Below are positions 1 to 35,147 of a DNA stretch of 35,147 bases, in pieces; within the stretch, counting starts at the first letter, position 1, and every line of letters starts with the position of its first letter. The notes below the pieces were generated by a model that did not search any database, had not been told where the DNA came from, and saw only the letters and a program-made list of their open reading frames with translations. The stretch lies in the IMG/VR virus record IMGVR_UViG_3300032070_000022, positions 1-35,147 of that record; one strand, written 5' to 3'. The translations under genes and the position numbers were made by a program. This DNA comes from a virus.

Positions 1-44
1 CAAGGGATTATGAGTCCCCTGCTCTACCGCTGAGCTATGGGCCC
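1..44 (-). tRNA. tRNA with CAU anticodon (Met, or Ile2), 5' part only
   Basis: Read on the minus strand, this is the 5' part of a tRNA: a GGGCCCA acceptor strand starting at position 44, a D-arm with AGCTC...GAGC, and an anticodon stem-loop with loop CTCATAA, which gives anticodon CAT. The 3' half lies outside the window, so elongator Met and lysidine-type Ile2 cannot be told apart. The integrase gene lies just on the 5' side of this tRNA, so the tRNA, probably its anticodon region, may be the attachment site. Confidence 0.85.
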
Positions 45-51
45 GGTGCCG

Positions 52-72
52 GGCGGCAAATCGCGCGCCGCC
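52..72. other. short GC-rich inverted repeat between tRNA and integrase
   Basis: GGCGGC (52-57) and GCCGCC (67-72) flank a 9-nt loop. It lies just past the integrase stop on the minus strand and could end the integrase transcript, but no T-run follows. It might equally belong to an integrase arm site. Weak call. Confidence 0.25.
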
Positions 73-78
73 AATGCT

Positions 79-1320
79 TTATCCGTTGGATTCGGCAGGC
101 GCAGGCTCGGCGCCGGCAACGGGTGGTGACCCCCTGGTGACCCAGGAAGACATGATGCGCGCGACCTCGCGCGCCAGGTCCTCCTGGCTCCGGCCATCAT
201 AGAACTGATCGCCGACCCCCGTGCCGTGGCCGAGAATCTCGCCGATGAGACGGTCGGGCACGCCCCGCCGGCGCATGTTCGTCTCGGCCGTGCGGCGCAG
301 GAACTGCAGGGGCTTGTCGTCGCGCGGCTTCGCGCCCAGGGCATCGAGGATCCGGCGGGCCTCGGCGCCCAGAGAGCGGGTGTAGCCGCCCCGAGCCGCT
401 GCGCTTCGGAAGGGCTTCTCGGCGGGTCCCCAGAGGATTGGCCCCTGCCTGTGCGAGAGTTCCTGCAGAAGGCCCGCCGTCTCCTCGTCCAGTGGCAGCA
501 CCCGCCCTCGGCCGCCCTTGGGGCTGCCGCGCCGCCTCGTTGCCGGCACTCGCAAGGTCCGGCCCGCCAGGTCCAGGTCCTCCCGCAGGACGCCGGCCAG
601 TTCTCCGGCTCGCGGACCCCAGAGACAGGCCAGACGCAGCGATGCCTGAAGCCAGGTCGGCTCGCCTGCCTCGCGATTGAGCGCAGCCAGGAATCGCCGC
701 GTCTGGTCTTCCGACAGGGCATCGACGTCGAAACGTTCGCGGCGGCCGAAGCGGATGTCCGCGCACGGATTGTTCTCGATCATCTTCATGCGCACCGCCC
801 AGGCGAAGGCGGCCCTCAGATGTCTCATGTCCTTGCGGGCGGTCTCCTGGGATACCTTGCCGAGGCGACCGACACGGTACGATTCGATCAGACGGCCATC
901 GATGGCGGCGAGCGTGCGGGGTTTTTCGGCGGTCTCGAATCGGGCCAGGACCTGCCGGCAAACGGCGATCGTGGCCGACTTTAGGTCGGCGCCGACCGCC
1001 GCCAGGTAGCCGTCGCGAAAGTCGGCCCACGTCGCGCCGCCGGAATCTGAGTCGCTGATGCCGTTCAGTTCTGCCTGCCATGCCAGGCGATGGCGCTCGG
1101 CGAGGCGCTCGGACATGGGACCGATCTGCTGGGTGCGGATGCGGTCGCCGGCCGGCGGATCTGCCCACCAGAGTTGCCACGGCCGGCCGCGGCGGTCGCG
1201 GCGGCGCAGTTTGTGCACGATAACAAGGGGCATGGAGTCGGCCTCGCCCAAGTCCTTGCGGGCCAGAGTATGCGCGGCGGCCGGCGATGCGTCAAGGGCG
1301 AACAGGGTGAATTGATCCAC
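79..1320 (-). CDS. int: phage tyrosine-recombinase integrase
   Basis: A 413-aa site-specific recombinase of the tyrosine family that would integrate and excise the prophage. The N-terminal half (about 95-180) looks like a SAM-like core-binding domain. The catalytic domain shows Arg237 in GPRAGEL, the box II arginine (Arg342) in FLRRTAETN, His365 in LGHGT and the nucleophile Tyr374 in FYDG. The box II residue usually His (HxxR) is Gln339 here. The GTG at 1320 overlaps the upstream HTH gene by 29 bp; an ATG at 1233 (residue 30) is a possible shorter start with no better RBS. It is the last gene of the leftward operon and reads toward the tRNA, the usual layout for a prophage end. Confidence 0.92.
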   Translation of the reverse strand: MDQFTLFALDASPAAAHTLARKDLGEADSMPLVIVHKLRRRDRRGRPWQLWWADPPAGDRIRTQQIGPMSERLAERHRLAWQAELNGISDSDSGGATWADFRDGYLAAVGADLKSATIAVCRQVLARFETAEKPRTLAAIDGRLIESYRVGRLGKVSQETARKDMRHLRAAFAWAVRMKMIENNPCADIRFGRRERFDVDALSEDQTRRFLAALNREAGEPTWLQASLRLACLWGPRAGELAGVLREDLDLAGRTLRVPATRRRGSPKGGRGRVLPLDEETAGLLQELSHRQGPILWGPAEKPFRSAAARGGYTRSLGAEARRILDALGAKPRDDKPLQFLRRTAETNMRRRGVPDRLIGEILGHGTGVGDQFYDGRSQEDLAREVARIMSSWVTRGSPPVAGAEPAPAESNG

Positions 1321-1549
1321 GGCCTCTCATCGCGCGGTGCCGTGCGGCCCGGAGGGGGTCGGGGGCGGCGAAGGCCCGGCCCTCCTGAAACTGTTCGACG
1401 GCCTCGGGGCGGACGTGGAACCGCCGGCCCCACTTCATCGCCCGAAGCGCCCCCTCGCGGATCCAGATGCGCACGGTCTCCGGCCGGACGCCGAGGATCT
1501 CGGCGACCTCCTCGACGGTCAGCGTTTCGAGATCATCGAGGGCCATCAT
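1292..1549 (-). CDS. excisionase-like MerR/HTH_17 DNA-binding protein
   Basis: An 85-aa protein with one winged-helix domain of the HTH_17/excisionase type at about residues 8-55 (LTVEEVAEILGV, then VRIWIREGAL and WGRRFHVR). Directly before the integrase and overlapping its start, it fits a recombination directionality factor, although such proteins can also act as plain regulators. I chose the double ATG at 1549/1546 because GGGGGA lies just upstream; the open frame extends further but only as antisense-like sequence over the previous gene. The tail after residue 60 is Arg-rich. Confidence 0.78.
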   Translation of the reverse strand: MMALDDLETLTVEEVAEILGVRPETVRIWIREGALRAMKWGRRFHVRPEAVEQFQEGRAFAAPDPLRAARHRAMRGRGSIHPVRP

Positions 1550-2000
1550 GGGTCCCCCGGGGCGTCTTGCCGTCCAGTAATGTCCGTCCCTCCGATAGGC
1601 GCGAGACCAGTAGGTTGATTTCCTCCGACCATTCCCTGTCCTGCCGCCCATCCGCCTGGCGTTCCACCTTCACGCATCGCGCGCCGACGACGAGAAGGCC
1701 AATGCTGTGCGGCACGAACAGCCGCTCTTTCTCCGAATGCCACAGGCTTTCGGAAATCATATAGAACTTTTTGAATCCCATGCCTTTTGAGTACGTCCGC
1801 CACGTCTTCCTTCGGTCCGCGCAGAAGTCCTCCACGGTCATCTTGCATTCGACGACGACGCTCTCGCCCGCCTGATTCCATCCGATCGCGTCAACGTGTT
1901 CGCGGCAAGACCACGGCTTGGCGTTGACAATGACGAGTTTGCATCGCAGGGAGTTCAAGAGCCACCGGGCCGCGCGGTTGACGAGATCGGCGTGGTTCAC
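1533..2000 (-). CDS. PD-(D/E)xK-like phage nuclease-fold protein
   Basis: A 155-aa protein matching a common phage/MAG family that starts with an 'AARWLLNSLRCKLV' helix and carries an Asp in VDAIGW followed by VVVECK (an ExK motif), the metal-binding signature of the PD-(D/E)xK fold. Function is unknown; a DNA-repair or restriction-like nuclease is plausible. The GTG start at 2000 overlaps the stop of the radical SAM gene (GTGA) and has a perfect AGGAGG five bases upstream, so the 80 codons before it are discarded. Its stop overlaps the next gene's start by 17 bp. Confidence 0.72.
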   Translation of the reverse strand: MNHADLVNRAARWLLNSLRCKLVIVNAKPWSCREHVDAIGWNQAGESVVVECKMTVEDFCADRRKTWRTYSKGMGFKKFYMISESLWHSEKERLFVPHSIGLLVVGARCVKVERQADGRQDREWSEEINLLVSRLSEGRTLLDGKTPRGTHDGPR

Positions 2001-2866
2001 GGTGCCTCCTGGGCCGCGAAGATCGCCCGCGGCCGCATCCAGCGGCGAAGCCGACGCTTCAGGGCCTCCTGGGCCGGGTCCTTCCGGTCGGTCGGCGACC
2101 GGTAGATCATCAAAAACGGCGTGGCGCCGAGGGACAGGACCTGTTCGGCGCGGCGGACGATGGTGGCCTCGCTGTCCGTGGGATCGAACCCGGCGAGCAC
2201 GTAGACGCCGAGTTTCCGGCGGGCCTGGCCATCGGCCCATCCGCCGGCCTCACGCAGCATCTTGATGGAGGCCTCCACGGCGGGCCATGCCGAGGGCCGG
2301 TCATATGCCAGGTAGGCCACGTCGAGGCGGCCGCGGGCGATCTTGGCCGCGATGTCGGGCATCTCGGTAAGTAGCCGGGCGTCGAGGCCGCCGGTGAACC
2401 GGGCCGGTTTGGGTTGCCGGTCGAGCATGTCGAGGACCGCATCGATGTGCCGCCGCGAGCAGGCCAAGAGATTGTTGTCCAGCACGTCGTGGCCGTCCGT
2501 GATGGGGAGTTCGCGAATGTCGCCTTCCCTCTGGGCCGCCAGGCACCACGGACAGCGCCGGATGCAGCCGCGGCTCGTGATGACGTAACCCCGGCGCAGG
2601 TACAGGGCCGGCACGAAGTCCCCGCCTTCGTGGCCGAAGGCCGGCCCGTGCATCTCAACACAGATCTCGGGATATGCCCGCGTCCATTCGGCCCGCAAAA
2701 GGCGGGCCGCCTCCCTGTCCCAGGCGAACGTGACCGAGATGTGAACGGCGCGAACGTCTGCCTCGGGCGGCCTCATCCCCGGCAGAGGCGGCGGGCCCAC
2801 GAACGCCCAGTCGTCGTCGGGCGTGGCGGCGGTGCGGCGCGGGAATACGCGGATGATGCCGTTCAT
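1997..2866 (-). CDS. phage radical SAM protein
   Basis: A 289-aa protein with the radical SAM cluster motif CxxxCxxC at Cys101, Cys105 and Cys108 (SRGCIRRCPWC), followed by a barrel-like region that includes FTGGLDARLLTEM and LAGFDP. These enzymes bind a [4Fe-4S] cluster and cleave S-adenosylmethionine. The substrate here is unknown. The ATG at 2866 overlaps the stop of the previous gene (ATGA) and has AAGGAAG upstream. It sits a few genes after a cytosine methyltransferase and a Gp37/Gp68-type protein that may also be SAM-dependent, so nucleic-acid modification is a reasonable but unproven idea. Confidence 0.82.
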   Translation of the reverse strand: MNGIIRVFPRRTAATPDDDWAFVGPPPLPGMRPPEADVRAVHISVTFAWDREAARLLRAEWTRAYPEICVEMHGPAFGHEGGDFVPALYLRRGYVITSRGCIRRCPWCLAAQREGDIRELPITDGHDVLDNNLLACSRRHIDAVLDMLDRQPKPARFTGGLDARLLTEMPDIAAKIARGRLDVAYLAYDRPSAWPAVEASIKMLREAGGWADGQARRKLGVYVLAGFDPTDSEATIVRRAEQVLSLGATPFLMIYRSPTDRKDPAQEALKRRLRRWMRPRAIFAAQEAP

Positions 2867-3033
2867 CGGCGCTTCCTTTTCGATTTGGAATTGGGGCGCG
2901 GACTACCCTGCCGCGGAATCCGCCGGCTCGCCCTCTCCAGTGCAACCGAGACCGCCGCTTGGGCACGCATCCCTCGGCGAACGAACTCCTCGATCAGATT
3001 CACCGTGATGCTCGCTTTTCCGCTGTCGGCCAT
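2863..3033 (-). CDS. small basic protein, possible ribbon-helix-helix
   Basis: A 56-aa protein: ITVNLIEEFVRRGMRAQAAV resembles the beta strand plus first helix of a ribbon-helix-helix regulator (Arc/CopG type), and the C-terminus is very basic (NSKSKRKRR). The ATG at 3033 is preceded by AGGAGGGG at good spacing, and its stop overlaps the radical SAM start by 4 bp, so it is translated in the same operon. It may be a small DNA-binding regulator; the RHH assignment rests on pattern only. Confidence 0.6.
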   Translation of the reverse strand: MADSGKASITVNLIEEFVRRGMRAQAAVSVALERASRRIPRQGSPRPNSKSKRKRR

Positions 3034-3055
3034 TGGTCGGCCCCTCCTATTTCGT

Positions 3056-3172
3056 ACCCAGGCACTCAGGCCTTCGCCCGCCGTAGGGCTTCGACCCGCA
3101 GGCAGGTACTTAGGTACTTCGCCACTCCGACACTCTGTCACTCCGTGACTCCGCCACTTCGTCACTTCGGCG
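3056..3172 (-). repeat. 8-bp-period repeat array R1
   Basis: Read on the minus strand, units such as CGGAGTGA, CGAAGTAC and CTAAGTAC follow each other with 8-bp spacing, then a less regular part and GCCTGAGTGCCTGGGTAC. It fills most of the gap between the 39-aa membrane gene and the 56-aa gene and is oriented with their transcription. This copy mixes the GAGTGAC and AAGTACCT unit variants. Confidence 0.75.
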
Positions 3173-3174
3173 CC

Positions 3175-3294
3175 TCAGTGTCGCCTTCTCCTGCCGCGGT
3201 CGTATCCCTCTTTGTACGCGCACCAGGTCGCCACGACCAGAGCAACGAGGGCCAGGAAGAAGGCGGGCCAACTCCAATTCCAGATGATCGTCAT
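3175..3294 (-). CDS. 39-aa single-span membrane protein
   Basis: A very short gene missed by normal length limits. It encodes MTIIWNWSWPAFF, then a strongly hydrophobic stretch (about residues 9-25, LALVALVVATW), then a short tail ending in four arginines and a histidine. The pattern is one transmembrane helix with a positive C-terminus, facing the cytoplasm by the positive-inside rule. It starts 3 bases after the stop of the upstream gene, with AAAGGAT about 7 bases before the ATG. The role is unknown: superinfection-exclusion or an accessory membrane peptide are possible. The neighbours are early genes, which argues against a holin. Confidence 0.6.
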   Translation of the reverse strand: MTIIWNWSWPAFFLALVALVVATWCAYKEGYDRGRRRRH

Positions 3295-3297
3295 GGG

Positions 3298-3801
3298 TCA
3301 ATCCTTTGGCGGCGATGCGGGGGCATCGAGATCGGGTTCCGTTCCGGGACCCGCCGTCAGAAGCGGCACATCGGTCCCGGACAACTGGGCCATTTCCCGC
3401 ACGCGAGGAAGCACCTGTTCGCCGAGGGTTTTTCCCTCTCGTCCCCAGACGATGTAGGGCATGAAGGCGGCCTCGAAGGTCTCGACCGCGTCGGCCACGG
3501 CGACGAGTTTCGCCTTGATGGCTAGGCCCAGAGATCGCCATCGTCGCCGGGTCTCCTGATCGACGGCCTTACGGAGGGCGCCGCCTTTGCGTTCGCGGCC
3601 GCGTGGGGTGATCCGCAGTTCCTCGTCGAGGGGCAGATGGACGAAGAACCGTATACATAATCCGCCATATTTGAATGCGATTTTCGCTTGGCGCCGTTCG
3701 ACGGCGTACAGAAAACCATCGGCCCCGAAATGCCGCAGAAGGCGCTCGATCTCGATTCGGCTTCGTTCTTCGCTGACCTGTGTTCCGCTGGCATAATTCA
3801 T
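3298..3801 (-). CDS. conserved phage protein of unknown function
   Basis: A 167-aa protein with the pattern VSEERSRIEIERLLRHFGADG, then KIAFKYGGLCIRFFVHLPL and an Arg-rich segment with RRRWRSLGLAIKAKLVAVADAVETFEAAFMPYIVWGREGKTLGE. I recall the same pattern in conserved proteins of unknown role from many phages and prophages; it has no recognised catalytic motif. The ATG at 3801 has AAGGAGG eight bases upstream, and the 11 codons before it fall in the repeat array. The Pro/Asp-rich tail (PGTEPDLDAP) looks disordered. Confidence 0.7.
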   Translation of the reverse strand: MNYASGTQVSEERSRIEIERLLRHFGADGFLYAVERRQAKIAFKYGGLCIRFFVHLPLDEELRITPRGRERKGGALRKAVDQETRRRWRSLGLAIKAKLVAVADAVETFEAAFMPYIVWGREGKTLGEQVLPRVREMAQLSGTDVPLLTAGPGTEPDLDAPASPPKD

Positions 3802-3817
3802 CGGCCGACCTCCTTTT

Positions 3818-3853
3818 CCCAGGCACCCAGGCACTCAGGTGCTCAGGCACTTT
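3818..3853 (-). repeat. 8-bp-period repeat array R2
   Basis: On the minus strand four units (AAGTGCCT, GAGCACCT, GAGTGCCT, GGGTGCCT) run from inside the last codons of the Gp37/Gp68-type gene to the RBS of the next gene. The TGA stop of the upstream gene is formed by the repeat itself (GCACCTGAG). Confidence 0.85.
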
Positions 3854-4830
3854 CCTTGCGGAACCTCGTCGTGCGTCCGTCCATCCAGCGTGCGGCCCAC
3901 CCGGCGGCGACCGCCCCAGCCCTTGAAAAAGAACCGCACCCCGGCGGCGGCGCACTGGTCGCGAAGGGACCGGACCCAGTCGGGGTGCATCGGCCGGGCG
4001 CCAGGCCCCGTCTCGCCGCCGCAGATGACCCAATCGACCCAAGGACCAATCCAAGAGGCATTGGCGGTTACTTGGCCGCCCGCCGGACAAGTCAGGTTTG
4101 CGCAGACGCCATGTGTCGAGGTGCTGTGAATCAGGGTCTCGCCGCAATTGGCGCATCGGTCATGCGAAAGCCACGGCGTCAAGTCCACCGGGCCAAGCAT
4201 CGGTTCGACCGACACGAACCGCACCGCCGCCGGCGCTTGTAAGAGTAGCGGTATCCGCTCGTCGGCCGCCGCCTGGTTCTCGGCCGTCACGCCGACCCAG
4301 ACGTTCGGGAGCGGCCATTCCATCGGGTGGGCGAGAAACCATTCGGCGATCTCGCCTCGACTCCGTTCCGGTACTGCTGATATTTCGAGACATGCGGTTG
4401 TCTGCACGAGGCCGCGCACGTTGAGACTCCCGAGCCAGGCGAGGGCTCGCTGGGGACGCTTCGTCAAAACCAGGAAAGTATGGCGCGCGGCGACGAACAT
4501 CCGCGCGAAAGCACTCAGGACAAAACTCTCGGGGACCTTCTCGTGAAAGAGGTCCGTCCAGATCGCCCACGTCGTCGGCTTGCGGGTCCTGAGCGGGAGG
4601 TCCAGGAGGTCCTCGTTGACGCGGACCTGGCCATCGAACCCCGACGCCGCCCGGGCCGCAAGGCCCGCGTTGCGGCGGCGGATCTTCGGATTCGGGTTCC
4701 GGGCCCGCATGTGGGCCTCGGCGGCCGCCCAGCAGTGCGCGCACCCTGGCGAGACCGGCGTACAGCCAGAGACGAGGGACCAAGCCCGATCCCAATAAAG
4801 GCCCTTGGCGATGCGGCTGATTTGAGTCAT
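3835..4830 (-). CDS. phage Gp37/Gp68-family (DUF5131) Fe-S protein
   Basis: A 331-aa protein of the phage Gp37/Gp68 family. Diagnostic blocks are WSLVSGCTPVSPGCAHCWA (Cys23, Cys30, Cys33; a CxxxxxxCxxC cluster typical of this family and thought to hold an Fe-S cluster), AIWTDLFHEKVPE, and TFLVLTKRPQRAL. The middle has extra pairs, CANCGE and CANLTCP, which look like a zinc knuckle. The reaction is unknown, but the family is regarded as radical-SAM-like. The ATG at 4830 overlaps the methyltransferase stop (ATGA) and has GGGAGG 7 bases upstream. The last residues (KCLST) are encoded by repeat array R2. Confidence 0.85.
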   Translation of the reverse strand: MTQISRIAKGLYWDRAWSLVSGCTPVSPGCAHCWAAAEAHMRARNPNPKIRRRNAGLAARAASGFDGQVRVNEDLLDLPLRTRKPTTWAIWTDLFHEKVPESFVLSAFARMFVAARHTFLVLTKRPQRALAWLGSLNVRGLVQTTACLEISAVPERSRGEIAEWFLAHPMEWPLPNVWVGVTAENQAAADERIPLLLQAPAAVRFVSVEPMLGPVDLTPWLSHDRCANCGETLIHSTSTHGVCANLTCPAGGQVTANASWIGPWVDWVICGGETGPGARPMHPDWVRSLRDQCAAAGVRFFFKGWGGRRRVGRTLDGRTHDEVPQGKCLST

Positions 4831-5705
4831 GCCGATGCCTCCCTTACTATCGCCTCCAGGATCGCCCGACCGGTGTCGATCTGGATGGCCCGGCCGATCT
4901 GAACCCAGACGTCGGTCGGCGATCCATAAAAGAGGTAGTCTTTCGGGAAACCTTGAAGACTGGCCGCTTCCTGCCATTCCATCTGCCGCTTGCCGCCCGG
5001 CAGTCGGGGGTCGATCACTGCCATCGCCGCATCCCGGCGACTCGACATCGCGCATACGGTAGGCGCTTTTTCGCCGGGGATGGCCGCATAACAGGCCTCG
5101 CGCCTAAAAGACTTGCTCTTGGTGGGGGTTCGGCCAAAGGTCCGGCGACCGATCCGGTAAGGTCCGGGTCGCAGGCGATCCCGGAGGACCGCGGCACATC
5201 GGCCTTGGGCCGGCGCGGGGAACGATCCGACATAGACGCGGTTCCGCCGCTGGGGGCCGTAGTCGCCGGCATCGATCACCACCCACGGGATCATTGGCGG
5301 CAATTCGTCCACTAATCCCCGAACATCTTCGAGGCACCACCAGCGTGGGGCGAGGTCCCGGATCAGCGCCAGCGCCGAGTCCAACGTCTCACGCTCGCCG
5401 GATAATTCGGCGGGTTTAACTCTGGCTGCCTCCGTCCCGACGTTGCGGTAAACGCTCAACCATCCGCAGGGGATGCCGCCGAGGACCAGGTCCACCTCTC
5501 CGGAGAGACCCCGGATGACGGAACCCGCCAGGATGCCGCGGACGTCGGCGCAGAGAACTCTGGTGTCGGGATGGTTGATCTCGTAGGTCTTGCAGGCCAC
5601 GGGCCAGAGGTCGAAGGCGTGGGTGATACGGATCGGCAAACCCCGCGCCGCGCAGGCCCATCCTCCCGCTCCGCAGCAAAGGTCGATTGCCCGAATGTCA
5701 GGCAT
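4827..5705 (-). CDS. dcm: C5-cytosine DNA methyltransferase
   Basis: A 292-aa enzyme expected to transfer a methyl group from SAM to C5 of cytosine in phage DNA, probably to evade restriction. Motif I is DLCCGAGGW (residues 8-16). Motif IV is GIPCGWLS with the catalytic Pro-Cys. Motif VI appears as CLEDVRG, with Asp where Asn is usual (ENV). Motif VIII is GDYGPQRRNRVYVG and motif X is IGRAIQIDTGRAI. The target-recognition region between VIII and X is short. The ATG at 5705 has AAGGAAAA upstream; codons before it translate a dispersed repeat and are discarded. It overlaps the preceding gene by 8 bp. Confidence 0.88.
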   Translation of the reverse strand: MPDIRAIDLCCGAGGWACAARGLPIRITHAFDLWPVACKTYEINHPDTRVLCADVRGILAGSVIRGLSGEVDLVLGGIPCGWLSVYRNVGTEAARVKPAELSGERETLDSALALIRDLAPRWWCLEDVRGLVDELPPMIPWVVIDAGDYGPQRRNRVYVGSFPAPAQGRCAAVLRDRLRPGPYRIGRRTFGRTPTKSKSFRREACYAAIPGEKAPTVCAMSSRRDAAMAVIDPRLPGGKRQMEWQEAASLQGFPKDYLFYGSPTDVWVQIGRAIQIDTGRAILEAIVREASA

Positions 5706-6624
5706 GCGCTTTTCCTTGCGTCTTTGCGTCTTTGCGTGAGACGCCTTCGAGGTCCGCGAAAAGCGGCGCCTCCTGATCCTCGAGGCGCCAGTCCCTGGCG
5801 ATCTCCTGGGCGTCGTGCCAGTCATCGCGCGGCGGCCGGACGCCCGCCGGCCGGATGACCCGGCCCTCGACGACGAACTCCGGCGTGGCCGCGGCCGCCC
5901 AGTGCACGAGGACCTTGCCGGCGGCGACGTCGACCCTCTCGATCCGGCCCAGTTCGTCCGGCGCCGAGGCGAGCCAGCCGCGGCGGCCGATCCAGGTCCG
6001 CATGGCCTCCAGTCGTCTCATCGCCGCCGCCTTCGCCGCCTCGCCCCGGTCGGCGAGGACGAGACGGGCCGCGGCCGAGATACGGCCCCACGGCGTCCCC
6101 GGGCCCGCACGATCGATGGCGGCGGCAACTTCCTCCGTCGAGACCCCCGCCGCAACGGCTTCGGCCAGCGAATTGACCACGGCCCCCCGAAGTCTCTCCG
6201 AGGCCCCGCCGGGGGCGATGACCGCCAGAATCCGCTCCTCGGCCGTTGCTGTTTTTTTCGGTTGGGGCGCCGCATCGGGGGACGGGGCTTCTGTTTTCCT
6301 TTCTCCCTTCTCGCTCTCTAGGTCTCTGTTGTTGTTATAAGAGGGGGGTGCACAATGTGCACCCTTTTGTGCACCCTTTTGTTCATCCTGACAGACACCT
6401 AACGCCTGTGCGGCCGGCAGTGAACGGCCGTTGAGGACGTATTGGACGGCCCTCAAACTCAGGCCCGTCTCGTAGGCCAAGCGCGAGGGTGCCGGGTCCT
6501 CGCCAAGGTCGATCAGGCGGTCGCGGGCGATGCAGACCAACTTGGCGGATGGGGACACGTCGCGGCGCCTGAGAATGTCCAGGTGGGCCTTCGCGTAGGG
6601 GCGGCCTATCCGCGGTTCAGGCAT
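5698..6624 (-). CDS. HTH replication-initiator-like protein
   Basis: A 308-aa protein. Residues 1-70 look like a helix-turn-helix domain: KAHLDILRRRDVSPSAKLVCIARDRL, then SRLAYETGLSLRAVQYVLNGR. A linker rich in Lys, Glu and Pro follows (about 85-125), then an alanine-rich helical region and a small beta-rich part (VAAGKVLVHWAAAATPEFVVEGRVI). The layout recalls phage replication proteins such as lambda O or DnaD-like proteins, but I see no definite signature. The last residues (SRKDAKTQGKAHA) are encoded by a dispersed CGCAAAGACGCAAAG repeat, so the original end was probably altered. GGAGGG lies 8 bases before the ATG. Confidence 0.6.
   Translation of the reverse strand: MPEPRIGRPYAKAHLDILRRRDVSPSAKLVCIARDRLIDLGEDPAPSRLAYETGLSLRAVQYVLNGRSLPAAQALGVCQDEQKGAQKGAHCAPPSYNNNRDLESEKGERKTEAPSPDAAPQPKKTATAEERILAVIAPGGASERLRGAVVNSLAEAVAAGVSTEEVAAAIDRAGPGTPWGRISAAARLVLADRGEAAKAAAMRRLEAMRTWIGRRGWLASAPDELGRIERVDVAAGKVLVHWAAAATPEFVVEGRVIRPAGVRPPRDDWHDAQEIARDWRLEDQEAPLFADLEGVSRKDAKTQGKAHA
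5706..5742 (-). repeat. half copy of the CGCAAAG dispersed repeat
   Basis: Minus-strand ACGCAAAGACGCAAAGACGCAAGG. It encodes the C-terminus of the HTH protein in one frame and supplies the AAGGA ribosome-binding sequence of the cytosine methyltransferase. Confidence 0.8.
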
Positions 6625-7597
6625 CGTTTGGACCCTCCAGGACGACCGGCTGCTCGGCGGCGACCAGGGACGGGCCGTTCAGGATCAGGACTTCGGGGCC
6701 CTCGGCGTGCGGATCTCCGCGGCCGAGGGACGTCTGGCCGCGGACGTTCTGGGCGTGCAGGCTCTTTAGGCGATAATGCTCCACGAACGTCCAGCCGGCG
6801 TAGAGGTCCCGGTACCTGGGGCAGTCGTAGGCGCTGACGACGATCCGCGCCCGGCGGTAGGCGGCCAGTAGATCTCGAAGGCGCCCGTGGTCGTCAGGAG
6901 ACCCCAGGAGGTCCTGCGGGCGGTGATTGAACTCGTGCAGGTAGCGGCCGCTCCCGCCGGCCTTGCTTCCGGGGGCGCCCGTCCGCGTCTCCGGGGCGTA
7001 AGGGGGGTCCGCATAGATGGCGGTTTCCGGCGCGTCCTCGAACCGATCGAGGATTTCAAAGGCGTCCCGGCAGAGGATCACCACGCCACGGAGACGGCGG
7101 TGCCAGGCCGGCAGGGACTCGACCGCGTTTTGCCACCTGACGGTCGGGCTGCCGCCTCGGCAGGTCCACCGGACGGCGATCTGATAGTCGAGCCGCTCCG
7201 TGCCCGCCGTCCCGCCGCGGCCCGCCCAGGAAGCGAGGAAATACCAGTACGCCCGCTCCAGGGGGTCTTCGGGGGGCGACTGGAGCCGCGCCCGGGCGTC
7301 CTCCAGGAGCGCCTCGCACACCAGGACGCGCTGGAGCCTGTCGTATAGACGGGCGGCCACGGCCTCTTCCTGGACGACCCGCGCGAGGTTCACGAGGTCC
7401 CCGTGCAGGTCGTTCACGGTTTCCTTCTGCGAAGGGGGTTTCGCGAAGAGCACCGACATTGCGCCGCAGAACGGCTCGAAGTACTGGGTGTGCGGCCCGA
7501 GTTCCTGGACGATCGCGGGCGCGAGGGTCCGCTTCCCGCCGAACCACGGGGCCAGGGCGGTGATGCGGGGCTTCTCGATGCTTGCTTTTTCGTCCAT
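6617..7597 (-). CDS. dam: D12-class (Dam-type) N6-adenine DNA methyltransferase
   Basis: A 326-aa alpha-group adenine methyltransferase. It shows motif X-like PWFGGKR (about residues 17-23), motif I FEPFCGAMSVLF, NDLHGDL, and the catalytic motif IV ADPPY. This fold order (WxGGK, then FxPFxGxG, then DPPY) is that of the Dam/D12 family, so it should methylate adenine in a short site, possibly GATC. I used the ATG at 7597; a TTG at 7636 overlaps the ParB-like stop as TTGA and would add 13 residues, and neither has a strong SD. With the cytosine enzyme two genes on, the phage carries two different DNA methylation activities. Confidence 0.88.
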   Translation of the reverse strand: MDEKASIEKPRITALAPWFGGKRTLAPAIVQELGPHTQYFEPFCGAMSVLFAKPPSQKETVNDLHGDLVNLARVVQEEAVAARLYDRLQRVLVCEALLEDARARLQSPPEDPLERAYWYFLASWAGRGGTAGTERLDYQIAVRWTCRGGSPTVRWQNAVESLPAWHRRLRGVVILCRDAFEILDRFEDAPETAIYADPPYAPETRTGAPGSKAGGSGRYLHEFNHRPQDLLGSPDDHGRLRDLLAAYRRARIVVSAYDCPRYRDLYAGWTFVEHYRLKSLHAQNVRGQTSLGRGDPHAEGPEVLILNGPSLVAAEQPVVLEGPNDA

Positions 7598-7632
7598 ATC
7601 AACCACGATCGGGGCCGCGGACCCGCCGACCG

Positions 7633-9246
7633 TCAAGGGGTTTTTCCGCCCACCTTTGCCAAGGCTACGGCGGGCTTCACCAGGAAATCCTCGAGGGCCG
7701 GCTCGCGCGGGAGGTCCACGCCCATGAGGCCGGCCAGGCGGCGGGCGATCCAGAGCGGCAACCCGTCGGACGTCGAGGAAAACAGTTCCTCAACCCTCAC
7801 GTCCGCCGCGAGGGCGGCAAAATCGTTCGCCGTCGCCGCGGCCACGCGCTTGAGGACCGGATCCACGATCTTCCACACCTTCGCGTCCGGCGTGCGAACC
7901 CACGATTGCACGTGTCTTGCGAGCGTCCGGCCGGCCTGGGCCAGGAGGAAACACGCCAGGCGCTGCGGATCGGCGACGAGCCGTGCGCCCACCAGGTCCC
8001 CGACCTTGTGCTCCCACGCGTCCTTCGCCTCCTGCAGTCTGTTTTCGGGCCGGTCCTCGTAGGGGACGCCCTTCGGCGCGCCCGCCTTCGCCGACTTCGT
8101 GGCCTTCGGGTGGATGCCGCGGGCCCGCGCGAGTTGCCGGGCGACGGCGGCGGGCCTGAGATACTCCGGCGCCTTGGCCTGGCGGACGGCCGCCGGCGTC
8201 GGCGCGACGTCTTTGTTGGCCTTCAGGCGCGAGACGGTCTTGGCGACGGCTCCCTCGGCCGCCCGCATCTTCGCGCGGTAGCAGACGATGTTCAGACATC
8301 GGGCTTCCGGCGCGGCGTCGTCCTTGTCGATGCCGAAAAGGACGGCGTGGGCCGAGTTGTCGGGGCAACCGTCACACGCGGGCCGGCCGGCGAAGGCCAC
8401 GCCGGGTTTCCACGGTACGCCGCGCAGGGTCGAGAGACGCTCGGCAACCGCGCGGCGGACGAGGTGCACGGATTCGACGTGCATCCCGCCGCCGCCCGGT
8501 TCGTACCCATACCCGCCGTACCGGGTGGCGAATTCGGCCACGAGGGTCTGTTTCTCGGCGGAGGCGAGTTTGGCGATCTCGCGGGCCTGGGCCAGGGGCA
8601 AGCGCCGGTCGGCCACCATCGCCCGGACGGCCGGGCAGAGGCGCGTCAGGTAGGCCCGGTCGCGGACCCACGGCACGGTCCGGCCCAGGAGATCGGCGGC
8701 TCGCTCGAGATGCTGCGGCGCCGCGTCGGTCCAGACGTCGGCCTTGCGGCCAGCGACCGCCTCCAGGAGACGCGAGACGGCGAGGACCTCCTCGACCGGG
8801 TTCAGGTCCAGGCGTTCGAGGTTCTCGACGGCCTCGACGCGGCGGACGGTTTCGGCGTCCGTGCCGACGCGGGCCGGATAGACCATCGCCTGGATCATGG
8901 CCCAGCCCAAGGATTGGGCCGCCTTCAGGCGGCGCCGGCCATAGAGGACTGCGTAGCGCGCCTTGGCCGGGTCGGCCGGCTCGCCGGCGCCGGTCTCCAC
9001 CAAGCCGATCGGCTGGAGCAGGCCCACGGCCGCCATGCTTGCGGCCAGGGCCTCCACATCGCCCCCGGCCTGGGAGCGACCGCCATCGCCGTCGTCGATC
9101 TTGGCGAGAGGCACCTCCTGGGCGGTCGCCTGGCCGGGGAGAGGAGTTCGGGGCGGCAGGATCCTGCGCCTCTCCATCGCTTCGTCGGTCTGCGGCGCCT
9201 TTGGCGGCGCGGCAGGGGTTGCGGCTGCTTTCTTCGTTTTGGGCAT
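7633..9246 (-). CDS. ParB-like nuclease-domain protein
   Basis: A 537-aa protein with a ParB/Srx-type N-terminal domain: PLAKIDDGD, then AASMAAVGLLQPIGLVE and RYAVLYGRRRLKAAQSLGW. A helical region with NLERLDLNPVEEVLAVSRLL and a helix-turn-helix-like ADLLGRTVPWVRDRAYLTRL follows. A cysteine cluster (CDGCPDN ... CLNIVCYRAKM) sits at about residues 290-325. Phage ParB-like proteins may bind DNA, partition plasmid-like prophages, or act on replication; no ParA is visible here. The ATG at 9246 has AAAGGA nearby. The last residues (PAVALAKVGGKTP) are encoded by a 26-bp dispersed palindrome. Confidence 0.8.
   Translation of the reverse strand: MPKTKKAAATPAAPPKAPQTDEAMERRRILPPRTPLPGQATAQEVPLAKIDDGDGGRSQAGGDVEALAASMAAVGLLQPIGLVETGAGEPADPAKARYAVLYGRRRLKAAQSLGWAMIQAMVYPARVGTDAETVRRVEAVENLERLDLNPVEEVLAVSRLLEAVAGRKADVWTDAAPQHLERAADLLGRTVPWVRDRAYLTRLCPAVRAMVADRRLPLAQAREIAKLASAEKQTLVAEFATRYGGYGYEPGGGGMHVESVHLVRRAVAERLSTLRGVPWKPGVAFAGRPACDGCPDNSAHAVLFGIDKDDAAPEARCLNIVCYRAKMRAAEGAVAKTVSRLKANKDVAPTPAAVRQAKAPEYLRPAAVARQLARARGIHPKATKSAKAGAPKGVPYEDRPENRLQEAKDAWEHKVGDLVGARLVADPQRLACFLLAQAGRTLARHVQSWVRTPDAKVWKIVDPVLKRVAAATANDFAALAADVRVEELFSSTSDGLPLWIARRLAGLMGVDLPREPALEDFLVKPAVALAKVGGKTP
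7649..7674. repeat. 26-bp dispersed palindrome, copy 1
   Basis: This 26-mer matches the reverse complement of 18721-18746 at 22 of 26 positions. It has CCNNCC/GGNGGG-type ends and lies in the last codons of the ParB-like gene. Confidence 0.7.
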
Positions 9247-9254
9247 ATCTAATT

Positions 9255-9282
9255 CCTTTCTTTGCGCTCTTCGCGCTCTTTT
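9255..9282 (-). repeat. half copy of the CGCAAAG dispersed repeat upstream of the ParB-like gene
   Basis: Minus-strand AAAAGAGCGCGAAGAGCGCAAAG precedes GAAAGG and the ParB-like start. The rest of the gap to 9355 shows no gene. Confidence 0.7.
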
Positions 9283-9355
9283 CCGCCTCCGCCTCATTGG
9301 CTACGGCCGACCCGCCAAAGCAAGGCGACCGCGCGGCGGTTGACGGTTTTGCGTC

Positions 9356-9769
9356 TCAGGTTTTTTCCATGGTCGCGTCGAACAAGATCCCCTGTTTTGC
9401 GGGCGCCGCCGGCCGGGGGCCCGGGCCGCGACGCCAGCGGCGGATTTTCTGGTCATAGGCTGCGGCGGCCGTGCGCAGGTCGTCGAAGCGGCTCGTGATG
9501 TACTGCCGCGCGCTCATGATTTCCTCCAGGCGGATGGCCCAGAAGATGCCCGCCCCGGCCGTCACCACCTCGAACCGCGGATCATTCCTGAGGGTCATCG
9601 TGCACCAGTCGTATTCGCGCGAATCGAGGGGGAGGCCCCGCGCGGCCAGCATGGGCATCAGCCGGCCCTTCGTCAGGACGTTCTCCCGGCCCCGGGCCTG
9701 ACTCTTCAGGATCCTGAAGAGGGCGTCCAGGTGGGGCGCCAGGTCGCGCGATGGTTCCCAGGTCGCCAT
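9356..9769 (-). CDS. unknown phage protein, 137 aa
   Basis: I do not recognise this protein. Residues 1-80 look folded, with a likely winged-helix-like part (RLMPMLAARGLPLDSREYDWCTMTLRNDPRFEVVTAGAGIFWAIR: a helix, then a hairpin ending in a short strand). Then comes a helix (EEIMSARQYITSRFDDLRTAAAAYDQKIRRWRR) and a Pro/Ala-rich tail. The ATG at 9769 has AAGGGC upstream. It belongs to the leftward operon, between the zinc-binding protein and the ParB-like gene. Confidence 0.6.
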   Translation of the reverse strand: MATWEPSRDLAPHLDALFRILKSQARGRENVLTKGRLMPMLAARGLPLDSREYDWCTMTLRNDPRFEVVTAGAGIFWAIRLEEIMSARQYITSRFDDLRTAAAAYDQKIRRWRRGPGPRPAAPAKQGILFDATMEKT

Positions 9770-9784
9770 AGATGCCCTTGCGCT

Positions 9785-10267
9785 TCACCGCGAAAGCAAG
9801 CGAACGAGGGTCTCGATGGCGTCGTGCACCCGCGTCAGGTGCTCGATCAGGCCGGGCACGGACACATCCCGGCGGCCCGCGGGCGCATCGCCCGCGCCGG
9901 CGACCGGCGACGGGGAGTCGGTCGGAGGAGTGGCCGCAGGCCCCGATCCGGCCGCCGCAGCCAACCTTGCTCCGGCCGAGGCGACCTTTCTCGCCTTCGC
10001 GGCCTTGATTCCGCACGAGCGGCAGAGGCCGCCCTTCTTCGCGGTCCTGCCGCGGCAATTCTGATTCTGATTCGGATTACTGCATGGATAAGTCTGCATT
10101 CGGTTCTCCTTTTGCCGGGGCTGCTTTCCCGGGTCGGGGGCCGGACGGCCGGCCCCGAATTCCCTTCTTGTCGCGCGGGTCCGCCGGCACCGCTCGCAAC
10201 TTATCCCGTCCCCGAGGACGTTGCCGCAATCGGGGCAGAGGGGCGTGCCGGGAGGCGTATCAACCAT
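9785..10267 (-). CDS. double zinc-ribbon-like protein with an internal start
   Basis: A 160-aa open frame with two cysteine clusters: CPDCGNVLGDGISCERC (residues 11-27) and, after a linker, CSNPNQNQNCRGRTAKKGGLCRSCG (about 62-86). A low-complexity Ala/Pro stretch and a C-terminal helix (LIEHLTRVHDAIETLVRLL) follow. The ATG at 10267 has AAGGGGGAAGG upstream and overlaps the previous stop. A second in-frame ATG at 10099 (residue 57) has AAAGGAG eight bases upstream, an even better site. So both a 160-aa and a 104-aa product may be made, or only the shorter. Zinc binding is inferred from cysteines. Confidence 0.55.
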   Translation of the reverse strand: MVDTPPGTPLCPDCGNVLGDGISCERCRRTRATRREFGAGRPAPDPGKQPRQKENRMQTYPCSNPNQNQNCRGRTAKKGGLCRSCGIKAAKARKVASAGARLAAAAGSGPAATPPTDSPSPVAGAGDAPAGRRDVSVPGLIEHLTRVHDAIETLVRLLSR

Positions 10268-10499
10268 GGCCTTCCCCCTTCGCTCTCCCGGCGGATTTCG
10301 CGTTTTCCCGCGCCGCGATTTCGACCACCTTGGCCACGGCGGCCGCGGCGTCGAGGATGGAATCCAGGGCGATGACCCATCGGCCGAGTTCCATAAGTTT
10401 GCGGGCCCTGACCAGCCGCGCGTCGGCCCTGGCCTCGAGGTCGGTCATCTCGGCGACCGCCCGGCGGGATTCCTCTGTGGCCGGGAGCATTGGCGTCAC
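10260..10499 (-). CDS. small helical protein, 79 aa
   Basis: I do not recognise it. It is mostly helical with a heptad-like pattern (SRRAVAEMTDLEARADARLVRARKLMELG), then a hydrophobic helix (ALDSILDAAAAVAKVVEIAAREN) and a basic tail. I placed the start at the GTG at 10499, which overlaps the TGA of the metallopeptidase-like gene (GTGA) with GAAAGG just upstream. The long extension in the same frame is antisense-like sequence inside that upstream gene. Confidence 0.6.
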   Translation of the reverse strand: MTPMLPATEESRRAVAEMTDLEARADARLVRARKLMELGRWVIALDSILDAAAAVAKVVEIAARENAKSAGRAKGEGHG

Positions 10500-11269
10500 C
10501 TGGCCTTTCGCGGCGTCTTCTTCAGGAGACGGCGGATACGTTTGCCGGTCTCGCGAGTCAAAGTTGCGGACCCAACGCCCGCGCCGCTGAGCGTCACCTC
10601 CATCAGATTCTTGCCATCCGGGCACAGACGAGCCGCTGCTCTCAGGAACTTCGGGTCGTTCGCGACGGCCGAAGTCGCGGGGTCGCCGTGATGTCCCAAG
10701 ACGAAACCGCCCGAAGCGTCGGCCGGCGCCGCAGGCGGATCCGCCGGCGGATCCGATGGCGATTCGGGAAAGAGAGAGGGCTTCGCCAACGCCGACTTCA
10801 CGAACGCATCCAGGTCGCGCTTCCAGCACCCGTGCCTTTCGATGATCGCGGTGAACTCCTCGACATCGTGCTTCACGATCCGGTACATCGTGCGGCCCCG
10901 ATCGTCCTCCTGCCTGTCGCCCTCCTTGTCATAGACGACGGCGAAGTGGGCGAGTTGGTGGTCGAGGAGCGCCCGGATCTGCTTCTCCGAGAAATCAACC
11001 TGGTTCCATACATTGCGGTTGAGGAGGACGACGAGATCGTAGTCGTGGAACTCGCGGTCGAGGTCGCTCGCCTTCTTGGGCTTGGCGAGTCGCACGTGGC
11101 CTTCCTCGTCCGCCTTCCAGCCCTTGTGCCAGACCAGGGCGATCTTGGCGCCGATGAGATCGGGATGGTGATCTATCACCAGGCGGGCCAGGACCGCATA
11201 CGGATCCCCTTTCGTCACCGGCTTCGCCGCCGGGTCGATCAGTTCGACCTGCACCTTCCGGGATTTCAT
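10496..11269 (-). CDS. phage metallopeptidase-like protein with altered HExxH motif
   Basis: A 257-aa protein resembling the putative phage metallopeptidase domain. It shows IGAKIALVWHKGW, DYDLVVLLNRNVWNQ, RALLDHQLAHFAVVYD and KHDVEEFTAIIERHG in the family order. In that family the helix usually reads HExxH; here it is His104-Gln105-Leu-Ala-His108 (codon CAA), so the catalytic glutamate seems lost while both histidines and the downstream HDVEEF remain. It may bind metal without cleaving. After residue 170 comes a Pro/Ala linker and a basic tail (KRIRRLLKKTPRK). The ATG at 11269 has AAGGAG at 8-base spacing; the ATG at 11275 is too close. Confidence 0.68.
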   Translation of the reverse strand: MKSRKVQVELIDPAAKPVTKGDPYAVLARLVIDHHPDLIGAKIALVWHKGWKADEEGHVRLAKPKKASDLDREFHDYDLVVLLNRNVWNQVDFSEKQIRALLDHQLAHFAVVYDKEGDRQEDDRGRTMYRIVKHDVEEFTAIIERHGCWKRDLDAFVKSALAKPSLFPESPSDPPADPPAAPADASGGFVLGHHGDPATSAVANDPKFLRAAARLCPDGKNLMEVTLSGAGVGSATLTRETGKRIRRLLKKTPRKAR

Positions 11270-11294
11270 TATCATATCTCCTTTCAGTTCATGC

Positions 11295-11477
11295 TCATTT
11301 GTTCAGGCAGTAGAGGGCATCCCTGAGAAACCCGACCGCCAACGTGCGGGCTTGTTCGCGCGGCTCGATGCCCAGGCGTTGCAGCCATTCGGATTTCTCA
11401 TCCGAGAGACAGGCGACGTCATCGACCGCATCGTGGGCCTGGCGCTTCGCCAGGGCCAGAAGTTCTTCGCGGGTCAT
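11295..11477 (-). CDS. small helical protein, 60 aa
   Basis: I do not recognise it. It appears all-helical: MTREELLALAKRQAHDAVDDVACL, then SEWLQRLGIEPREQARTLAVGFLRDALYCL. The ATG at 11477 overlaps the previous stop by 4 bp (ATGA) and has TAGGAA upstream. Being coupled in the early operon suggests it is translated in step with its neighbours. Confidence 0.55.
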   Translation of the reverse strand: MTREELLALAKRQAHDAVDDVACLSDEKSEWLQRLGIEPREQARTLAVGFLRDALYCLNK

Positions 11478-11668
11478 GGTCGGATTCCTAAATGGTCCCA
11501 ACCTGGATGCCAGACGCGGATCTCCACGGGCCCAAGAGAGTAGGCCCGAAAGAAGTAGGCCGGCAACCCAGGCCCAACCGTGGCGTCCGGGTACGTCCAC
11601 CGGCCGATCCACCACCAGCGGCGGGACCAGCGGCACACCACCTGGATTTTTCGTCCTCGAATCGTCAC
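11474..11668 (-). CDS. Trp-rich small protein, 64 aa
   Basis: I do not recognise it. It is rich in tryptophan and aromatic residues (RWSRRWWWIGRWTYPD, FRAYSLGPVEIRVWHPGWDH), suggesting a compact beta fold. The GTG at 11668 overlaps the upstream TGA (GTGA) with AAAGGGGA about 9 bases before it, and the stop overlaps the next start (ATGA). Overlaps at both ends make it likely to be a real member of the operon. Confidence 0.55.
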   Translation of the reverse strand: MTIRGRKIQVVCRWSRRWWWIGRWTYPDATVGPGLPAYFFRAYSLGPVEIRVWHPGWDHLGIRP

Positions 11669-12045
11669 GCGCGGCGTCCCCTTTCGCGCTCTATCCGTTC
11701 CAGGTTCTCCAGCGTCGGCAGGCCCGAGCAGTGTCCGGCACGATCAGCCTCTGCTTTTTTGAGGCATCGTTCGATCTCCTCCTGGGTAGCCAGGCCTGGG
11801 CAGGCCGGGGGGTTGGGCGCCGGGCGCCGGCGCGGTTTCGGTTCAGGGGCTTCGAGAGGAGGCGGGGCCGAGAACCCGCACGCATGGTCCCCGAGGTCGA
11901 TGCCGTCCATCAGGTCCTCGGCCGCCGCGGCTGGGATGCCCCGGACCGTCATGTGCCACCAGCGCCGAAGGCGGCGGCAAATCCGAACCGCAAAGAGCGC
12001 CAAGAACGCAAAGAACGACGGACTCTTGCCCTCGTGATCCATCAT
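11665..12045 (-). CDS. unknown protein with repeat-derived N-terminus, 126 aa
   Basis: The start ATG-ATG at 12045/12042 is well supported: AGGAGG lies 8 bases upstream and the ATGA overlaps the previous stop. The first 30 residues (KSPSFFAFLALFAVRI...) are encoded by a half copy of the CGCAAAG repeat read in reverse and look like a membrane-anchor or signal stretch. The original protein may begin at Met32 (ATG at 11952). The rest is Pro-rich, then a helical part with four cysteines (CPGLATQEEIERCLKKAE, DRAGHCSG). The function is unknown. Confidence 0.55.
   Translation of the reverse strand: MMDHEGKSPSFFAFLALFAVRICRRLRRWWHMTVRGIPAAAAEDLMDGIDLGDHACGFSAPPPLEAPEPKPRRRPAPNPPACPGLATQEEIERCLKKAEADRAGHCSGLPTLENLERIERERGRRA
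11986..12017. repeat. half copy of the CGCAAAG dispersed repeat
   Basis: Plus-strand AACCGCAAAGAGCGCCAAG followed by AACGCAAAGAACG. It lies inside the 5' end of the 126-aa gene on the other strand and encodes FFAFLALFAVRI. Confidence 0.8.
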
Positions 12046-12380
12046 CGCGCGATCCTCCTTCCGGCCGGGTCCGGTCCGTCACCCTGCAAAGGTGATGCTT
12101 CGTTGGTACTGTGGCCGGACCCGGCCGTCTGCGGCGGGCGTCTGCGGCCGTCCGCCAAGACCACGTTTCTCCGGTGCCGCCGAACCGGCACTCGCACGAG
12201 ATTGCTGCGATAGACCCAGGTTCGCGCCCCGCCCGCGACGGGCAACACACAGATCGGCGGCTTGCCATCGGGTTGAATGAGATCGACTATGGCGAGGCGA
12301 CCTTCCAGGGCCTGATGCGCGACGATCTTGTCGCGGAAGTGCAGGCCCACTACCTGGCCCAGTCGCGGCCGTTCGATCAT
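12042..12380 (-). CDS. unknown beta-rich protein, 112 aa
   Basis: I do not recognise it. Residues 6-70 look like a small beta barrel (LGQVVGLHFRDKIVAHQA, LAIVDLIQPDGKPPICVLPV, TWVYRSNLVRVPVR), as in SH3- or KOW-like folds. The tail is basic and Pro-rich. The start lies 1 base after the upstream stop (TAA-A-ATG), with GGGGATAA as a weak ribosome site, so it is probably coupled to the HTH gene before it. Confidence 0.55.
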   Translation of the reverse strand: MIERPRLGQVVGLHFRDKIVAHQALEGRLAIVDLIQPDGKPPICVLPVAGGARTWVYRSNLVRVPVRRHRRNVVLADGRRRPPQTAGSGHSTNEASPLQGDGPDPAGRRIAR

Positions 12381-12381
12381 T

Positions 12382-12597
12382 TTATCCCCAGTTCGCTTGA
12401 GGCTTTCTCAGGCGTCGCGCCTTGCTGCGGCTGAACACTTTCGCGGCACGTCGTATATCAATGCGTCTCCAACAGAAATTACCCGCGCGATCCTTTTCAG
12501 GCGGCGGAATCCTGCCATCCCACACGGCCCGTAAGAGCGTCACGGCCAGGATGTCGATCTCGGCCGCGACCTGTAAAGTACTCCGATAAGCCTTCAT
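12382..12597 (-). CDS. MerR-like winged-helix protein, 71 aa
   Basis: A short DNA-binding-like protein: STLQVAAEIDILAVTLLRAVWDGRIPPPEKDRAGNFCWRRIDIRRAA has the helix-turn-helix followed by wing pattern of excisionase/HTH_17 proteins (residue pair DG then RIPPP...). It is the second gene of the leftward operon, suggesting an early regulator. The upstream ribosome site is weak (AAGAGA) and merges with repeat array R3. Confidence 0.6.
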   Translation of the reverse strand: MKAYRSTLQVAAEIDILAVTLLRAVWDGRIPPPEKDRAGNFCWRRIDIRRAAKVFSRSKARRLRKPQANWG

Positions 12598-12608
12598 GTG
12601 GACATCTC

Positions 12609-12642
12609 TTCGACTCCGTCACTCGGTCACTCAGAACACTTC
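12609..12642 (-). repeat. 8-bp-period repeat array R3
   Basis: Minus-strand units CTGAGTGA, CCGAGTGA, CGGAGTCG in 8-bp steps. It contains the stop codon of the first leftward gene and ends just before the second gene. Confidence 0.65.
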
Positions 12643-12977
12643 CGTTGATGATGCCGGTCCGGCCCGCCGGCCCCGGGGGGGACAGGGCCTGCGCGGGACC
12701 GGACCGGCCGGCATGGCGGCGGGACCGCCCCGCCGCATGGCTCACGAGGTTGGCCGAAGGGGATGTGGATCTCGACCGAGATCGAGCGGCCGGTGGCGAG
12801 GTAAGTCACCCGGATGGTGCAGGTCCCGCGCGTGCGCTCGCTCCATTTGAGTTTCGAGAGCATCGCCTTGCGGTCGGAAGCGAAAAGGGACGGCAACAGG
12901 TCGGCGACCTGGCGTCTTGAGGTCAGACGCAGATCAACGACCGGCCCGCGCCGGTCCGGCATGGCGAGCCTGAGCAT
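12627..12977 (-). CDS. first gene of leftward operon, unknown, 116 aa
   Basis: I do not recognise it. Residues 1-75 look folded: a strand (PVVDLRLTSRRQVADLLPSL), a helix with Lys/Arg (DRKAMLSKLKWSER) and strands (TCTIRVTYLATGRSISVEIHI). The rest is Pro/Gly-rich and probably disordered. The ATG at 12977 has GGGAG nine bases upstream. It lies directly next to the operator palindrome, so it should be the first early protein made. It might be an antirepressor or a host-takeover factor; that is a guess from position. Confidence 0.5.
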   Translation of the reverse strand: MLRLAMPDRRGPVVDLRLTSRRQVADLLPSLFASDRKAMLSKLKWSERTRGTCTIRVTYLATGRSISVEIHIPFGQPREPCGGAVPPPCRPVRSRAGPVPPGAGGPDRHHQRKCSE

Positions 12978-12981
12978 GATG

Positions 12982-13003
12982 GTTTACTCCCGAACGAGTA
13001 AAC
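12982..13003. promoter_or_regulatory. palindromic operator candidate
   Basis: GTTTACTC (12982-12989) and its exact inverse GAGTAAAC (12996-13003) flank a 6-bp centre, a typical dimeric repressor site. It sits between the divergent early gene at 12977 and the rightward promoter at 13013, and near the repressor gene, so binding could control both directions. Confidence 0.65.
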
Positions 13004-13012
13004 TGTTTGCGT

Positions 13013-13041
13013 TTGCACAGACGGGGCTTGTGTGCTATACT
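13013..13041 (+). promoter_or_regulatory. sigma70 promoter toward the repressor
   Basis: TTGCAC (13013-13018), a 17-bp spacer and TATACT (13036-13041), close to consensus. It is the only strong promoter visible in the divergent region and should drive the long leader and the repressor gene. Confidence 0.7.
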
Positions 13042-13390
13042 TCCGGGACTGGGCGAGCCGGGCCTCAGCCGTGAAGCCGAAAGCCGGCGTTATCGCAAGG
13101 GGCGGACGCGCTCTGGCCGCGCGCCCGCCCCGCAGAACGTCCGCGCGGGATGGGAGCGCGCGGACTCGAGTAGACAAACGCCCCCGACCTCCGTTTGGCA
13201 GACCAGGGCGGGCCAGACCAAGGCGGGCAGTCGGGGGCTTCTCGTCGGCGTACAGAGGCCGCGTCAGCGACCGTCCGCCGCCGGTTCTTCGTTCGTGGGT
13301 CATCGGCCCGCCCTTAAATTGTCGCCGATAATCCTACCGCCGAGGCCGGTAGGGCGACAAAGAAAATCTTGGGCGAAAGCGAGAAATTTT
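13042..13390 (+). ncRNA. long hairpin-rich leader, possible regulatory RNA
   Basis: This roughly 350-nt stretch has no convincing gene. It contains several inverted repeats: GTCCGCGCG/CGCGCGGAC (13139-13147, 13157-13165), GCCCCCGAC/GTCGGGGGC (13180-13188, 13230-13238), and CCTACCG/CGGTAGG (13333-13339, 13347-13353), the last with an outer GTCGC/GCGAC pair. Inside the second is an exact tandem of two 15-mers (13199-13228) differing at one base. It could be a structured 5' UTR or a separate small RNA. Confidence 0.4.
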
Positions 13391-13780
13391 GTGGTCAAAC
13401 CAGAAAAACCTAAACCTTTGCTGGCACAACGGTTGAAGCAACTGACGCCGCGCCCGATCCGCGCATTCGCGAAGAAACTTGGTATCAACCCGGCTCGATA
13501 TTACGCATATATCGCCGGCGAAAGGCCTCCCGATGCGGTGCTGGCCGTCATCGCAAGTCACCTTGGCGTCTCGATGGATGATCTTCTTGCCTCTGACGAT
13601 TGTCCCGGCCGGATCGGCATACCCGTGGTCGGACGCGCCACGGCCGGCAATCTGGCCTTCGATCCATCGAAGGACGGGTGGACGGAAGTGACTCGCCTGC
13701 GGGTTGCCGACGTGGAGATCATCATCCGGCGGCGTCCGGCCCCGGCAGGGGTCGCGCCGGAGGTCACGGGTGGCCCGTAG
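13391..13780 (+). CDS. CI/Xre-like repressor lacking a protease domain, 129 aa
   Basis: Residues about 15-55 form an Xre-type helix-turn-helix (IRAFAKKLGINPARYYAYIAGE, then VLAVIASHLGVSMDDLLA). It continues with RIGIPVVGRATAGNLAFDP, which looks like the strand and Ala-Gly cleavage site of LexA/CI-type S24 repressors. The Ser-Lys protease domain that should follow is absent: only about 35 residues remain before the TAG, and no later frame restores it. Such a repressor would not self-cleave in an SOS response. The GTG at 13391 is the best start, but its ribosome site is weak. It is expected to bind the palindrome at 12982-13003 and hold the early operon off. Confidence 0.68.
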   Translation: MVKPEKPKPLLAQRLKQLTPRPIRAFAKKLGINPARYYAYIAGERPPDAVLAVIASHLGVSMDDLLASDDCPGRIGIPVVGRATAGNLAFDPSKDGWTEVTRLRVADVEIIIRRRPAPAGVAPEVTGGP

Positions 13781-13933
13781 ACGGCCTGGGAAGGCTCCTG
13801 GCCGGTCCGTGGCTGCACGCGGGTGGCGGTCAGCGTGGGTCGGTATTCATGTTTCCCGCGCGCCGCGCCGTCTTGCGATGCCGCGGGCCTCAAGGTATCC
13901 TGGTGGGCGAGGCCGAAAGGGGGAAACGTAAAC

Positions 13934-14104
13934 ATGGCAGCGACAAAGGTTTGCAGGTGGTGCCGGTCCGAAGTGGACACGCGCGCGAAGTTCTGCCCGC
14001 GGTGCGGCCAGGTCCTGACGGGCGTGCGAACCATTACCGGGATCCTCATCTTCCTCTTCTTCCTCACCATCCTGACGATCCTCGCCGTACTATTCGGCCG
14101 GTGA
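13934..14104 (+). CDS. zinc-ribbon membrane peptide, 56 aa
   Basis: A small protein with CRWC and CPRCG pairs (Cys7, Cys10, Cys21, Cys24: a zinc ribbon) followed by a hydrophobic helix (about residues 34-54: ITGILIFLFFLTILTIL). AAAGGGGGAAA lies upstream of the ATG. Zinc-ribbon plus one transmembrane helix is a common layout in small bacterial proteins of unknown role. Next to the repressor, it may be a lysogeny gene expressed from the prophage, for example for exclusion; this is inference. Confidence 0.6.
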   Translation: MAATKVCRWCRSEVDTRAKFCPRCGQVLTGVRTITGILIFLFFLTILTILAVLFGR

Positions 14105-14159
14105 CATTCGCGCCCCCGGGCACCTTGATGAAGGCTGCTGGCCGCACGCGGAAAACCTC

Positions 14160-14187
14160 TTGAATCGGGGCATAGGCATACTACAAT
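14160..14187 (+). promoter_or_regulatory. sigma70 promoter, module A
   Basis: TTGAAT (14160-14165), a 16-bp spacer and TACAAT (14182-14187). It lies directly upstream of a hairpin leader ending in a terminator. Confidence 0.6.
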
Positions 14188-14192
14188 AGTGA

Positions 14193-14265
14193 CGAGCGGT
14201 CGAACGCGACTGCTCGAAGACAAGGCCGTTCGGGGCCATGTGCAAAAGACCCCGGCGGCCTTTTT
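14193..14265 (+). ncRNA. leader with hairpin and intrinsic terminator, module A
   Basis: From about the expected start, CGAGCGGTCG/CGACTGCTCG (14193-14202, 14207-14216) form a 10-bp hairpin with an AACG loop and one G-U pair. Then AAGGCCG/CGGCCTT (14222-14228, 14256-14262) with an inner CGGGG/CCCCG stem ends in TTTTT. A roughly 72-nt RNA would result unless the terminator is read through into the gene at 14291. Confidence 0.55.
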
Positions 14266-14290
14266 GCTTGCGCGAGAGCGAGAGCGAGCC

Positions 14291-14824
14291 ATGCCACTCA
14301 ACCCCGTCGCACGGCCGCGCCAGTCCGAGGCCGATCTGGAGGATGCGCTCGCCGCCTTCCTGGAGGCGACCGGCCTGTTCCGAGTCCTTCGGCAAGTGGC
14401 CGGCCGGGTGCTGGGGCCGACGCCCTCTGGACGCGACTGGGTGCGTTGCGACGTTCTACTCTTGGCATCCGCGCGCGGGTTGCGAGCGGGATGGAGGCAC
14501 GGCCCTATCCTGCTCGAGGTCAAGCAGGTCGGCTTGCCCATTGAGATCGGGATATCCCAGGTCCTGGACTACGTGCGGTGCTCGTGGTGGCTGCCGAATG
14601 GGACACCCGTCCTGGCTCAATGGGCGTTCGTCTATCCCGCCGAACCGTTGACCGGCGCGCTCGCCAGCATCTGTGCCCGCAGCCGCGTCGGCACGGCGGC
14701 GCTGGCCCGCGGCGAACTGAACCTGCTGTGCGGCGAGCAGCGTGTGCTCACGGTCTGCGACGGCGGCGTCCTGCGCGTCGGCGACATGCGGGTTGGCCGC
14801 CGCCTTGGTGGCTCGCGCTCGTAG
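14291..14824 (+). CDS. PD-(D/E)xK nuclease-like protein, 177 aa
   Basis: Residues 10-140 fit a small PD-(D/E)xK fold: an N-terminal helix (SEADLEDALAAFLEATGLF), a strand with Asp (WVRCDVLLLA), a strand with GPILLEVKQ (the E-x-K pair) and a helix ISQVLDYVRC with a Gln typical of Cas4/RecB-like relatives. It may be a nuclease or a related DNA-processing factor; it is not a known named gene. The ATG at 14291 follows terminator A closely and has only a poor GCGAG site. The frame upstream covers the leader and is discarded. Confidence 0.6.
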   Translation: MPLNPVARPRQSEADLEDALAAFLEATGLFRVLRQVAGRVLGPTPSGRDWVRCDVLLLASARGLRAGWRHGPILLEVKQVGLPIEIGISQVLDYVRCSWWLPNGTPVLAQWAFVYPAEPLTGALASICARSRVGTAALARGELNLLCGEQRVLTVCDGGVLRVGDMRVGRRLGGSRS

Positions 14825-15074
14825 GTACTTCCCCGGCTTTCTCGCGCCGGTGTGCTCACCGAACAGCGCCAGAGCGCGGTAGAGTTTATTCACGGACCGC
14901 ATTTGAAGAACCGACCGTGGCGAGGGGTGATGAATGGACAAGTGATAAGGGGTCACGCATGGATAAGCGCTGACACGAGAGGCGCCGAGCGCGGCCGGCG
15001 GCAGGATTCTCAAACATTCTCCAGGAGACCGAGACGGGGGCGCTGCCCCATTGAGACGTCTATGGGGCCTAACA
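14825..15074. other. intergenic stretch without a clear gene
   Basis: Nothing definite is seen here. A weak small frame from 14932 (starting MNGQVIRGHAW) has GAGGGG before an ATG but runs through promoter B and looks accidental. Confidence 0.4.
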
Positions 15075-15103
15075 TTGACGCGCGGGGCGGCCGGCCGTAG
15101 AAT
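15075..15103 (+). promoter_or_regulatory. sigma70 promoter, module B
   Basis: TTGACG (15075-15080), a 17-bp spacer and TAGAAT (15098-15103). Upstream of the terminase genes, it is the likely start of a late operon. Confidence 0.6.
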
Positions 15104-15109
15104 GACGGC

Positions 15110-15207
15110 GCCAAACAAGCGAAAACAACGAAAACAACGGAAACGCCGGCCCGAGGGGTCCGGCGACCGGGGCCGTTCGGGGCCGAACACCCGAACGGCC
15201 TTTTTTT
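15110..15207 (+). ncRNA. leader with A-rich repeats and strong terminator, module B
   Basis: After the promoter come two GAAAACAAC units and a GGAAAC, framed by GGCG and CGCC, then GCCGG/CCGGC. A perfect terminator follows: GGCCGTTCGGG (15171-15181) and CCCGAACGGCC (15190-15200), an 8-base loop and seven Ts (15201-15207). The 14-mer GGCCGTTCGGGGCC is identical in module A, so these leaders are homologous. Confidence 0.6.
15171..15207 (+). terminator. intrinsic terminator B
   Basis: An 11-bp perfect GC-rich stem, an 8-base loop and T7. It lies about 150 bp before the 93-aa gene and some 60-100 nt after promoter B, so it is placed to stop most transcripts early. Confidence 0.85.
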
Positions 15208-15236
15208 CTCGGGGCCGCAGCAATCAAGAAAGGCTG

Positions 15237-15335
15237 AACCGCAAAGGACGCAAAGAGCGCAAAGGACAAACGGGTCTTCTTCTGAAAAAGATCCGGTCGT
15301 TGGCTTTCTTTGCGTTCTTGGCGCTCTTTGCGGTT
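15237..15335. repeat. roughly 100-bp CGCAAAG palindrome, full copy 1
   Basis: The left arm (15237-15267: AACCGCAAAGGACGCAAAG...) and the right arm (15304-15335: ...GGCGCTCTTTGCGGTT) are near-perfect reverse complements around a 36-bp centre. It lies between terminator B and the 93-aa gene. In RNA it would fold into one long hairpin. Confidence 0.85.
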
Positions 15336-15355
15336 GACGCCGTGCGGAGGACTGC

Positions 15356-15637
15356 ATGGCCGGAAGATCCGCCAAACCCGCCCTGCGAAAGACGTTGACG
15401 GCCCTCGTCCTGGCGGCCGCCGGCGGCCGGGCCGACCTCGAGTGGCTCGCGAAGGCCGTCCGAAAGGCCGGCTACGTCCGGGCGGCCGACTGCGCAACGC
15501 GCGCGGAGGTCCGGGCGGCCGTCCGCGCAATCGTCGGCGCCCTGGTGGATGCCGAGACAACCGCCCAATCCCCCTGTTGCCGGGAGTGTCTACATCGCGC
15601 GATCGACGCCCTCTCCGCGCTTGCCGGCGGCGAGTAA
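15356..15637 (+). CDS. small protein before terminase, possible small terminase
   Basis: A 93-aa protein with basic N-terminal helices (RKTLTALVLAAAGGRADLEWLAKAVRKAGYVR) that may be helix-turn-helix-like, then a helical region with a CCRECLH cluster. It sits directly upstream of and overlaps the large terminase, where a small terminase subunit is expected, but no family signature is visible, so the role is a guess from position. The start ATG at 15356 has GGAGG five bases before it, the best ribosome site in the area. Confidence 0.5.
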   Translation: MAGRSAKPALRKTLTALVLAAAGGRADLEWLAKAVRKAGYVRAADCATRAEVRAAVRAIVGALVDAETTAQSPCCRECLHRAIDALSALAGGE

Positions 15638-17765
15638 ACGCCTTCTCGGCGAGGTCCTCGCCGACCTCGCGTCGGCCCGCGCCCGGGCCGCCGCCGGCGC
15701 CGCGCGCTACCTCGATCATCGCACGGCCGTCGCCGAGGCCCAGGCCGCCAGGGTCCGGGCCGCCCAAGATATCGGCCCCGCGCCGCCGCGTGCGGATCCC
15801 GCCCGCTGGGAATCGTGTCGCATGGACCTCCGGCGATTCTGCGAAACCTACCTGGCCGCCACGTTTTATCGCCCGTGGTGCCAGGACCACCTCAAGGTCA
15901 TCACCCGCCTCCAGGAGGCGGTCCTACGCGGCGGCCTATTTGCGTTCGCCATGCCGCGAGGCGGCGGCAAGACCCGCCTGGCCGAGGCCGCCGCCCTCTG
16001 GGCCGTCCTCTATGGGCACCGCAGATTCGTCAGCATCCTTACGGTCAGTGCCGAGGTCGCCCAGGAACAGTTCATCGAGAAACTGAAAGGTCTGTTGGGG
16101 TTCCGCGGCGACCCCGAGTCCCTGCTCTCTGAGGACTTCGGGCCGGAACTCCTGCCGTTCCTGGCCCTCGAGGGCGAGCCGCGCCGCTGCATCGGCCAGC
16201 GCTCGTGCGGCAGGCCGACGTTCGTCAGGTGGCAGCAGCGCCGCCTGACCTTCGGAAGTCTGCCGGCGAGCCTCGCTTCGGGCGCGGTCATCTCGGCGTC
16301 CGGCCTGACGGGGGGCGGCGTCAGAGGTCAGAGCATCCGCCTTCCCGATTCCCGCCGCGTCGTCAGGCCGGATCTCGCCTTGGTGGACGATCCCCAGGAC
16401 GACCAGGTCGCCGCCTCGGCCACCCAGGTGAGGGGCCGGGTGCGCCTCTTGAACGGGGCCGTCCTGGGCATGGCCGGCCCGGACCGGCGCATAGCCGCCG
16501 TGGCGGCGGTCACGGTGATCCAGCCCGACGACGTGGCCGCCTGCCTCCTTGACCGCCAGAAGTCGCCCGACTGGCGCGGGGAATGCATGGAGATGCTCCA
16601 TGGGAAGCCGGCCAATCCGAAGTTGTGGGAGGAATACCGGGACCTTCGTCTGGCCGACCTGGCCGGGGGCACGGACCGGGCGGGAGAGTTCTACCGCGCC
16701 CGGCAACCGGAACTCGACGCCGGCCTCGAGGCCGCCTGGCCCGCCCGCTTCGATTCGGACGCGGGCGAGGCGAGCGCTATCCAGGCCGCGATGAACTTGA
16801 AACTCAGGGACGAGGGCGCGTTCATGGCGGAATATCAAAATGATCCGATGCCGGAAGAGGCCCGGCGCGGGGCCCTGTCGGTCGACCGGGTGATGTCGGC
16901 CGTGAACGGCCGGCCCCGCGGCGAGGTGCCGCCGGCGGCCACGCACCTGACGGCCTTCATCGACGTCGGCGACCGCCTCCTCTGGTGGTGCGTCTGCGCG
17001 TGGGAGGGCCGGAACTTCACCGGCTGCGTCGTGGATTACGGTGCCTTCCCCGACCAGCGGCGTCGGACATTCCAGGCGGCCGACTGTCCCCACACCCTTG
17101 CGCGGGCCTATCCCGGCGCCGGCCGGCTCGGGGCGATCCAGGCCGGCCTGGAGACCCTGGCCTCCGCCCTCCTCGCCCGCGACTGGCGGCGGGGCGAGGG
17201 CTTCGTCAGGCTCGACCGGCTCCTGGTGGACATGGGCCACGAGCCGCAGGTCGCGGCGGCGGTCAAGCGCAAGGTCGGCGGGGCGACGATGATGCTCTCG
17301 CGCGGCGTGGGCCTGCGCGCGAACAAAAAGCCGATGGCCGGGTGGGTCCGCAAGCCCGGCGAAATCCAGGGGCACCACTGGTATCAGCCCAGCGTTCGCA
17401 AGACCGCCGATTTCCCCCACGTGCTCGTGGACGTGAATTACTGGAAGACCTTCGTCCACGCGGCGTTCGGGACGGCGGCCGGCGACCCCGGGGCGCTGAC
17501 GCTCTTCGGCCGGGACCCCAGGGAGCATGAACTCTTCGCCGAGCACGTCGCGCGGTCCGAGCACTCGGTCGAACTCAAGGGGCCGTGGGGCGTCGTCCGC
17601 GAGTGGTCGAATCCCGGCAACCCCGACAACCACTGGTTCGATTGCCTGGTGGGCTGCGCGGCGGCGGCAAGCATGGCGGGCGTCAAGACGGCGGGCCAGG
17701 GGGAGGCCCGCCGAACCGGCGGGGGCGCAAGGTCCGGGAAGCCCAGGAAGGCGACGTATCTTTAA
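15549..17765 (+). CDS. terL: terminase large subunit
   Basis: A 738-aa packaging motor and nuclease. The N-terminal ATPase shows a Walker A (GGGKT, residues 138-142 in AMPRGGGKTRLAEA) after RPWCQDHLKVITRLQEAVLRGG, and a Walker B-like DLALVDDPQDD. The nuclease domain begins near TAFIDVGDRLLWW, with later acidic residues in RLLVDMGHE. The order Walker A, Walker B, then a first nuclease Asp is the usual layout. The start is uncertain: the ATG at 15549 has no SD and overlaps the previous gene by 89 bp; a TTG at 15621 is an alternative. The stop is directly followed by repeat array R4. Confidence 0.9.
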   Translation: MPRQPPNPPVAGSVYIARSTPSPRLPAASKRLLGEVLADLASARARAAAGAARYLDHRTAVAEAQAARVRAAQDIGPAPPRADPARWESCRMDLRRFCETYLAATFYRPWCQDHLKVITRLQEAVLRGGLFAFAMPRGGGKTRLAEAAALWAVLYGHRRFVSILTVSAEVAQEQFIEKLKGLLGFRGDPESLLSEDFGPELLPFLALEGEPRRCIGQRSCGRPTFVRWQQRRLTFGSLPASLASGAVISASGLTGGGVRGQSIRLPDSRRVVRPDLALVDDPQDDQVAASATQVRGRVRLLNGAVLGMAGPDRRIAAVAAVTVIQPDDVAACLLDRQKSPDWRGECMEMLHGKPANPKLWEEYRDLRLADLAGGTDRAGEFYRARQPELDAGLEAAWPARFDSDAGEASAIQAAMNLKLRDEGAFMAEYQNDPMPEEARRGALSVDRVMSAVNGRPRGEVPPAATHLTAFIDVGDRLLWWCVCAWEGRNFTGCVVDYGAFPDQRRRTFQAADCPHTLARAYPGAGRLGAIQAGLETLASALLARDWRRGEGFVRLDRLLVDMGHEPQVAAAVKRKVGGATMMLSRGVGLRANKKPMAGWVRKPGEIQGHHWYQPSVRKTADFPHVLVDVNYWKTFVHAAFGTAAGDPGALTLFGRDPREHELFAEHVARSEHSVELKGPWGVVREWSNPGNPDNHWFDCLVGCAAAASMAGVKTAGQGEARRTGGGARSGKPRKATYL

Positions 17766-17768
17766 TGG

Positions 17769-17797
17769 AAAGTGCCTAAGTACCTAAGTGCCTGGGT
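17769..17797 (+). repeat. 8-bp-period repeat array R4
   Basis: AAGTGCCT, AAGTACCT, AAGTGCCT, GGGT: a clean array starting 4 bases after the terminase stop. Confidence 0.9.
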
Positions 17798-17801
17798 AAA
17801 A

Positions 17802-17839
17802 AACGTAACACGAACGTGGCGCGAACGTGAGGCAAACGT
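17802..17839 (+). repeat. four AACGT iterons at exact 11-bp spacing
   Basis: AACGT occurs at 17802, 17813, 17824 and 17835, each 11 bp apart (one helical turn), the second and third preceded by CG and followed by G. It lies directly upstream of the zinc-ribbon gene's ribosome site. It could be a protein-binding array (regulator, packaging or replication site). Confidence 0.7.
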
Positions 17840-17863
17840 CATACCAACCGAAAGGAGCATGCC

Positions 17864-18121
17864 GTGGCCAAACCTATCAACAAGGGCGGGCGTCCCGCCG
17901 GGGTCAAGTCGGAGAAGGACCCGCCGGTCGTCGAACTGGTGACCCCGTCGCGGTGCCCCCGCTGCGGAAGCGACAAGCGTAGCGACTACTGGAGCCGGCA
18001 CGTCCAGGAGTTCGCGGGCGTCCTGCCGGACGGGCGGCCGTACACGCGCATCGTGCGGCAGCGGTGCCGGTGCTCGAACTGCGGCCAGATCCGGGTCGAT
18101 AAGCGGTACGAAATAACCTGA
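17864..18121 (+). CDS. zinc-ribbon protein after terminase, 85 aa
   Basis: Four cysteines form two pairs, CPRCGSD (about residues 31-34) and CRCSNCGQ (about 69-75), separated by a beta-rich part (HVQEFAGVLPDGRPYTRIVRQR). I recall this pattern from conserved zinc-ribbon proteins of phages and Planctomycetes; the role is unknown, probably DNA or protein binding. GTG at 17864 has AAAGGAG upstream. It sits between the terminase and portal blocks and follows the AACGT iterons, so it might be the protein that binds them; that is only a suggestion. Confidence 0.68.
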   Translation: MAKPINKGGRPAGVKSEKDPPVVELVTPSRCPRCGSDKRSDYWSRHVQEFAGVLPDGRPYTRIVRQRCRCSNCGQIRVDKRYEIT

Positions 18122-18149
18122 AAGCGCCGGTTGTTTCCGCCGGACCCGC

Positions 18150-18178
18150 TTGACTGCGGCCCGGGCCCGACGAATGAT
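18150..18178 (+). promoter_or_regulatory. sigma70 promoter, module C
   Basis: TTGACT (18150-18155), a 17-bp spacer and AATGAT (18173-18178). Upstream of the gpW/portal/capsid block. Confidence 0.55.
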
Positions 18179-18184
18179 GGCCAT

Positions 18185-18268
18185 GCGGTGGCGGCCGACG
18201 GGCCGCCCGTGAAATGAGAGAACCGAGGCCGTGCAGGAGCCTGCACCTTCTGCGCGGCCTTCTTTCTC
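18185..18268 (+). ncRNA. leader with hairpins and terminator, module C
   Basis: GGCGGCC/GGCCGCC (18190-18196, 18201-18207) form a 7-bp hairpin with a GACG loop, then AGGCCG...CGGCCT (18226-18231, 18255-18260) encloses GTGCAG/CTGCAC and ends in TTCTTTCTC. The layout and the AGGCCG...CGGCCT outer stem match module A, with a weaker T-run. Confidence 0.5.
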
Positions 18269-18291
18269 GCCAGGGTTCGACGGATGAAGAG

Positions 18292-18394
18292 TTAACCGCA
18301 AAGAGCGCAAAGAACGCAAAGGACAGATATGTCCTTTTCTGGAAAGGAACAGGCCGGTGCCGTTCTTTGCGCTCTTGGCGCTCTTTGCGGTTAG
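18292..18394. repeat. roughly 100-bp CGCAAAG palindrome, full copy 2
   Basis: Left arm 18292-18324 (TTAACCGCAAAGAGCGCAAAG...) and right arm 18362-18394 (...GGCGCTCTTTGCGGTTA) pair over about 30 bp with a 37-bp centre. Like copy 1, it stands between a leader terminator and the first gene of an operon. Confidence 0.85.
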
Positions 18395-18429
18395 CGCCCT
18401 TTTGCGTCGTCTCTTGGACGGGTGAACGC

Positions 18430-18630
18430 ATGGCGTTTCTGGCGGACCAGATCGTCGCGAAGATCGAGGCCCAGATCCTCGCCAACCCCCTCGCGGAACA
18501 GATCTCGCTCGACGGCCATAGCGTCTCCATGCCGGAGGCGATCCGCAAACTGGAGTACTGGCGAAGGAGGGCCGCCCGCGAGAACGGCGGCCGGCCCGTC
18601 GTCGCGACTTTCAACCTTTCGGGGTGCTGA
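18430..18630 (+). CDS. gpW-like head-tail joining protein
   Basis: A 66-aa protein in the place of lambda gpW, between terminase and portal. It has two helices (ADQIVAKIEAQILAN and SMPEAIRKLEYWRRRAAREN) separated by a short beta hairpin (EQISLDGHSV), which is the gpW fold order. gpW helps attach the tail to the filled head. The stop and the portal start overlap as TGATG, so the pair is coupled. Homology to gpW is inferred from size, secondary-structure pattern and position. Confidence 0.65.
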   Translation: MAFLADQIVAKIEAQILANPLAEQISLDGHSVSMPEAIRKLEYWRRRAARENGGRPVVATFNLSGC

Positions 18631-20150
18631 TGCCGACCATCCAGGACAAACGGTCGCCGACGCGCCAAAGCCGCTATGGCGACGGCGCGCGGGTTATTCT
18701 CGGGGCCGATGGCCTCCCTGCCCGCCGAAGCCTCGGCGAAGGCGGGCCGATCCTCCGCGCGGAATACGACGCGGTCGGCTCCTCGAACCGCCGGCGTCTG
18801 CCGGCGACGGTCCTCAGGGACGAGGACCGCGAACTCCTGCCCCAGAGCCGCGGGGCGATGGTGGCCGCGGCCCGCGACATCCGCAGAAACTACTCCATCG
18901 CCGCCTGGGCCATCCGTAAGCACCTCGACTACGTCTCGACCTTCACGTTCCAGTCGCGGACGGGTGACGCGGACCTCGACGCCCGGATCGAGAATCTCAT
19001 GGCCTGGTGGGGCCGGCGCGAAAACTGCGACGTGGCCGCCCGCCATCCCCTGCCGCGCCTGACGCGCCTTCTGGAGGCCCACCGCGTCGTCGACGGCGAC
19101 GTCTTCCTCCTGAAACTCCTGGACGGCCGCGTCCAGGGCATCGAGGGCGACCGGGTCCGCAACCCCTGGGGCGGTCTGCCGCCCGGCGTGGCGGCGGGGA
19201 GCCTGCTGCACGGCGTCCAGGTCGACTCGCCCGGCAAGGCCCTCGCGTACTCGGTCTGCCGGCGAATCGGCGGGACGGGCTTCGAGTTCGAGCGGCTTCT
19301 CCCCGCCGCGTGGGTCTACCATCACGGCTACTTCGACCGGCTGGACCAGGTCCGCGGCGTCACGCCGCTTTCGAGCGCCCTCAACGATTTCAGGGATTGC
19401 TACGAGGCCAAGGATTACGCCCTCGCAAAGATGAAGATAAGCCAATTGTTCGGCCTGATCTTCTACCGCGAGGCGGCCGAGGAGATGGGCGTCGTCACGC
19501 CCCAAGCCTCGGCCGACGCCGCCTCTGCCGGGACTTCAACGCCCGAGTACTATGAAGTCGACTTGGGCAAAGGGCCCTTCAAAGTGGAACTCGACCCGGG
19601 CGACAGGGCCGAATGGTTGGAGACGAAGAGCCCCGCGGCCGAGACCCTCGCGTTCTTCCAGGCGATGATCGAGGCCGCCCTGAAGAGCCTCGACCTCCCG
19701 ATGTCGTTCTACGACGGCAGCCGCACGAACTTCTTCGGCTCGCGCGCGGAACTGAACCACTACCTGGCCGGGGCGGCCATCAAGAGGCGCGACATCCAAG
19801 ACATGCTGGGATGGCTGACGGCCTGGCGACTGGGGATGTCGGTCGATCGGGGCCTCCTCAAACTTCCGGCGGGCCTGAAACTCCGGGACCTCAAGTCCGA
19901 GTGGGTCCACGCTGGCCTTCCCTGGTGGAACCCGCAGCAGGAGGTCAACGCCGACATCCAAGCCCTGGCGGGCGCCCTCACGTCCCGCCAGCGGGTGACG
20001 AAGGAGCGGGGCGAGGACTGGTACGAGATCGTCGACGAACTGGCGGCCGAGCAGAAGACCCTCGCCGAGAGGGGATTGCCGACCGACCTCAAGCCCGCCC
20101 ACGTCCTGGTGCAGGACATGGCCGGCGAGGGCAAGGGAAAGGATGCATAG
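18630..20150 (+). CDS. phage portal protein, lambda family
   Basis: A 506-aa protein with the pattern of lambda-type portals: AMVAAARDIRRNYSIAAWAIRKHLDYVSTF, then HRVVDGDVFLLKLLDGRVQGIEGDRV, DQVRGVTPLSSALNDFRDCYEAKDYALAKMK, and SFYDGSRTNFFGSRAEL near the C-terminal third. It forms the dodecameric DNA entry ring at one vertex. Its first 40 residues are unusual: they are encoded by two short dispersed repeats, one giving SPTRQSRYGDGA and one giving PARRSLGEGG. The true portal fold begins near residue 40. The ATG at 18630 overlaps the stop of the gpW-like gene. Confidence 0.88.
   Translation: MPTIQDKRSPTRQSRYGDGARVILGADGLPARRSLGEGGPILRAEYDAVGSSNRRRLPATVLRDEDRELLPQSRGAMVAAARDIRRNYSIAAWAIRKHLDYVSTFTFQSRTGDADLDARIENLMAWWGRRENCDVAARHPLPRLTRLLEAHRVVDGDVFLLKLLDGRVQGIEGDRVRNPWGGLPPGVAAGSLLHGVQVDSPGKALAYSVCRRIGGTGFEFERLLPAAWVYHHGYFDRLDQVRGVTPLSSALNDFRDCYEAKDYALAKMKISQLFGLIFYREAAEEMGVVTPQASADAASAGTSTPEYYEVDLGKGPFKVELDPGDRAEWLETKSPAAETLAFFQAMIEAALKSLDLPMSFYDGSRTNFFGSRAELNHYLAGAAIKRRDIQDMLGWLTAWRLGMSVDRGLLKLPAGLKLRDLKSEWVHAGLPWWNPQQEVNADIQALAGALTSRQRVTKERGEDWYEIVDELAAEQKTLAERGLPTDLKPAHVLVQDMAGEGKGKDA
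18654..18689. repeat. 36-bp dispersed element, copy 1
   Basis: With the preceding G it has GTCGCC/GGCGAC inverted ends in its first 30 bases and differs at one base from 34286-34321. It is read in frame at the portal N-terminus. Confidence 0.8.
18721..18746. repeat. 26-bp dispersed palindrome, copy 2
   Basis: CCCGCC...GGCGGG ends, inverse of 7649-7674 with 4 mismatches. Encodes PARRSLGEGG in the portal N-terminus. Confidence 0.7.
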
Positions 20151-20151
20151 C

Positions 20152-21627
20152 ATGCCAGACCGCACGGACGTCGAGGTGGCATTGGCGGACGCGCGAGTCC
20201 AGAAGTGCGCGGCGCAGCACTTCGGTCCCTGGATGGTCGAACCGGCCTGGTTCGAGCGGGCGGTCGCCGCCGTCAAGGCAGGCATATATGTTACTTACCG
20301 CCCTCGCGCCGCCGAGGGATCCGAGAGCGCCGAGCGCCCGGCCTATCGTCGAACCGCTGACGGCATCGCCATCCTCTCCCTCGAGGGGCAACTCACGAAG
20401 GGCGAATCGAGTTTCGGCGGCGGGACGTCCACCGTCCGCGTGCGCAGGGCCATCCGCCAGGCCGCGGGCGACCAGGCGGTCAAGGCCATCATGCTCCTTA
20501 TCGACTCGCCCGGCGGCACGGTGGCCGGCACGGCCGAACTGGCCGCCGACATCGCCGCCGCCAACCGCACGAAGCCGGTCCACGCCCACATCGAGGACCT
20601 GGGCGCATCCGCCGCATACTGGATCGGTTCCCAGGCCGCGCGGCTGACCGCCACGCCCACCAGCCTCGTCGGCTCCATCGGCACCGTCGCCGTCGTGGAG
20701 GATTCATCCGGCCACATGAGCAAGGAGGGCGTGGTCGTCCACGTCATCTGCACGGGCGCCTATAAGGGCGCCTTCACGCCGGGGGCCCCCGTCAAGCCGG
20801 AACACCTGGAATACCTTCGCGGATACGTCAACGATCTGAACGAGCACTTTCTCGGCGGGGTGGCGACCGGCCGCCATCTGTCTCTGGACGCCGTGCGCCG
20901 CCTGGCCGACGGCCGCATACGCCTGGCCGGGGCGGCCAAGGGTCTCGGCCTCCTGGACGCCGTGTGCGGCCAAGACGAGGCGATGCAGGACCTGCGTTCG
21001 CGCCTGAGCGCCGCCCAGACGACCGCCCTCACAAAGGAGAAATCCGACATGTGGAATCCATTGCAGACCGGCGTGCCGCCGCATGCGGCCTCAAAGGTCG
21101 AACCCATGCCCCCCGTCGCGGAGGAGACCCGCCACGATGTCGAGGTCGTCGCGGAGGATCTGCCAGCCCGCGAACCTCGCGCCGCAATCGGGGCCGCTCC
21201 GCCGCAGGGAGCCGCTGCGGTGGACGAGCCGGCCCGGGAACCGCCGGCCGAGGCGCCGGCGCCCATGCCCCAGAGCGACCGGGCCGCGATCGAGGCCCAG
21301 AGCGCGGCCGACGCGCGGGCCGACCTCAAGAAGTTCATGGACGCCTTCGGCCCGGCCGGGGCCGAATGGTTCGCCGCCGGGAAGACCTTCGACGAGGCCC
21401 GGGGCCTCCACGCGGCCGCCCTCTCGGCCGAGCGCGATCGCCTGGCGGAGGAGAACGCGGACCTGAAGGTCCGGGTCGCCGAGGCCCAGGGATCGCCCAC
21501 GCCCGTCAGTTTCTCCGCGCCGGACGCCGCGGCCGCCGCCGAGAGCGATCTTGCGGCCAAGATCGGAAAGAATGCCGCCCGCTTCGCCGCGGGCGTGAGA
21601 CTCCCCAAGAATAAGGAAGGCGCCTGA
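20152..21627 (+). CDS. S49-family capsid maturation protease with C-terminal scaffold
   Basis: A 491-aa lambda gpC-like protein. The protease shows GIAILSLEGQL, IMLLIDSPGGTVAGTAELAADI, the catalytic Ser153 in LGASAAYWIGS and the catalytic Lys205 in GAYKGAF, giving the Ser-Lys dyad of SppA/S49 enzymes. From about residue 300 a Pro/Ala-rich linker and a coiled coil (ALSAERDRLAEENADLKVRVAE) form a scaffold. It would build the procapsid and then cleave itself and the scaffold. The ATG at 20152 has AAAGG nine bases upstream; the ATG at 20143 is too close to it. Confidence 0.87.
   Translation: MPDRTDVEVALADARVQKCAAQHFGPWMVEPAWFERAVAAVKAGIYVTYRPRAAEGSESAERPAYRRTADGIAILSLEGQLTKGESSFGGGTSTVRVRRAIRQAAGDQAVKAIMLLIDSPGGTVAGTAELAADIAAANRTKPVHAHIEDLGASAAYWIGSQAARLTATPTSLVGSIGTVAVVEDSSGHMSKEGVVVHVICTGAYKGAFTPGAPVKPEHLEYLRGYVNDLNEHFLGGVATGRHLSLDAVRRLADGRIRLAGAAKGLGLLDAVCGQDEAMQDLRSRLSAAQTTALTKEKSDMWNPLQTGVPPHAASKVEPMPPVAEETRHDVEVVAEDLPAREPRAAIGAAPPQGAAAVDEPAREPPAEAPAPMPQSDRAAIEAQSAADARADLKKFMDAFGPAGAEWFAAGKTFDEARGLHAAALSAERDRLAEENADLKVRVAEAQGSPTPVSFSAPDAAAAAESDLAAKIGKNAARFAAGVRLPKNKEGA
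21049..21627 (+). CDS. nested scaffold protein, in-frame internal start
   Basis: The in-frame ATG at 21049 has AAAGGAG at correct spacing (AAAGGAGAAATCCGACATG), placed at the boundary between the protease and the linker. It would yield the 192-aa scaffold alone, as lambda Nu3 is made from inside gene C. Content: Pro/Ala-rich N-part and a coiled coil near the C-terminus. Confidence 0.72.
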   Translation: MWNPLQTGVPPHAASKVEPMPPVAEETRHDVEVVAEDLPAREPRAAIGAAPPQGAAAVDEPAREPPAEAPAPMPQSDRAAIEAQSAADARADLKKFMDAFGPAGAEWFAAGKTFDEARGLHAAALSAERDRLAEENADLKVRVAEAQGSPTPVSFSAPDAAAAAESDLAAKIGKNAARFAAGVRLPKNKEGA

Positions 21628-21706
21628 GCGCCGCTTAAGAAGAGGCGAGCAGAAATCTGAAACGCGGGCCTTCTAGAGAGAGGCCCCAAACCGAAAGGAA
21701 GCAAAC

Positions 21707-22621
21707 ATGACCATGCCGACGCTTCTGGATATCGCCAAGCGAAACGGGTCCGACCAGGTCGTCGGCCTGATCGACGAGGCGAGCAGGGTGCACCCGGAAC
21801 TGACCCTGATCCCCGCCCGGACCATCCGGGGCCTGAACTACAAGACCTTCGTGCGGACGGCGAATCCGACCGTGGCCTTCCGCAGCGCGAACGAGGGGAC
21901 GCCGGCCACGAAGGGGACCTACGAGAACCGCCTGGTCGAGACCTTCATCATGAACCCGCGCTGGGAATGCGACAAGGCCGTCGCGGACCGGTCCGAGGAC
22001 GGCGCCCCGGCGTACATCGCCCTGGAGGCGGAGGCGATGACAGAGGCGGCCATGCAGACGCTCTGCACCCAACTCTACTATGGGACGGGGGCGGACGCCA
22101 AAGGGTTCCCCGGTCTGGTCGCGGCCTACGACGCGACGAACATGGTCGTCGACGCCGGCGGCACCACGGGCGCGACCGGATCGAGCGTCTGGGCCCTGCG
22201 CTTCGGCCCCAAGAACGTGATCTGGGTCTGGGGCAACGGCGGCAGCCTGGAACTGTCGCCGGTGACGGAGCAGCGGATCCTGGACGGGAGCAGCAACCCG
22301 TTCACGGCCTACATCCAGGAACTCCTGGCCTATCCGGGCCTCCAGGTGGCGAGCCTGCTTTCGATCGCGCGTGTGAAGAAGATCACCGCCGACTCGGGGC
22401 ACACCCTCACGGACGGCATGATCGCCGCCCTCCTGGCGCTCTTCCCGGCGGGGACGCGGCCCGACGTCCTCCTGATGAACCGCCGGTCGATCGGCCAGTT
22501 GCAGAACTCGCGGACGGCCACCAACGCCACCGGCGCGCCGGCCCCGTTCCCCGGCGAATCGTTCGGCATCCCGATCGCCGTCACCGACGCGATCCTGTCG
22601 ACCGAAGCGCTGACGCTGTAA
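21707..22621 (+). CDS. major capsid protein (Gp49-like family)
   Basis: A 304-aa protein with the pattern of a phage major capsid family often named GP49: TLLDIAKRNGSDQVVGLIDEA at the start, RTIRGLNYKTFVRTANPTVAFRSANEG, QLYYGTGADAKGFPGLVAAYDAT, and PDVLLMNRRSIGQLQNSRT near the end. It probably has the HK97 fold and forms the shell. AAAGGAAG lies upstream of the ATG at 21707. It follows the protease/scaffold gene, the usual order. The 115-nt gap after it holds repeat array R5. Confidence 0.85.
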   Translation: MTMPTLLDIAKRNGSDQVVGLIDEASRVHPELTLIPARTIRGLNYKTFVRTANPTVAFRSANEGTPATKGTYENRLVETFIMNPRWECDKAVADRSEDGAPAYIALEAEAMTEAAMQTLCTQLYYGTGADAKGFPGLVAAYDATNMVVDAGGTTGATGSSVWALRFGPKNVIWVWGNGGSLELSPVTEQRILDGSSNPFTAYIQELLAYPGLQVASLLSIARVKKITADSGHTLTDGMIAALLALFPAGTRPDVLLMNRRSIGQLQNSRTATNATGAPAPFPGESFGIPIAVTDAILSTEALTL

Positions 22622-22625
22622 CGGC

Positions 22626-22668
22626 GGGTGCCTGAGTACCGAAGTACCTGGGTGCCTGAGTAACGGAT
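22626..22668 (+). repeat. 8-bp-period repeat array R5
   Basis: GGTGCCTG, AGTACCGA, AGTACCTG, GGTGCCTG, AGTAACGG: starts 5 bases after the capsid stop. Confidence 0.9.
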
Positions 22669-22735
22669 ACGGCCCAGGGGATCGAAGCGACATCGGCCCG
22701 GAAATGCCAAGGGCCAAAGGCGAAAGGAGCCCGTC

Positions 22736-23146
22736 ATGGGCTACGCAGTGAGAGATGTGAATGCGAAGGCCACGCGGGCCTTGCCGGCGTCGGCCGGCAC
22801 GGTCTACTCGGCCGGCATCGATCTGGGGAACGGGCCGAAGGGCGATTTTGTCGCCGAGGTCGAGGTCAAGATTTCCGCCCCGGCCCTGAACACGACACAA
22901 CTGCCCGATACCAGGACGATGACCTACTCGGTCCAGCAGCACGACGACGCCGACTTCGGCGCGCCGACGACCATCCAGGCCGACGTCATCGTCCAGACGG
23001 GGGCGGGCGGCGCGGGCGCAGCCGCCGCCACCTACACCTTCCGCCTGAAACTCGGGGTGGAACGGTACATCCGCCTGAAGGTGGTCGGCGGGTCCTCGAT
23101 CGGCGACTGCACGGGCGCGACGGCCACCCTGGAACTGCTGTTCTAG
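22736..23146 (+). CDS. capsid cement-like protein 1
   Basis: A 136-aa beta-rich protein with no charged core: VRDVNAKATRALPASAGTVYSAGIDLG, VEVKISAPALNTTQLPD, YTFRLKLGVERYIRLKVV and GATATLELLF. The pattern (long strands, a short Gly-rich loop and a final ERYIRLK...LELLF) resembles Bbp16-type cement proteins that decorate and stabilise phage heads. It follows the capsid gene directly. AAAGGAG stands before the ATG. It is a paralogue of the next gene. Confidence 0.65.
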   Translation: MGYAVRDVNAKATRALPASAGTVYSAGIDLGNGPKGDFVAEVEVKISAPALNTTQLPDTRTMTYSVQQHDDADFGAPTTIQADVIVQTGAGGAGAAAATYTFRLKLGVERYIRLKVVGGSSIGDCTGATATLELLF

Positions 23147-23208
23147 ACGCCTCGCCCGGCCGGCCGAACCCGTCAACAGGCGACGCGTTAAGGCGCGAGG
23201 AGACGATC

Positions 23209-23625
23209 ATGCTGAACGTTCGCGACGCCGCACTGGCCAAATCCATCGCCCTCCCGGCTGCGGCCGGATCCGTGCACTCGGCGGCCCTCGATCTGGAGGG
23301 CGGCCAGTACGACATCGTCGTCGGGAACATGGAGGTCTCTATCGAGGCCCCGGCCCTGACGACGGCGCAACTGCCGGACGGGTGCACCGCGGCCTACGTC
23401 CTCGAGGCGTCCGAGACGCCCGGTTTCGAGGACCCCGGCTCGATGCCGCTCTTCTCGCAGGAAGGCGAGGGCGGAGAGGGGGCGGCGGCCAGGGCCTTTT
23501 CGTTCCGGCTCCCGGCCGACTGCGGCCGGTATCTGCGCCTGACTATCACGACCGCCGACGCCGTCGACGAGACGCCCGTCGGCGATTGCTCGGCCGCGAG
23601 TGCGCCCTTCGGCCTGCGGTTCTGA
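23209..23625 (+). CDS. capsid cement-like protein 2 (paralogue)
   Basis: A 138-aa protein with the same block order as its neighbour: VRDAALAKSIALPAAAGSVHSAALDL, MEVSIEAPALTTAQLPDG, FSFRLPADCGRYLRLTIT and GDCSAASAPFGLRF. The shared strands and the shared GDC near the end show tandem duplication followed by divergence; this copy is more acidic. GAGGAG lies before the ATG at 23209. The pair could form two kinds of cement or a heteromer. Confidence 0.62.
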   Translation: MLNVRDAALAKSIALPAAAGSVHSAALDLEGGQYDIVVGNMEVSIEAPALTTAQLPDGCTAAYVLEASETPGFEDPGSMPLFSQEGEGGEGAAARAFSFRLPADCGRYLRLTITTADAVDETPVGDCSAASAPFGLRF

Positions 23626-23640
23626 GGCCTGGAGTGTCCG

Positions 23641-24006
23641 ATGGGCATCTTCGCCGACACCGAGGCGGCCGTCGCGACGGTCTTCCTGGGCGCCGCGGGC
23701 GAGGCGGTCCAGTATCGCCGCGGCCTGGCGGCGGTCCGATTGACCGCCTGGCGAAGCCCGCAGCCGGTCGTCTTCGGCATCGATGCGGGCCAGGGCGCGG
23801 TCATCCAGTACCAGTCGTGGGAATGGCACCTTCGGGCGGCCGATCTCGGCGCCTTGAAGGCTCCCGAGCCGCGAGATCGCATCGAGGCGGCCGATGGCAA
23901 GGTCTACGAGGTCCTGGAGGTCCCGGGCCAGGCGTGTTACCAGCCGGGCGCACTCTTGAGGATTCACACGAAGTTGGTGGACGAGGAAGGAGCAGCGCCT
24001 GAGTAA
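23641..24006 (+). CDS. head-tail joining protein
   Basis: A 121-aa protein with EAVQYRRGLAAVRLTAWRSPQPVV, DRIEAADGKVYEVLEVPG and a closing strand. The strand pattern with 'RIEAADGKVYEVL' is typical of phage head-tail connector or stopper proteins (FII/head-closure type). GGAG lies before the ATG. It is the first gene after the decoration proteins, the usual site for connectors. Its last codons and stop run into repeat array R6. Confidence 0.6.
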   Translation: MGIFADTEAAVATVFLGAAGEAVQYRRGLAAVRLTAWRSPQPVVFGIDAGQGAVIQYQSWEWHLRAADLGALKAPEPRDRIEAADGKVYEVLEVPGQACYQPGALLRIHTKLVDEEGAAPE

Positions 24007-24058
24007 CTGGGTGTCTGAGTGCCTCCGTACCAGGGGACGCCGGCACCAGGGCAACAAG
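23999..24058 (+). repeat. 8-bp-period repeat array R6
   Basis: GAGTAACT, GGGTGTCT, GAGTGCCT, CCGTACCA, then reverse-type units (GGCACCAGGGC). The preceding gene's TAA lies within the first unit. Confidence 0.75.
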
Positions 24059-24075
24059 GCAAGCAGGTGAAACCG

Positions 24076-24309
24076 ATGGCGCCGCCGCAAGACATACCGA
24101 ATCACCGTCAACCCTACGACCAGTGGGCTGAGGGCCAACTGTTACAGGCGATCGAGCATCATACCCTCTGGTGCAAGGAGCATGGCGTCGGGGCCGACGT
24201 TCTCAGGATCCGGCTGCGTCTGGCCTACCTGATCGGCTTCATGGCGGGCAGCGGGGTATTGGGCGGCCTGGCCGGCGCCGTGGCGGCCCGACTCCTGGGA
24301 GGCCAGTGA
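24076..24309 (+). CDS. small membrane protein, 77 aa
   Basis: The first part is polar with IPNHRQPYDQWAEGQLLQAIEHHTLWCKEHG; the end is a hydrophobic helix of about 25 residues (LAYLIGFMAGSGVLGGLAGAVAARLL). It is probably anchored in the inner membrane. I do not recognise it. AGGTG before ATG at 24076 marks the start. Placed among head-tail genes, it may be a virion- or membrane-associated accessory. Confidence 0.5.
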   Translation: MAPPQDIPNHRQPYDQWAEGQLLQAIEHHTLWCKEHGVGADVLRIRLRLAYLIGFMAGSGVLGGLAGAVAARLLGGQ

Positions 24310-24310
24310 A

Positions 24311-24754
24311 ATGGCCGTCATCATAGACGTCGCGAACGCCGTGGTGGCTGCATTGAACGCGGCCACGTTCAGCCGGCCCGTGGCGGCCGAGCGGCGCTGG
24401 CAGGCGGAAGAGGAACTGGAGAGCCTGAAGGACCTCAAGGTCGCGGTCATTCCGGTGGCCGTGCCCTCGATCGAGGCCCTCGACAGGAGCCGCCTCGTGC
24501 GCGAGGTGGAGGTCGACGTCGTCGTCCAGAAAAAGACGGCCGACCTCGCGGAGACCGACGGGCTGGTCGCCCTCGTGGAGGAGATCGGCAATTTCCTGGC
24601 CATGAAACGCCCCACGGCCTGCCCGGCCGCGGCCTGGGTGGGGATCGCCAGCCCGGTCCTCTGCGATCCCGAGCACCTCCGCCAGTACGGCCTCTTTACG
24701 AGCGTCCTGGCGCTCTCGTACCGGGTGGCAGGCCAGGATAAGACAGGTGCCTAA
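24311..24754 (+). CDS. probable tail completion/terminator-like protein
   Basis: A 147-aa protein: an N-terminal helix (VIIDVANAVVAALNAA), then RPVAAERRWQAEEELESLKDLKVAVIPV and REVEVDVVVQKKT, followed by a helix and strands that end in YRVAGQ. The alternation matches gpZ/gpU-type tail-completion proteins that close the tail tube next to the head. GGAGG is 8 bases before the ATG. The stop is formed at the edge of repeat array R7 (GGTGCC-TAA). Confidence 0.58.
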   Translation: MAVIIDVANAVVAALNAATFSRPVAAERRWQAEEELESLKDLKVAVIPVAVPSIEALDRSRLVREVEVDVVVQKKTADLAETDGLVALVEEIGNFLAMKRPTACPAAAWVGIASPVLCDPEHLRQYGLFTSVLALSYRVAGQDKTGA

Positions 24755-24812
24755 GTACCTAAGTGCCTAAGTACCCAGGCACCTCGGCACCGAGGCACCC
24801 AGGCACCTTTCG
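24744..24812 (+). repeat. 8-bp-period repeat array R7 with inverse half
   Basis: Forward units (GGTGCCTA, AGTACCTA, AGTGCCTA, AGTACCC) are followed by inverse units (AGGCACCT, CGGCACCG, AGGCACCC, AGGCACCT). In RNA the two halves can pair into one long hairpin. Confidence 0.85.
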
Positions 24813-24828
24813 CAAAGAGGCGACTACA

Positions 24829-25086
24829 ATGAACGGAACCTACATGCGTAAGATCACGGTCGCGGCCGCCTACGCGGCCCTCGCGGCCGGGCCGACCGTC
24901 GTCACCGTCACCATCTCCTGCCCGCCGGGGAACGCCGGCGTCGTGTATTTCCTCGGCGACGACGGCTCGGACGTCCCCTGGATACCCGGCGAGTGGCACG
25001 TCCTCAAGAACGTGGACCTCCAGCAGATCCAGATCAAGGGCACCGTGGGCGACACGGTCACGATCGTGGGAGACACATCGCAATGA
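24829..25086 (+). CDS. small beta-rich protein, 85 aa
   Basis: I do not recognise it. It starts MNGTYMRKITVAAAYAALAAGPTVVTVTISC and continues with strands (GVVYFLGDDGSDVPWIPGEWHVLKNVDLQQIQIKGTVGDTVTIVGD), like a small decoration or fibre-linked beta sandwich. ATG at 24829 has GAGG 8 bases before. Its stop overlaps the next start (ATGA), so it is probably made with the sialidase-like protein and may bind it. Confidence 0.55.
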   Translation: MNGTYMRKITVAAAYAALAAGPTVVTVTISCPPGNAGVVYFLGDDGSDVPWIPGEWHVLKNVDLQQIQIKGTVGDTVTIVGDTSQ

Positions 25087-26966
25087 GCCCCTACGCCAAG
25101 ACGGGCCTCATCCCTCGCCGCCCGCCCCTCGCGGGCGGCACGTGGGACGTCTTCGACGATTTCGGGACGGGCGAGTGGACGGGCGGCGATCCCTGGACCC
25201 GCATCCGCGACGGGACGCACGCGGGCCAACTCAAGATTCAGGTGGGGGCGGCCGACCACTGTTACCTCAATTCCGGCGGCAGCCAGAACATGCTGGTCTT
25301 CCTCACCGACGCCAACAACCGGGACATTACGGGATGGACCGGCGGCGCGGTCCACCCGGTCAACACCGGCGGCGCGGTCAAGACATCAGTCTTCCAGGCG
25401 GGCCTCTGGGCGCAGGCCAAGGTGCTCCTGTCGATCCAGGACTCGCAGTTCCTTCTTTACATGCGAGACACCGATGACACGACGATCCTGATGTTCAACT
25501 ACCGGGGCCAGTACCCGGCCAGCATTCACCAGATCTTGCTGTCGAGCCTGGGCAACTCCGACGCGAGCCTGCATATCAAGTTCGGTTACGCCCAACCCGC
25601 GTCCGCGTCGGCGGTCGCGGACCTCGTGCCCTTCGAGGTGGGGTTCCTTGTCCGCCGCCTCATCGATGCGACCCACGCCGAGTGCGAGTGCTGGCTGAAG
25701 TGCACGTGGCTCGCCGGCTGTCACCCGGACGGAGACGACTGGCTCTGCGTCTGGAAGGGCACGATCGACCCGACCGCCGTCACGGGCGGGGCGGTGTACC
25801 TGTACTTCCGGGTAATCGGCGCCACCATCGACCCCGCCCCCTCGATGCGCATCGCAAATCTCGGCATCGGCCAGGGTGTCTTCGACCCGGCCCGGACGAG
25901 CCGGCACCGTTACCTCGCGACCTCGCAGGGCGCCGGCATGTGCGTGAGCGCGTGCGCGTGGGTCAAGGACGACTCGCTCGCTGCCGGCGGCCGCTTCCTG
26001 GCCGCGATCCGCGACGGCACGATCGATGGGGGAACGGACGGTCACGTCCACCTCCTGGCCGCGACCGATCGAGACCTGGCCGAATGGGATGAGATAACGG
26101 TCTCCGGCTCGCCCCTCTTCGTCGAGGGCGCTCCCGCCGGACGGTACTACTACAACATCCAGATGGGGGCGAGCGGCCGGACGGTCCTCGCCGTCGCCGA
26201 CAAGTACGGAGGCGCGAAGGGGAATCTGGTCGGCAAGGTGAGCGAGGACGGTGGCCTGACGTGGGGCGCGGCGTTCGACATTGACGCCAGCGCGACATAC
26301 GATTGCGTCGCCTGCGGCCGGGCCGTCATACGGCACTCGTCGGGACGGTGGCTCGTGCCCTATCACGACGGGTCGAACAACCTGCTCCTGGCCTACACCG
26401 ATTCGGCCGTGCCCAACACGGGCTGGCACGTGGTCGCGTTGGGCAATCCGTCCGGAATCAACGAGGCGGCCCTGGTCGAGCGGGCGGACGGCAGTTTGCT
26501 CCTCGTCGCCCGGGATCCGTCGAGTCCCGTCCAGCGATACGCCTGGTTTGCCACGTGCGCCAGCCCGGCCGGGGCGGGGATCTCGACCTGGAGCGCGTTC
26601 GCCCAATACGACGGCCTGGCCGGCCGGGCCTACGTCCCCAATTCGATCATCCCGCTGTTTCTCGTGCGCGGGCAACTCGGACGGCTGCACCTCCTGGGCG
26701 GATGCGCAAAGGGCGGGTTCGATTTGACGGGCGGGGCCGGGAACGTGGGACGGATGACGATAGGCCGCCGGTTCTCGGACGACGGCGGCGCGACGTGGCG
26801 GTGGGCGCCGGATTCGCCCCTCTTCGGCCTGCGCGAGATCCACGTCCAGTATCCGTGGGTCGCCCGCGATGGTCGAAGAGGTTTCATCACTTGGACCACC
26901 GAGCGACTATGCGCGGCCATCGTGGATCCGGCCATGTTCGCGGAGGACGGAGAGGTCGCGTGGTGA
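25083..26966 (+). CDS. sialidase-like tail fibre or spike protein
   Basis: A 627-aa protein. The N-terminal third is beta-rich and lectin-like (TWDVFDDFGTGEWTGGDPWTRIRDG, SASLHIKFGY-type strands). The C-terminal part is a sialidase-like beta-propeller with Asp-boxes (SEDGGLTWG and SDDGGATWRW), plus VIRHSSGRWLVPYHDGSNNLLLAY. Asp-boxes of the S-x-D-x-G-x-T-W type are typical of sialidases and related glycosidases, though they do not prove activity. It likely binds or trims a host surface glycan. The ATG overlaps the previous stop. Its place between connector and tail-tube genes is unusual for a receptor protein. Confidence 0.68.
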   Translation: MSPYAKTGLIPRRPPLAGGTWDVFDDFGTGEWTGGDPWTRIRDGTHAGQLKIQVGAADHCYLNSGGSQNMLVFLTDANNRDITGWTGGAVHPVNTGGAVKTSVFQAGLWAQAKVLLSIQDSQFLLYMRDTDDTTILMFNYRGQYPASIHQILLSSLGNSDASLHIKFGYAQPASASAVADLVPFEVGFLVRRLIDATHAECECWLKCTWLAGCHPDGDDWLCVWKGTIDPTAVTGGAVYLYFRVIGATIDPAPSMRIANLGIGQGVFDPARTSRHRYLATSQGAGMCVSACAWVKDDSLAAGGRFLAAIRDGTIDGGTDGHVHLLAATDRDLAEWDEITVSGSPLFVEGAPAGRYYYNIQMGASGRTVLAVADKYGGAKGNLVGKVSEDGGLTWGAAFDIDASATYDCVACGRAVIRHSSGRWLVPYHDGSNNLLLAYTDSAVPNTGWHVVALGNPSGINEAALVERADGSLLLVARDPSSPVQRYAWFATCASPAGAGISTWSAFAQYDGLAGRAYVPNSIIPLFLVRGQLGRLHLLGGCAKGGFDLTGGAGNVGRMTIGRRFSDDGGATWRWAPDSPLFGLREIHVQYPWVARDGRRGFITWTTERLCAAIVDPAMFAEDGEVAW

Positions 26967-26973
26967 CGGAACA

Positions 26974-26999
26974 AGCGACTGAGCGGCTGAGTGACTGAG
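26974..26999 (+). repeat. 8-bp-period repeat array R8 (GAC variant)
   Basis: ACAAGCGACTGAGCGGCTGAGTGACTGAGC region: units of GACTGAGC/GGCTGAGT/GACTGAGC, related to the GAGTGAC variant in R3 and R15. Confidence 0.65.
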
Positions 27000-27025
27000 C
27001 AAAAACAAAGACGGGAGAAACTGAA

Positions 27026-27472
27026 ATGACCCTCAAACGCGGTTACGAGATGTATCTCTACTACTCGGCGGCCGGCATCGGCGGCACGCCCGCCTGGACG
27101 CTCCTGGCGATCGTCCGCGGCGTCAAGGTCCCGTGGTCGAGGTCCGAGATCCCGGTCACGACGCGTGGGGCCGCCGGCTGGAAACAAGTCATCTACGGCC
27201 TCCTGGAGGCGGGCGTCGACTTCGACATGCCTTATGACGCCGACGACGCGGGCCTGGCGGCCTTGAGGGCCGCCTTCATCGCCAACACTCCGATCGGCAT
27301 CGCCGCCATGAACGGGCCCGTCAACGTGGCAGGCAGCGAAGGGCTGTGGGCCGATTGCGCGGTGGGAAAATTCGACACCGACGAGCCGCTCGACGGCGAC
27401 GCGACGGTCGCGGTCAGTCTGAAGCCGACCTACTCGGCGAACGTCCCGCAGTTCAAGGTGATCGGGGCGTAG
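27026..27472 (+). CDS. major tail tube protein
   Basis: A 148-aa protein with the fold pattern of siphovirus tail tubes: YEMYLYYSAAGI at the start, VKVPWSRSEIPVTTRGAAGWKQVIYGLLEAGVDFDMPYDADDAGLAALRAAFIANTPIGIAAMNG, and a final strand block (DATVAVSLKPTYS). It would form stacked hexamers around the tape measure. GGGAG lies upstream. It stands ahead of the tail chaperones and tape measure, the usual order. Confidence 0.75.
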   Translation: MTLKRGYEMYLYYSAAGIGGTPAWTLLAIVRGVKVPWSRSEIPVTTRGAAGWKQVIYGLLEAGVDFDMPYDADDAGLAALRAAFIANTPIGIAAMNGPVNVAGSEGLWADCAVGKFDTDEPLDGDATVAVSLKPTYSANVPQFKVIGA

Positions 27473-27478
27473 TGCGAA

Positions 27479-27524
27479 AAGTACCTGAGTACCGAAGTAC
27501 CTGAGTACCTGGGTGCCTGGGGAA
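27479..27524 (+). repeat. 8-bp-period repeat array R9
   Basis: AGTACCTG, AGTACCGA, AGTACCTG, AGTACCTG, GGTGCCTG: a clean all-forward array ending at GGGGAAAAAGGAG, the next ribosome site. Confidence 0.9.
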
Positions 27525-27537
27525 AAAGGAGAGAACC

Positions 27538-28278
27538 TTGAACGCCATCCTTCGAATCGTGACGGGCATTCTGACTTACGGACTCGGGGCCATCCTCCTG
27601 TGGCTCGCGGCCAGGGGCGTCATCCTCTCCGACGCCGACCAGCAGTGGCTGAAGGACGCCGTGCCGCCTTGCGCCGCAGCCGTAGCGGGCCTCCTGGCCA
27701 TTGCCGCGGGCGCGGGTTGGAAACACCTCAAGGCATGGCTCGCCCGGCGTAAAATGCTCGATTCTACGTTACTGCTTTTGCTTCTCCTCCCATTGTCGGC
27801 CGGCTGCATTGCGCCTACGGCGGTGCGCGAGGCGCAGGCGTGGGAAGTGGCCGTCTGGCAGGGCCATCTCGGCAACGACCAGCGCATCGAGCGGACCTGG
27901 GAGTCCGTCTTCGTCGCCACTCGGCAGGCAGACATCGACTATACGACACAAAAGACCATCGACCTCGTCAAGATGACGGCCAAGACCCCGGCCGACATCG
28001 AGGAGGGGATCAAGGCCGTCATCGCCAAACGCGACAAGGCGATGGCCGACACCCAACTCGTCGTCGCCAGGATGAGAAGTCTCGTCGCCACGAACCAGAA
28101 CGAGGCGGCCAAGGCCATGCGGGTCAACGGGGCGGTCTCGCAGTGGATGAGCGTCGGCATGGAGGCGAGCGCTATCCCCAACATCGTCAATGAGGCGTTC
28201 GGCCTCATCCAGTCCCTGGGCTTGAAGGTCCAGATGCCGGGGATTCAGACGCCGACAATCCAGCCTGCACCCGATTGA
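27538..28278 (+). CDS. membrane plus lipoprotein-like protein, possible lysis factor
   Basis: A 246-aa frame beginning with TTG, supported by AAGGAG six bases upstream. Residues 1-60 hold one or two hydrophobic helices (ILRIVTGILTYGLGAILLWLAARG, AAAVAGLLAIAAGAG). At residue 73 a second signal-like stretch (MLDSTLLLLLLLPLSAGC) looks like a lipoprotein signal peptide with a lipobox-like SAGC, followed by a helical domain (KMTAKTPADIEEGIKAVIAKRDKAM). It could be a holin-like N-part fused to a spanin-like lipoprotein, or two products through the internal ATG at 27754, although no SD precedes that ATG. Lysis is a guess. Confidence 0.5.
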   Translation: MNAILRIVTGILTYGLGAILLWLAARGVILSDADQQWLKDAVPPCAAAVAGLLAIAAGAGWKHLKAWLARRKMLDSTLLLLLLLPLSAGCIAPTAVREAQAWEVAVWQGHLGNDQRIERTWESVFVATRQADIDYTTQKTIDLVKMTAKTPADIEEGIKAVIAKRDKAMADTQLVVARMRSLVATNQNEAAKAMRVNGAVSQWMSVGMEASAIPNIVNEAFGLIQSLGLKVQMPGIQTPTIQPAPD

Positions 28279-28343
28279 CGCGCGGATGGGGATCTGTGGG
28301 GACGGTTAGGGACGCCTGGGCACAACTACGCAGGAGACGACTC

Positions 28344-28580
28344 ATGGGAAGCATCGCAGACCTTGTGAACGGGGAGTTCGCCCACCTCGATCCTGCCGCT
28401 CAGCAGGCGGCCATCGACCAGGCGGAGAGGGACATCCGAGAGATGCCCGAGGCCGACCAGGCCCGCCTGCTGGCCGCCCTCGGCGTCGAGACGCAGAATA
28501 AGAGGGACGGGGCGGCGCTGGTGGCGACGATCCGGGCGCTGGCCGCCGCCGCCGCCCAAATCGGATTCAAGTTGATCTGA
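28344..28580 (+). CDS. small helical protein, 78 aa
   Basis: I do not recognise it. It is acidic and helical: IADLVNGEFAHLDPAAQQAAIDQAERDIREM, then ARLLAALGVETQNKR and a hydrophobic end (ALVATIRALAAAAAQIGFKL). GGAG lies 9 bases before ATG at 28344; the frame upstream of it is not supported. Next to the membrane/lipoprotein ORF, it may belong to the same accessory group. Confidence 0.5.
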   Translation: MGSIADLVNGEFAHLDPAAQQAAIDQAERDIREMPEADQARLLAALGVETQNKRDGAALVATIRALAAAAAQIGFKLI

Positions 28581-28585
28581 GAAGA

Positions 28586-28643
28586 GGCACCTAAGTGCCG
28601 ACGCGCCTTGGTACTTAGGTACTCAGGCACCCAGGCACGCAGT
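28586..28643 (+). repeat. 8-bp-period repeat array R10 with inverse half
   Basis: AGGCACCTAAGTGCC then ...TTGGTACTTAGGTACTCAGGCACCCAGGCAC: mixed forward and inverse units. It ends directly at the GTTAGGAGG ribosome site of the next gene. Confidence 0.8.
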
Positions 28644-28657
28644 TAGGAGGTTTTCAC

Positions 28658-29068
28658 GTGGCAGACCTGACAGTCACACCGGCAAACGTGCTGCCTTATA
28701 GCGGCGCGAGGATCCAGACGGGCCGGGCCGGCGAAACCATCGCGGCCGGCCAGGCCCTGTACTTGAAGGACGCCGACGGGAAACTCTGGAAGGCCGACGA
28801 CGCGTCCGCCGCCAAGGCCGCCGCCGTGGGCGTCGCCCTGAACGGCGGGGCCGCGGGCCAGCCGATCTCGTACCTGGAGGCCGGGGGCGTCAACCCCGGC
28901 GCCACGGTCGTCGTCGGCGTCGTCTACGGCGTCACGGACACCCCCGGCGGGATCGGCGCGATAAGCGAGCGTGCCGTCGGGGACTATATCACCATCCTCG
29001 GCGTCGGCGTGACCGCCACGCGCATCGACGTGGCCATCAACGCCTCCGGCGTCGCCGTGCCGGCGTAG
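28658..29068 (+). CDS. decoration-like (DUF2190-type) protein
   Basis: A 136-aa protein with the pattern GETIAAGQALYLKDADGKLWKADDASAAKAAAVGVALNG and GQPISYLEAGGVNPGATVVVGVVYGVT, seen in DUF2190-like capsid decoration and head-associated proteins. Gly/Val/Ala-rich strands and few charged residues fit a surface protein. GTG at 28658 has AGGAGG seven bases before it. Its place is inside the tail block rather than next to the capsid gene, so it may decorate the tail tube instead. Confidence 0.58.
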   Translation: MADLTVTPANVLPYSGARIQTGRAGETIAAGQALYLKDADGKLWKADDASAAKAAAVGVALNGGAAGQPISYLEAGGVNPGATVVVGVVYGVTDTPGGIGAISERAVGDYITILGVGVTATRIDVAINASGVAVPA

Positions 29069-29079
29069 TCAAGAAACAG

Positions 29080-29179
29080 GCGCCTAAGTGCCTGAGTACC
29101 TAAGTACCTGAGTGCCCAGGGACGGAGGCGCCCAGGGACCTAGGGACCCAGGCACCCAGGCACCAAGGCACGGAGGCAC
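29080..29179 (+). repeat. 8-bp-period repeat array R11 with inverse half
   Basis: About 100 bp: forward units up to GAGTGCCC, then mostly inverse units (AGGGACCT, AGGGACCC, AGGCACCC, AGGCACCA, AGGCACGG). The final unit variant CGGAGGCACC supplies GGAGG, the ribosome site of the next gene. Confidence 0.85.
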
Positions 29180-29183
29180 CGAC

Positions 29184-29696
29184 GTGAAAACATTCACCGA
29201 CGCCGAAGGCCGCACGTGGGAGGTCCTGGTCGACGTCTCGACGGTGAGGCTCGTCCGCACCGCCCTTGGCGTCGACCTCATGGAGGTGGCCGCCGGCGAC
29301 CTCCTGGCCCGCTTTTGCCGAGACCCCTGTCTCCTGGTGGACATTCTCTACGTCCTTTCGGCCCCGGCGCCCGGTTTCGAGGCGGTGAAAAAGGAGGAGT
29401 TCGAGCGGGCGATGCGGGGCGACGTGCTGGACCAGGCCGCCGCGGCCCTCGCAGAGGAAATTCTCGATTTTTTCCCACGGGCCCGGCGCCTCCAGGCGCT
29501 GGGAAAACTCGTGGAGGCCGTGCACGCCGAAGAGGCGGCGGTGAAAGAGGCGACCCGGATCCTCGCCCCCCTGGCGGCGGCAGAAACGCCGGCGCAGGCC
29601 GTAAAGGAGAGCGAAAAACCGCCGCCGGCCGACGATCCAGCCGCCGCAGCCAAGGCTGCTCCGGCGGAGGCGGCAAGACCCGGCCTCGTCGGCTGA
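29184..29696 (+). CDS. tail assembly chaperone (gpG-like)
   Basis: A 170-aa protein: VKTFTDAEGRTWEVLVDVSTVRLVRTALGVDLMEVAAGDLLARFCRDPCLLVDILYVLSAP and a helical part (EFERAMRGDVLDQAAAALAEEILDF), then an Ala/Pro-rich tail. This is the pattern of tail assembly chaperones of lambda gpG type. It begins with GTG at 29184, whose GGAGG comes from repeat array R11. A -1 frame reading continues past its stop into a second domain (next feature). Possible slip sites are T-TTT-TTC (29468-29474) and GAA-AAA (29613-29618). Confidence 0.68.
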   Translation: MKTFTDAEGRTWEVLVDVSTVRLVRTALGVDLMEVAAGDLLARFCRDPCLLVDILYVLSAPAPGFEAVKKEEFERAMRGDVLDQAAAALAEEILDFFPRARRLQALGKLVEAVHAEEAAVKEATRILAPLAAAETPAQAVKESEKPPPADDPAAAAKAAPAEAARPGLVG

Positions 29697-30016
29697 GCGC
29701 CCAAGAAATCTGGCGCCTGGTCTGGCAACTCGCCGGCGTCTGCGGCGTCGACCCTTCCGGCCTGACTCTCCGGGACCTGGCCTGGATGGCCGAGGCCCGC
29801 CGCCGGGACGAGTGGGGTCGCCTATCGTGCCTCCTCGCGCACCTCGCCAACATAGCCAGCGGCGCGAGGTGGACGCGCAAGATGCTGCCGGAGGATTTCA
29901 ACTTCTATGCGACGAGACGCTTTTCAGGAAAGAGCGGCGCGGGCGGGGGCATGACGGTGACGGGCCGGAACGTCCGGGTGCTGAAGCAGGTGTTCGTGGA
30001 TCAAAAGACAAAGTAG
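29693..30016 (+). CDS. tail chaperone extension (gpGT-like) in the -1 frame
   Basis: The -1 frame is open through the end of the previous gene to 30016 and encodes EIWRLVWQLAGVCGVDPSGLTLRDLAWMAEARRRDEWGR, then LLAHLANIASGARWTRKMLPEDFNFYA. This pattern is typical of the second chaperone domain (T part) after a frameshift. There is no usable ATG, GTG or TTG with a ribosome site before LSAQEIW; the listed start is a CTG at the junction. It is probably made only as a fusion by programmed -1 frameshift. Confidence 0.6.
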   Translation: MSAQEIWRLVWQLAGVCGVDPSGLTLRDLAWMAEARRRDEWGRLSCLLAHLANIASGARWTRKMLPEDFNFYATRRFSGKSGAGGGMTVTGRNVRVLKQVFVDQKTK

Positions 30017-30116
30017 GTGCCGAGGCAACTGGGTGCCGAGGTGCCGGGGTAAGCGGCACCGAGGAACCCGGGCACCAGGGCACCCAGGCACTCAGGCACG
30101 GAGGCACTTAGGAACC
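30014..30116 (+). repeat. 8-bp-period repeat array R12 with inverse half
   Basis: Forward units (AGGTGCCG, AGGCAACT, GGGTGCCG, AGGTGCCG) then inverse units (GGGCACCA, GGGCACCC, AGGCACTC, AGGCACGG, AGGCACTT). It ends in AGGAACC before the GTG of the next gene. Confidence 0.8.
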
Positions 30117-30120
30117 TGTC

Positions 30121-30870
30121 GTGATAACGTTCGCCGTCAAAAAGTGGTTCTTCGACCAGCCGCGGGTCCGGGCCCTCCTGGAACCGGCCGTGGCGGACTA
30201 CCTCGAGCACCTCGGCGCGTGGATCCGGACGACCGCCCAGCGCTCGATGCGTTATCGCAAGTATGGGTCGGCCTCCGCCCCCGGCCAACCCCCTAGCGCG
30301 CACCGACCGCGCGCGTTGTTGCGCCAACACATCTACTACTGCCTCGATCCCCAGACCCGGACGGTCGTCGTCGGCGCTCAAGTCTTCGCATCTCCCAACT
30401 TTGAACGGGGGGCGTCGATGGGCTGGAATGTCCCCTTCGTCCAGGAGCATGGTTTCAGCGGGACTCGCCGCCTCCGCAACTGGCGCTGGAAACTGGGCAT
30501 GCGGGGTTGGGGCCTGGGCGCTTCGGGCTGGCCACCGCGGCCCTACCAGGTCGGCGACTTCGCTGTCATTCGCGGGACGACGTACCTGCCGGATCGGCCC
30601 GAAGGCGGCGCCCTTATCCGAAGCGCGGAGGGTCGCCTGCACGAAGTGAAAAGATACGCCAACGTGATCCTCTTGAGAACGCCCTTGCAGGCGGCGCGCG
30701 CCACGATGCTGCGTCCGCTGATTTATGGACCGATGGTTCTGGAACGTAAGGTGACTTATCCCCCCAGACCGTTTATCTCGGCGGCGATGTACACGGCCAT
30801 CGACTTGGGGTTGCCCAAGAAGTTCGCCCGGCAGGCGCTTCAGAGGTTCGGGCTGAGACGAAGTGCCTGA
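30121..30870 (+). CDS. minor tail or neck protein, 249 aa
   Basis: A protein with an N-terminal helix (WFFDQPRVRALLEPAVADYLEHLGAWIRTTAQRSMRYRK), an insert rich in basic and aromatic residues (GTRRLRNWRWKLGMRGWGLGASGW) and an end like gp10-type proteins (PPRPFISAAMYTAIDLGLPKKFARQALQRFGL). HK97 gp10-like proteins join the tail to the head, but the position after the chaperones also fits a minor tail protein. GTG at 30121 has AGGAA (from the repeat) upstream. Confidence 0.5.
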   Translation: MITFAVKKWFFDQPRVRALLEPAVADYLEHLGAWIRTTAQRSMRYRKYGSASAPGQPPSAHRPRALLRQHIYYCLDPQTRTVVVGAQVFASPNFERGASMGWNVPFVQEHGFSGTRRLRNWRWKLGMRGWGLGASGWPPRPYQVGDFAVIRGTTYLPDRPEGGALIRSAEGRLHEVKRYANVILLRTPLQAARATMLRPLIYGPMVLERKVTYPPRPFISAAMYTAIDLGLPKKFARQALQRFGLRRSA

Positions 30871-30897
30871 GTACCTAAGTACCTAAGTGCCTAAGTA
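30863..30897 (+). repeat. 8-bp-period repeat array R13
   Basis: AGTGCCTG, AGTACCTA, AGTACCTA, AGTGCCTA, AGTAACGG: all forward. The stop codon of the upstream gene (TGA) is made by the first unit. Confidence 0.9.
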
Positions 30898-30909
30898 ACG
30901 GAAAAAAAG

Positions 30910-32199
30910 ATGCCTTCGGCAAGAGAACTTCGGGCCGGCCTGGTGTTCGTCGAGATGGGGATCGACCGCGCATTCCTCCAGGCGGAACTCGACAAGGCCA
31001 AGGCCCAGGTGGCGAAGACCGCCGCGGACATGAACAAGGCGGGCGCAGCGGGGGGGGGCTTCGGGGCGGGGGCGGGCGGGCCACCTGCCGGCAAGTGGAT
31101 GCAGATGGTGGCACGCGGGGCCGGCGTCGCCTATGGCCTGGAGACCCTCGCCGGCACGGTCAGCGGCTTCATCGCCCTCCTGAAGGGAGACTGGGAAGGG
31201 GCGATCAAGGGCATCAGACAGGTGCCGGTCCTCGGCGCCGTTGCGGTCGATGTGGCCGACGCGGTCGACGCCCTGTTCCTCGGGACCAAGGCCTATGTCG
31301 CCGGCCTCAAGAAGGCCGCCCAGGAGTTCCAGGACTATACGACCGGCGTCAGCGGCCTCGGGGAACTCGGCCTCAAGTTCCAGCGCCGCGCATGGATGAT
31401 CGGCCAGGGGCCCGGGGCGGAGGCGGCAGAGAAGATCCACGAGGAGGCCATGACGGCAATCCACGAGGCGATGGAAATCGCCCGGAAAAAGGGGATCGAT
31501 ACCGAGACGCATCCGGGTTTCAAGAAGACCCTCCGGGACATCGTAAACTGGGAGAACAAGGCGACCGCGGAGGCGGCCCGGGCCCCCGACATCAAGAAGT
31601 ACCAGGACGCCCTGGCGAGGGCGGAAGACGATTGGGCAAAACTCAATTTGTCGGAGGAGGAATACATCGCCCGCCAGATCGAAATGCTGGGGTTGCCGGC
31701 GGAACAGGAATACCGCCTGATCGACCTTCTCCTGGAGAACAAGGAGACCGCCGAGAAACAGAAGGAGGCCGCCGAGGGCGCCAAGAAGGCCGCGGAGGAG
31801 GCGTCCCGGATGCGGCAGGAGGTCCTGGACGACGCCCGCCGGCACGACGAAGAGCGCGTGCGAACGCTGGAGGAGATCACTCGCTCCGTCGAGACGCCCG
31901 AAGAAGAGTTCATGCGCCGCAAAGGGGAACTCGACAAGGCCCTCGAGGAAGGCCTGCCGCAGGACATCTACGAGCGCGCCATTCGAAAGGCCCTCGAACA
32001 GGCCGCCGCGGCCTTGCCCGACCTCGTCGGTTCGACGTACCGCGCGAAGGGGACGTTCTGGGGCATGGAGTCGGCGATGGGCATGGGGGGCGCCGGCGGG
32101 ACCGAGGTCCTGCTTCGCAAGACCGCCGATTCGAGCGAGAAAACCGCCCGCCTGCTTCAGAGGTTGGCGGACGAGGGGATTCCGCTGGTGTGGAATTGA
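30910..32199 (+). CDS. tape measure protein
   Basis: A 429-aa mostly helical protein. The N-part (DRAFLQAELDKAKAQVAKTAADMNKAG) is coiled coil, followed by a Gly-rich insert, a hydrophobic stretch (YGLETLAGTVSGFIALLKGDW, VLGAVAVDVADAVDALFLG) and long charged helices (ENKETAEKQKEAAEGAKKAAEEASRMRQEVLDDARRHDEERV). This layout is typical of tape measure proteins, which set tail length. It is short; taking about 0.15 nm per residue, the tail would be around 65 nm. It follows the chaperone genes as in other siphophages. Confidence 0.7.
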   Translation: MPSARELRAGLVFVEMGIDRAFLQAELDKAKAQVAKTAADMNKAGAAGGGFGAGAGGPPAGKWMQMVARGAGVAYGLETLAGTVSGFIALLKGDWEGAIKGIRQVPVLGAVAVDVADAVDALFLGTKAYVAGLKKAAQEFQDYTTGVSGLGELGLKFQRRAWMIGQGPGAEAAEKIHEEAMTAIHEAMEIARKKGIDTETHPGFKKTLRDIVNWENKATAEAARAPDIKKYQDALARAEDDWAKLNLSEEEYIARQIEMLGLPAEQEYRLIDLLLENKETAEKQKEAAEGAKKAAEEASRMRQEVLDDARRHDEERVRTLEEITRSVETPEEEFMRRKGELDKALEEGLPQDIYERAIRKALEQAAAALPDLVGSTYRAKGTFWGMESAMGMGGAGGTEVLLRKTADSSEKTARLLQRLADEGIPLVWN

Positions 32200-32205
32200 C
32201 AAAAC

Positions 32206-32275
32206 GGGTGCCTGGGTGACCAGGTGCCTGGGTACATCGGTACTTAGGTACACAGACACTTCGGCACCTCGGCAC
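32206..32275 (+). repeat. 8-bp-period repeat array R14 with inverse half
   Basis: GGTGCCTG, GGTGACCA, GGTGCCTG, GGTACATC, GGTACTTAGGTACACAGACACTTCGGCACCTCGGCAC: forward then inverse units. It fills the gap after the tape measure gene. Confidence 0.8.
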
Positions 32276-32288
32276 GAGGGTTCAAGCA

Positions 32289-33134
32289 ATGGCGGCGACG
32301 GCAGAGGAACAGGCCAATTCGCGCGAACTGGGCGCGACTTCCGGCCGGATCGGCTACCTGGTGACGGGTGCCGCGACGGAGGCCGATGCGCGGGTCGCCA
32401 TCCTCGCCGCCGCCCCTTCCACCTTCGGCGGCTTCACGCGCCGCGACGCGACCGCCAAGGTCTCCGACGACATCGCCGGGACCTGGCTGGGCGAGGCCAC
32501 CTACGGGGCCCCCGGGGCCAAGGTTCTCTCGGCCGGCGAGGTGACGATCTCGGGGACGCCCGGCGGGGCGTTTCAGATCCGCCGCTGCTCCGCAACGCTC
32601 TCCCAGACCGAAGTCCTCGCGTGCCTGCTGGCCACCGGTTTCGGCCGGACCACCCACATGACCCACGGCTTCGAGTTGCTCGGCTCCTATCCGACGGGCG
32701 CCCCCGATTTCGGCGGGGCCATCAACGTCAAACGCAACGGGGACGTCCAGGAGGTCGAGGGGGTCGATGTGCCCCCCGGCGCCCAGAACAGTGCGGCCAT
32801 CACCATCACCGTCAACGATTTCACGCTCAACCTGAACAAGGGCCAGTGCCTCTTCCAGGGCCTCGGTTGGCAGGAGCGCCCGGACGGCCTCTGGGAACTG
32901 GCGTGGGATTTCAGCGTCATGGCCGACTTCCACGCCCTGGAGATCGACGGAATCACCGGCATCGAGCAGCCCGCCTGGTCGTATCTCTGGGTCTTCTATG
33001 AAACCAAGTCCGACGACACCGCCCACTGCCTCGTCGAGCGGGCCAAGGCGGTGTACGTCCACCGGGTCTACGACGCGGTGGACTTCGCGGACCTGGGCAC
33101 TGGCTGCATAAACTCGGTCGAAGAGGAGCCGTGA
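32289..33134 (+). CDS. tail-tip protein of unknown family, 281 aa
   Basis: A beta-rich protein with many Gly/Thr residues: GEVTISGTPGGAFQIRRCSATLS, INVKRNGDVQEVEGVDVPPGAQNSAAITITVNDFTLNLNKGQ, WSYLWVFYETKSDDTAHCLV. It sits right after the tape measure gene, where distal tail or baseplate proteins lie. No family is recognised. GAGGG stands 8 bases before the ATG. Three to four cysteines are present. A structural tail role is inferred from position. Confidence 0.5.
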   Translation: MAATAEEQANSRELGATSGRIGYLVTGAATEADARVAILAAAPSTFGGFTRRDATAKVSDDIAGTWLGEATYGAPGAKVLSAGEVTISGTPGGAFQIRRCSATLSQTEVLACLLATGFGRTTHMTHGFELLGSYPTGAPDFGGAINVKRNGDVQEVEGVDVPPGAQNSAAITITVNDFTLNLNKGQCLFQGLGWQERPDGLWELAWDFSVMADFHALEIDGITGIEQPAWSYLWVFYETKSDDTAHCLVERAKAVYVHRVYDAVDFADLGTGCINSVEEEP

Positions 33135-33138
33135 ACGA

Positions 33139-33176
33139 CCAGTGACTGAGTAACTGAGTACCTAAGTACCTGAGTC
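33139..33176 (+). repeat. 8-bp-period repeat array R15
   Basis: CAGTGACT, GAGTAACT, GAGTACCT, AAGTACCT, GAGTC: links the GAGTGAC variant and the AAGTACCT variant in one array, showing they are one family. Confidence 0.9.
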
Positions 33177-33182
33177 AACGAC

Positions 33183-34058
33183 ATGGCAAATGAGAGAGCG
33201 GTGCCGGGCCAGCCGTTCCGTCCGTCCGCGCGGGTGCAGAACGAACTCCTCGCGCTCCTCGACGCCTGGCGGAGCGGCGAACTCGCCAGCGGCGGCGGCG
33301 CTGGGATGGGCGGCGCTGGGATGGGCGGCATCGTCCCCGTCCGCAACGACAGCGGCGGCGACCTCGACCGTTTCGCCGTCCTGGGCATCAACGGCGTGAT
33401 ATACACGCCCAACCAGAACCTGGACGGATTCAAGAACGGCCCGGCCCTCGCGGGCGTTACGCCGAATTATCCTGACGCCGGGATGGGCGGTCATCGAAAC
33501 AAGTTCGTCGTTCTCCAGGAGCCGCTCGCCTCTTCCGGCATCGGCCGGGCCATGATCCTCGGCGTCACGCCCGTCAAGGTCAATGTCCTGAATCTCTACC
33601 AGCAGGCGGTGGACGTCGAGAACGGAAATGCGACGAGGCTACGTTCCTGCTGGATGGGCGGTGGCCGGATCCTCTGCCGGCCGGATGCGTTGGGGGAGCA
33701 GTGGGCCTTCGTCGCCGTCGGGTTCCCGGCCGAGCCGATGCAGGGTTTCTGGGCCAAAGTGACCTCCGTCCAATCGGAGTATCTCTACTGGCACTACAAG
33801 TACACATTTGTCGAAGTCGAAAAGGGCATCCTGCGGGCGTTCGACGACGCGGGCGAGGATACGCACTGGGTCCCGGTAACGGGCGGACGGTGCGGCGTCC
33901 TTCGCCTGGGCCCCGAGAACGGCATACCCGAGAACGACGACTTCGTCAGTAAACTGCACGTCGGTTCCGTCACTTGGGTCAGACCTGTGTGGACGGCGAA
34001 CACCGGCGACCCGCAGTACGACCTGGAATACTGGGCCTCCTCGATCAGTTACGGCTAA
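33183..34058 (+). CDS. tail-tip or fibre protein, 291 aa
   Basis: An N-terminal helix (SARVQNELLALLDAWRSGELA), a Gly-rich linker with two GAGMGG repeats, then a beta-rich region (IVPVRNDSGGDLDRFAVLGINGVIYTP, GVTPVKVNVLNLYQQAVDVENGNATRLRSC, YLYWHYKYTFVEVEKG). It may be a fibre or host-contact protein at the tail tip; no family is recognised. There is no SD before the ATG, only the end of repeat array R15. The last residues, LEYWASSISYG, look like a natural end. Confidence 0.5.
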   Translation: MANERAVPGQPFRPSARVQNELLALLDAWRSGELASGGGAGMGGAGMGGIVPVRNDSGGDLDRFAVLGINGVIYTPNQNLDGFKNGPALAGVTPNYPDAGMGGHRNKFVVLQEPLASSGIGRAMILGVTPVKVNVLNLYQQAVDVENGNATRLRSCWMGGGRILCRPDALGEQWAFVAVGFPAEPMQGFWAKVTSVQSEYLYWHYKYTFVEVEKGILRAFDDAGEDTHWVPVTGGRCGVLRLGPENGIPENDDFVSKLHVGSVTWVRPVWTANTGDPQYDLEYWASSISYG

Positions 34059-34081
34059 CGGGCGGTCGATGGCGGTGACCC

Positions 34082-34360
34082 ATGCTCGTCAAGGCCGAGG
34101 ACATTCCGGCAGCCGTTCGTCAAGTCCCGCTGGCCTGCGTGCACCAGGTCATCCGGCCCCGGCCGCCCTGGGCGCGGCTGGAAGGCTGGGGCGACTGTCT
34201 TTCGTGCTCAGCCGACGCCGCCAACGCCGCCTGCGCCGGATACCGTCCTTTCCCCGCGCCCCAAGGAAAGGCGCCAACCGCAAAGTCGCCGACGCGTCAA
34301 AGCCGCTATGGCGACGGCGCGAGCGCGAAGAGCGCAAAGGAAAGAGGCGTCCTCGTTTGA
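34082..34360 (+). CDS. small Cys-containing protein with repeat-derived C-terminus, 92 aa
   Basis: Residues 1-60 (LVKAEDIPAAVRQVPLACVHQVI..., GDCLSCSADAANAAC) look real, with four or five cysteines that might bind zinc. The last third (KSPTRQSRYGDGASAKSAKERGVLV) is encoded by the 36-bp element and the CGCAAAG palindrome, so the original end has been replaced. Only a weak GGTGACCC ribosome site is present. It could instead be a degraded gene. Confidence 0.4.
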   Translation: MLVKAEDIPAAVRQVPLACVHQVIRPRPPWARLEGWGDCLSCSADAANAACAGYRPFPAPQGKAPTAKSPTRQSRYGDGASAKSAKERGVLV

Positions 34361-34412
34361 AAAACAAGAGGTCCTGGCCTTCCTTTGCGTTCTTTGCGCC
34401 CTTTGCGGTTCA
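34276..34412. repeat. CGCAAAG palindrome, full copy 3, split by a 36-bp element
   Basis: The left arm (AACCGCAAAG, then after the insert AGCGCGAAGAGCGCAAAGG) and the right arm (CCTTTGCGTTCTTTGCG, CCCTTTGCGGTT, ending 34410) pair as in copies 1 and 2. The 36 bp at 34286-34321 interrupt the left arm exactly. Confidence 0.8.
34286..34321. repeat. 36-bp dispersed element, copy 2
   Basis: One mismatch to 18654-18689. It has inserted between AAAG and AGCGCG of the surrounding palindrome; removing it restores a normal arm. Confidence 0.8.
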
Positions 34413-34415
34413 GGC

Positions 34416-34443
34416 TTGACAGGCCGACGCTTCCCGATATGAT
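34416..34443 (+). promoter_or_regulatory. consensus sigma70 promoter, module D
   Basis: TTGACA (34416-34421), a 16-bp spacer and TATGAT (34438-34443). The leader after it has a GAGGC/GCCTC stem but no T-run. It drives the Gam-like gene. Confidence 0.75.
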
Positions 34444-34485
34444 GCCCCTGGAGGCGCGGTTCGGCGGGCCTCGTGGAGCCCTGGC

Positions 34486-35016
34486 ATGCCGCGCAAAGCC
34501 GCCCCCCCCCAAAAACCCGCCGTCGAGCGCCCCAAGACCTGGCAGGACTGCGACCGTCTCGTCCACCTGATGGCCCGGACCGACGCCCAGGCGGCCGTCG
34601 CCAAGGCCCAGGCCGATGAACGCATCGGCCGGGTGAACGCGGAACTCGCAGAGGCGATCGCGCCCCTGGCGGCCATACGCGACGAACTCGCCGAGGCCGT
34701 CGAGACCTTCGCCTCATCACACCGCAAGGACTTTGGGGGCGAGCGGTCGATGGCCCTGGCCCACGGCCGCGTCGGTTGGCGGACCTCGCCGCCCGCCGTC
34801 CGGTTCCTCCGGCCGGCCGATCAGATCGTCGCCGACCTGGAGGCCCGCGGGATGGACTTCGCCATCATGGTGACGAAGCGGCCCTCGAAGGACGTGCTCG
34901 TCGAGCAGGACGCGGATCTCCTACGGGAACTCGGCGTCAGGGTGACCCAGCGGGACGATTTCTACGTGGAGTTCGCCGAGGCGGCGGTGTCGGAGGCACC
35001 AATAGAAAGTGACTGA
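34486..35016 (+). CDS. gam: Gam-like host-nuclease inhibitor
   Basis: A 176-aa protein of the Mu-type Gam family, which binds DNA ends and blocks host exonucleases such as RecBCD. The N-half is a long coiled coil (AVAKAQADERIGRVNAELAEAIAPLAAIRDELAEAVETFASSHRK). Then comes the typical ALAHGRVGWRTSPPAVRF block and a C-terminal strand-helix (DFAIMVTKRPSKDVLVEQD, RVTQRDDFYVEF). GGAG is 8 bases before the ATG. It is the only early-type gene on the plus strand at this end and has its own consensus promoter, so a rightward early or recombination operon may continue past the window. Its TGA lies in repeat R16. Confidence 0.85.
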   Translation: MPRKAAPPQKPAVERPKTWQDCDRLVHLMARTDAQAAVAKAQADERIGRVNAELAEAIAPLAAIRDELAEAVETFASSHRKDFGGERSMALAHGRVGWRTSPPAVRFLRPADQIVADLEARGMDFAIMVTKRPSKDVLVEQDADLLRELGVRVTQRDDFYVEFAEAAVSEAPIESD

Positions 35017-35026
35017 GTACGTGCGG
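35008..35026 (+). repeat. 8-bp-period repeat array R16 (short)
   Basis: AGTGACTG, AGTACGTG: two units at the stop of the Gam-like gene. The remaining bases to the end show no recognisable feature. Confidence 0.6.
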
Positions 35027-35147
35027 TTTAGCCATTTACGCTGCCGCGAAAAGGGCATAGGCGACGGTTTCCAGAATTTGTTGAACTCGGGGCGAAAACA
35101 TCGACTTGGGTGAAATTCGATGCTGCCACAACACCCGACGCAGGGCC

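Follow-up and report, generated by a model that had tools for sequence, protein, structure and literature searches.

The window analysed here, the whole 35,147-nt stretch of an IMG/VR virus record, carries a temperate-phage gene set, as judged by scans of part of its proteins. A leftward block encodes an integrase, an excisionase-like helix-turn-helix (HTH) protein, methyltransferases and a ParB-like protein; a rightward block runs from a repressor-like HTH protein to terminase, portal, S49 protease and capsid, and the left end of the window contains a partial tRNA. The nearest relative of this phage is L149, with 71% identity in the terminase large subunit (TerL). Three intergenic modules, A, B and C, stand on the forward strand at operon heads. 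Module A precedes a gene (14291–14824) to which no function was assigned, the product of which is 62% identical to its L149 homologue. Module B heads a small ORF (15356–15637; terminase small subunit by position) and the TerL gene, which together span 15356–17765. A gene for a small zinc-ribbon protein (17864–18121; an NrdR-like ribbon in relatives) separates TerL from module C, which heads the late structural operon (18430–22621) of a small ORF, portal, S49 protease and major capsid protein. The module C terminator lies about 460 nt past the TerL stop codon, ahead of this portal operon, whereas modules A and B head other operons.

An earlier note on this DNA had described each module as a sigma70 promoter followed by a leader hairpin and a terminator, and our analysis bore this out, with a sigma70-type promoter match at each of the three sites. 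Module A consists of a promoter-like site, TTGAAT-16-TACAAT (14160–14187), a promoter-proximal hairpin with a loop lacking CUGAUC (14193–14216) and a terminator with the arm GGCC-GTTC-GGGGCC (14222–14263). In module B, the promoter-like site TTGACG-17-TAGAAT (15075–15103) is followed by the upstream hairpin CGCCGGCCCGAGGGGTCCGGCG (15144–15165) and by a terminator with a T-rich tail (15169–15202). Module C has TTGACT-17-AATGAT (18150–18178), a promoter-proximal hairpin (18190–18207) and a terminator (18225–18261). Five promoter-like sites were seen in 8 kb, compared with 0.8 ± 0.8 expected from shuffles, and at the same threshold none was found between a module terminator and the next gene in the window. 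The leaders of A, B and C fold more stably than dinucleotide shuffles (z of −3.5, −3.0 and −4.3), and their terminator hairpins, at −22, −25.6 and −26.4 kcal/mol, are followed by T-rich tails. No leader peptide is evident in these leaders. A candidate fourth module at 13012–13245 was rejected because, despite being promoter-like, its fold is no better than that of mononucleotide shuffles; the site itself (13012–13041; TTTGCA-18-TATACT, with an extended −10) precedes the repressor-like HTH gene, with a GC-rich leader between the two.

The homology of the modules, also claimed in the earlier note, was borne out by a covariance model that drew nothing from the window and by L149, in which three modules are arranged in the same way. 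Among 80 viral loci taken from a TerL alignment (A1), several carry a promoter and terminator pair at the module C site, 300–700 nt or more past TerL and before the portal gene. The covariance model R1 was built from eleven of those sequences, with the window excluded. In a search space of 0.9 Mb it recovered its own members together with module B (15122–15208; 36.0 bits, E = 4 × 10−8) and module C (18178–18267; 29.2 bits, E = 5 × 10−6), with a weak match to module A (15.7 bits, E = 0.08); these E-values are rough, as the calibrations were short. The R2 model scored modules B (15160–15212), C and A (14221–14269) at 37, 25 and 21 bits, respectively, and aligned the best of them in the terminator only. 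L149 has three R1 matches; they precede its counterparts of the module A gene and of the small terminase ORF, and its portal gene, the same gene positions as in the window. The membership of module A rests mainly on its L149 counterpart, which at the same gene has TTGAAT-16-TAGAAT and the 14-mer GGCCGTTCGGGGCC in the same places. That 14-mer, reported in the earlier note as identical in A and B, is indeed present in both (14224–14237 and 15171–15184), but at least 119 viral stretches carry it; alone it is weak evidence and too common to be a family marker. On sequence grounds, A, B and C are homologous and belong to one RNA family.

Scanning viral contigs with a pattern and searching Planctomycetota-group genomes yielded 64 distinct strong members, from viral and genome sets that overlap and are not independent samples; statements on the host rest on the group of one metagenome-assembled genome titled Planctomycetaceae bacterium (L008). 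The best-conserved members lie between TerL and portal, a position that the element keeps across divergent phages. All 11 of the genome places scoring at least 83 bits adjoin TerL and/or portal homologues, and these places are therefore proviruses. Matches of the model on the reverse strand were set aside, as they mostly reflect the palindromic terminator; in some members they pointed to P1, a helix described below. Most TerL relatives lack the element, so late control in the wider clade does not require it. Outside the range of the models, L003, a distant relative, shows a layout resembling that of module A at 2781–2913, where a promoter (TTGACG-18-TAGGAT) and a hairpin lead to a strong terminator ahead of another gene.

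In the consensus alignment A6, which comprises 26 sequences, the complete element is a three-way junction of helices P1, P2 and P3. P1 forms between the predicted start of the transcript and sequence past the U-tract, so that the element in relatives extends beyond the terminator to the strand P1′. The P2 hairpin is capped by a palindromic U-turn loop, and P3 is the intrinsic terminator. The order in A6 is the 5′ strand of P1 (GACAAC...GGGCGAC), P2 with its seven-base loop, an A-rich linker, P3 with its T-tract and P1′ (for example, UCGCCC...GGUUGUC). The three helices comprise 38 pairs, with 87% of cells paired and 24 pairs changed on both sides, where compensatory changes are counted as sequences and not as events. 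The covariation score for P1, P2 and P3 together is 0.343, compared with 0.158 ± 0.010 for shuffled alignments and at most 0.076 when the pairing is slid. At one P3 pair, 15 of the 26 sequences have U-G. Duplex energy alone was discarded as a test of P1, being confounded by competing pairings, and the alignment count was used instead. The earlier note had proposed examining related phages for covariation and had named unconserved stems as grounds for abandoning its reading; the stems are conserved and covary strongly.

The 5′ arm of P3 has a further potential partner. Its inner part is complementary to a segment within the terminator loop, and in this alternative pairing 93% of cells are paired and covariation scores 0.766, compared with 0.294 when shuffled. 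Family columns 73–77 covary both with columns 83–87 (the alternative pairing) and with columns 91–98 (P3). Because the arm covaries with two partners, the same bases are under selection for two mutually exclusive pairings, and the terminator looks bistable from its sequence. An inner fold of −3 kcal/mol or lower is predicted for 94% of family members, compared with 72% of background terminators; the inner hairpin is thus common in unrelated terminators too, and the covariation is the stronger argument. A further candidate alternative pairing in the family, GGCY with RGCC, is apparent. Modules B and C keep both exclusive pairings in their sequences, with alternative inner hairpins, consistent with the covariation in the family, at 15175–15188 (GTTCGGGGCCGAAC) and 18231–18246 (GTGCAGGAGCCTGCAC) that would exclude the terminator stem.

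The window modules retain the promoter, the first hairpin in the P2 position, the genomic position, and P3 together with its alternative arm, which is clear in B and C but only partial in A. By inspection, neither a CUGAUCM or UAGCUA loop in P2 nor a P1 helix across the terminator is present in A, B or C. Statements on P1 and the loop accordingly apply to the RNA family and not to the window modules, which, to judge from their sequences, represent a divergent branch, present in triplicate, that L149 shares. Lacking the CUGAUC loop and P1, they may behave unlike the conserved members.

Sequence upstream of the element, anchored at the start of P1 in 35 sequences (a few of them imperfectly), recurrently contains a TTG-type −35 and a TAGATT- or TATAAT-like −10, the end of which falls most often 7 nt before P1. 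The mean promoter score is 7.41, compared with 5.92 ± 0.20 for shuffled upstream sequence. This spacing suggests that the transcript begins with P1 or within a very short distance of it.

The core of the P2 loop is palindromic in all 64 members, being GAUC in 60 and AGCU in 4. By class, 59 of the 64 loops are CUGAUCM or the same with another last base, one is CCGAUCA and four are UAGCUA preceded by C, U or A. The YUNR U-turn form of the loop is known from antisense RNAs. If two copies of the RNA pair with each other, a change from GAUC to AGCU is what compensatory change would be expected to look like. However, members were found in part with a CTGATC-containing pattern and the AGCU cases may represent only one or two independent events, which leaves the loop evidence suggestive only. 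We regard it as fairly unlikely that the leader is a self-dimerizing RNA switch in which terminated leaders kiss nascent leaders in trans through P2. If it were, late-gene read-through would depend on the number of phage genomes per cell, and RNA dimerization through the palindromic loop would be a possible control signal.

Taken as a whole, the data favour, with a likelihood that we place modestly above even, the interpretation that the modules represent a new leader-RNA family of phage late operons, the members of which work as regulated terminators, either as attenuators or as antitermination targets. The observations beneath it are the homology of the modules, the covariation of P1, P2, P3 and the alternative pairing, and the position at the heads of late operons; from them we infer a transcription start, termination and regulated read-through. 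Transcription would begin at the promoter just upstream, and P2, the first hairpin, would fold. By default, polymerase would stop at the P3 U-tract, releasing an RNA of about 70–105 nt. The 5′ arm of P3 could pair either with the 3′ arm of the terminator or with the nearer segment in the terminator loop, and a signal acting through P2 or the polymerase (a protein, an RNA or an RNA dimer) might tip the balance towards the second pairing or prevent termination in another way, allowing the late genes to be read. In well-conserved members, the read-through RNA would close P1 with its own 5′ end. Because the window has no promoter-like site from terminator to late genes, late transcription must cross P3, whether it starts locally or upstream. 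An obligatory terminator, the 5′ arm of which is conserved for a second, exclusive pairing, makes regulated termination the best explanation. The element is thus probably a previously undescribed RNA that decides whether the capsid genes are read. We know of no description of late-gene control in phages of Planctomycetota. Such a conserved, covarying RNA, placed in front of capsid operons and containing a bistable terminator, would offer a direct, testable handle on the timing of lysis and lysogeny, and the covariance model doubles as a provirus marker in draft genomes.

Searches against Rfam 15 returned only tRNA matches at the gathering score and no relevant family under permissive settings, and literature searches found no described RNA motif at the TerL–portal site. 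The closest functional parallels are the lambda pR′–tR′ region with Q, and AlpA and GafZ, which likewise involve a late promoter, then a close intrinsic terminator that has to be overridden before late or structural genes. AlpA carries transcription past a terminator that follows its promoter (PMC9371919), as GafZ does at terminators of the gene transfer agent cluster (PMC11150451). Factors of the Q, AlpA and GafZ type are loaded, or are presumed to be loaded, onto a promoter DNA element (PMC6606751, PMC11150451). By contrast, what is conserved here is an RNA three-way junction with a bistable terminator, and no such factor was recognized. The antiterminator gene that the earlier note proposed to look for did not emerge: no match to N, Q, AlpA or NusG was recognized among the window proteins scanned, a search that covered known types and part of the late genes. 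Membership in the lambda nut or Q systems was rejected for want of a recognizable antiterminator gene in that set. Lambda N-nut (boxA/boxB) also has a promoter-proximal hairpin with a conserved loop, but the loop here is CUGAUCM or UAGCUA, and no N-like protein or boxA was identified. HK022 put works in cis and needs no protein, acting through the zinc-binding domain of the RNA polymerase beta′ subunit; in its control by nascent RNA, it too is a functional parallel. As described, it is an element of about 70 nt with two stem-loops that binds the zinc-binding domain of RNA polymerase and lies in early operons (PMC9378689). Put and the present element alike open a phage transcript with two hairpins and regulate termination in cis (here by prediction), but in the latter the second hairpin is a terminator with a U-tract, P1 crosses it and late operons follow; against that description (PMC9378689), put membership fails on both structure and operon class. 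With RNA attenuators, the element shares one arm that covaries with two mutually exclusive partners; it differs in lacking a leader peptide, a tRNA sensor and any known ligand domain, in preceding phage late genes and in its palindromic U-turn loop. The earlier proposal of either a small-RNA family or an antitermination system comparable to nut and put holds in that there is one RNA family with covarying stems, a promoter upstream of the terminator in relatives and a place at late-operon heads; its link to put or nut is not supported, given the different structure and the lack of a recognized antiterminator protein. We judge the element to be a new RNA family of the attenuation or antitermination leader kind.

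The same evidence was weighed against other explanations. Their own promoters and strong terminators, the YUNR fit of the P2 loop and the three paralogous copies in one phage would suit modules that are small-RNA genes, producing a terminated RNA of about 70–105 nt that acts in trans through the exposed loop while the late operons are transcribed from elsewhere. We consider this unlikely: P1 links the 5′ end with sequence past the U-tract and covaries, pointing to selection on a longer RNA; the position immediately before late genes is fixed; and transcripts from upstream must still cross the terminator. Moreover, the complement of the loop 7-mer is not enriched downstream (2 seen, 1.6 expected). 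That the modules are only punctuation, terminators that insulate operons beneath a coincidental promoter-like sequence, accords with the commonness of strong intergenic terminators in phages. It is nevertheless improbable, given that the promoter is conserved and lies upstream rather than downstream of the terminator, and that P1, P2 and the alternative pairing covary, none of which a plain terminator needs.

A stable three-way-junction RNA that multimerizes by loop–loop contact, with its gene lying between those for the packaging ATPase and the portal, would recall the phi29 packaging RNA, which is likewise a small three-way-junction phage RNA gene with possible loop–loop contact. The covarying P1, P2 and P3, the site between TerL and portal and the palindromic loop, in its GAUC and AGCU classes, in 64 of 64 members all fit such a role. 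Structure and sequence differ from those of phi29 RNA, however, the terminator lies inside the element and the window phage has several copies per genome. In the window and in L149, the three copies precede different operons, and the element is absent from most TerL relatives. The RNA would be cut ahead of P1′ by the conserved U-tract, and the window copies have neither P1 nor the palindromic loop. A packaging role is thus very unlikely. Still harder to credit is an element that acts as DNA, through protein-binding inverted repeats or a cruciform: the whole element is rich in inverted repeats, but pairing is kept while sequence changes, including G-U pairs, as fits RNA, and the orientation of promoter and U-tract is fixed.

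The zinc-ribbon gene before module C was considered as a specific partner of the element and rejected, as it is found after TerL not only in 17 of 18 relatives that have the module but also in 41 of 60 that lack it; the gene belongs to the terminase neighbourhood. A zinc-ribbon protein is encoded after TerL in most of the clade, where relatives match the NrdR zinc ribbon (PF22811) above the cut-off and the rest of NrdR is missing, and in L149 a second copy immediately precedes module B.

Other repeats occur in the window. A 112-nt imperfect palindrome (AACCGCAAAGGACGCAAAGAGCGC... / ...GCGCTCTTTGCGGTT) is present in three copies, two of them directly 3′ of modules B (15230–15341) and C (18287–18398) and one at 34305–34416. 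Degenerate repeats with an 8-nt period (GTGCCTAAGTACCTAAGT..., GGCACCCAGGCACTCA...) lie in many intergenic spacers (3097–3170, 3822–3852, 17764–17811, 22628–22667, 24735–24814, 27481–27528, 28583–28654, 29076–29203, 30028–30123, 30855–30910, 32208–32283 and 33142–33189). The gene or tRNA that comes next begins within tens of bases of P1′ in many relatives. Finally, a tRNA-Met (CAU) gene lies directly 3′ of P1′ in at least 13 of the 64 members, with initiator-like features in several (L139 6520–6595, L148 3117–3192, L138 3450–3526, L145 2781–2854, L292 6297–6369 on the reverse strand, L229 4546–4617 and others), and degenerate CAU tRNA-like sequences follow P1′ in other members, such as L389, L392 and L394.
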